From the NCBI GenBank assembly GCA_024278375.1, contig JAJRTH010000058.1:1-39055 (forward strand): a stretch of 39,055 bases of DNA. The letters are read 5' to 3'. The notes beneath the pieces were generated by a model that was not told where the DNA came from, made no database searches, and saw only the letters and a list, made by a program, of their open reading frames with translations. Shown here in pieces: positions 1 to 39,055 of the stretch; position 1 is the stretch's first letter, and each line of letters opens with the position of its first letter. The DNA is from an archaeon. GTDB taxonomy: Archaea > Thermoplasmatota > Thermoplasmata > WALJ01. A program made the position numbers and the translations under genes.

Positions 1-8
1 TCCAGGAC

Positions 9-1016
9 ATGATGGTGAAGGGAGAGGTAAGGCCGGAGAGCTTTGAACTGGACGAGATTCTGAGATACATGCTCTACAGACAGGGGATATGCGACAGGCG
101 TTTTTACGACATATTCCACCTGATAGACGAGAGGGGCTGGGTGAGGGGGGATTACGATGCATTTCTGCGGGTTCGCAATTACAGACCTCTGTCCAGGTAC
201 AGAGACGGCGACATAGTCTCCTGTAAGGTCATACCTCACTTCGTTTCCTACACCACGCTGCGGAAATGCGCTCTATATCAGACCGCAAAATCGAGAACTC
301 TGGATGAAAACGACGAGATAGTGCTCCAGGTCATAGGGCGTGAAAGGAGGAAGAAGGACATAACCGGAGCATCTCCTCTCGGGCCCAAACTGACCGCTCA
401 ATCGATAGAGAGGCTCTATGAGGGAGCATACATAGCAAAGGACATGAGAGGCAGGTTCATAAGGGTGTTTCCGAGAAGGTACATAAAAGATGCCAGAAAG
501 AAGGTTCTGAAATCAATAATAGAAAATTATGGTTTCGTGAGCGCAGAGCTGCTATATATTCTTGCCGGTGGAGAGTACAAGATGGGAGAGATAAGGGACC
601 TGTTGAAGGAGATGGGAAAAGAGCTCGTAAGGGGATTTTTCATAAAAGGTTCGAGAACGGTCTACTGGGCTCCCGAATATGCGATATCCGAGATGGGAAA
701 GATGAGTTGCCGGATAGACGCGGTCATTCCCAAAGACGACCCGGCCGGCTGGTATATCGAGCATTTTGCTCGCAATATATTCGGCTTCTCTCCTGCTGTC
801 AGCATATTTGTGGGTGGAAGGTTAACAGGCGCCGTGGAGGGTAGAAAAAGCGGTAAGAGAATTCAAATCCGTGAATTTGTGGGTGGGAGCACCGAGAGGT
901 ATCTTCTCAAGGATTACGCCAGAAAGTGGGGGATAAAGCTTGACTGGGGAGTGGACGAGATAAGTGATTACGAAATAATGGAGAGCATCGGTGGCTATAA
1001 AAAAATGAAGAAATAA
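9..1016 (+). CDS. Uncharacterised winged-helix-like protein, probably 5'-truncated by window edge
   Basis: Function not recognised with confidence. The frame is already open at the window edge (two sense codons precede the ATG at 9), so this may be the C-terminal part of a longer protein. The product is basic and mixed alpha/beta. Residues about 158-225 contain helices followed by a basic stretch ending in VYWAPEYA, which resembles a winged-helix unit of the AlkZ/HTH_42 type found in DNA glycosylases and at the end of Lhr-type helicases. This resemblance is by eye only. There are no membrane segments. It ends in TAA 58 bp before asnS, which has its own TATA box, so the two are probably separate transcripts. 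An Lhr-like helicase C-terminus is the alternative I would test first. Confidence 0.55.
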   Translation: MMVKGEVRPESFELDEILRYMLYRQGICDRRFYDIFHLIDERGWVRGDYDAFLRVRNYRPLSRYRDGDIVSCKVIPHFVSYTTLRKCALYQTAKSRTLDENDEIVLQVIGRERRKKDITGASPLGPKLTAQSIERLYEGAYIAKDMRGRFIRVFPRRYIKDARKKVLKSIIENYGFVSAELLYILAGGEYKMGEIRDLLKEMGKELVRGFFIKGSRTVYWAPEYAISEMGKMSCRIDAVIPKDDPAGWYIEHFARNIFGFSPAVSIFVGGRLTGAVEGRKSGKRIQIREFVGGSTERYLLKDYARKWGIKLDWGVDEISDYEIMESIGGYKKMKK

Positions 1017-1045
1017 TTTAATTCGCGAAGCTTACCCACAATAAC

Positions 1046-1054
1046 CTATATATT
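1046..1054 (+). promoter_or_regulatory. TATA box of asnS
   Basis: The sequence CTATATATT is centred about 25 bp before the asnS ATG at 1075, with no Shine-Dalgarno sequence between. This is the spacing of a leaderless archaeal transcript. Confidence 0.6.
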
Positions 1055-1074
1055 CCCCTTCCCAATCCACACCC

Positions 1075-2382
1075 ATGTCAGAGCTGGAATTCCTGAAAGC
1101 TGAGGAACTCCTTAAAGGAGACATGGTAGGTCAGAGAGTGAGGACGAGGGGCTGGATATACCGTACAAGACACAAGGGAAAGATGGTGTTCACAGTGATA
1201 AGGGATTCCAGCGGGATAATTCAGGCAACACTTTTCAAGGGCGATATGGAGGAAGAGAAGGGGTTCGAGGATGCCAAAAAGGCTCTTGTGGAATCGTCCG
1301 TAGAGGTTGAGGGGATACTAGTTGAAGATGCGAGGGCTCCAGGAGGGTTCGAGATTCAGGTCAGGAGATTTCATGTCATACACTTTGCAGAACCATTCCC
1401 GATAACAAAGGACCAGAGCGAAGAATTTCTCATGGATATGAGGCATCTCTGGGTGAGGTCGAGAAAGCTAACCGAGATTGCCAAGATAAAACACTCCGTT
1501 CTTAAGGCTGCAAGGGAGTGGTTCGATGAGCACGGATTCTACGAGGTCACACCGCCGATACTCACCGGAAGCGCTGCCGAAGGCGGAGCGACTCTCTTCG
1601 AGCTCAAATATTTCGGGCAGAAGGCATATCTGAGTCAGAGCGCTCAACTTTACCTCGAAGCCCTGATATTTTCACTTGAAAACGTGTACTCAATAACACC
1701 CAGCTTCAGGGCGGAGAAGAGCAGGACAAGGAAGCATCTCACGGAATTCTGGCATCTCGAGGCGGAGGAGGCGTGGACCGGCCTGGAAGGGAACATGAAG
1801 ATTCAGGAAGAACTGACCGCACACATAGCGCACAGGGTTGCGGAGTGGAACGGAAAGCAGCTTGAGTTCCTCGGAAGAGAGCCGGAGGAGCTGCTGAAAA
1901 TCGAGACTCCGTTTCCCAGATACAGATATGACGAGGCTCTGGAAAAGCTCGCAAAGAAAGGTATTGAGCTCGAATGGGGTGATGATTTCGGAGCGCCGGA
2001 GGAAAGGATGCTTACCGAGGACGAGGAGTTGCCAATTTTCATTACACACTGGCCAAAGGAGGCGAAGGCGTTTTACATGCGCTGGGACACTGAAGACACC
2101 AGAGTGGTTCTAAATAATGACATGCTCGCTCCCGAAGGTTACGGTGAGATATTCGGAGCCAGTGAGAGGGAAACCGATGTGAGGCACCTTATAGAGAGAC
2201 TTGAGGCGGAGGGAGCTAATCTTGATAACTATCGGTGGTATCTGGACCTCAGGAGATACGGTTCCGTGCAGCACTCCGGATTCGGTATGGGTGTAGAGAG
2301 GGTGGTCGCATGGCTTGCAAAGGCCGAGCACATAAGAGATACCATACCGTTCCCAAGGACCATAAACAGGGTCAGACCTTAG
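1075..2382 (+). CDS. asnS: Asparaginyl-tRNA synthetase
   Basis: Class II aminoacyl-tRNA synthetase that charges tRNA-Asn with asparagine in the cytosol. The product has 435 residues, normal for the archaeal enzyme. An N-terminal OB-fold anticodon-binding domain covers about residues 18-105 (VRTRGWIYRTRHKGKMVF). The catalytic core follows with motif 2 (FRAEKSRTRKHLTEFWHLEAE) and the C-terminal motif 3 (GFGMGVERVVAW). The substrate-pocket region EGGATLFELKYFG, the EFWHLEAE stretch and the ending IPFPRTINRVRP are AsnRS-like rather than AspRS-like, where EGGTELF and FPRDPKRLTP would be expected. The start follows a TATA box at leaderless spacing. It ends in TAG and overlaps the convergent protease gene by 11 bp. 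An AspRS with relaxed specificity is less likely but cannot be excluded from sequence alone. Confidence 0.88.
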   Translation: MSELEFLKAEELLKGDMVGQRVRTRGWIYRTRHKGKMVFTVIRDSSGIIQATLFKGDMEEEKGFEDAKKALVESSVEVEGILVEDARAPGGFEIQVRRFHVIHFAEPFPITKDQSEEFLMDMRHLWVRSRKLTEIAKIKHSVLKAAREWFDEHGFYEVTPPILTGSAAEGGATLFELKYFGQKAYLSQSAQLYLEALIFSLENVYSITPSFRAEKSRTRKHLTEFWHLEAEEAWTGLEGNMKIQEELTAHIAHRVAEWNGKQLEFLGREPEELLKIETPFPRYRYDEALEKLAKKGIELEWGDDFGAPEERMLTEDEELPIFITHWPKEAKAFYMRWDTEDTRVVLNNDMLAPEGYGEIFGASERETDVRHLIERLEAEGANLDNYRWYLDLRRYGSVQHSGFGMGVERVVAWLAKAEHIRDTIPFPRTINRVRP

Positions 2383-4099
2383 GCGGCGGAATTTCAGGAG
2401 GAGAAGGCGGTATTCTACTCAGTGACCCGCATCTGGTGCATTTTAAAAGCCCTTTTCCCATGTATTCGGCTTCGATATTCCCACACACATGACATCTGTA
2501 AGGATGCTGGGCATATGGTATTTCTCCGTTTTTCACTCCGAATTTTGGAGTTTCCTGCCAGTAAGGCGGTGGAAGGACGTGTTGTTCACCTTTTCCTGAG
2601 CCCCCGTCATGCCCTTTGTGCATGATGTGGAGAACGAACGCCTTGGAATACAGATAGAAGAAGAAAATGCCTATTATTATGCTCCCTAGGAAGAACAGTC
2701 CTATAACCGCATCCAGTATAAAGGAATCGAACAATTCTGTTGGCATTGAAAGATAATTGGTCGCAAAATGCAGGGTTATTGATGCCCAGATTCCCCATTT
2801 CGCATACAGATATCCCATGGCCAGACCGCCGACCATGGCAGGCAGGACCTTGAATACATCCCATCCGGCAATCATATGAACGAAGCCGAACATACCTGCA
2901 CAGAAGAAGATGAGTACCATAACCGTTCGGTCCATCCGGAACCTCCCCCCTATTATGTATCTGTAGAGGGGCGCTTCCCTTTTTCCCCTGTAAAGATGTA
3001 TTATGAGCAGGAAAATCCCGATGAATGGAATTCTGGTTATCATCTCCTCCCAGACGCTTGCTCTGGATAGTTCGTACATCTGCTCCCATAGAGACATCTT
3101 TCCGAACTGCGGTATGGTAGGATTCGGCTCGAAAAGGCCTATTAAAAGATAGAACAGTATGGTGAAGCTTATTGTTGCAAAGAAAAGTGCAGCTATATCG
3201 AAAATACTGCGCTCCGACGGGACTTTTAGTTCGTAACGTTTCAGGGAAGAGAGCGCTGTGCTTGCAATCTTCCTTCCATCTCTTATGAATATGTTGCCCA
3301 CAGAAATAAGGATTGCCGAAACAACGAATAGAAAATAGGCTATAAAAGATGTGCCGGATAGACGGTTGAGAACGACAGGCAGTCCCGGAGGGAGGATTAT
3401 ATAGGTCCATGTCGAACCCTCTTCCGGTATGGCATACTTTCCGGTGAAATCGAGTATTCCGTGGCCGGCGTAATACACCGTTTCCAAACTTATGCTGCTG
3501 TTCTTACCCTCGACACTGACGTTTCCCTTTATCGTGACTGTATAGACTCCCCGGGATGTGCTCTCCGGTTCCATGACCAGTGTGTTTCCGTACCATCGCG
3601 TAGTGTAGGGTAGAGAAGGGTCGAAGGATATGTTCCTCTCTATGCCGCTCCTGTTGACATCCATATTGAAGGCTATCACGATGTGGTTCCTGAAACCGGA
3701 AATGATGGCGTACTCCAGATAGGTCGGCTTTTTCGCTCGAAAGCTGATTTGGTCCGTGAACTCTCCGCAGCCGTACCTCACCGCGTAAACCCTCCCGTTA
3801 TCGAAGGATCCGTTGGGTGTGAAGATTATACGGTTTTCCACGAAATCCAGCGTTCCGTTAATTTCCGGCGTTAGCTCGAAATAAGAGGCGGCTGAACTCT
3901 CGTTGCAACCGTAATAGGGCAGTATCAGATCGGATTCCGTGGATAGGATGGGATTCCTTATACCGTCGACAACCACAGGGACCCCGGCTATTAGGGTCAA
4001 TGTCTCCAGTAGCAGGAGGCCGATGAATGAGAATATCGCCAGAAGACCGATGAGGTTCAGGCCCTTTTTCGGGATTCTCAGAGGATCGCCGCCATTCAT
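2372..4099 (-). CDS. CPBP (CAAX-type) intramembrane protease with ectodomain and C-terminal zinc ribbon
   Basis: Predicted membrane glutamic protease of the CPBP/Abi family. The three family motifs are intact: EExxxR in WEEMITR (E351, E352), FxxxH in FGFVHM (H408) and HxxxN in LHFATN (H444). A first membrane helix lies at about residues 15-38. About 190 residues of predicted beta-rich ectodomain with several N-x-S/T sequons follow, and then the multi-helix protease core from about residue 230. After the last helix, a polar tail carries a four-Cys zinc ribbon (C536, C539, C554, C557) and a Pro-rich end. It begins 2 bp after the pyrE stop, so it is the last gene of carS-pyrE-protease. CPBP members cleave prenylated proteins or act in bacteriocin immunity; the substrate here is unknown. 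The ectodomain plus zinc ribbon is atypical for the core family. Confidence 0.82.
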   Translation of the reverse strand: MNGGDPLRIPKKGLNLIGLLAIFSFIGLLLLETLTLIAGVPVVVDGIRNPILSTESDLILPYYGCNESSAASYFELTPEINGTLDFVENRIIFTPNGSFDNGRVYAVRYGCGEFTDQISFRAKKPTYLEYAIISGFRNHIVIAFNMDVNRSGIERNISFDPSLPYTTRWYGNTLVMEPESTSRGVYTVTIKGNVSVEGKNSSISLETVYYAGHGILDFTGKYAIPEEGSTWTYIILPPGLPVVLNRLSGTSFIAYFLFVVSAILISVGNIFIRDGRKIASTALSSLKRYELKVPSERSIFDIAALFFATISFTILFYLLIGLFEPNPTIPQFGKMSLWEQMYELSRASVWEEMITRIPFIGIFLLIIHLYRGKREAPLYRYIIGGRFRMDRTVMVLIFFCAGMFGFVHMIAGWDVFKVLPAMVGGLAMGYLYAKWGIWASITLHFATNYLSMPTELFDSFILDAVIGLFFLGSIIIGIFFFYLYSKAFVLHIMHKGHDGGSGKGEQHVLPPPYWQETPKFGVKNGEIPYAQHPYRCHVCGNIEAEYMGKGLLKCTRCGSLSRIPPSPPEIPPPKV

Positions 4100-4101
4100 T
4101 C

Positions 4102-4614
4102 CTATTTCTCCAGCATCTCATTAGCCGTAAATAAGGATGTGAGTTCTATTCCTTTGTTGCGGAGCGCTTCGTCCGCCCCCTCTTCCCTGTTTACCACGAC
4201 TATTGCGTTTTCAACCACTCCTCCCGCTTCTCTTATGGCCTCCACAGCCTTTATCATCTGTCCGCCTGTCGTGGTGGTGTCTTCGATTATCAGCACCCTC
4301 TCTCCGTCCCTCAGTTCTCCCTCTATTCGGTTGGCTGTGCCGTATTCCTTTTTCTCCTTTCTGACGATTATCATTGGTATGCGGGTTTTGACCGAAACAA
4401 CGGCGGCTATCGGCACGGAACCCATCTCCAGACCGGCAACTCTGTCCGTACCCTCGGGAATCCTATCAGCAACAGCATCCGCCATCATCTCCAGGGTGGC
4501 GGGGTCGCATGTTGCCTTCTTCAAATCGATGTAATAGCTGCTCTTCTTTCCGGAGCGAAGGGTGAAATCTCCGAACCTTATCGCGCCGACCTCTTTGAGC
4601 CTTTCCTTCAGCAT
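4102..4614 (-). CDS. pyrE: Orotate phosphoribosyltransferase
   Basis: Catalyses orotate + PRPP to OMP in de novo pyrimidine synthesis. The PRPP-binding motif is visible as VLIIEDTTTTGGQ. Other hallmarks are the N-terminal FTLRSGKKSSYYIDLKK, which binds orotate and PRPP, and the flexible-loop region IVRKEKKEYGT. The product from this start has 170 residues, normal for the archaeal enzyme. I chose the ATG at 4614 (MLKERLKEVG) because it directly precedes the conserved region. An ATG at 4632 in the same frame would overlap carS by 14 bp and is possible. The gene ends in TAG. Grouping with carS and a membrane protease suggests co-transcription rather than a pyrimidine operon. Confidence 0.9.
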   Translation of the reverse strand: MLKERLKEVGAIRFGDFTLRSGKKSSYYIDLKKATCDPATLEMMADAVADRIPEGTDRVAGLEMGSVPIAAVVSVKTRIPMIIVRKEKKEYGTANRIEGELRDGERVLIIEDTTTTGGQMIKAVEAIREAGGVVENAIVVVNREEGADEALRNKGIELTSLFTANEMLEK

Positions 4615-4618
4615 ATTA

Positions 4619-5185
4619 TCACCACGGAACATCCTTCTTCCCCATTCTATATCCGATTATATTAACTATTCTGTGCAATATCGGGGTGAGCACGAAAAGG
4701 GTGATTATCGCAGGTATATTCCAGAAATATTTGAAAAAGAAGTGAGGATATGCGAGAAAAACAAGAAACAGTGCAATGATGAGGAATGTCAGCTGGTCCA
4801 GGAGGAACGCTCTCTCTCCCCTCCCGATTCCCAGCCTTCTCTTTATGAAACTTCCGACGGAATCGCCGAGGAGTGCTCCGTAACCGAGAATTGTTACCAT
4901 CATCACTGCGGTGACGGCATCGCCCGAGAATTCCGGAAAATAGGGGATTCCTGTCGACTGTGCAATTATCTGCTGTGTGACTCCTATGAAGGCCCCCGCC
5001 GCACCTCCGCCCGCAAGACCTCGCCATGTCTTACCGTCACCGAGTATTCTCCTGCCATCGCGGAAGTGCATCCCGAAGTCCATCGGTGTTCCGCCTCCGA
5101 ATATCACGGCAGAGGGGTTGGCTACGAGGGCAGGTAATGCGAGCCAGAGCGCTCCTATCGCCTGAACGATTATGTCCGGATACAC
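4619..5185 (-). CDS. carS: CDP-2,3-bis-O-geranylgeranylglycerol synthase (CDP-archaeol synthase)
   Basis: Membrane enzyme that transfers CMP from CTP to unsaturated archaetidic acid, giving CDP-archaeol, the branch-point precursor of archaeal polar lipids. Diagnostic features are the polytopic membrane profile, the early NPSAVIFGGGTPMDFG stretch and the cytidylyltransferase-type motif GDGKTWRGLAGG, followed by GDSVGSFIKRRLG. The length of 188 residues is slightly above the 165-180 usual for the family. The start is GTG at 5185, with no in-frame alternative nearby. A weak TATA-like AT tract lies at about 5200-5212 on the opposite side of the VIT/vWA promoter region. It leads the carS-pyrE-protease operon. 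Confidence 0.88.
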   Translation of the reverse strand: MYPDIIVQAIGALWLALPALVANPSAVIFGGGTPMDFGMHFRDGRRILGDGKTWRGLAGGGAAGAFIGVTQQIIAQSTGIPYFPEFSGDAVTAVMMVTILGYGALLGDSVGSFIKRRLGIGRGERAFLLDQLTFLIIALFLVFLAYPHFFFKYFWNIPAIITLFVLTPILHRIVNIIGYRMGKKDVPW

Positions 5186-5228
5186 AGGGACAAATGGCTT
5201 TATGTTTTAATCTTTTTATTCGTGAAAT

Positions 5229-5298
5229 GTGCCCCTTCCTGTACCAACATACTTAAATAAAAGGCCGAAAAGTGTACCAACTTTCTTATAAGTGCCCC
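5229..5298 (+). promoter_or_regulatory. Duplicated promoter/operator element upstream of the VIT-vWA gene
   Basis: Two copies of TGTACCAAC followed by CTTA and an AT-rich TATA-like stretch start at 5240 and 5273, a period of 33 bp or about three helical turns. Each unit has a TATA-like core (CTTAAATA and CTTATAAG). A GTGCCCC heptamer flanks the pair on each side (5229-5235 and 5292-5298). The region looks like a tandem promoter with repeated operators. It lies between the divergent carS and VIT-vWA genes. Confidence 0.5.
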
Positions 5299-5326
5299 AT
5301 ATATTGATGGATGTGGAGGCGAAAAT

Positions 5327-7798
5327 ATGCTCACAAAAACCGAACCGAAAAACGGTGCATTCGGCACCGGTGAAAAAGCAGGGAACCCGGGGAGAGGAGG
5401 ACTTGTATTTGCAGTGCTGGTTTCCATTGTGCTGCTGACCTCTACTGGCATACTTGATACGGGAATGGGGGACGAGCCCTATATCTATACGGACAGACCC
5501 TACATCGAATATCTGAACATATCCGCGGACATAGACAACAACTACGCAGTAACTGAGATAGAAGAGGTTCTGGTGAACCCTTTTGCCTATGCGGTGTACG
5601 GAACATTTGTGTTCGAGATGCCCGAAAAGGCATTCATCTCCAACTTCTCTCTGACCATAGACGGCGAAACATACTATGCGAAGATAGTGTCCAGCGAGGA
5701 GGGAAAGGAGGAGTTTCAGGAGGCCGTGCTCAACGGAACGGATGCCGGGCTCGTGGAATCCTATGGAAGTAACATATTCTCGTATTCCATAAGCCTGTCG
5801 GCGTATCAGAAAATCTCAGTGGGGCTCAGATACGAGGAGTACATAGAGAAAAAACTGGGTGGTTATGAGTACGTTATACCATTCTCAGGCGCACATTACT
5901 CATATGCGGACAGTCTATCGGTGGATGTTTCGATAAAATCCAGAATGGCGGTAATAGATGTCGGGGTGGAGAACTATCCCGATGCCAGCACAATCTGGGT
6001 ATCGTCCAATGAGGCGAGGGTCGGGTATTATACCATGTACTCCGCACCGTCGGAGGATTTCATCGTGAACTACGAGCTCGGAGCGCCGCCGACCAACGGA
6101 ACGCTTCTCAACTACAAGTACGACGGAACCCAATACTTCATGCACATCTTCTCCCCGCAGATAGGGGATCTGGGAGGGAAGTCCATGCCGAAGGACATAA
6201 TCTTTGTTCTGGATAAATCCGGCTCGATGTCAGGTGAGAAGATAGCACAGTTGAAGGATGCGTTTTCCGAGATAATAGGGCAGCTGCCCGAACAGGATAA
6301 CTTCAACATAATCCTCTTTGACAGCGCAATAACCGTTTACAGGGACGAACTTCTGCCGGCTTCCGAGGGAAATAAGGCAGATGCGGTGAGTTACATAAAC
6401 AGCATCGAAGCTGGCGGGAGCACAAACATAAACGATGCCATGATCACCGCCCTGAATATGTTCGAAACATCCGAAACAAGGGTTCCGATAATTGTGATGT
6501 TGACGGACGGACTTCCTACCTCTGGAATAACAAATACCATGGCCATAAGGCAGAATGTCCTGAACAACAATACTGCAGGCGTTTCCATATTCTGTCTGGG
6601 CTTCGGATTCGATGTGGACTTCGACTTTCTGAAGGCAATGGCTCTTGAAAACGGAGGCATAGCCATAAGGATATACGAAGGACAGGACGCGGGTGAGCAG
6701 ATAACCGACTTCTACGACACGATATCCACACCTCTCCTAAGAGGTCTGAGCTTCAGATATTCGGAGGGAGCCTGCGAGATTTATCCGACCTATGTCGACC
6801 AGATGTTCGATGGGACCGAGGTCGTGGTCGTGGGAAAATATAACGGAGAATCGGATGATATTACGGCGAATGTAGCGGCCACATCATGGGAAGGCACAGT
6901 AAACTTCGAAGAAACCTTCGTCCTGAGCGATAACACCGGGTACGATTTCATACCCAGATTCTGGGCATATGCCAAGATTCGATACCTTCTGGACGAGATA
7001 GCCGTGGAAGGAGAGGTGCCATCTCTCGTGGAGAATGTGACCTCGCTTGCACTGGAATACGGTTTCGTGACTCCTTACACATCGCTTCTCGTGAAACCAC
7101 TGATTGACGGCGGCGGAAGCACCGAAACTACCGTAGAGGAGGATACATACGCGGATTCGTCGCCCTCGAATTCCGCCACGGCAGGAGCTCAGGCATCTCC
7201 AATATACACCAACAGCACCCGCCCTCTGCTATCTCAGGGCGCTCCGATACCGGAAAACAGTCCGGATACCCTCCCAACCCAGTCAGAAGGCTCCTCAAAC
7301 CTTGGCTCGTTCTCTCTTCTCATCCTCCTGATCGTCGGCACCGCTCTCGCAATAATCGGATATGCCAAGATACAGAAGTACAGGCTGCTAGAGCAGGAAA
7401 GAAGGGAGATGATATACAACTATGTTCAGGAGCACCCCGGAGAGCATTTCAGAGCGATACAGAGGGCTCTCGGTCTGGAGGTCGGAGTTCTTTCCCATCA
7501 TCTGAACAAGCTGGAAAAAGGGGATTACATCCGATCGAGACAGGACGGCATATACAGGCGTTTCTACCCGATAAACTCGAAGATAGACATGAAAATGATA
7601 CTGAGCGATGTGGAGAACAGGATACTGACATGGATAAAAAGGCATCCCGGCAGTTCTCAGAAGGAAATAGCAAATAATCTGAAACTATCGAGAAAGGTTG
7701 TGAACTATCACCTGAAAATACTCAGAGATGCGGGTTTCGTAAGAACGGTGAAGGACGGCAGAAAGATACTCTCCTATCCGAACGGCGAGGAATTCTAA
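5327..7798 (+). CDS. Membrane receptor-like protein: VIT + vWA ectodomain, one TM helix, two cytoplasmic winged-helix domains
   Basis: An 823-residue protein with an unusual order of parts. It has a short Lys-containing N-terminus, a membrane or signal helix at about 25-45, and a VIT (vault/inter-alpha-trypsin) domain at about 55-190. The von Willebrand A domain spans about 290-455 and has an intact MIDAS (DKSGSMSG from D296, plus TDGLPTSG). A Ser/Thr/Pro-rich linker follows at about 595-655, then a membrane helix at about 658-680. Two winged-helix DNA-binding domains end the protein at about 690-750 and 762-820 (QKEIANNLKLSRKVVNYHLK is the second recognition region). Topology suggests the VIT-vWA part is outside and the DNA-binding part inside, a transmembrane one-component regulator. 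The start has a GGAGG site 10 bp upstream. The repeated promoter element may be its own target; that is inference. Confidence 0.85.
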   Translation: MLTKTEPKNGAFGTGEKAGNPGRGGLVFAVLVSIVLLTSTGILDTGMGDEPYIYTDRPYIEYLNISADIDNNYAVTEIEEVLVNPFAYAVYGTFVFEMPEKAFISNFSLTIDGETYYAKIVSSEEGKEEFQEAVLNGTDAGLVESYGSNIFSYSISLSAYQKISVGLRYEEYIEKKLGGYEYVIPFSGAHYSYADSLSVDVSIKSRMAVIDVGVENYPDASTIWVSSNEARVGYYTMYSAPSEDFIVNYELGAPPTNGTLLNYKYDGTQYFMHIFSPQIGDLGGKSMPKDIIFVLDKSGSMSGEKIAQLKDAFSEIIGQLPEQDNFNIILFDSAITVYRDELLPASEGNKADAVSYINSIEAGGSTNINDAMITALNMFETSETRVPIIVMLTDGLPTSGITNTMAIRQNVLNNNTAGVSIFCLGFGFDVDFDFLKAMALENGGIAIRIYEGQDAGEQITDFYDTISTPLLRGLSFRYSEGACEIYPTYVDQMFDGTEVVVVGKYNGESDDITANVAATSWEGTVNFEETFVLSDNTGYDFIPRFWAYAKIRYLLDEIAVEGEVPSLVENVTSLALEYGFVTPYTSLLVKPLIDGGGSTETTVEEDTYADSSPSNSATAGAQASPIYTNSTRPLLSQGAPIPENSPDTLPTQSEGSSNLGSFSLLILLIVGTALAIIGYAKIQKYRLLEQERREMIYNYVQEHPGEHFRAIQRALGLEVGVLSHHLNKLEKGDYIRSRQDGIYRRFYPINSKIDMKMILSDVENRILTWIKRHPGSSQKEIANNLKLSRKVVNYHLKILRDAGFVRTVKDGRKILSYPNGEEF

Positions 7799-7800
7799 AC

Positions 7801-7826
7801 CTTTTTCATTTTATTTGCTGTTTTAT
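7801..7826 (+). terminator. Oligo-T terminator after the VIT-vWA gene
   Basis: Directly after the TAA lie several T-runs (CTTTTTCATTTTATTTGCTGTTTT). Archaeal RNA polymerase commonly terminates at such oligo-T tracts without a hairpin. The call rests only on composition and position. Confidence 0.4.
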
Positions 7827-7876
7827 CCTGTTACATGCAACAGAAACAGCCTTTTAACGTATGGAAATGAGATTCC

Positions 7877-9211
7877 ATGTTCCTCACCCTTCTATTTGGT
7901 GTGTTCCTCTGTACGCTCATAGGTGTTGCGCTCGGAATAATAACCGGTCTTGTCCCGGGAATCCACGTCAATACCGTTGCAACCCTCATTCTCATATTTT
8001 CTCCGGCATTCATGGGCTTCGTCCTCCTTGTTTCCTCACCCCTGGGTGTATCTGCCGGATATGCTGTTGTCCTTGTCTCCGCCATGATAGTCGGCAACCT
8101 GATAACCCATACCTTTCTGGATTTCATACCATCGGCGCTCTTCGGAGCCCCTGACGAGGACATGGCACTGTCGGTTCTTCCAGCACACAGGCTGGTTCTA
8201 AGAGGTGACGGTGATAAGGCGATAAAGCTCTCCGCCTCTGGAAGTCTGTACGCCGTTCTGATAGGACTTGTGCTCCTGATCCCGGCGTATGTTTTCTTCG
8301 GGATTCTCGACGGATATGGGAGGCTGGAACCCTATATTCCCTACATGCTCATACTGGTGGTTTCTGTCCTGATTGCCGAGGAGTCGGTGAAAGGCAGGAA
8401 ATACAGCCTCTATGCCCTCCTGATCTTCATTATGTCCGGCATTTTCGGCTGGGTGGTTCTTAACGGCGATATATTCCAGAGTTCGCCAGCTGTTTTTCCC
8501 GGAATGGAGGAGAGCGCTCCCATATTTGCCGGACTTCTGGGATTGTTCGGTTTTCCCGCCCTTATCCAGAGCATGGGATTGTTCGGAACCCTTTCGCCCG
8601 GGAACGAGGAGAAGGGAGGGGGCGATGATGGGGGCATGTTTCGCAACTCATTACTGGGCACGGTTTCAGGTGCTTTTGTCGGCTGGTTTCCCGGCATAAC
8701 GAGCGCCTCGGCAACGGTGCTCGCCTCCAATCTTTCCGATAAAAACGATTCCGAAGGCTTCATAACAACCATGAGCGCCGTCAATACCTCGAACGCTGTC
8801 TTTGTCATCCTTGCGCTCTTCGTAATCGGAAAGGCGAGGAGCGGAGCTTTGAAGGTGGTTCAGGGACTTCTGCACCCTGGGCTGTGGTCGAATCCCGCAA
8901 ATCCTCCGTCCCTCATCTTCCTGCTTCTTTTCTCGGTCGTTCTATCGGCAGCGATTGCTTACCCCCTCACGATATATTCCGGAAAGTTCTTCCTCAAAAG
9001 GCTGGAAAAGGTGGAATACAGAAGGATGTCCATGATAATAATCGTATTTCTGGTCCTTCTGTGCATAGTTCTCGCAGGACCCCTGGGGGTATATGTCGCA
9101 TCCGTGGGAGCGATGATCGGCCTGATTCCTCCTCTGATCGGCATAAACAGGGTGCACCTCATGGGATTCCTTATAATTCCGGTAATCCTGTATCTGGGGG
9201 TGAGCATGTGA
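7877..9211 (+). CDS. TctA-like membrane permease (COG1784-type)
   Basis: A 444-residue polytopic membrane protein with roughly 10-12 hydrophobic helices. The N-terminal region has GLVPGIHVNTVATLIL, and the second half has an equivalent WFPGITSASATVLASN. These are the duplicated PGI motifs of the TctA-like transporter group. In bacteria TctA is the large membrane subunit of tripartite tricarboxylate transporters. Archaeal relatives generally lack the periplasmic TctC partner, and none is seen here, so the substrate is unknown. A weak AT-rich box at about 7851-7860 lies near leaderless distance. Its stop codon overlaps the GTG start of the next gene, so the two are translationally coupled. Confidence 0.75.
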   Translation: MFLTLLFGVFLCTLIGVALGIITGLVPGIHVNTVATLILIFSPAFMGFVLLVSSPLGVSAGYAVVLVSAMIVGNLITHTFLDFIPSALFGAPDEDMALSVLPAHRLVLRGDGDKAIKLSASGSLYAVLIGLVLLIPAYVFFGILDGYGRLEPYIPYMLILVVSVLIAEESVKGRKYSLYALLIFIMSGIFGWVVLNGDIFQSSPAVFPGMEESAPIFAGLLGLFGFPALIQSMGLFGTLSPGNEEKGGGDDGGMFRNSLLGTVSGAFVGWFPGITSASATVLASNLSDKNDSEGFITTMSAVNTSNAVFVILALFVIGKARSGALKVVQGLLHPGLWSNPANPPSLIFLLLFSVVLSAAIAYPLTIYSGKFFLKRLEKVEYRRMSMIIIVFLVLLCIVLAGPLGVYVASVGAMIGLIPPLIGINRVHLMGFLIIPVILYLGVSM

Positions 9212-9591
9212 AAAGGATGGTTCATGCGCTGTTTTCATTGGCGGTTTCATCGGTATTCTGTGTGTTCTTCGGCCTCAGCATCGAGATCGCCTTTCTGTCC
9301 GCGGTTTTCTCGGTGGCCCTGACGGTTTTCAGAGGAAAATGGGTGAACTCTCTTCTAATATGGGCCGTTGTATTTCAAATCCTCATTACGGTCGCATTGT
9401 TTGGCGTGTTCGTGGAAATGAGCGCCTCGGCAAGTCTTGGGTATTCGTTCTATATGCTCATGGAATGGCTGGAAGGCAATGTGGCGCTTGTTCCCGACAA
9501 GCACATGGAGAGGTCGATTAATGTACCAGAGAAGCTCATTGCCGTTTCGTCTGCCTCGGTTTTTCTGATTTTCCTGCTCCTTTTCCTTTAA
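9208..9591 (+). CDS. Small membrane protein coupled to the TctA-like permease
   Basis: Not recognised by sequence family. It has 127 residues and about four hydrophobic helices: 5-20, 23-38, 43-64 and a C-terminal helix at about 110-127. A short polar loop (PDKHMERSINVPEK) lies before the last helix. The start is GTG at 9208, overlapping the TGA of the permease (GTGA) and preceded by a GGGGGTGAG ribosome-binding site. The reading frame is open further upstream inside the permease gene, but that extension is a frame shadow. Size, helix number and tight coupling suggest the analogue of the small TctB subunit of tripartite transporters. That is inferred from context, not from a motif. Confidence 0.7.
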   Translation: MKRMVHALFSLAVSSVFCVFFGLSIEIAFLSAVFSVALTVFRGKWVNSLLIWAVVFQILITVALFGVFVEMSASASLGYSFYMLMEWLEGNVALVPDKHMERSINVPEKLIAVSSASVFLIFLLLFL

Positions 9592-9623
9592 AAATCTTTA
9601 CCGGAAATACCTCGGAAAGTGGG

Positions 9624-9635
9624 AAATATTTAATA
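9624..9635 (+). promoter_or_regulatory. TATA box of the PEP-synthase-like fusion gene
   Basis: AAATATTTAATA is centred about 28 bp before the ATG at 9658, with no Shine-Dalgarno sequence. This fits a leaderless transcript starting at or next to the start codon. Confidence 0.5.
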
Positions 9636-9657
9636 ATGCCCTTCTTTACGCTTTTAT

Positions 9658-12600
9658 ATGGCACCGGAAACGACCTCCCCCTCGGAGCGCAATATCGACG
9701 GAATGAGAGATATACTTAACAGCGGTGAGGCGAACAATATGGCAGGCATATTTTATCCGGCTCACGACCTAATGCCTTTCAGGATACGGGACATCCTGCT
9801 TGTGGCCAGCCTCTATGATGCGTTCATTCTCGAGGAGGACCGCGGGCTTTCCGAGCAGATATTCGGCGAGTATATGAGCCTGGGCATATCCTCTCCACCC
9901 CGGGTGAAACTCGTTCCTACGGCTGAAAAGGCCCTTGAAGAGCTTAAAAAGAAGAGGTATGACCTGGTAATTACGATGACACATCTCTTCGATTCGGACC
10001 CTATCGAGTTCGGAAGAAGGATAAAAAGAATACAGTCCGACGTGCCAGTGGTCCTGCTGGTGACCGAAGCGAGGGAGGTCAGGCGCTATTATACTCCGGG
10101 TGAGAATAACGGAATAGACAGGGTTTTTCTCTGGACCGGAGATTCAGCGCTCTTCCTTGCCATAATAAAGCTCTTCGAGGACATGAAGAACGTGGACCAT
10201 GATACGAAATACGGGAGTGTGAGGGTAATCCTTCTGGTGGAGGATTCGCCCCAGTATTACTCGATATTCCTACCTCTCATGTATAAGGAAATAATGGTTC
10301 AGACACAGATGCTCATAGAGGAGAGCGCCAATGAGCAGGAGAAGGTCTGGAGAAAAAGAGCCCGGCCCAAGATACTCCTTGCGGAAACATATGAAGCCGC
10401 TCTCTCAATATATCAGCGGTACAGGGAATACATCATCGGTGTGATAACCGATGTCTCGTATCCTCGTGATGGGGAGAAGGATGACAATGCGGGTTTCAGG
10501 CTGATATCCAACATAGACCCGGATATACCGGTTCTCGTCCAGTCTTCCCAACCGGAACACAGGAAAAAGGCAGAGGATTTCGGTGTCCTATTCGTGGACA
10601 AGAACTCGGACGACCTTATATATGAGTTCAGGGGATTTCTGAAAGAAAAACTCGGTTTCGGTAAGTTCGTTTTCAGACTTCCGGACGGTCCTGTTGTCGG
10701 GGAAGCCTCGAATATAAGGGAATTTATAGAGATGATAAAAACCGTGCCCGCTGAATCACTTACCTATCACGGTAGAAAGAATCAGTTTTCCTCCTGGTTG
10801 CTGGCCAGGGGAGAGATAGAGCTCGCCCGCCGCCTCAGGCCGAAAAAGATATCCGACTTCGAGAACGGTGAGGAAATGCGGGCGTATCTGACAAGAGTCT
10901 TCGAGGAGGCGGAGAAGAAGAAAAGCAGAGGAGTCATATCCGACTTCTCCACAAAGGCGTTCATATACGAGGGTACGATAACAAGGTTCGGCGGCGGCTC
11001 TCTTGGCGGAAAGGGAAGGGGAATTGCATTTCTGACATACCTGTTCCAAAAGACCAACTTTCCGGCCAGATACGGCAGATACGGGCTTCGCATTCCCTCC
11101 GCCTTCGTCATAGCCACCGGCGAATTCGACAGCTTCATAGAGGCCAACGGTCTGCATGACATAAGGAACAAGGGGCTTTCGGACAGAGATATCATGGAAA
11201 TTTTTCTTGAGGCGGAGCTCTCGGAGCATCTAATGGGAGCGCTCGAAGAATATCTTTCATTCGTGAAGGAGCCAATAGCCGTCAGGTCATCCAGCCTGTT
11301 CGAGGACTCCTATAATCAGCCCTTTGCCGGAATATATTCCACATACCTTCTGCCAAACAACGAGAATAGCAATGAAAAGAGGTTAAAACACCTATCCGAT
11401 GCCATAAAGCTAGTCTATGCGTCCACATATTTCAGAAGAGCGAGAGCCTACATAAAGACGACCTTGCACACCACCGACGAGGACAAGATGGCCGTAGTCA
11501 TACAGAAACTTGTTGGCAACCGCTTCGACGATGTTTTTTACCCTGTTTTCTCAGGCGTCGCACAATCCTACAACTTCTATCCGCAACCTCCGCTGAAAAG
11601 AGAGGACGGCATAGTGAATCTGGCTCTAGGACTCGGCAAGATCGTGGTGGAAGGGGGGAATTTTCTGACGTTCTCACCGAAGAGGCCCCGGGTCATTCTC
11701 GGATTCTCGAGCATAAAGGACATGCTCAACAATTCACAGAACCGATTCTATGCGCTTAACATGAGCGACAAGGACTTCGATTTGAGGAAGGGTGAGGACA
11801 GCACCATCAGAGAACTCTACATATCCGATGCGGAAGAGCACAGGGACATAATGAAGTGGGCTGCGAGCATCTATGACCCCCAGGACGATGTGCTCAGAGA
11901 TAGTATGGATGCCGAAGGATACAGAATAATAACCTTCGCTCCCATACTCAAATATGACATGTATCCTCTGCCTCGCATACTGCAAGAGGTGCTCGACCTT
12001 TGCCAGATGGCCATGGGTGGTGCCGTTGAGATAGAGTTCGCCGCCAGGCTTAACGACGAGAGGCATCCTGAACTCCACATATTGCAGATAAGGCCAATAC
12101 TCACCATGAAAAGACATATAGATGTGGAGTCCTTCGCACCGGAGAGCAGGGAGAAATACCTCGTATATTCCAGCAATGCTCTGGGAAACGGAGTTCTCAC
12201 GAACATCAGAGATATAGTCTTTGTCCACAGAAAGAGGTTTGAAAGGGGCAAGACGGTTGAAATAGCAGGGGAGATAGGAGAGATCAACGCGATGCTGGAT
12301 GAGACCCCATATATCCTGATCGGTCCCGGAAGGTGGGGAACAAAGGACAGGTGGCTCGGAATTCCCGTGGAATGGGACCAGATATCGAACACAAGAGTCA
12401 TGGTTGAAACGCCGATGGAGGACCTGAGGGTGGAATTTTCGCAGGGTTCTCACTTTTTCCACAATATAGCCTGCCTGAATATCCCCTACCTCACGGTGGA
12501 TTATAGAATGAAAGAGAACTTCATAGACTGGGAATGGCTGGAACAGTTGACTCCCGCCAAAGAGACGGAACATATTGTGCACATCCGCCTCGAAAGACCT

Positions 12601-12663
12601 CTGGAGGTACGGGTGGATGGTAACACAGGCCGTGGTGCGATATTGAAGGAGAGCGAAAACTGA
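9658..12663 (+). CDS. Two receiver-like domains fused to a PEP-synthase-type ATP/pyruvate-binding domain
   Basis: A 1001-residue soluble protein. The N-terminal half holds two response-regulator-like domains. The first (about 40-175) has Met107 where the phosphoacceptor Asp is expected in DLVITM. The second (about 190-335) keeps VEDSPQYY at 194-201 and an acceptor-like Asp265 in ITDVSYP. From about 440 to 815 comes the PPDK/PEP-synthase N-terminal (ATP-grasp) domain, with GGGSLGGKGRG near 445-455, AVRSSSLFEDS near 541 and LQIRPIL near 808. No swivelling phosphohistidine domain (TSHAAI type) or C-terminal PEP barrel follows. Instead there is a roughly 180-residue domain with GPGRWGTKDRWLGIP and SQGSHFFHNI. 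It is therefore unlikely to be a classical PEP synthase and more likely a signalling protein or a kinase/phosphotransferase. Similar long proteins occur, from memory, in Bacteroidetes. Confidence 0.8.
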   Translation: MAPETTSPSERNIDGMRDILNSGEANNMAGIFYPAHDLMPFRIRDILLVASLYDAFILEEDRGLSEQIFGEYMSLGISSPPRVKLVPTAEKALEELKKKRYDLVITMTHLFDSDPIEFGRRIKRIQSDVPVVLLVTEAREVRRYYTPGENNGIDRVFLWTGDSALFLAIIKLFEDMKNVDHDTKYGSVRVILLVEDSPQYYSIFLPLMYKEIMVQTQMLIEESANEQEKVWRKRARPKILLAETYEAALSIYQRYREYIIGVITDVSYPRDGEKDDNAGFRLISNIDPDIPVLVQSSQPEHRKKAEDFGVLFVDKNSDDLIYEFRGFLKEKLGFGKFVFRLPDGPVVGEASNIREFIEMIKTVPAESLTYHGRKNQFSSWLLARGEIELARRLRPKKISDFENGEEMRAYLTRVFEEAEKKKSRGVISDFSTKAFIYEGTITRFGGGSLGGKGRGIAFLTYLFQKTNFPARYGRYGLRIPSAFVIATGEFDSFIEANGLHDIRNKGLSDRDIMEIFLEAELSEHLMGALEEYLSFVKEPIAVRSSSLFEDSYNQPFAGIYSTYLLPNNENSNEKRLKHLSDAIKLVYASTYFRRARAYIKTTLHTTDEDKMAVVIQKLVGNRFDDVFYPVFSGVAQSYNFYPQPPLKREDGIVNLALGLGKIVVEGGNFLTFSPKRPRVILGFSSIKDMLNNSQNRFYALNMSDKDFDLRKGEDSTIRELYISDAEEHRDIMKWAASIYDPQDDVLRDSMDAEGYRIITFAPILKYDMYPLPRILQEVLDLCQMAMGGAVEIEFAARLNDERHPELHILQIRPILTMKRHIDVESFAPESREKYLVYSSNALGNGVLTNIRDIVFVHRKRFERGKTVEIAGEIGEINAMLDETPYILIGPGRWGTKDRWLGIPVEWDQISNTRVMVETPMEDLRVEFSQGSHFFHNIACLNIPYLTVDYRMKENFIDWEWLEQLTPAKETEHIVHIRLERPLEVRVDGNTGRGAILKESEN

Positions 12664-12664
12664 G

Positions 12665-13063
12665 CTATCTTTCGCTTCCCGTTGCTCTCTCTTCATTCGC
12701 GCTCTCTATAGCATACTTTGCAGCCTCGACAAACGCCCTTCTCACACCTCCAACACCCAGCTTGACTCCGCCGAATATCCTGGATACGACCAGAAGAACC
12801 CCGACCATCTCTCTATTTCTCAGAAGTTCCAGCATTGCCTTGCCAGGTGCTCCCACCTCTCCGTCATCGCGGGCCTTTTCGAGAATCTCTCCATCTCCCT
12901 TGATCCTGTATGCCCAGCAGTGGTGTCTGGCTTTCTTGTACTTTCTTTTCTGGAGTTTTAGTATCTCCTCGACCTCTGCTGTGCTGCTAACAAGATAGAG
13001 ATGGGCATAAAACCTGGATTTACGGTCTTTGAACATGGCAGAGGATACGGAATTCAGTTCCAT
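12665..13063 (-). CDS. IMPACT/YigZ (UPF0029) family protein
   Basis: A 132-residue protein matching the N-terminal domain of YigZ and eukaryotic IMPACT. Visible hallmarks are SRFYAHLYLV, HHCWAYRI, the DDGE signature (KARDDGEVGAPGKAML) and VVSRIFGGVKLGVGGVRRAF. The bacterial C-terminal domain is absent, as in many archaeal members. Eukaryotic IMPACT inhibits Gcn2 activation; the function of the stand-alone archaeal domain is not established. It ends in TAG, 1 bp after the convergent PEP-synthase-like gene. An in-frame ATG at 13036 is an alternative start. Confidence 0.85.
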   Translation of the reverse strand: MELNSVSSAMFKDRKSRFYAHLYLVSSTAEVEEILKLQKRKYKKARHHCWAYRIKGDGEILEKARDDGEVGAPGKAMLELLRNREMVGVLLVVSRIFGGVKLGVGGVRRAFVEAAKYAIESANEERATGSER

Positions 13064-13087
13064 ACCGCGGAAAAACAGTCTTGGTTC

Positions 13088-13105
13088 TTAAAATTAATTA
13101 AAAAT
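13088..13105 (-). promoter_or_regulatory. AT-rich tract: terminator of the surface-protein gene and promoter of the IMPACT gene
   Basis: Read on the minus strand, this is TTTTTAATTAATTTTAAG, about 10-27 bp after the stop of the surface-protein gene and 25-40 bp before the ATG at 13063. It can serve as an oligo-T terminator for the first gene and a TATA element for the second. Composition and position are the only support. Confidence 0.4.
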
Positions 13106-13114
13106 GGAAATGGT

Positions 13115-15823
13115 TTAGAAGGAGGACTCTCCCTCTTTTTCTTCCAGAGTGAAGCCCGGTTCTTCGGTCTCTTCCGGTGGGATCTCTTCAGGCACTGTCT
13201 CTTCTTCAACCATCGGCTCTTCAGGCACTGTCTGAGGTGTTTCCACGGTCTCGTAGGAGTCTGGCTGATGTTTCTTCCTCTTGCCTCCCCGGGAACCTGC
13301 GAGCGCAACTGCGACTATTATCAGCAGTATCACCAGAAGTATTATTCCGAGAAGCATCAGGTTCTCATCGCTTATGCCGCCTGTTTCTACTGCCTCGACC
13401 GCATGATAGGGTGTGCCCGGATTGGTCGATCTTATCGTTATCTCCTGTGTTTCCAGCATCCAGCCGGGTCCGTCCCCATAGGAGTCCACATAGTTTATCG
13501 CCACATCGATGACATAGGGTCTGCCCTCGACCAGGTTTATGTTGGTCATCATCCTGAAGCTTAGTGTAACCGACTCACCCGGTGCCAGGTTGTCTGCCTT
13601 CATGACCCATATCTGTGCCGTTGGCGAATTGAAAACTCCTTCGATATAAAGGGCCAGATCCACGATATCCTTGGCGTCGCTTATGTTGAGCTGTTCAAGA
13701 GTAACTCCACTGTACTCTGTGCTCTTTGAGGACGTCTTGTTGAGGCTTCCGTCCTCGAGATACTCGTAACCATACCAGCCCCAGCCAGGCCAGTATCCGC
13801 TCTCGTTGTAATACCATCCGTTCGGAACAGACACCATCTTGTTGTTGTCATTGCTGGATATGGCGCTCACGAATCCATCTATCACATCCCAGCTGTATCC
13901 GACGTTTCCGGGTATCGTGACAAAGACGTCTCTGGCCGTGTCATCTCCCAGGTTCTCTACTGTCAGGTTGAGGTAGAATATCTTGCCGGGCTCTATGTCT
14001 CCGGTAACGAAACTGGTTATCACGAGTTCGGGACCGAATCCTCTGACCTCGACAACAGCGTCTATGGTCGTGTTCGTCCACATGGTCGTGTCGACATTTC
14101 TGCCGGATACCGTTATTTGAACCGTATATATGCCGGGCATCGTCTCCGGATTGAGGTCAACATACCATGTCATCCATGCGGAGCCTCCCGCACTGACATA
14201 ATCGTCGGAATTCCATATGTCGTTCTCTACGGTCGTGGCCTCATGGTCCAGCGGATTCCAGAAAGGAGTGCCTGGTCCGACATGGAGCGTGGCTCTGAGA
14301 TCGGAGTAATCGACCATCTCATAGTTGTTTATGTTTGTGCCTATCTCCACATATGTCAAATCGTTCCAGCTTAGGTCGAAATAGTCGTCCCATGTATCTA
14401 CGTTCTCTATCTTATCAGCCGTGAAATCCGGATTGTTATCGATGACCCCTATCATAACATAGGGTCCTGCAATCCACTCATCTGCCAGAAGGCTGCATCT
14501 CGGTACGAGAGGTGTGTTCGGATTGCCGTCGTCATCCCACCACCAGAGATCGACATCCACGTAGTGTGTGGGATTGTCGGTCGCACCGTCGTCAAAGAAT
14601 GTCGCGGACCAGTCGAAGAGTATCCTGTGCTGTCCGTCCTGGACATACGGGTCTATTGCAACGAACCATTCGCCTGTTGTCGATTCGCCAATTCCTAGAG
14701 AGTCTACCTCAATCTCCGTGACTCTCACCGGATTCTGTGTGTTACTTCCCGTATTGCCCTCGTAGAAGTCAGCCGGTGCGAAGAAGAAGTATCCATCGTA
14801 ATCCAGATCTATAACCAAATTTCTGAGGTCAACGTTTCCGGTGTTCGTGAACCTGACTCCGAGCGCACTTATCGAGTCCGTTCCCTGCTCTATTGTTATC
14901 TCGTCACCTGTCAGAGCGGCTTCTATTACCGGGGTGAATTCCACTGTTATATCCAGCGTTCCGGTTTCTGTGCACCAGATTCCGTCATTGTTGTAGTACT
15001 GCACCTGGTAATCCACAGTGTATATTCCCGGGGGCATGTCCCTGTCAACATCGACCCTGAATCCTATTGTATCGGTCTCCACATCGCCGGGTATCCATCC
15101 TGTTGTGCTGTCGAATGTTATGCCAGTCGGTATATTCGAAAGGTTCAGGTAGAGATTGTGCACACCATTCCACACATCATCCACATCTATGTTGAGGGGT
15201 GTGAATGTCTGTCCTGCATAGAGAACTGGATAGGCATCGGTGACATCTATGTTGGGAGCTATCTCAAATTCCATGTACTCGTATTCCGTTGCAGCGACCT
15301 CAGGTGTGGCCGCACCGCCGTCAGCATCATCGTCATATTCGTAATCTATCTTGAAAGTGATGTTATAGGTTCCTGGGGGCACATTTGCCTGGTTCGGATC
15401 TATGTCAAACTGGAAATCTATGGTCCACTGACCGCTCCATGAAGGTATGGTGTAGCCTGTCCCTGTCGGTCCGTCATCACTGTTCACGTCCCAGTGAATG
15501 GCATTTGTGGTTATCTGTCCATCTGGACCCCTCACAGACTGGGCTGTTATCATGGCTCTATTTACTCCGACTCCAAGTCCGGGATCGTCTACTACATATA
15601 TCCATAGTCTTATAGTCCTATCCTGCTGTCCAGGATAAAATGGATCAGGTGTTGCGGAATATGTGCCTATTTCGACCATGTTGTCTCCGTTAGCATTCTC
15701 GGTATTTACCGGCACGAGTGTCCATGCTTTCCCTGTCGGCATAGCCGCAAAGAGTGTCGCTATCATTATTACGCCCATCATGAGGGCGATTCCTTTCTTC
15801 ATTTTTTCTGTCTTAATTTTCAT
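13115..15823 (-). CDS. Large secreted, membrane-anchored surface protein with repeated beta-sandwich domains
   Basis: A 902-residue protein with an N-terminal signal peptide (hydrophobic core about residues 10-30, likely cleaved after GKA at 31-33). It is rich in Asp, Thr and aromatic residues. The ectodomain contains several Ig-like or CARDB/NEW3-like units, marked by PPGTYNITF, PPGIYTVDYQV, MPGIYTVQITVSG and LNLTVENLGDDTARDV, and N-x-S/T sequons. A single membrane helix spans about 820-842. The short Arg/Lys-rich stop-transfer segment GGKRKKH and a Glu/Pro-rich cytoplasmic tail (843-902) end the protein. It is probably a cell-envelope or S-layer-associated protein. The promoter has a strong TATA box and a near-perfect AAGGAGG site, unlike most single genes in the window, so high expression is likely. 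Confidence 0.75.
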   Translation of the reverse strand: MKIKTEKMKKGIALMMGVIMIATLFAAMPTGKAWTLVPVNTENANGDNMVEIGTYSATPDPFYPGQQDRTIRLWIYVVDDPGLGVGVNRAMITAQSVRGPDGQITTNAIHWDVNSDDGPTGTGYTIPSWSGQWTIDFQFDIDPNQANVPPGTYNITFKIDYEYDDDADGGAATPEVAATEYEYMEFEIAPNIDVTDAYPVLYAGQTFTPLNIDVDDVWNGVHNLYLNLSNIPTGITFDSTTGWIPGDVETDTIGFRVDVDRDMPPGIYTVDYQVQYYNNDGIWCTETGTLDITVEFTPVIEAALTGDEITIEQGTDSISALGVRFTNTGNVDLRNLVIDLDYDGYFFFAPADFYEGNTGSNTQNPVRVTEIEVDSLGIGESTTGEWFVAIDPYVQDGQHRILFDWSATFFDDGATDNPTHYVDVDLWWWDDDGNPNTPLVPRCSLLADEWIAGPYVMIGVIDNNPDFTADKIENVDTWDDYFDLSWNDLTYVEIGTNINNYEMVDYSDLRATLHVGPGTPFWNPLDHEATTVENDIWNSDDYVSAGGSAWMTWYVDLNPETMPGIYTVQITVSGRNVDTTMWTNTTIDAVVEVRGFGPELVITSFVTGDIEPGKIFYLNLTVENLGDDTARDVFVTIPGNVGYSWDVIDGFVSAISSNDNNKMVSVPNGWYYNESGYWPGWGWYGYEYLEDGSLNKTSSKSTEYSGVTLEQLNISDAKDIVDLALYIEGVFNSPTAQIWVMKADNLAPGESVTLSFRMMTNINLVEGRPYVIDVAINYVDSYGDGPGWMLETQEITIRSTNPGTPYHAVEAVETGGISDENLMLLGIILLVILLIIVAVALAGSRGGKRKKHQPDSYETVETPQTVPEEPMVEEETVPEEIPPEETEEPGFTLEEKEGESSF

Positions 15824-15830
15824 TGTTTTT

Positions 15831-15887
15831 CCCTCCTTGGGAAATTATGGCACACAGGAGATTTCGGGAGCCTTATATATACTTTTT
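15831..15887 (-). promoter_or_regulatory. Strong promoter and ribosome-binding site of the surface-protein gene
   Basis: On the minus strand a long A/T-rich TATA element (AAAAAGTATATATAAGG, 15871-15887) lies about 50 bp before the ATG at 15823. The predicted transcription start is near 15850, giving a leader of about 27 nt. The leader contains AAGGAGGG (15831-15838), spaced 7 nt from the ATG. This is the best Shine-Dalgarno sequence I see among the single genes of the window. Confidence 0.65.
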
Positions 15888-15967
15888 GGTGCATATCTCG
15901 GCAAAAAGCGAAGTCACAATCGTGATTAAGTGTTGTGCATTGAGAGCAGTACCTTTGAGGCATTAGA

Positions 15968-15976
15968 CTTATATCC
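15968..15976 (+). promoter_or_regulatory. TATA box of the winged-helix/trm56/HD operon
   Basis: CTTATATCC is centred about 30 bp before the ATG at 16002, with no Shine-Dalgarno site. It is divergent from the surface-protein promoter. A short dyad, TCAC-N4-GTGA, at 15914-15925 lies between the two promoters and could be an operator. Confidence 0.5.
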
Positions 15977-16001
15977 TTAAAACACATATGCCCGTGTTAG
16001 C

Positions 16002-16505
16002 ATGGCCCGAGTGAAGCTCATAACGGACCCGACGGAAATCGTCTATGCCCTGAGATGCCTGGATACGGAGGTAAAGAGGAAACTTTTCACGGACCTCCTT
16101 AAGAACTGGAAGACCGTGGAAGAGATAAAGGAAGAGTACGGCGAAGAGGGGGTTGACGCCCTGAGGCTATTCGAGAAGATGCACCTTCTAGAAAGCCAGT
16201 GGAAGCCCGTACCCGGAGAGCCGGAACCGACGAAGACATATCACATCCTGTATGACGGCTTCCACATAGACCTCACATCGCCGATAACCGAGATGCTGGA
16301 TGTGCTGGTAGCAACCATAATGAGCGAGGAAGAGTTCAGGAAAATAGACGACAAGATAGTGGAACTCGTGGGAGACAAAGGGATATACATGGGCGATCTG
16401 ATAGAGAAGCTCGGTATGTCTCCAACCATGGTCAAAGCCCTGGTAAGGCGCTCCGCGAGGGTGATGTACCGGGGTCAGACCGTAGATCCCGTGATGATAG
16501 AATGA
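16002..16505 (+). CDS. Winged-helix (ArsR-like) archaeal protein
   Basis: A 167-residue cytosolic protein. Residues about 8-70 form a helical winged-helix-like unit ([20 protein letters not shown]...[15 protein letters not shown]). Residues 75-100 look like a beta-rich wing and connector ([17 protein letters not shown]). A second helical unit with a possible helix-turn-helix ends the protein ([20 protein letters not shown]). It is the first gene of a three-gene operon and overlaps trm56 by 4 bp (ATGA). The same association of an ArsR-like protein, Trm56 and an HD protein is, from memory, found in other Euryarchaea, so it may regulate or assist tRNA modification rather than act as a global regulator. 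Confidence 0.75.
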
Positions 16506-17011
16506 TTGTCGTTCTCAGATGGGGGCATCGTATTCCCAGGGATTCGAGGATGACGACACATGTTGCGCTGACAGCGAGAGCTTTCGGTGCGGATGCCATC
16601 TATGTCGATGCTGAGGATAAGGCCCTCGAGGAGACGGTTAATTCCGTGAAAGAGAGGTTCGGCGGAAATTTCAAGATAAAAACGGGAGTAAACTGGAAAA
16701 AACTGATAAGAGAGTGGAAGGGCGTCAGAGTCCACCTCACCATGTACGGAGAGCATATAGACAATGCACTACCCGAGATACCCAAAGACAATCTCCTGAT
16801 AATTGTCGGTGCCGAGAAGGTTCCGAAGGAGTTCTACGAACTTGCGGATTTCAATGTCGCCGTGGGAAATCAGCCGCATTCCGAGGTTGCAGCCCTTGCG
16901 GTTTTCCTTGAGAGGCTCCTGGACGGGGAGGGATTGAGAAGGGAGTTTCACGGCGGTGCCGTTCGGATAATCCCGAATCCGAGAGGGAAGACCGTGGAGG
17001 AACTCAAATGA
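16502..17011 (+). CDS. trm56: tRNA (cytidine(56)-2'-O)-methyltransferase
   Basis: SPOUT-class methyltransferase that makes 2'-O-methylcytidine at position 56 of the T-loop, using S-adenosylmethionine; an archaeal hallmark enzyme. The N-terminus [19 protein letters not shown] is diagnostic for the family. The C-terminal knot carries [20 protein letters not shown] followed by [19 protein letters not shown]. The length of 169 residues is typical. It overlaps the gene before it (ATGA) and the HD gene after it (ATGA), so the three are translationally coupled. Confidence 0.93.
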
Positions 17012-17505
17012 AATATCCGGATGAGGAGGAATGCCTTGAGCTGCTGAGAAAGGCAGGATGCGGTGAGAACGTCATAAGGCATGTTTTGTCCGTAAAGGAC
17101 CTTGCGGTTAGGATGGCCGAGAGGTGCGGTGCCGACATCGAACTTGTTAGAGCCGGGGCTCTTCTGCATGACATAGGTCGGGGAAAAACGCATGGAATGG
17201 ATCATGCCGTAGTCGGAGCGGAGATGCTAAGGGAATGGGGCTATCCGGAAGAGCTGGCAAGAATCGTGGAGAGACACATAGGAGCCGGAATAAGTGCGGA
17301 TGAAGCGGGAAGATTGGGGCTGCCGAGAAGGAGCTACATTCCCGAGACCCTGGAGGAAAAAATCGTGGCCGAGGCGGACAATTACGCCTGTGAAGGCGAG
17401 GAAGGAATCGAAGCTATGGTGGCGAGGCTTAGAAAGAGGGGTCACCATGAGGCTGCCCAGAGGGTGCTAGGGCTGCACGGGGAAATGAAAAAATGTTTAG
17501 ATTAA
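17008..17505 (+). CDS. HD-domain metal-dependent phosphohydrolase (TIGR00295-like)
   Basis: A 165-residue HD-superfamily protein. The metal-binding residues are visible: H25 in [13 protein letters not shown]54-D55 in [14 protein letters not shown]66 in [11 protein letters not shown] and H90 in VERHIGAG. The length and the HDIG-type motif fit the archaeal TIGR00295 family, whose substrate is unknown. Coupling to trm56 by an ATGA overlap suggests a role linked to tRNA or nucleotide metabolism, which is inference. Its end overlaps the convergent HPP gene by 9 bp. Confidence 0.85.
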
Positions 17506-18000
17506 ATCCACCATCCATCTCTTGAGTATTCTCTTGGATGTGGCCATGAAAGATATTGAGAAGAGTATAAGGACTATTGTTACGGAGTTCCATGGGTTCA
17601 GAACAAAACCAAGTGCAAGACCGGCGGCGGGTGCATGCTCCGTATCCGTTATCACCATCACGAAAATAGAGAGGGAGACGGCAAATGCGGCGAACGCTAT
17701 CGTCGAAGCATCAGGACTCTGGAACAGGCCGACCGCATGAGGGTGTGTTGATAACAGATCGCACCCTATTCCTATAACAGAGCTTACCAGATATCCACCC
17801 AGGAGGGAGCGGGGTTTTGCAAAATGGGAATGGGGCATGGTAAAAGACACGAAAGCGCTCGAAGCCAACGCCGCTATAAGGGCCGTTTCCGTGACGACAT
17901 TGAGAACGAACAGTATAACTATCATCATGAATCCTGCCAGTGTACACTGTATTACATAGGGAAGAGGGTTTCTTCTGAACTTATCGTCAATTACCTTCAT
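17497..18000 (-). CDS. HPP family membrane protein
   Basis: A 167-residue integral membrane protein with about four to five helices. Family hallmarks are FTMPHSHFAKPRSLLGGYLV early in the protein, the THPH motif in the loop after the second helix, and HAPAAGLALGFVLNPW before the last helix. HPP proteins have been linked to anion (for example nitrite) transport in plants and cyanobacteria; the substrate here is unknown. A TTTTTAAAT box at about 18020-18029 sits 25 bp before the ATG. It therefore probably has its own leaderless transcript despite lying only 36 bp after the exchanger gene. Confidence 0.8.
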   Translation of the reverse strand: MKVIDDKFRRNPLPYVIQCTLAGFMMIVILFVLNVVTETALIAALASSAFVSFTMPHSHFAKPRSLLGGYLVSSVIGIGCDLLSTHPHAVGLFQSPDASTIAFAAFAVSLSIFVMVITDTEHAPAAGLALGFVLNPWNSVTIVLILFSISFMATSKRILKRWMVDLI

Positions 18001-18036
18001 CGCACCGGAATGGACGGCATTTAAAAATCATTATCC

Positions 18037-19005
18037 TCACAGCCTGAGACCGTATGCCACGGCTATGTATATCGCATATGCAATCAACATTATAACCCCG
18101 GATGCTCTGGTTATTACCCCATACCTCTGAAAAACGGCAAGGGCGAAGAACGATAGCACGGCAAAAAAGCTCCCTGTAAGCATGCCCGCACCAACAGATA
18201 TCGGAGCTATGAGTGCTGCTGTCCCCAGAACGACCAGTATGTTGAAGTTGTTCGAACCGATTATCGTGCCTATGGACACGGCATCAGTGCCTCTTCGGGA
18301 GGCCACCACACAGGTTGCTAGTTCGGGAAGAGAGGTTCCGACAGCCACAAGGGAGAGGGCTATTATCCCGGAGGGTATGGAAAAGAATCCGGCTATGCCC
18401 ACGGCAGAATATATCAGGGCCTCGGATCCGATGATGACTCCCGTGAAGCCGATTACAACTTTTGCCCAGCTTATCGCTGGCTTTTCTTTTTTCAGTCCTA
18501 TCTCCTCTATCTCCTCTATGGCTTCCGCCTCCAGTTTTGCCCGTATCCTCTCGTTCCGTGCTATTCTGAGCAGAGAAAGTATGTAGACGATATAGCCTAT
18601 CAGAAAAAGAGCGCCTATCCACCGGGGAAAAATCCCGTATACTATGAAAAAAAGCATTATCATAGTCACCATGCCCAGGATAAGAACCTCTCTGTCTGCA
18701 AGAGGATCCTTCATCCTGACGGGTCTTATGAGCGATGCCACACCCAGGACCAGCAGTATGTTCGCCACATTCGACCCTATTACATTACCTAGCGATATGT
18801 CAGCCTCGCCCTGGGCAGAGGAAAGGGAGCTGACAAATAGTTCCGGCAACGAGGTGCCTGTGGAGACTATTATCAGAGATATTATCAGAATCGGGACTCC
18901 GTAGGACAGAGCAAGGTTCGAGGAGCCTTCCACAAGAGTATCCGCTCCCTTTGATAGCAGGAAGACACCGAATGCGAGGATGAGGAAAAGAATGATTATG
19001 TACAT
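18037..19005 (-). CDS. Na+/Ca2+ exchanger family antiporter (YrbG/CaCA type)
   Basis: A 322-residue antiporter with about ten membrane helices in two inverted halves. Each half carries the alpha-repeat signature: GTSLPELFVSSLSSAQG with GNVIGSNVANILLVLG in the first, and GTSLPELATCVVASRRG with GTIIGSNNFNILVVLG in the second. The conserved acidic residues of both repeats (PE) are present. It is expected to exchange cytosolic Ca2+ for Na+ (or H+). A hydrophilic loop rich in Glu separates the halves (about residues 148-175). It is co-transcribed after the RDD gene; its ribosome-binding site AGGTGA overlaps that gene's stop codon. Confidence 0.92.
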   Translation of the reverse strand: MYIIILFLILAFGVFLLSKGADTLVEGSSNLALSYGVPILIISLIIVSTGTSLPELFVSSLSSAQGEADISLGNVIGSNVANILLVLGVASLIRPVRMKDPLADREVLILGMVTMIMLFFIVYGIFPRWIGALFLIGYIVYILSLLRIARNERIRAKLEAEAIEEIEEIGLKKEKPAISWAKVVIGFTGVIIGSEALIYSAVGIAGFFSIPSGIIALSLVAVGTSLPELATCVVASRRGTDAVSIGTIIGSNNFNILVVLGTAALIAPISVGAGMLTGSFFAVLSFFALAVFQRYGVITRASGVIMLIAYAIYIAVAYGLRL

Positions 19006-19016
19006 TTTGTATTCAC

Positions 19017-19577
19017 CTACTGTTTGGGCTCTATAGGTCGGGGCAATGCTCCTTCGGCTGTTTCTGTGATGCCCGTCGAATCGGAGGACGTTGGCGGTTC
19101 CGAAAACCCTTTCTGATGGTGGGGAGCGCCGGTTACCGTTGTCTCCGCTATCCTGTCGAGAAATCTCTGGCGCGGGTCTCCCTCTGTGAGCATGCCCACG
19201 AGGGTGTCCAGTATCAGAAACGGAGCCCAGACCTTAGACAGATTTCTGATCATCGTCTTATACAGATCGAGAGGGCCCTTTAAGGATTGGACCTTCAGAT
19301 TCATCGCCATCTTACCGAGTGTCGCACAATAGAGATACTCAAGTATGTCAGCATAAAAAACCCACAGAAGGGCCAGAAGCACATTCAGAACCGGGGAGAA
19401 GACCCAGAGACCGATTCTCATCATGAAACCGATTATGCTGGCCGTGAACAGTACTACTATGAAATCTATGAGCGCTGCCAGAAGTCTTCTCAACCAGTGT
19501 TCCCGAAGCGGCTTGTTGTGCTCTATCATCTCAAGGGCCGTATGTCTTCTCTGGAACATCTGCTCTTCCTCGGTCAT
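19017..19577 (-). CDS. RDD family membrane protein
   Basis: A 186-residue protein with the RDD-domain pattern: a charged N-terminus ending in LRRLLAALIDFIVV (Arg then Asp in helix 1), a second hydrophobic helix, and the LGKMAMNLKVQSLKGP segment followed by a final helix region. Its function is poorly defined; some RDD proteins have been proposed to act as Na+(Li+)/H+ antiporters. I placed the start at 19577 (MTEEEQMFQ) because a TATA-like CCTTTTATATCC lies 26 bp upstream. The open frame extends to 19748, but the extension overlaps the divergent gene and looks non-coding. The C-terminal tail is rich in Pro, Ser and Thr. It stops in TAG just before the exchanger gene. Confidence 0.8.
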   Translation of the reverse strand: MTEEEQMFQRRHTALEMIEHNKPLREHWLRRLLAALIDFIVVLFTASIIGFMMRIGLWVFSPVLNVLLALLWVFYADILEYLYCATLGKMAMNLKVQSLKGPLDLYKTMIRNLSKVWAPFLILDTLVGMLTEGDPRQRFLDRIAETTVTGAPHHQKGFSEPPTSSDSTGITETAEGALPRPIEPKQ

Positions 19578-19596
19578 GGAAGAGAGAATTGCAGAT

Positions 19597-19628
19597 GGAT
19601 ATAAAAGGATAATGGAAAGATTTATTAG
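19597..19628 (+). promoter_or_regulatory. Divergent TATA boxes between the RDD gene and the small anchored protein
   Basis: On the minus strand ATCCTTTTATATCC (19597-19610) lies 26 bp before the RDD start. On the plus strand TTTATTAGG (19621-19629) lies about 27 bp before the ATG at 19651. Both fit leaderless transcription. Confidence 0.5.
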
Positions 19629-19650
19629 GTATGAATGGAATATATGAAAG

Positions 19651-20241
19651 ATGCCTGGAATTAATTGGCGAATTGGATTGAGAGCAATATGCTTGATTCT
19701 GTTCATACTTGTTACGCCGAATTTCTCAATCGTATATGCTACCAACAATTCCGAATCATCTCTTTTAAATTCTTTAGAAGATTTGGTAGCGTCTCCTTCG
19801 GTGTTGAATATAAGTATGAGACACGAAGAAAAATATGTTCTTATTGTTCACATATCTAACGTTGGGAATCGAACTGTAGAAGGGAAGGTCTGGGGTTCCA
19901 TGACTCCTCTGTGGTGCATAGACTACTATAGCATCGAAAACAATGAGATATATATCAATCCCGGGGACGAGACCAATGTGACGGTCGAATTCTCGCCAAA
20001 CAGCATCTCTTCCCAAGAGTTTCCTAATGAATATAACGGTGATTTCACGATACGGGTATATTTTTCTCCGACCAATAAATCACTTCCAAATTCCACCCTC
20101 ACCATCGTGAATGTGCATGTAGAGAACGCACCTGAGCCCATTCATAGGCTATCGACCGGAGAGACAATTGGAATCGTTCTGGTGGCCATAGTCGGCACGG
20201 GTACGCTTATTTTCGCTTTAAAAGTCAGAAAGAGAGCATAA
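19651..20241 (+). CDS. Small secreted, membrane-anchored protein (CARDB/NEW3-like)
   Basis: Function not recognised. It has 196 residues: a signal-like N-terminus (basic WRIGLR then hydrophobic residues 11-30), a beta-rich ectodomain with many N-x-S/T sequons, a membrane helix near 173-190 and a short KVRKRA cytoplasmic end. The pattern VLIVHISNVGNRTVEGKV followed by GDETNVTVEFSPNS is like the COG1361/CARDB/NEW3 beta-sandwiches of archaeal surface proteins. The gene is visibly richer in A+T and in AAT/ATA/TCT codons than its neighbours, which may mark a fast-evolving or acquired surface gene. It has its own leaderless-type promoter. Confidence 0.7.
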   Translation: MPGINWRIGLRAICLILFILVTPNFSIVYATNNSESSLLNSLEDLVASPSVLNISMRHEEKYVLIVHISNVGNRTVEGKVWGSMTPLWCIDYYSIENNEIYINPGDETNVTVEFSPNSISSQEFPNEYNGDFTIRVYFSPTNKSLPNSTLTIVNVHVENAPEPIHRLSTGETIGIVLVAIVGTGTLIFALKVRKRA

Positions 20242-20271
20242 CATCTTTAATACCTCCACCTATACCGGTAT

Positions 20272-21594
20272 GTGTGCCTGGAAGAAGAGGTCCTGAAAAG
20301 AATAAAGCCAACGCCGGAGGAAGAGGAGAGGATACTCTCGGTTGCCAGGGAGCTTGTGGAGCGCTCCTGTGCCATAATCTCAGAACTCGCTCTGAATGCC
20401 GAACCGATTATAGTCGGCTCCGTGGCTAAAGGCACATTCCTCAGGGATCCAGACATAGACATATTCATAATGTTCCCGCCCGAAACACCGAGAGAGGATC
20501 TCGAAAAACTCGGGCTCGAGATTGGAAAAACCCTCCTTCCAAACGGCAGGGAAAACTATGCCGAGCACCCGTACATAAAGGGAGAGCACAGAGGCTTCGA
20601 GGTGGATGTCGTTCCTTGTTACAGGGTCGATAGCGGCAGTAAAAAGATGAGCGCCGTTGACAGAACCCCTTTCCATACGGAATATGTGAAAAACAGTCTT
20701 AAAGACGGTCAAAAAGATGATGTGCGCCTCCTGAAACAGTTCATGAAAGGTGTGGGCGTTTATGGGGCGGAAGCTGAGATAGAAGGATTCTCGGGGTATT
20801 TGGTTGAACTCCTGATACTGTATTATGGTTCCTTCAGGGAAGTCCTCAGTGGTTCCGGAGAATGGAAAAGAGGAACGAGGCTATTTCTGGACAAGGACTC
20901 GGAGAAAAGATTTGACGCCCCTCTGATATTCATAGACCCTGTGGACCCCAAACGAAACGTTGCATCGGCGCTCTCGGTGGACTCTTTCGCTCTGTTCATC
21001 CATGCGGCATCGGAATACCTGAAAAATCCCGATGTTCGGTTCTTTTTCCCGGAAAAAAGAGCGGCGGAGGCCTACGAGCGTATTCTGGATGAGGTGAAAA
21101 GGAAGGGTACTCATATTTTGGGATTCGAGATGGGGAGGCCGGATCTGGTGCCCGATGTTCTATTTCCACAGATAAAAAAAGCGAGGCGGACCATTTCCCA
21201 GCGGCTTAATGACAGTGGCTTTCCGGTTCTGAACTCAGCATATTCTGCCATGGAAGACAGGCTGGTCTTTGTTTTCGAGGTCGAGGTTTTCAGGTTGCCT
21301 CTCGTTAAAAATCACTACGGGCCGCCGGTATGGAGCCGAAATTCCGGTGATTTTCTGAAGAAATGGAAAAACAGCCCGAGAAGGGTCGAGGCAGGCAGGT
21401 GGGTCGTCCAGATAGCCAGGGAATTCTGGAAGGCATCCGATTACCTAAAAAAAGCGGTTGAGGACTCAAACCTTGGAAAGGACCTTAACGGTGTTAAAGA
21501 TACATATACCATCCTGACTGGAGGGGAGATTGCGAAAAAATATCCATTGCTGCTCACGGAGCTGCTTTTTCCGGTTTTTCCGTGGGAGGTCTGA
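20272..21594 (+). CDS. cca: CCA-adding tRNA nucleotidyltransferase (archaeal class I)
   Basis: Adds or repairs the 3' CCA end of tRNAs using CTP and ATP, without a nucleic acid template. The 440-residue length is typical for the archaeal class I enzyme. The nucleotidyltransferase signature is IIVGSVAKGTFLRDPDIDIF, with G49-S50 and catalytic D61 and D63. The third carboxylate is in FEVDVVPCYRV. The central and tail domains (FSGYLVELLILYYGSF; RRVEAGRWVVQ) fit the family. The start is GTG at 20272, about 25 bp after an AT-rich TCTTTAATACC box. An overlapping ATG at 20270 is in the wrong frame. Its 3' end overlaps the convergent TPR gene by 41 bp. Confidence 0.92.
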   Translation: MCLEEEVLKRIKPTPEEEERILSVARELVERSCAIISELALNAEPIIVGSVAKGTFLRDPDIDIFIMFPPETPREDLEKLGLEIGKTLLPNGRENYAEHPYIKGEHRGFEVDVVPCYRVDSGSKKMSAVDRTPFHTEYVKNSLKDGQKDDVRLLKQFMKGVGVYGAEAEIEGFSGYLVELLILYYGSFREVLSGSGEWKRGTRLFLDKDSEKRFDAPLIFIDPVDPKRNVASALSVDSFALFIHAASEYLKNPDVRFFFPEKRAAEAYERILDEVKRKGTHILGFEMGRPDLVPDVLFPQIKKARRTISQRLNDSGFPVLNSAYSAMEDRLVFVFEVEVFRLPLVKNHYGPPVWSRNSGDFLKKWKNSPRRVEAGRWVVQIAREFWKASDYLKKAVEDSNLGKDLNGVKDTYTILTGGEIAKKYPLLLTELLFPVFPWEV

Positions 21595-23551
21595 AGGTCT
21601 TTATGAAGTGCCAAACACCTCTGTCATCCGGATTCATGGAAAGCGCTATTTCGGCGGCTTCCATTGCCTTTTTACCGTATCCAAGGGCCTTTCTGCACCT
21701 GGCTATTCCAAGCCAGATGGTCGAATTCTCCTCATACATCTTCGCATTTTCATAGGCGATTATGGCTTCCTGATATCTTTTCAGTTTCTCCAGCACCCGG
21801 CCTTTCAACACCCATTTTTCTTTGCTGTTCCCTGCTTTTTCCAGCTCTTCTAGTGCTTCATGAAATCTCTCTGTTTCGCAAAGTATCTTCGCCCTCAGAA
21901 ACGCGCCTTCCTCTGAATCTTCATCTTTCAGTATCTCCGATGCCTCTTCCCAATGCTCCATACACATATAGACCCTGGCCTTTCGTATCGAATCTATCCG
22001 AATCCCGTTTCTCTCGGCCTTTCTGACGGTCCTCAGCGCGTCCTTCCCCTCACCCAGCTCTATGAATGCATCGATCATCATCTTCCACGGTCTGGTATCT
22101 CCGGACCTTATGAGAATCCATTCCTCGCATCTGTCTATTACCTCGTCGTAATGTCCGGTTTTCATGAGAAATTCCGCTTCGTCGACTCTCGTCTGAAAAT
22201 CCATCGGATCATCCTCGAGAATTCTCCGGTATGAAATCAATGCCTTTATCTCGCACATCTCTTTCCAATCCTCCCTTCCCAGTTCCGAGTATATCTCGCC
22301 CAATTTTATCCATGCCTCTGGGTAAAACGGGTTAATCTCCAAGGCCTGCTCCAAAGCGCGCACGGCGTCCTGAAGCTCTCCCAGCATTTCAAGTACATGG
22401 CCTTTCGCAAACCATGCATGGTCATAGTCCGGGTTTATCTTCAGGGATTTCTCTATCCAGTCCAGGCCCTCCTCGGGATCTCCTGCTCTGGCCAGAGCAT
22501 AACCTTTTGCATATAGGGCGTAATCGAATTTCTTGTTTATCTTCAAGGCCTTTTCGTGGTACTCTATGGCCTCTTTGTGCCTGCCCATCCGGTCCAGCGC
22601 GTTACCTATGTTGTTCCAGGCTATTTCATAGTTCGGGTTCACCTCTATGGACTTCACGAAATAAGGTATGCTCTCATCGTATTTTCCGAGATTGTACAGG
22701 GCATTTCCCACGTTGTTCCACAGCACCTCGTCCCTGTCATCATATTTCACAGCGACCTTATAACATTCCACCGCCTCTTCGAGCCTGCCTATGCTGTGAA
22801 GCGTATATCCCTTGTTATACCAGGCCGGTTTATATCTGGGATTTATCTCTATGGCCCTCTCATAGCAGGCTATCGCCTCGTCATAAAGACCTATCATGAA
22901 GAAAGCATATCCCTTGTTGTTCCAGTACTCCTCGTTATTAGGATTGAGTTCAAGAGCCATGTTGTAGTTCTCTATCGCCTCTTCATATCGCTCCATAAGA
23001 GTTAGAAGATTGCCCTTGGAATTGTAAAGATCACCCGATGGACCATAGGAGAGCGCCATGTCCAGTGCCTGGAGCGCCTCGTCGTATTTCCCTACCTCCT
23101 CCAGAACGAAGGCCTTGGCCTCCAGATATTACGGTGTTTCCCTCCCTCTAACCACCTTTTCGCAGTATCGGACGGCGGCCCTCTTTTTCCCCATGCTTAT
23201 CAGGGCATTGCACTTTGCTATATGGGCATCCAGATAATCCGGGTTTATCTCGACCGCTTTTTCATATGCCTCGATCGCTTCCTTTTTCTTCCCCAGAGAG
23301 AACAGAGAGTTGCCCATATTGAACCAGGCTATCTCATACCGTGTATTGATTTTTATGGCCTTGTCATATTCCTTTATGGCTTCTTCGTATCGACCCATGG
23401 CCTCCAGGGCCACCCCTGCATTATTGTGGGCAATCTCCAGGGTCGGATCCAGTATTATCGCCTCCCTGTATTTTTCCACTGCCTCCCAATACTTCCCTTT
23501 CTCGAACAGCTCGTCGCCTTCTATCAGAAATTCTTCTGCAGATTTTTCCAT
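21554..23551 (-). CDS. Tetratricopeptide-repeat protein interrupted by an in-frame TAA
   Basis: A protein built almost entirely of 34-residue TPR units, at least ten clear copies with the W/Y-N-K-G, G-Y-EA and NP landmarks (for example YNKGYTLHSIGRLEEAVECY). TPR arrays are protein-interaction scaffolds; the partner is unknown. A TAA at 23129-23131 (codon 141) splits the frame, but translation in the same frame continues at once as a sensible repeat (YLEAKAFVLEEVGKYDEA). The gene was evidently one frame of 666 codons including the final TGA. Without readthrough the products would be an N-terminal 140-residue fragment and, from an internal start near 23059, a 501-residue fragment. I chose ATG 23551, 29 bp after a TATA-like AATTAATATACTATC; a TTG at 23566 is possible. 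Nonsense mutation or sequence error are the likely explanations. Confidence 0.8.
23129..23131 (-). other. In-frame TAA inside the TPR gene
   Basis: The stop codon falls in P-stop-YLEA. The preceding repeat has P-D-YLDA at a similar place. An Asp/Glu codon was therefore probably original, and GAA to TAA is one change. Confidence 0.7.
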
Positions 23552-23570
23552 GCTCAGCCGGTTCAAGCCC

Positions 23571-23590
23571 GAGATAGTATATTAATTTTC
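23571..23590 (-). promoter_or_regulatory. TATA-like element of the TPR gene
   Basis: The minus-strand sequence GAAAATTAATATACTATCTC is centred about 29 bp before the ATG at 23551. It overlaps the last codons of the upstream thiolase gene. Confidence 0.4.
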
Positions 23591-24502
23591 TCCGCTTCCT
23601 TTCAGTTCTTCAAGCATTCTGCATGTCATGCACAGTCTCCCGGGTGTCGGTTCTCCGCATCTCTCACATCTGTTGAGTTCCGCTGGTCTGAACCTCTGCT
23701 CGAGAAGAGGTTTTATAGCGTCATAGCTGTTAACTATTGCGTGCCTGGTGCCTGGATGCCTGTCTTCCAGACCGTTTATTATTGCTCGATATTCATTCCT
23801 AACCGCCCTTCCCGCATCCGGACACCTGGATTCGTGGAATGTAAAGCCCCTTATGCTGGCGTATAGATAGACCTCTCTCTCCGGTATGAACCTCAGAGGT
23901 TGAAGCCTGGGCACCAGACCTGACTGCACCTTAGAATGGGGACCCATGCGTGCAAGCCTTTCCACATCACCTTTCGTAAAATTCATAAGTATTGACTGGG
24001 CCGTATCATCGAGGTTCAGTCCTGTCACCATGAAATCGGCGCCTATTTTCTTTGCCGTGGTGTTCAACAGCCATCTCCTCATGACTCCGCAATACGAGCA
24101 TGGGCTTTTGTCCTCCACCATCAGCGCAATCTCTGCCGTGGTTATTCCGAAGACATCCTTGTATTTCACGATGTGATGCTCTATCCCCAGCCTCTTGGAA
24201 TTCTCAATGGCCCTTTTTATGGCCTCGTCCCTGTAACCGGGTGTGCCTTCGTCGACACTTATGGCCTCCACCTCCACCTTTCTTGAGGTCATTATCTCGT
24301 TAGTTAGGTACATGGCAGTCACACTGTCCTTTCCTCCTGAGACTGCCACAGCTATCTTCGAGCCCCGGGGGATATCGGCCTGCCTCTTGAACTCTGAGCG
24401 GACCCTTCGTTCGAGAAAACGTATAAAATGCCTATCGCAGAGATACCTGCCGCTGTACGGCGTGAATATAACGGCATCTCTATCGCACGATGAGCACTTC
24501 AC
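23582..24502 (-). CDS. tRNA 2-thiolation enzyme of the TtuA/NcsA family
   Basis: ATP-dependent sulfurtransferase that adenylates a tRNA uridine and replaces its oxygen with sulfur. TtuA acts at position 54 and NcsA/Ncs6 at the wobble position 34. The 306-residue protein has an N-terminal zinc finger (C3, C6, C22, H25), the PP-loop SGGKDS at 55-60, three Cys that fit the [4Fe-4S] site (C135 and C138 in CSYCG, C227 in ESRCPD) and a C-terminal zinc ribbon (C279, C282, C291, C294). All ligands are intact. I cannot decide between U54 and U34 specificity. It overlaps the upstream HD gene by 4 bp (ATGA), so the two are co-translated. Confidence 0.88.
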   Translation of the reverse strand: MKCSSCDRDAVIFTPYSGRYLCDRHFIRFLERRVRSEFKRQADIPRGSKIAVAVSGGKDSVTAMYLTNEIMTSRKVEVEAISVDEGTPGYRDEAIKRAIENSKRLGIEHHIVKYKDVFGITTAEIALMVEDKSPCSYCGVMRRWLLNTTAKKIGADFMVTGLNLDDTAQSILMNFTKGDVERLARMGPHSKVQSGLVPRLQPLRFIPEREVYLYASIRGFTFHESRCPDAGRAVRNEYRAIINGLEDRHPGTRHAIVNSYDAIKPLLEQRFRPAELNRCERCGEPTPGRLCMTCRMLEELKGSGEN

Positions 24503-25011
24503 CTTCTCGCCTTATCGATCTCGAAATCTATGAAGTCGCAGTGGTGTATCAGGACTGCGAGAGGTGTTCTTCTGACGGCATCACCTTCTTTGGAATGGGC
24601 GACTATGGCATGCACTATCTCATCCGGAAGGCCGGTTTCCGTTGCGAGAATGCCGCCCGAAACTGGGTGCCTGAGCATCTTTCCGTAATCGCTCTTTACG
24701 ACCTTTCCGTTCTTTCTGGTGAATTCCAGGAGCTTGCCCACATCATGGAGCAATGCCGCCGCTATTACATGGTCCATATCGAGATCGCCTCTTGCGAAGG
24801 CAGCGGCCATAGCGGTCTTGGTCACAGTCCTGGTGTGTTCCACGAACTCTCTGTCGGTCTCTATTACAAGCGTGTAGGGTATGCCTTTAAGGTCGGTCCA
24901 TCCTCCCTTTTCCATGGCTAGCACCCAGGTTCTGATGACTTTATCTCTGAGTTTCTCGTCCTTTATCTCGTTCACTTCGGGAAACTCCTCGACTACCGTT
25001 TTTTCGAGCAT
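24499..25011 (-). CDS. HD-domain phosphohydrolase
   Basis: A 170-residue HD-superfamily protein. Metal ligands are visible as H59 (FVEHTRTV), H89-D90 (AALLHDVGK), the HPVSGG histidine near residue 115, and IVAHSKEGD. A late Asp lies in HHCDFIDFE. Substrate unknown. An ATGA overlap couples it to the TtuA-like thiolase, so a link to tRNA thiolation or nucleotide clean-up is plausible but unproven. A TATA-like AACTTAAACATATG at about 25034-25046 sits 28 bp before the ATG, divergent from fchA. Confidence 0.85.
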   Translation of the reverse strand: MLEKTVVEEFPEVNEIKDEKLRDKVIRTWVLAMEKGGWTDLKGIPYTLVIETDREFVEHTRTVTKTAMAAAFARGDLDMDHVIAAALLHDVGKLLEFTRKNGKVVKSDYGKMLRHPVSGGILATETGLPDEIVHAIVAHSKEGDAVRRTPLAVLIHHCDFIDFEIDKARR

Positions 25012-25074
25012 GACACGGGATTTTTCACATATGTTTAAGTTTTTTGCTGAATTCTCACTAGCCGCAGGAGTTAC

Positions 25075-25085
25075 TCTTTTATATC
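25075..25085 (+). promoter_or_regulatory. TATA box of fchA
   Basis: CTCTTTTATAT lies about 33 bp before the ATG at 25113. A GGTGA site 4 nt before that ATG suggests a short leader here. Confidence 0.5.
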
Positions 25086-25112
25086 TGCGGGTTATGGAGC
25101 GATGGTGAATGG

Positions 25113-25715
25113 ATGCTCAAGGACATGAAAATGACCGAATTTTTGGATGAACTCGCATCCGACTCTCCCGCCCCGGGCGGAGGTAGTGTAGCCGCCCTTA
25201 CGGGTGCCGCAGCCGCAGCGCTCGGAGAGATGGTCTGTTCTCTGACCGAAGGGAAGAAAAGATATATGGATGTACAGAATGAGATAAAGGAGATACATAC
25301 CGAACTCAGCAGGCTTAGGAAAAAGCTGACAGACCTTATGGACATAGATACGAAAGCCTTCAATCTTGTCATGGAGGCCATTCGGATGCCCAAAGAGACC
25401 GAAGAAGAAAAGGTCAAGAGAAAAGAGGCCATGCAGAGCGCTTTCAAAAGAGCTGCCGAGGTTCCCATGGAGACCGCCGAAACATCGCTTAATGTTATGA
25501 AACTATGCAGAAAAGTGCTTGAAATAGGGAACAGGAATGCCCTGAGCGATGCTAAGATTTCCGTTATGATGTCACATCTGGCTATAAAAGGCGCTGCGCT
25601 CAATGTCAGGATAAATCTGGATTCCATAGAGGACCCGGAATTCGTGGGCAATATGGAGAAAAAGCTCCAAGTCATAGAAGAAAAGGCCCGCGGACTGTGC
25701 CCCCATGCCAGGTAG
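25113..25715 (+). CDS. fchA: Methenyltetrahydrofolate cyclohydrolase / formiminotransferase-cyclodeaminase-like
   Basis: A 200-residue helical protein of the cyclodeaminase/cyclohydrolase (FTCD C-terminal, FchA) family. These enzymes convert 5,10-methenyl-tetrahydrofolate to 10-formyl-tetrahydrofolate or deaminate formimino-folate. The signature is near the N-terminus: FLDELASDSPAPGGGSVAAL, with the Gly-rich loop and the following Ala-rich helix. The later DAKISVMMSHLAIKGA helix also fits. Presence in an archaeon implies folate-type, not only methanopterin-type, one-carbon carriers. It ends in TAG and overlaps the next gene by 11 bp. Confidence 0.88.
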   Translation: MLKDMKMTEFLDELASDSPAPGGGSVAALTGAAAAALGEMVCSLTEGKKRYMDVQNEIKEIHTELSRLRKKLTDLMDIDTKAFNLVMEAIRMPKETEEEKVKRKEAMQSAFKRAAEVPMETAETSLNVMKLCRKVLEIGNRNALSDAKISVMMSHLAIKGAALNVRINLDSIEDPEFVGNMEKKLQVIEEKARGLCPHAR

Positions 25716-26250
25716 AATAACAATTGCCCTATACAACACATATGACAGGAGGAAATTCAGAGAAGCGCACAGAAGAGTTCTGGCCCGTTCCGCTCCTCTT
25801 GCCATGGCCTTCGGTTTCAATCTTGCGAGCTTCGGCTTCCCGTTTCCAGAAAATCGGAAGACACCGGTTGAAATTGCCGATTTTGTGGCCGAATCCACCA
25901 CAATAGGGGAAGGTGGAAAGTATTTCAGGGAAATCGCCGAGAAAGGAAGATTTCTCTTTTTTCCTTATCCGAAATCAGGGTTCCCCCCTCAACTGGGCAT
26001 TCCTATAATAACGACGAGCAAACCCGAAAAGGAGGAAATAACCGCATATGAAATCGGAAGAAGAATCGTTTCCGGCGAATCCTTCCTTCTTATATTCGGT
26101 CTCGGACCCCACGGTCTCGACAAAAAGACAAAAACTCTTGGAAAATATCATTTCGACCTCACGGAGAGGGGTATTTCCCTGGAAACATGTGTGGCAATAG
26201 GTGCCCTTTCCGGCATTATATGGAATGAAATAAAGAGATTGAGTGTTTAA
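25705..26250 (+). CDS. DUF531-like archaeal protein
   Basis: A 181-residue cytosolic protein found, as far as I recall, only in archaea (DUF531). Recognisable parts are the start PGRITIALYNTYDRRKFREA, the LAMAFGFNLASFGFPFP stretch, and the LIFGLGPHGLDKK loop near residues 131-143 followed by HFDLTERGISLETCVAIGA. The glycine-rich loop and the C-terminal pattern are reminiscent of SPOUT-type RNA methyltransferases, but I cannot show the knot from sequence. It overlaps fchA by 11 bp, so the two are co-transcribed. Confidence 0.7.
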   Translation: MPGRITIALYNTYDRRKFREAHRRVLARSAPLAMAFGFNLASFGFPFPENRKTPVEIADFVAESTTIGEGGKYFREIAEKGRFLFFPYPKSGFPPQLGIPIITTSKPEKEEITAYEIGRRIVSGESFLLIFGLGPHGLDKKTKTLGKYHFDLTERGISLETCVAIGALSGIIWNEIKRLSV

Positions 26251-26255
26251 TGGGT

Positions 26256-27629
26256 TTAGATTCCCAAGTACTTCAGTATCCCTTTCGCAGCCTTCTTTCC
26301 ATCTGCCACAGCCGCTATTATGTCCTTCTGGGAATTTACGGCATCTCCGCCCGCGAAAACTCCCTCTATGGATGTCATCCCGTCCTCGCTCACCTTTATG
26401 TCGTTCCAGTTCATCTCCAGTTTTTCCTTTATCCCCGGCGGCAGGAACGAGAAATCTATGGTCTGGCCGGTTGCCTCTATTATCGTATCCGCCTCGACGA
26501 AGTATTCCTCGTCTTTTATGGGCACAGGCTTAGCTCTTCCTCCACCCTCCTGCTCGACCATCTGATTTTTCCAGTATTTCATTCCTTTGAGCTTTCCGTT
26601 CTCAACCACATATTCAAAGGGTGTTACCGTCCACACGAATTCCACGCCTTCGGCCGCCGTTTCCTCGTACTCTTCCTCGGCATTGCTGGTTCCGGCGCTC
26701 GGCCTGTCCTCAAATCTTCTTCTGTAATAGACGGAGACCTTCTTTGCTCCGAGCCTGAGGGCGGTCCTCGAGGCATCCATTGCAGTGAATCCTCCCCCGA
26801 TGATTATCACCTTCTCTCCAACATCAACGTTCTCTCCGAGCGCCACTTTTCTGAGGAAGTCTATTGCGTGCATGACTCTGTCGGTCTCATCGTGTCCCTT
26901 TGTGCCGGTCTTTCTGGGGTTGTGATTTCCCGCACCTATGAAGACAGCATCGTATTTTTCCATGAGTTCTTCGAAGCTTACTTCCTTTCCGACCTCAACC
27001 CCGTATTTTATCTCGACTCCTAGAGACCTTATGAAATCCACCTCCATGTTTATGGTGTCCATTGACAGCCTGTATCTGGGAATCCCTATGGTCATCATTC
27101 CTCCGGGCATGTTCATCTTCTCATAGATGTCCACCTTTACACCGTTTAGAGCGAGATAATATCCTATGGTGAGGCTTGCGGGCCCCGCACCTATTGCGGC
27201 CACTCTCTTACCAGTTTCCGCCTTTTTTTCGAGGATTACATCCTCCGTGTAATTCGTGTTCTCACATATGGCCCTCTTGACATGTCTTATTGCGAGCGCA
27301 TCCCCTCTTTTTCCGAGAACGCACACATCCTCGCATCTGTGAGTGCAGACCGTGCCGCATATAAGAGGCAGAGGAAGGTCCCTGAATATCGTGTTTATGC
27401 CTTTTTTAAGGTCTCCCTCGGCCATCGCCTTGACATAAGCGGGTATATTCACCCTTGCGGCACATCCCGGAATGCAGAGACCGCATCCCAGACATCGGTC
27501 CGCCTCGGCCATCGCCTCTTCCATTGTGTATGGTAGGATATAGGGCTCGAAATCCTTTTTCCTCTCTTCAGGATCCCTCTGTTTTATCGGGACTCTTTTG
27601 AACTTGTCTAATGTTCCTGGAACCGTCAT
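26256..27629 (-). CDS. GltD/NfnB-like FAD-, NAD(P)- and [4Fe-4S]-binding oxidoreductase
   Basis: A 457-residue flavoprotein of the glutamate-synthase small-subunit family. Two N-terminal Cys sets bind Fe-S clusters: C46, C49, C52, C56 and C91, C95, C99, C103. The FAD-binding Rossmann motif is AIGAGPASLTIGYYL (about 145-160) and the NAD(P) motif is VIIIGGGFTAMDASRTAL (about 275-290). The C-terminal GVFAGGDAVNSQKDIIAAV closes the FAD site. No large glutamate-synthase or NfnA/SudB partner is adjacent. It starts 113 bp after the mbx operon on the same strand, with a CTTAAATAAG box 30 bp before the ATG. A role in NAD(P)H-ferredoxin exchange supporting Mbx is plausible; homotetrameric glutamate synthase or sulfide dehydrogenase SudA are alternatives. 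Confidence 0.82.
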   Translation of the reverse strand: MTVPGTLDKFKRVPIKQRDPEERKKDFEPYILPYTMEEAMAEADRCLGCGLCIPGCAARVNIPAYVKAMAEGDLKKGINTIFRDLPLPLICGTVCTHRCEDVCVLGKRGDALAIRHVKRAICENTNYTEDVILEKKAETGKRVAAIGAGPASLTIGYYLALNGVKVDIYEKMNMPGGMMTIGIPRYRLSMDTINMEVDFIRSLGVEIKYGVEVGKEVSFEELMEKYDAVFIGAGNHNPRKTGTKGHDETDRVMHAIDFLRKVALGENVDVGEKVIIIGGGFTAMDASRTALRLGAKKVSVYYRRRFEDRPSAGTSNAEEEYEETAAEGVEFVWTVTPFEYVVENGKLKGMKYWKNQMVEQEGGGRAKPVPIKDEEYFVEADTIIEATGQTIDFSFLPPGIKEKLEMNWNDIKVSEDGMTSIEGVFAGGDAVNSQKDIIAAVADGKKAAKGILKYLGI

Positions 27630-27742
27630 GATTTCACATCCGTGTTTGGCATTTTTCCCTCTTATTTAAGGTCATCGGCACCATTAACTCGTTAATTGCG
27701 CTCCTGAACGGACTTTCTTTCCATTTAGATGATGCCGGTGTT

Positions 27743-28189
27743 TTATTTTTTTCTCAATCTCCCTGTATCGAGAACAAAATCAGATGTCTCTTTAATTGCC
27801 TCGGAATCAGGAATGAACTCGAAATATTCCTTCCCTTCATCCACATGGGTGAAGGTTCTCACCATCTGAAGCGAGCCCGTGGGGCATATCTCCACACAGA
27901 GAGCGCAGAAACAGCATCTGCCGTAGTCTATCTGCGGTCTCAGAGGTCTTGAACCCGGCTCCTGTGTGACATATTCTGGCATTGGAACCATTTTTATGGC
28001 GTTATCAGGGCATATTCTCGAGCAGTTGCCGCATCCTATGCACTTTTCCAGATCATTGGTATGAAATCCCCTGTATCTCTCGGCAGGAGGCTTTATTACC
28101 TGAGGTATGGGGATGGTATGTGGCTTTCTGCCGAGGTATTTCAGAGCCTTGAACGGTGAGAAAAAGCTTCCTTCTCTTTTTACCCTCAT
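27743..28189 (-). CDS. mbxN: Membrane-bound reductase ferredoxin-type subunit (NuoI/MbxN-like)
   Basis: A 148-residue iron-sulfur subunit carrying two complete [4Fe-4S] motifs: C50, C53, C56, C60 (CIGCGNCSRICP) and C92, C95, C98, C102 (CCFCALCVEICP). It is the expected entry point for electrons from reduced ferredoxin into the peripheral arm, passing them to the MbxJ cluster. The length and the two-cluster arrangement match NuoI, MbhN and MbxN. It is the last gene of the 13-gene operon, 4 bp after mbxL, with ribosome-binding site AGGTGAT. Confidence 0.88.
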   Translation of the reverse strand: MRVKREGSFFSPFKALKYLGRKPHTIPIPQVIKPPAERYRGFHTNDLEKCIGCGNCSRICPDNAIKMVPMPEYVTQEPGSRPLRPQIDYGRCCFCALCVEICPTGSLQMVRTFTHVDEGKEYFEFIPDSEAIKETSDFVLDTGRLRKK

Positions 28190-28193
28190 GATA

Positions 28194-29300
28194 TCACCTA
28201 TCTATATCCGGAGGACATATATCCAGATTGAACATCAGAGGTGCCACATCGGCAATCCTCTGACCTATCACCATATCCTCGAAGACCTGTATTCCATGGC
28301 TTATGGACGGACCGCGAACCTGCAATCTGTATGGTTTGGTACCTCCGTCGCTGACCAGATAATATCCGAACTCCCCTTTTGAGCTCTCCACCTTTCCATA
28401 GGCCTCTCCGGGAGGTATCTTCCAGTAAAGAGGGTTCGGAATATCCGCCTTTACCTCTCCTTTCGGCATCTTCCTTAGCTTTGCGGTTATCTGTCTGACA
28501 AGTTTTATGCTCTCCTCTATTTCGATCCTCCTTATCATCGCTCTGGCATAGGAATCCCCTTCTGTCATGGTAGGCACATGGAAATCAAGCTCCTCATATG
28601 CGGCATAGGGGTCATCCTTTCTCACATCCGCTCTGACGCCGGTTGCCCTGAGATTTGGTCCTGTAACCTCCATTTTGAGCGCATATTCTCTGGTCATCAC
28701 GCCTATTCCCTCGGACCTCTTTATGAAGAGTTTGTGATTGAAGAATATCTCGTCGTAGTCCTTCAGCCTAGCCTCTATGTGGTCCATGACTTTGTCAACC
28801 CTGTCCTCAAAACCGGGTGGAGTGTCCCATCTGACGCCACCCGGAAAGTTGTAGATATGGTATACCCTGGCTCCGGTGAGCTCCTCAAAGAGGTCGAGTA
28901 TGTAATCCCTGTCGCCAAAGGTCCAGTTCGGAAGTGTATAGAGGCCGAGAGAGCCGGAATAACCTCCGAAATAGAAGAGATATGCCGCTATTCTCGATAG
29001 CTCCAGAACAAGAGAGCGTATATATCTTCCTCTCTCCGGGACCTCGATATCTGCAAGATGTTCCACAGCTATGGAATACGCCGCCTCGCTGTGGTCAGGG
29101 TCAGGAACACAGATACGACACACTATCGGGGTTGCCTGTATCCACTGCCTCTGCTCTAGGAATTTCTCGAATCCTCTGTGTAGAAAGCCGGGAATTGCCT
29201 TTGCCCACACTATCGTATCTCCGTCCACCTTTACCCTGACACTGAAATTTCCGGTTACTCCGGGGTGCTGCGGGCCGAAGAACAGGTCGAACTCCTTCAT
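28194..29300 (-). CDS. mbxL: Catalytic large subunit, NuoD/MbxL type, with altered Ni-Fe ligands
   Basis: A 368-residue group-4-type large subunit, starting with the classical FGPQHPG. Hydrogenases coordinate Ni-Fe by two CxxC motifs. Here the first site reads VCRICVPDPDH: C64 is kept and Asp67 stands where the second Cys is expected, with an extra C61. The C-terminal site reads LDICPPDIDR: C362 is kept and Asp365 replaces the last Cys. Two of four ligands are therefore lost in a matched way, arguing against H2 chemistry. Thermococcal Mbx/Mbs, which reduces sulfane sulfur, is reported to have modified motifs, so this subunit is more likely of that type. Its ATG overlaps the mbxK stop. No hydrogenase-maturation gene lies in the window. 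Confidence 0.88.
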   Translation of the reverse strand: MKEFDLFFGPQHPGVTGNFSVRVKVDGDTIVWAKAIPGFLHRGFEKFLEQRQWIQATPIVCRICVPDPDHSEAAYSIAVEHLADIEVPERGRYIRSLVLELSRIAAYLFYFGGYSGSLGLYTLPNWTFGDRDYILDLFEELTGARVYHIYNFPGGVRWDTPPGFEDRVDKVMDHIEARLKDYDEIFFNHKLFIKRSEGIGVMTREYALKMEVTGPNLRATGVRADVRKDDPYAAYEELDFHVPTMTEGDSYARAMIRRIEIEESIKLVRQITAKLRKMPKGEVKADIPNPLYWKIPPGEAYGKVESSKGEFGYYLVSDGGTKPYRLQVRGPSISHGIQVFEDMVIGQRIADVAPLMFNLDICPPDIDR

Positions 29301-29791
29301 TTCTCACTCTCCTCTATGAACGGTATCTTGTCGTACTTCTCCCTGACATATTTTCTGGTGTCGAAGTCCTTTCTAAGTGGTGGAGGGCCTTCCCAGTCCT
29401 CGAGGATGAATGGCGTTAAATTGGGGTTTCCCTCAAAAACTATGCCCATCATCTCATGAGCCTCTCTCTCATGCGTCATGGCTATGGGCCACAGGTCCAT
29501 GAATGTCCTGTAAACCGGTTTATCTCTCGGAATTCGGACCTTCAGGAACACGGCAACCTTTTTCTCATAGGACCAGAGATTGTAAACAAGCTCGAACTGA
29601 TTCTCTTTCATCCAGTCCACATATTCTATGGATGCGAGATGAGTGAATCCCATGTTTTTCAGGAATTTTGCAGCCTCATATCCCTTCTCCGCCGGAACTT
29701 TCACAGAGATCCTCCTCTCCCTGAGTACTTTAACCTCTGCACCCGGAAACCTTTCTATCTCAGCCTTAATCTGGTTCTCCTTTTCCGGCAT
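29297..29791 (-). CDS. mbxK: NuoC/MbxK-like subunit
   Basis: A 164-residue soluble subunit of the 30-kDa NuoC class. Recognisable are an N-terminal alpha/beta domain (HLASIEYVDW) and the conserved block THEREAHEMMGIVFEGNPNL followed by LTPFILEDWEGPPPLRKDF, the NuoC signature. It bridges MbxL to the rest of the arm and has no cofactor of its own. I chose the ATG at 29791 because it overlaps the mbxJ stop in the typical TAATG arrangement; a GTG at 29800 would add three residues. It overlaps mbxL by ATGA. Confidence 0.9.
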   Translation of the reverse strand: MPEKENQIKAEIERFPGAEVKVLRERRISVKVPAEKGYEAAKFLKNMGFTHLASIEYVDWMKENQFELVYNLWSYEKKVAVFLKVRIPRDKPVYRTFMDLWPIAMTHEREAHEMMGIVFEGNPNLTPFILEDWEGPPPLRKDFDTRKYVREKYDKIPFIEESEK

Positions 29792-30348
29792 TACCACCAC
29801 TTCCTGAAGACCTTTTCCTGATTGGCCTTATATTGTTCGTAATACTTTTTATATCTGAGATATCCATCAGCCTTTCCTTCCTGTATCAGGTCCATGAGTT
29901 TCACGAAAGCTCTGGCGACCGCCTGAGGTCTGGGCATGCAGCCCGCTATGTAAAGGTCCACGGGAATGTACTTGTCCAGATGATTGATCGTCGCATAGGA
30001 ATCCCAGTAAGGGCCGCCGTTGACAGGGCAGGAACCGAAGGCTATAACATATTTCGGGTCCAGCATCTGCTCGTATGTTCTTATTATCCTTTTCAGGGTC
30101 TTTATGTTAACGTATCCAGTTATCAGGAGTATGTCGGACTGCCTCGGAGTCACGAAAGGATGCATTCCGAACCTTTCCATATCATATCTCGAGGTCATCA
30201 GAGGAGGCAGCTCTATACCGCCACATCCGGTACAGAAATGAACCATCCATAGGGACTTTTTCGTGGCCCATCTTGCAGTGGTGCCGAACTTTATCATCTC
30301 CATATCGCCGTACCTTTCGACCTGCTGAATTTCCACAGTTTCTTCCAT
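29791..30348 (-). CDS. mbxJ: Small subunit with proximal [4Fe-4S] cluster (NuoB/MbxJ-like)
   Basis: A 185-residue small subunit. The four cluster ligands are C39 and C42 (FCTGCGGIELPP), C107 (AFGSCPVNGGPY) and C137 (IAGCMPRPQA), as in NuoB. It hands electrons from the MbxN clusters to the active site in MbxL. I placed the start at ATG 30348, which has AGGTGAG 5 nt upstream. The open frame continues upstream to 30429 inside mbxM, which I take as a frame shadow. Confidence 0.9.
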   Translation of the reverse strand: MEETVEIQQVERYGDMEMIKFGTTARWATKKSLWMVHFCTGCGGIELPPLMTSRYDMERFGMHPFVTPRQSDILLITGYVNIKTLKRIIRTYEQMLDPKYVIAFGSCPVNGGPYWDSYATINHLDKYIPVDLYIAGCMPRPQAVARAFVKLMDLIQEGKADGYLRYKKYYEQYKANQEKVFRKWW

Positions 30349-30368
30349 ATTCTCACCTGTGTTCTCCT

Positions 30369-31301
30369 CTACCAAGTGCTCACCCCCAGAGCATACGCCA
30401 GCCCGATTATGGCGAGTATCGTGGGCCACTTCCAGTAGAAGGCGAAGGCCTGATCTATCCTGAACCTGAGCATGACTGCGTTAATCAGTAAGGCTATAAG
30501 GAACATGAGGAAGACCAGAAGTATCCATAGAAGGAAGTTGAGAATCATTCCTATCTGGGTTGTCGGGTCGAACAGTATTGCGCCTCCTAGGAATAGGTCG
30601 ACGAAGAGCGCTCCCTCGACGACCACAGCTATGGCGTGCCAGAGAAAGAGCATTCCGAGATGCTTTCCACCGTACTCCACCATCGGCCCTGTGGCCACCT
30701 CATGGGGTGCGACAGGCTGGTCGAAGGGCTTCTCTCCGAACTGACCCTGCAGGGTTATGTCGGCAACCAGAGCGGATATCGGCAGTAGAAGTATGGCCCA
30801 TGTCCCCCTCTGCTTTTCTACTATCTCAGCAAGGGATGTGGTGTTGTAGTATATCATTACCGAGAGAACTGAGAGCACGAAGGGAAGCTCATAGGCCATC
30901 ATCAGGGCCAGAGCTCTCATGACACCGATGCCAGCGTTCGGATTTCCCGAAGCTCCGGCTCCGAGAGCCATTCCGAGACCGGATATGACAAAGAGATACA
31001 TTATGACTATCAGGTCGCCGTGGAAGCTCAGGAGCCTGAATCCACCCATTGGTATGAACAGCATAGTAACGAGAACGCCGACTATGGCGAATATCGGACC
31101 TATATCATATATCCAGTTGTGGGTTATGCTCTCTCTCTTTGAAAATAGCTTCATGACATCTATGAACTGCTGGTAAACCGGCGGACCGATTCTCCGGTGA
31201 ATTCTTGCTGTTATCTTCCTCTGGATACCCATGAAAAAGAGGCCCAAGACGGTTACGAAGAAGGGCATGATTATCAGTATTGCAATATCTGTGAGGTTCA
31301 T
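30369..31301 (-). CDS. mbxM: NuoH/MbxM-like membrane anchor subunit
   Basis: A 310-residue polytopic subunit with about eight helices, linking the hydrophilic arm to the ion-pumping module. NuoH-type signatures are GIQRKITARIHRRIGPPVYQ near residue 24, FSKRESITHNWIYDIGP, and MAYELPFVLSVLSVMI. The conserved Glu/Arg-containing loops that couple to MbxL are present. I chose ATG 31301 because it overlaps the mbxH' stop (ATGA); ATG 31313 would add four residues. It ends in TAG, 20 bp before the mbxJ start. Confidence 0.9.
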   Translation of the reverse strand: MNLTDIAILIIMPFFVTVLGLFFMGIQRKITARIHRRIGPPVYQQFIDVMKLFSKRESITHNWIYDIGPIFAIVGVLVTMLFIPMGGFRLLSFHGDLIVIMYLFVISGLGMALGAGASGNPNAGIGVMRALALMMAYELPFVLSVLSVMIYYNTTSLAEIVEKQRGTWAILLLPISALVADITLQGQFGEKPFDQPVAPHEVATGPMVEYGGKHLGMLFLWHAIAVVVEGALFVDLFLGGAILFDPTTQIGMILNFLLWILLVFLMFLIALLINAVMLRFRIDQAFAFYWKWPTILAIIGLAYALGVSTW

Positions 31302-33208
31302 AGCCACCACCATCCTGCTGCAATCATAACAGCCAGAAATGCCATCACATAATACACATAGTGCTGCACATCTCCGGTGTAAATCCTCCTTATTCCCTCG
31401 GAAATCGTCTCATAACCCAGTCCGAAGGCATCATACAGCCTCTCAAGTCTTTTCCTGAGATATGGCTCGAACATCCTCTCCAAGGGCCTGTAGAAGTTCA
31501 TGGAGTAGTGGAGATATACATTCTCATGGTGTTCATATATCTCTCCTGCCATGTATGTGTCGTGCTGGTCCACCTTCTTCGCCTTCTTACCGAATACAAA
31601 GAGCGCAAAGGCAACCATCATGGCACCCATCATCGCAAGCATGACCACGAGGGCATTGTAGGCCCCGAAATCCATGCCCAGATATACGGAATAGGTGGAG
31701 ACATTCAGAGGAGCGATTCCGACATATGATTCCACAGAAGCTATCACGCTAAGAGGTATTCCGGGAGTTATTCCGAAGAGCACGAGTATGCCGGCCAGAA
31801 ACATCATGGGCACGGTTATCAACGGGGACGGGTCCTTCGCATCTTTCAGTCTATCCGGAAGCTGCCCGAGGAATGCGGACTTGAGTATTCTGAAAGAATA
31901 AAGGAAAGAGCCGACGCTGGCTATGAAAGCAAGAGGAGCGATGAAAACGAACTTCTTTTCTATAGCAGCCTCATAGAGCAGCCACTTCGAACCGAATCCT
32001 CCGGTTATCGGAATCCCTGCCAGAGCGAATATTGCTATGAGCATTGTAAGGAATGTGATCGGCATCTTCGTTCCCAGACCGCCCATATCGCTGAGCTTTC
32101 TTGAGCCTGTTGTGTATATGAGCACACCCGCGCCCATGAACAGGACCGTCTTGAATATCGCATGGTTGAGCGCATGGTAAAGTCCGCCAGCCACTCCTAT
32201 GGATGTCCCTATGCCTATGCCCATCATCACATACCCTATCTGGCTTATGCTCGAATATGCCAGAAGCTTCTTTATGTCATCCTGTGCTATCGCATACAGG
32301 GTGGCTATGACCGATGTTAGGGACCCAAGTATCGCTATAAGGTATCCGAAGTCAGATATCCCACGGAAGGTTCCGAATTTTGCAAGTGCCGGCAACCCGA
32401 CTATTGCATACATGAAGAGCATAAGACCGTATGGTCCAAGCTTTGAGAGCGCTCCCGAGAACACAGGCGTGAATGAATCGGGAGCCTCTGAGTATGCAGG
32501 GGGTGCCCATACATAGAACGGCAGGGTAGCTGCCTTTACTGCAAAGCCCACGGCCAGAAGTCCCAGAGTTATGGCAAGGAACAATGGATTGGCTCTGCCG
32601 AGAGTTCCAGCAAGAGCTGAAAACTGTATGGTGCCGAATCTGGAGTATATCATGGCTATGCTCAGCAGTATGGCGTATGCCCCGACACTGCTTATTATCA
32701 TGTAGTTCAGTGCGGCCCTGTACGCCCTCTTACCCGCGAGGGTTATCAGAAGATATGAGCTCAGGGTCATTATCTCCCAGAATATGAACAGGGACAGAAG
32801 GTCAGAGGAAAAAACAACACCCAGCATAGAGCCCATGAGTACCAGACTTAGGCCATAAAACGCATTCTCCCTTTCGATTCTCTCTTTGAGACCGACAGCA
32901 TACATCATACCGAGGGCGGAGACCATCGAAACCATGAGGGCGAAGAACCATGATAGGATGTTCAGTGATAGAGTGAACCTTATGCCGGTAGGAGTAACGG
33001 AAGGCCTCCATGATACGCTCGACCACTCGCCGTAGGATAGGAAGACGAGCAGGGCAACGAACACGGATATCAGGATCGCAAGGATGTTTCTGGCGCTGGT
33101 TGAGGCCTTTCCGAGGACATATGTCAGGAGAGCGCCCAGGAAAAGTATGGATACCATCATGTCGGGCCTAATGAGTGGTCCGAGCAAACTAGTGAGTGAT
33201 TCCAGCAT
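31298..33208 (-). CDS. mbxH': Second MrpD/NuoL-type antiporter subunit (MbxH')
   Basis: A 636-residue antiporter-like protein with about 14-16 helices. The core carries the broken-helix and lysine landmarks of the family: NYMIISSVGAYAILL, VGFAVKAATLPFYVWAPPAYSEAP with the conserved Lys, KKLLAYSSISQIGYVMMG and GLYHALNHAIFKTVLFMGAG. The roughly 150-residue C-terminal extension contains a hydrophilic stretch (KKAKKVDQHDTYMAGEIYEH) and a final helix near 618-634, as in subunits with a lateral extension. A second MrpD-like gene directly after mbxH distinguishes mbx-type operons from mbh operons. The ATG follows the mbxH TAA at 33209-33211 directly, with GGAGGT upstream. Confidence 0.88.
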   Translation of the reverse strand: MLESLTSLLGPLIRPDMMVSILFLGALLTYVLGKASTSARNILAILISVFVALLVFLSYGEWSSVSWRPSVTPTGIRFTLSLNILSWFFALMVSMVSALGMMYAVGLKERIERENAFYGLSLVLMGSMLGVVFSSDLLSLFIFWEIMTLSSYLLITLAGKRAYRAALNYMIISSVGAYAILLSIAMIYSRFGTIQFSALAGTLGRANPLFLAITLGLLAVGFAVKAATLPFYVWAPPAYSEAPDSFTPVFSGALSKLGPYGLMLFMYAIVGLPALAKFGTFRGISDFGYLIAILGSLTSVIATLYAIAQDDIKKLLAYSSISQIGYVMMGIGIGTSIGVAGGLYHALNHAIFKTVLFMGAGVLIYTTGSRKLSDMGGLGTKMPITFLTMLIAIFALAGIPITGGFGSKWLLYEAAIEKKFVFIAPLAFIASVGSFLYSFRILKSAFLGQLPDRLKDAKDPSPLITVPMMFLAGILVLFGITPGIPLSVIASVESYVGIAPLNVSTYSVYLGMDFGAYNALVVMLAMMGAMMVAFALFVFGKKAKKVDQHDTYMAGEIYEHHENVYLHYSMNFYRPLERMFEPYLRKRLERLYDAFGLGYETISEGIRRIYTGDVQHYVYYVMAFLAVMIAAGWWWL

Positions 33209-34663
33209 TTATGCACCTCCTATAGCCCTTAGCAATTCCTGAGCCGCCGGCCCAAGTATCTTGAAAAATGCCTGTGGATATATTCCCATCACTATCACAA
33301 TGGCGGCCAGAGCTAGCATGGGAATTATCGAGGCATTAGAGGCTCTTTCCACATATTCTATGCCTGGCTAATTCATCCATATCCTCTGAACGACTCTGAG
33401 GAAATACACAAGCTCTATAACGCTGGCACCCAGAATGAGAGCGGCTATAAGCAGGTATCCTGCATCCACCGAACCGTAGATTATGGTGATCTTCGATATG
33501 AATCCTCCGAAGAGAGGCAGGCCCATTATGGAGAAAGCACCTATGGTAAACATCAGAGAGATCACGGGCATCTTCTTCCCCATGCCGTCCAGAGCCTCTA
33601 TGTTCCTCGTTCCGAGAGAGATTATGAATGCTCCTGCTGCCATGAACAGAAGTGTCTTGGCGAAAGCATGGTTCAGGAGAGCATATAGTCCTCCGACAAC
33701 GGTCAGCTGGGTGCCCATGCCGAAGGCTGTGATTATCAATCCCATCTGGCCTATAGAGGAGTAGGCGAGCATTCTCTTTATGTCGCTCTGCCTCAGCGCC
33801 GCTGATTCCCCTATTATCAGGGTTATGATTCCGAAGACCATCAGTATTCCCAGCCCGATGGTGCTCGCATATATGGAAAATATGACCCTTGCAAGGGCAT
33901 AGAAACCCGCCTTAACCACAACTCCAGCAAATATGGCGCTCACCGGATGTATCGCACCTGTATATGCATCAGGAGTCCAGCCGTTGAGCGGGAACATCTC
34001 CGCTTCCACACCGAGACCGGTTATGATGAACATCATGGAAAGCGTGACGGTCCGCGGGTCAGCATTGTGTATTCTGGATGCCATATCTGCCATGTTCAGG
34101 GTTCCGGTTACGCTGTACAGGAGCGCAATTCCTATCAGGAAAAAGGCGGAACTCAGGGAGCCTATTATGATGTATTTTATCGTAGCTTCCATCGCTTCTT
34201 TTTCATCATTGCCCTTGGCATATGCCAGCAGAGAGAAGGATGCTATTGCAGTTATTTCAGTGAATACGAACAGGTTGAACAGGTCTCCCGTAAGCACCAT
34301 GCCAGTTGCTCCTGCTGTCAGCAGAAGATAGAGCATGTAGAACTTCTCTCTATCCCCGCCCTCTATGTACTCCGGCAGATATATCCATGTTAGCATGGAA
34401 ACCGTGGATATGAGGAGGGCGAGCATGGACCCTAGAGGACCTGCGTATAGGACTATGCCAAAGGGCGGCTTCCATCCGCCGAGATACGATATGACCGGAG
34501 ATTTCAGGGCTGCATCCAGAAGCAGTATGGAAAGAACTAGGTTGAAGAGTATGGTTCCGCCTGATAGGTATCTGGGCAGTTTCCTGTTTATTAAGTTCGA
34601 TACAGGTATAAGGAATGCGATGAAAAGCGGTATGCCTATCATCAGAGTCGGGTCGATTACCAT
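33209..34663 (-). CDS. mbxH: MrpD-type antiporter subunit (MbxH) with an in-frame TAG near the C-terminus
   Basis: A 485-codon frame containing an internal TAG at 33368-33370 (codon 432). Before the TAG lies a complete MrpD/NuoN-like core (VVVKAGFYALARVIF, KRMLAYSSIGQMGLIITAFG, GGLYALLNHAFAKTLLFMAAG). After the TAG, translation in the same frame gives a further 52 residues (PGIEYVERASNASIIPMLAL then AAIVIVMGIYPQAFFKIL), which is the normal last helix of the family. The natural TAA lies directly before mbxH', and that gene's GGAGGTG ribosome-binding site is in the last codons. The gene was therefore clearly one unit. Termination at TAG would remove the last helix. Nonsense mutation, sequence error or stop-codon readthrough are open. 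Confidence 0.85.
33368..33370 (-). other. In-frame TAG inside mbxH
   Basis: The codon stands in WMN-stop-PGIEY, in the loop before the last helix. CAG, AAG, GAG, TGG, TTG, TCG, TAC or TAT would each need only one base change to give it. Confidence 0.75.
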
Positions 34664-34995
34664 TTCAGATCCCTCACTTCAGAAGAGTTGAGCGTCCTAT
34701 AGTGCCGGTAAACCCTTATCGCCACCGATAGGGCGAGAGCGGTAACGGAGACGCCTATAACTATGTTCGTCAGTATCAGAGCCTGTGGAAGAGGGTCCAC
34801 CACATTCGAAGGGGAAACTCCCGGTTGTATTATCGGTGCGGTCTTCCCGTTAATGTATCCTATGGAAATCAGCAAAAGGTTCACACCGCTGTCTATGATG
34901 CTTATCCCCAGTATCATTTTTATCAGATTCTTCTTTACCATCAGCATGTATATTCCGACAGCTATCAGGGCAGCAGAGGCGAAGTAGAACATCAT
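34657..34995 (-). CDS. mbxG: MrpC/NuoK-like subunit (MbxG)
   Basis: A 112-residue protein with three membrane helices, the NuoK/MrpC fold. Signatures are the N-terminal IAVGIYMLMVKKNLIKMILG and IIDSGVNLLLISIGYINGK, and the DPLPQALILTNIVIGVSVTA helix with the conserved PQALILT motif. It is part of the Na+/H+ antiporter module of the complex. It overlaps mbxF by 4 bp and mbxH by 7 bp. Confidence 0.92.
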   Translation of the reverse strand: MMFYFASAALIAVGIYMLMVKKNLIKMILGISIIDSGVNLLLISIGYINGKTAPIIQPGVSPSNVVDPLPQALILTNIVIGVSVTALALSVAIRVYRHYRTLNSSEVRDLKW

Positions 34996-35684
34996 GTCTC
35001 CACCCCCATCATCCTGTCGATTATCCCTGTAAGCTCCGCACCGACCTTGATTCCTATGGCTATGTAGATTATCGGTAATATACCGGCACTTATCAGCTCA
35101 CCCGGTGTTCCGTTTGGAAGGACATTCATGAGGAAATATCCTCCGAGGATGAGGCCCATTATGCCGAGACCTGCAAAAATCATGCCAGAAGCACTCTCCA
35201 TCTTCGTGAAACCAACATGATCTATGGAATACCTCGTGTCAGAGACATACCTGAAAACGAAGGCCGTTGCTATGACAGCACCTCCCTGAAATCCTCCTCC
35301 GGGGGTCAGGTGTCCGTGTACGAATATGTAGGCTCCGAATAGAAGCATCATGGGAAATAGCAGTCTGGATGCGGTTCTTACGATAAGACTGGCCTCCACC
35401 TTGCTCTTTTTTCTTACTGGATGTTTGCTGCTGTAAAGTGCCGCACCTACTCCGGTGGCTGCCACGAACAGAACTGTCACTTCTCCAAGTGTATCGAAGC
35501 CCCTGTAGTTCAGGACGACGCCTGTCACGAGGTTTGCTGAGCCGGTCTCATCCACACCGTTGTATATGTATCTGTGCGATACCGTGGTCTTGTCCTCACC
35601 GAAAGGAGCAGTTTCTGATATTGTCAGAAATAGAGCACCCACAACCAGGATAAGGACGATTATCGAGATGATTCTCTTAGTCAT
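34992..35684 (-). CDS. mbxF: MrpB-type subunit, MbhE-like and MbhF-like halves fused (MbxF)
   Basis: A 230-residue membrane protein. The first part carries the MbhE-type signature NLVTGVVLNYRGFDTLGEV. The second part is MrpB/MbhF-like, with FVHGHLTPGGGFQGGAVIA. These two pieces are separate genes in mbh operons and fused in mbx-type operons. I chose the ATG at 35684, which has AGAGGT 6 nt upstream; ATG 35690 lies next to that site. It overlaps mbxD by 8 bp. Confidence 0.88.
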   Translation of the reverse strand: MTKRIISIIVLILVVGALFLTISETAPFGEDKTTVSHRYIYNGVDETGSANLVTGVVLNYRGFDTLGEVTVLFVAATGVGAALYSSKHPVRKKSKVEASLIVRTASRLLFPMMLLFGAYIFVHGHLTPGGGFQGGAVIATAFVFRYVSDTRYSIDHVGFTKMESASGMIFAGLGIMGLILGGYFLMNVLPNGTPGELISAGILPIIYIAIGIKVGAELTGIIDRMMGVET

Positions 35685-35922
35685 GCTCATACCTCTCTGT
35701 TTTCTTTATTGCAAGAACGAATACTGCGGTCGTCAGTCCGGCCCCTATCGCAGCCTCGGCCATGGCCACATCAGGTGCCTGTAAGATATAGAAAAGGAGG
35801 GAGACTATCAGGCTCACAGCCATGGTTGCCACAACAGCATACATCAAATCCCTCGTCTCAGCAGCATAGATGGAGAATATTATCATCACAATGACCAGGA
35901 AGCCCACAGCGACCTCTATCAC
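35677..35922 (-). CDS. mbxD: MbhD/MrpA-C-like small membrane subunit (MbxD)
   Basis: An 81-residue three-helix protein of the DUF4040/MbhD type, corresponding to part of the C-terminal region of MrpA. The signature is FYILQAPDVAMAEAAIGAGL, which carries the conserved Asp and Glu of the antiporter path. The start is GTG at 35922, overlapping mbxC by 4 bp. Confidence 0.9.
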   Translation of the reverse strand: MIEVAVGFLVIVMIIFSIYAAETRDLMYAVVATMAVSLIVSLLFYILQAPDVAMAEAAIGAGLTTAVFVLAIKKTERYEHD

Positions 35923-36287
35923 TTCTTTCCCTCCTTCTTTTCTTTAAGATACTGGCCGTATTTGTCGACGACGCTCCCGCTCCATAACTTTATTCCTCGC
36001 CTGTAACTCGCCCTTGCAAGGGCGTGGCTGCTTATCGGGTTGGCCATCAGAAGGAAGACGGCGATTATTATGGCCTTGGGCAGCCATTCTGGCCTTAGAA
36101 GGCCTGCACCGATTATGGCGCTGAATGCTCCGAGTGTGGTGGCCTTGGTTCCTGCCTGAAGCCTGTTATAAACATCCGGCAATCTGAGTATCCCGAGAGC
36201 TCCGAGAAAGAGAAATATGGCTCCGAAGATTATCAGCGCCAATCCCGAATAGTAGGCTAGCATCATAAGAAATTCCATATCTATCAC
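35919..36287 (-). CDS. mbxC: MrpG-like subunit (MbxC)
   Basis: A 122-residue protein with three helices and a basic C-terminal tail. The MrpG signature is FLGALGILRLPDVYNRLQAGTK, followed by LMANPISSHALARASYR. The start is GTG at 36287, overlapping the mbxB stop; an in-frame ATG at 36278 is an alternative. Confidence 0.9.
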   Translation of the reverse strand: MIDMEFLMMLAYYSGLALIIFGAIFLFLGALGILRLPDVYNRLQAGTKATTLGAFSAIIGAGLLRPEWLPKAIIIAVFLLMANPISSHALARASYRRGIKLWSGSVVDKYGQYLKEKKEGKK

Positions 36288-36535
36288 AGGCCTCCCTCCA
36301 TGTATCTGGCAACGATTATGACACCCATGAATGCCAGAATAGCATAGACCAGGGCGACATCCAGAAATATGGCTCTATTGTAGAAAACGCCCAGAAGGAC
36401 CATGAGAACAGTGGTTATTGTGGTCAGGGCATCCACTGCCACCACCCTGTCTCCAACAGTGGGACCAAGCACCGCTCTGATGGTCGCCAGCACTATCGCG
36501 GCCAGAACAATCGCACAGCAGATATACCATATCAT
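36284..36535 (-). CDS. mbxB: MrpF-like subunit (MbxB)
   Basis: An 83-residue three-helix protein. The MrpF signature is RAVLGPTVGDRVVAVDALTT with the conserved Asp pair, followed by DVALVYAILAFMGVIIVARY. It overlaps both neighbours by 4 bp, consistent with tight co-translation. Confidence 0.92.
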   Translation of the reverse strand: MIWYICCAIVLAAIVLATIRAVLGPTVGDRVVAVDALTTITTVLMVLLGVFYNRAIFLDVALVYAILAFMGVIIVARYMEGGL

Positions 36536-37035
36536 TCGAATATCCCCTTCAGATATCTTTCGAACTTTCTTCCGATCGCCATGCTCGCTCCTTCTATGTC
36601 CTCCGTCTCCACCTCTATCCAGTGGATAAACATCCTATCCCCATCTATGTCCATCGTGAGTGTTCCAGGTGTAAGCGTTATCGAATTCGCCAGTCCCAGT
36701 TTTCCTATGTCACTCTTCATCTCGGTCCTTATCTCCACTATGCCGGGCTTTATGGGCATATCCGGATGCACGACCCTGTAAGCCACATCGAAGTTGGCCT
36801 TCACCACTTCCCAGAGGAAGAAGGGTATGTAGCCCATGGCATACACCATACGTCTGGGAGACAGGTTGCCCATACCTTTTTCACTGAAAAGCGAGTATGT
36901 GAGCGCGGCTATTATTATTGAAAAAGCCAGACCTGCCAGTATTTCCTGCCAGAATATCGTGGAGGTCAGGACTATCCACAGCAGGAAAAGTGCAATCACG
37001 GCATACGCATATCTGCTCAAATTGCCGGATTTCAT
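36532..37035 (-). CDS. mbxA: MrpE-like subunit (MbxA), first gene of the operon
   Basis: A 167-residue protein with two or three N-terminal helices and a soluble C-terminal domain. The MrpE signature is FFLWEVVKANFDVAYRVVHP, followed by NSITLTPGTLTMDIDGDRMF. It is the first gene of the 13-gene mbx-type operon, with a leader of about 18 nt and an AAGGTGA ribosome-binding site 6 nt before the ATG. Confidence 0.92.
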   Translation of the reverse strand: MKSGNLSRYAYAVIALFLLWIVLTSTIFWQEILAGLAFSIIIAALTYSLFSEKGMGNLSPRRMVYAMGYIPFFLWEVVKANFDVAYRVVHPDMPIKPGIVEIRTEMKSDIGKLGLANSITLTPGTLTMDIDGDRMFIHWIEVETEDIEGASMAIGRKFERYLKGIFE

Positions 37036-37041
37036 TGATTC

Positions 37042-37110
37042 ACCTTCAATTATCTTCGCAGATATTGGTACGGAATATAAACATTTCTACCCAAAAACTC
37101 GGTTGAAAAC
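37042..37110 (-). promoter_or_regulatory. mbx operon promoter with ribosome-binding site, TATA box and GTTn3AAC palindrome
   Basis: On the minus strand there is a TATA box (TGTTTATATTCC, 37072-37083), a predicted start near 37053, and a ribosome-binding site (37042-37047). A GTT-GAA-AAC sequence at 37102-37110 lies about 19 bp upstream of the TATA box. GTTn3AAC is the core of the SurR site of Thermococcales. A single copy could be chance. Confidence 0.5.
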
Positions 37111-37160
37111 GATTATAGAAATGGAAATTCGCAATTTTTCTCTTATATATTACCGAAATT

Positions 37161-37200
37161 CGTCATTAAGCATACGTCATTCAATTGAAAAGTATTATTA
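37161..37200 (+). promoter_or_regulatory. Direct repeats and TATA element upstream of the QueF-like gene
   Basis: CGTCATT occurs at 37161-37167 and 37175-37181, a 14 bp period. An ATTATTA box at 37194-37200 lies about 24 bp before the ATG at 37221. The repeat may be an operator for this gene or for the divergent mbx operon. Confidence 0.4.
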
Positions 37201-37220
37201 ACCGTCTTCGATAGGCGGCT

Positions 37221-37628
37221 ATGGACGACGAACGAAATCTTTCTGGCTATCGCGGAAAGCAGGAGAATATATCCGAATTGAAGATCGAGCCCGGACTCGA
37301 GACGGTCGAATATGTGTATTCTGGCAATGCGGAAGTTGTAAGATATCACACGGACGAACTCACCGCACTCTGCCCGAAAACCGGATTGCCGGATTTCTAT
37401 CACCTCGAGATAGAGTACATCCCTGACAAACTACTCATAGAGTTAAAGAGTCTGAAACTGTATCTTACGGGCTATCGCAATGTGGGAATATTCTACGAAC
37501 ATCTGGCAATGAAGATATTTCAGGACATAAAGGAGAAGATAGAGCCGAAATGGCTCAAGATAACGCTCAGAGCTGCAAAAAGAGGTGGAATAGGGGCGGA
37601 AATAGTGGTAGACTCTAATAAACTCTGA
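37221..37628 (+). CDS. QueF family protein (preQ0 reductase-like or QueF-L type)
   Basis: A 135-residue tunnelling-fold protein of the QueF family. QueF reduces preQ0 to preQ1; the archaeal QueF-L branch instead makes archaeosine on tRNA from preQ0. Alignment by eye to the Bacillus subtilis QueF places the thioimide-forming Cys at C51 (ALCPKTG), the catalytic Asp at D58 (PDF), the QueF motif at E74-LKSLK, and Glu at E93. The expected catalytic His is Tyr92 (FYEH instead of FHED). The RGGI segment near the end is kept. It lacks the bacterial C-terminal tail. In an archaeon the likely role is archaeosine synthesis in tRNA D-loops. The start follows an ATTATTA box at leaderless distance. It overlaps the convergent gene by 14 bp. 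Confidence 0.82.
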   Translation: MDDERNLSGYRGKQENISELKIEPGLETVEYVYSGNAEVVRYHTDELTALCPKTGLPDFYHLEIEYIPDKLLIELKSLKLYLTGYRNVGIFYEHLAMKIFQDIKEKIEPKWLKITLRAAKRGGIGAEIVVDSNKL

Positions 37629-38853
37629 AATGTTGTGTGTGCCGGGGAATGGAGAGAGGATATTTTTCAGCAGGATGTGGGTATCTGAATTCGTTTTTCA
37701 CGGGTTTTTCTTTCGGCACACCCTGGTTTGCGGAGGAAAGAGATATGACTGTATTTTTTGCCAGTAAGGGGTTTTTTATGCCATGCATTGTAAAGCGCAC
37801 CTTTCTATTCCCATTTTTCGCGGTGAACTTCAGATCCCCATAGTCTAATTTTCTTCCTAGAATCCCCTGGATAGTTTCTATCGAGATTATGGAATCATAT
37901 GTGTATTCCTTGATATCTCTGAGAAGAAATTCCTTCATGACAATTATTCTTTTTGTTGTTATCATGAACCTTAATCCACCTCTTTGTGCTGTAAAACCAA
38001 AGAGAAGCACAAGATAGATAAGATGAAATACAAGGAAGAAACGAAACACATTTGACACGTTTTCTTCCGAAAAAATGGGCCATATGGGTGGAAAGAGCGC
38101 AGAAATTCCAGCAACCATGAAAATTATCGCTACCGCTCCCAGTGGCCCGCGATCTTTTATTGAAAGATACGAGTCTATGCGCCAGAACATGCTGCTGAAG
38201 AGAAAGAGTATAAAAGCAAAAAGAATCATGGATAGAGAGGGCATACCTAGGAATCTCTCCCATGCCGCTGGAGGATATGTTTTTTCAACTTCAGACTTCA
38301 TAATATTTATCAGAGACATGCCCCACCACAATGCAAATACAAGGGACCAGGACTTTTCAATTATTGCGATATAAGGATTTGCTCTGAGAGCATTCTTAGA
38401 GAAAGCATGGGATATGGCAATAAGCACAAGGGAGAGCATCAGAAAGCTCATTTTTCTATGTTGTTCGGAGATTGTGAGGAAGTTTCCATACAGGAGGCTT
38501 GAGTAGAACAATAGAATTGTTGCGGCAGCCATAGCTATATAGAGTTTTATGAAATATAAATAATGAGGCCTGGTGTCTACCAATATGTATTCACCGGGTT
38601 CAAGATATACAGATGTTTTGTTCTCAGAGATGCTTCTCTTAACCCTTTTTGAGGAAACAAAAGTTTTGAATCTTTCCAGAGTAACCACAATTGGCACGGA
38701 AGCAATCATCCCATAAATACCGTATTCTAAAACCTCTTTTTCAAGCCCGGGCATGAGATTGTAAGAGACGATAATGGTGGCTACAGAAGCTATTAACCCC
38801 GATAGAAGAGCAGCATATCCCAGTATTTTCCAGATGTTGCCCTGCTCTCCCAT
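37615..38853 (-). CDS. Polytopic membrane protein with C-terminal bacterial-PH-like domain
   Basis: A 412-residue membrane protein of unknown function. About ten hydrophobic segments form the bulk. A cytoplasmic loop with EPGEYILVDTRPHYLYFIKL lies after the second helix. The final third contains a bPH_2-type fold: RFMITTKRIIVMKEFLLRDI, then IETIQGILGRKLDYGDLKF. Such domains occur in bacterial and archaeal membrane proteins, with unclear ligands. The tail is rich in Pro, His and Lys. I chose the ATG at 38853 because it has a very good GGAGGTGAGG site; the frame is open up to ATG 38889. It ends in TAG. Codon use is more A+T-rich than that of the mbx genes. Confidence 0.75.
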   Translation of the reverse strand: MGEQGNIWKILGYAALLSGLIASVATIIVSYNLMPGLEKEVLEYGIYGMIASVPIVVTLERFKTFVSSKRVKRSISENKTSVYLEPGEYILVDTRPHYLYFIKLYIAMAAATILLFYSSLLYGNFLTISEQHRKMSFLMLSLVLIAISHAFSKNALRANPYIAIIEKSWSLVFALWWGMSLINIMKSEVEKTYPPAAWERFLGMPSLSMILFAFILFLFSSMFWRIDSYLSIKDRGPLGAVAIIFMVAGISALFPPIWPIFSEENVSNVFRFFLVFHLIYLVLLFGFTAQRGGLRFMITTKRIIVMKEFLLRDIKEYTYDSIISIETIQGILGRKLDYGDLKFTAKNGNRKVRFTMHGIKNPLLAKNTVISLSSANQGVPKEKPVKNEFRYPHPAEKYPLSIPRHTQHFRVY

Positions 38854-38948
38854 ACTCCTCACCTCCATTACCTCTCTTCGAATTCCCATTTATTAGATTT
38901 TCGGAAATTTGTACGGAGACTGCCAACATAACATTTATAAGATTAAAA

Positions 38949-38986
38949 CCCGTCCTAACTGATAATAAGCAGAACGTCAGGACGGG
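38949..38986. repeat. Perfect 8-bp inverted repeat before the last gene
   Basis: CCCGTCCT at 38949-38956 pairs with AGGACGGG at 38979-38986 around a 22-nt centre. It lies between a TATA-like ATTTATAAGATT (38933-38943) and the ATG at 38998, so it spans the predicted transcription start. It could be an operator or a 5' leader hairpin. Confidence 0.45.
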
Positions 38987-38997
38987 GTGCATGCTCT

Positions 38998-39055
38998 ATG
39001 CTCGAACAACTGGTAAAATGGTTAAGGAGTAAAAAAGTTTTCGTCAGGGCAAGGA
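38998..39055 (+). CDS. Partial gene running off the window edge
   Basis: An ATG at 38998 begins MLEQLVKWLRSKKVFVRAR and stays open to the end. The basic, amphipathic start gives no family. The neighbouring ATG at 38991 is closed by TAA after 13 codons. Too little is visible to assign a function. Confidence 0.4.
   Translation, partial: MLEQLVKWLRSKKVFVRAR

What the first reader, a model, noticed from the sequence alone, without database searches (positions are those of the whole stretch)
5327..7798. Surface VIT-vWA receptor fused across the membrane to two winged-helix DNA-binding domains
The sequence directly shows VIT and vWA domains with an intact MIDAS, a Ser/Thr linker, a membrane helix, and tandem winged helices at the C-terminus. 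VIT-vWA proteins are usually adhesive or protease-related, and winged helices are DNA-binding. Their union suggests a one-component transmembrane system that senses an extracellular ligand or mechanical contact and acts on transcription from the membrane. I know of no characterised protein with this layout, though membrane-anchored winged-helix regulators with other ectodomains are known in archaea.
Basis: partly seen in the sequence, partly recalled or inferred. Interest (0 to 1): 0.7.

Follow-up and report, generated by a model that had tools for sequence, protein, structure and literature searches.

The report
Membrane sensor that controls its own gene
An archaeal cell-surface protein of a type normally used for sticking or binding (VIT-vWA) is joined through the membrane to a pair of DNA-binding domains, and a rare, strongly conserved DNA element at its own promoter looks like the site those domains bind, so the outside of the cell may speak directly to one gene.

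Summary
ORF 5327-7798 (823 aa) has an N-terminal membrane segment, VIT and VWA domains with an intact MIDAS, a second membrane helix, and a basic cytoplasmic tail with two winged helices (Pfam E 4.7e-17 and 1.3e-16; AlphaFold pLDDT over 90). Three other genomes carry the fusion; a relative in the same family (G001) lacks the tail. The same tail sits on other ectodomains (FG-GAP, PKD, NosD, CarboxypepD_reg) across Thermoplasmata, so this is a new ectodomain on a known kind of protein, the transmembrane transcription regulator. The new evidence is the likely DNA target. Two TGTACCAAC boxes, 33 bp apart, each 3 bp before a TATA-like box, precede the gene. In 400 genomes the exact pair occurs only in the four genomes with the fused gene, directly before it, and is better conserved (98%/83%) than coding DNA (71%/62%) while flanks are unrelated. 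A relaxed box, YGTACMAAY, is enriched upstream of tail genes with other ectodomains (15 of 53 genes; background 5 of 2093 windows). Best reading: a membrane-anchored one-component receptor that regulates its own gene. Signal, ligand and sign of regulation are unknown; DNA binding is inferred, not shown.

The parts
5240..5248 (+). operator box 1, TGTACCAAC
   Evidence: exact motif only twice in the genome; conserved in four genomes
5252..5259 (+). TATA-like CTTAAATA after box 1
   Evidence: sequence; 3 bp after the box, as in relatives
5273..5281 (+). operator box 2, TGTACCAAC, 33 bp after box 1
   Evidence: exact tandem pair found in 4 of 400 class genomes, all before this gene
5285..5292 (+). 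probable TATA box CTTATAAG
   Evidence: position relative to start codon and box 2, inference
5315..5319 (+). Shine-Dalgarno-like GGAGG
   Evidence: sequence; conserved in L005, L006, L027
5327..7798 (+). VIT-vWA-TM-double winged helix protein, 823 aa
5399..5455 (+). N-terminal hydrophobic segment (signal peptide or anchor), residues 25-43
   Evidence: hydropathy 2.4
5507..5833 (+). VIT domain, residues 61-169
   Evidence: Pfam PF08487 3.7e-23
6194..6709 (+). VWA domain, residues 290-461; MIDAS D296, S298, S300, T366, D394
   Evidence: Pfam PF00092 6.2e-22; MIDAS residues invariant in orthologues
6710..7096 (+). conserved segment after VWA, shared with TIGR03788 (residues 462-590)
   Evidence: NCBIfam TIGR03788 8.3e-59, best stretch 243-589
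7097..7297 (+). low-complexity Ser/Thr/Pro/Gly stalk, residues 591-657
   Evidence: about half S/T/P/G; poorly alignable
7301..7366 (+). transmembrane helix, residues 659-680, continuous with helix 1 of winged helix 1
   Evidence: hydropathy 2.5; AlphaFold
7397..7573 (+). winged helix 1, residues 691-749
   Evidence: PF24266 4.7e-17; model
7610..7744 (+). winged helix 2, residues 762-806
   Evidence: PF13412 1.3e-16; model

Best explanation
The protein is a membrane-anchored one-component transcription regulator. Its VIT-vWA ectodomain, through a MIDAS metal site, would bind an extracellular or envelope partner. The state of the ectodomain would be passed through the stalk and the single helix that runs from the membrane straight into winged helix 1. 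The two winged helices bind a tandem operator (two TGTACCAAC boxes 33 bp, about three helical turns, apart) that overlaps the promoter of the protein's own gene, so that the receptor controls its own level. Box 2 lies next to and partly over the expected BRE position of the proximal TATA box, so repression in the bound state is slightly more likely than activation. Shown: the domains, topology signals, conservation, rarity and position of the operator, and its statistical link to this tail family. Inferred: DNA binding by this tail, dimerisation, signal, and the sign of regulation.
For: Domains and fold; topology; MIDAS conserved. Operator: exact motif only at this gene in the genome; exact tandem pair in 4 of 400 genomes, all before the fused gene; 98% and 83% identical to G002 and G013, against 71% and 62% for coding DNA and no similarity in the flanks. 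The G001 orthologue without the tail has no such element. Family level: YGTACMAAY lies within 200 bp upstream of 7 of 9 tail genes in family f11 and 8 of 44 in other families, background 5 of 2093 windows; 0 of 17 for tandem winged-helix paralogues without the long ectodomain. YGTACMAAY-N3-YTTAWAW occurs 68 times in the families f1, f7, f11, f14, f15, f16, f18, f22, f27, with 0 for the reversed-pattern control, and 18 against 28 in all the rest (my count). In five f14 genomes and in G162 the site follows directly after a tail gene. TACMAA half-sites at -12 bp in 31 of 59 sites and a further box at -33 bp in 19 of 59 suit a protein with two winged helices.
Against: No experiment. Many proteins with this tail (families f2, f23, most of f15 and f24) have no strict box upstream, so specificity must vary or other regulators act. 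In f11 the box also stands before genes that are not tail genes, so another factor could read it. In the window the -12 half-site is not TACMAA. Counts across related genomes are not independent. The families in the 68-to-0 count were singled out afterwards because they carry tail genes, and the motif was partly derived from f1 and f11.
Confidence: 0.64

Rival explanations
1. Same protein and operator, but the signal works by proteolysis: the ectodomain is shed, an intramembrane protease cuts, and the freed double winged helix goes to the DNA.
For: Single-pass layout with a flexible stalk fits shedding; an Rce1-like membrane protease gene lies nearby at 2372-4099.
Against: Rce1-like proteins are not known to me as site-2-type proteases for such substrates; the helix running from membrane into winged helix 1 suits direct coupling; no cleavage motif identified.
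Confidence: 0.2
2. The operator belongs to a different, unidentified transcription factor that controls genes of this receptor type; the winged-helix tail acts elsewhere or on other proteins.
For: In family f11 the box precedes an SBP_bac_5 gene, a beta-propeller gene and others that are not tail genes.
Against: In the window's genome the exact box is found only at this gene; it is missing where the tail is missing (G001); it occurs at control level in families without such tails.
Confidence: 0.14
3. The winged helices are scaffold or protein-protein modules, not DNA binders; the protein is a surface adhesin or a co-chaperone that works with a MoxR ATPase.
For: In G002 the gene is followed by a DUF4129 protein and a MoxR-type ATPase, and MoxR proteins often work with VWA proteins (PMC9976466). 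Winged helices can bind proteins (ScpB and ESCRT-II are among the fold hits).
Against: The MoxR neighbour is not conserved (TctA in G000 and G003); the VWA domain is predicted outside the cell, away from MoxR; the tail matches DNA-binding families best.
Confidence: 0.07

Closest known systems
Transmembrane transcription regulators, TTRs (PMC10269533)
   Same: One polypeptide with DNA-binding domain and membrane helix and, by topology, an outside domain; single-pass forms are the commonest.
   Different: A VIT-vWA ectodomain is not named in the sections read; tandem winged helices at the C-terminus with the ectodomain at the N-terminus; a dedicated tandem operator at its own promoter.
ArnR / ArnR1 of Sulfolobus (PMC6396743)
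   Same: Archaeal membrane-bound one-component regulators with paired boxes at a target promoter.
   Different: ArnR has an N-terminal HTH, a HAMP-like and a sensor domain and two C-terminal membrane helices, no large ectodomain; its boxes are inverted repeats at flaB.
Other Thermoplasmata proteins with the same TM plus double winged-helix tail (L028, L029, L031, L036, L041, L044, L052)
   Same: Homologous tail, 32-46% identical; some share the YGTACMAAY element.
   Different: Ectodomains are FG-GAP, PKD, NosD beta-helix or CarboxypepD_reg.
TIGR03788 marine sortase target protein and other VIT-vWA surface proteins
   Same: VIT-vWA region and the following segment match, 8.3e-59.
   Different: Score 199.6 is far under the family cut-off of 551.65; winged helices in place of a sorting C-terminus.
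G001 orthologue (L009 and L012)
   Same: 53% identical VIT-vWA, same neighbourhood (TctA and the PPDK_N gene).
   Different: Ends after the membrane helix with RRRKAL; no winged helices, no operator.

Membership tests
Transmembrane transcription regulator (TTR) | DNA-binding domain in the same protein | tested here: met
   two winged helices, Pfam and model
Transmembrane transcription regulator (TTR) | at least one transmembrane region | tested here: met
   hydrophobic segments 25-43 and 659-680
Transmembrane transcription regulator (TTR) | DNA-binding part in the cytoplasm | tested here: met
   charge distribution only, by sequence
Transmembrane transcription regulator (TTR) | changes transcription from the membrane in response to a signal | not testable with these tools
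   only the candidate operator speaks for it
ArnR/ArnR1 | N-terminal HTH, HAMP-like domain, two C-terminal membrane helices | tested here: not met
   order is VIT-vWA-TM-winged helices
TIGR03788 marine sortase target | score above curated cut-off 551.65 | tested here: not met
   199.6 bits
TIGR03788 marine sortase target | C-terminal sorting signal | tested here: not met
   the protein continues into two winged helices
MoxR-vWA co-chaperone pair | conserved neighbouring MoxR ATPase | tested here: not met
   only in G002/L006; TctA in G000 and G003
Functional VWA/MIDAS domain | DxSxS, T and D of MIDAS | tested here: met
   D296, S298, S300, T366, D394 invariant; metal binding not tested

The most novel reading that the evidence does not exclude
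An adhesion receptor in archaea that turns MIDAS-dependent contact with a surface or neighbour directly into transcription: a vWA domain outside, one continuous helix through the membrane, and a winged-helix pair held on a single private operator at its own promoter. The operator grammar (TACMAA half-sites 12 bp apart, units 33 bp apart, 3 bp before TATA) would be shared by a whole class of Thermoplasmata surface receptors with interchangeable ectodomains.
Probability: 0.25. Interest if true: 0.85.

Novelty: new variant of a known kind. Interest (0 to 1): 0.58.

Why it matters
Few archaeal membrane-bound transcription regulators have been studied, and for most neither the signal nor the DNA target is known. 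Here the sequence supplies both a readable ectodomain (vWA with MIDAS) and a concrete candidate operator, plus a natural control (an orthologue without tail and without operator). The same tail carries many different ectodomains and a related promoter element, so one binding experiment could open a whole family of archaeal surface receptors. It also bears on how a protein fixed in the membrane finds its DNA: here the site may be a single locus.

Tried and rejected
Assembly or binning artefact: rejected, three other MAGs carry the fusion. A wide regulon in the own genome: exact boxes occur only at this gene; sites with 1-2 mismatches did not exceed the reversed-pattern control. Simple 12-mer repeat search in upstream regions: not informative, scores within shuffles; the motif showed only when upstream regions were compared side by side. 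G073 hit of the tandem pattern: one mismatch and unrelated interior, taken as chance. Other VIT-vWA proteins in the class (L046, L056-L060, L075) as further fusions: none has the tail. Full-length AlphaFold with five sequences: too weak to use. Literature: no paper found on this layout, tail or motif; most subscription papers are not held. Whether the layout exists outside Thermoplasmata was not tested beyond one scan of genome contigs with short peptide patterns.

Full report
Observation. The ORF at 5327-7798 on the + strand is intact and 823 aa long. Pfam finds VIT (61-169), VWA (290-461), HTH_HVO_0163_N (691-749) and HTH_24 (762-806), all far above cut-off. The MIDAS residues D296, S298, S300, T366 and D394 are present and invariant in the orthologues. 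Two hydrophobic segments (25-43, 659-680) frame a 600-residue acidic part with seven N-glycosylation sequons; the 143 residues after the second are basic. By the positive-inside rule the ectodomain is outside and the tail inside. The tail model from 24 aligned sequences has pLDDT 86; one helix (657-702) passes from the membrane into winged helix 1, and most of both winged helices scores over 90. Foldseek matches are winged-helix proteins, among them ArsR/SmtB, MarR and tandem winged-helix proteins. phmmer against PDB sequences finds a putative DNA-binding protein (5duk) for winged helix 1 and Z-alpha domains for winged helix 2. The full-length model was poor and is not used.

Relatives. Full-length fused orthologues exist in G003 (L005, 91% identical) and G002 (L006, 67%); G013 (L027, other family, 58%) runs into winged helix 1 and is then cut by the contig end. 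G001, of the window's own family, has an orthologue in the same neighbourhood (TctA and the PPDK_N gene) that ends after its membrane helix with RRRKAL. A tree of the VIT-vWA part puts the four fused proteins together (82/85) with G001 just outside, which fits one fusion and perhaps transfer between families, although support is moderate and G013 is a fragmented MAG. Other VIT-vWA proteins in 400 Thermoplasmata genomes have no such tail.

The tail as a family. The membrane helix plus double winged helix is widespread in Thermoplasmata and sits behind FG-GAP, PKD, NosD beta-helix, CarboxypepD_reg and unnamed ectodomains. So the protein is a mix-and-match member of a receptor family that falls under the published heading of transmembrane transcription regulators (PMC10269533).

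The operator. Upstream of the gene are two boxes TGTACCAAC at 5240 and 5273, each followed after 3 bp by a TATA-like box. In the five genomes of the family the motif TGTACCAACNTNCTTA occurs without mismatch only here, in G000, G002 and G003. The pair with 33 bp spacing, searched in 400 genomes of the class, is found exactly in G000, G002, G003 and G013, each time directly before the fused gene; the only other hit has a mismatch and an unrelated interior. The 52-bp block is 98% identical in G002 and 83% in G013, whereas the coding DNA is 71% and 62% identical and the upstream flanks are unrelated. Because gene and promoter travel together, co-occurrence alone proves little; the conservation above that of the gene, and the absence in G001 along with the tail, are the stronger points.

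Generality. Upstream regions of other tail genes show a related box, (C/T)GTACAAAT-N3-TTTATATA. In seven f11 genomes this pattern gives 29 hits (two mismatches allowed) against 1 for the reversed control. Class-wide, YGTACMAAY-N3-YTTAWAW gives 86 hits; by my count, 68 against 0 control hits lie in nine families that carry tail genes, and 18 against 28 in all others. I fetched 60 tail-gene neighbourhoods. A strict YGTACMAAY lies within 200 bp upstream in 7 of 9 f11 genes and 8 of 44 others; the background is 5 of 2093 windows (binomial p about 1e-17 and 1e-13, not corrected for relatedness); 17 ORFs of tandem winged-helix paralogues without the long ectodomain have none (a few of these ORFs are seen in two overlapping loci). 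Many of the positions are about 44 bp before the start. In five f14 genomes, which were not used to define the motif, and in G162, the site follows a tail gene directly, before the next gene; in family f11 a target is an SBP_bac_5 protein. Around 59 sites, a TACMAA half-site 12 bp upstream occurs in 31 and a second box 33 bp upstream in 19. Two half-sites per unit suit two winged helices per chain; this is inference.

Mechanism. I conclude that the tail most likely binds the promoter of its own gene while anchored in the membrane, and that the VIT-vWA part sets its activity. Sign, ligand and oligomeric state are unknown. Box 2 touches the expected BRE, which would favour repression; boxes upstream of BRE, as in ArnR (PMC6396743), would favour activation, and box 1 could serve either way. 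A proteolytic release model stays open.

Novelty. The kind is known (TTR). New, as far as I can tell, are the VIT-vWA ectodomain, the private tandem operator, and the shared operator grammar across receptors with different ectodomains. I found no paper describing these, within an open-access library.

Noticed in passing
L006 3403-4350 and 4898-5875: In G002 the fused gene is followed by a DUF4129 membrane protein and a MoxR-type AAA+ ATPase, whereas in the window and G003 it is followed by a TctA-like transporter; the gene and its operator sit in different neighbourhoods.
   Followed up: partly
L126-L130, L132, L095, L096: In f11, f14 and f18 genomes the operator stands before secreted solute-binding-protein-like genes (SBP_bac_5 confirmed in L095), in f14 and G162 directly after a short receptor of the same tail family: a possible receptor-target pair.
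   Followed up: partly
L144, reverse strand, about 1950-1990 (G028): The receptor whose tail is most like the window's outside the orthologues (L028, 44%) has AAAAAGTGTTCCAAT upstream, close to AAAAGTGTACCAAC in the window: closest tail, closest box.
   Followed up: partly
window 9658-12663: Protein with a response-regulator-like region fused to a pyruvate phosphate dikinase ATP-binding domain (PPDK_N), also present in G001 and G003 beside the VIT-vWA gene.
   Followed up: no
window 2372-4099 (-): Membrane protein with an Rce1-like protease domain and a C-terminal zinc-ribbon-like CHVCG/CTRCG motif.
   Followed up: no
window 13115-15823 (-): Secreted 902-aa protein with weak Ig-like and CARDB-like matches, a membrane helix and an acidic C-terminal tail; possible envelope protein.
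   Followed up: no
window 28194-38889 (-): Run of hydrogenase/Mrp-antiporter-like membrane subunits (by eye), with a bacterial-PH-domain membrane protein at 37615-38889.
   Followed up: no
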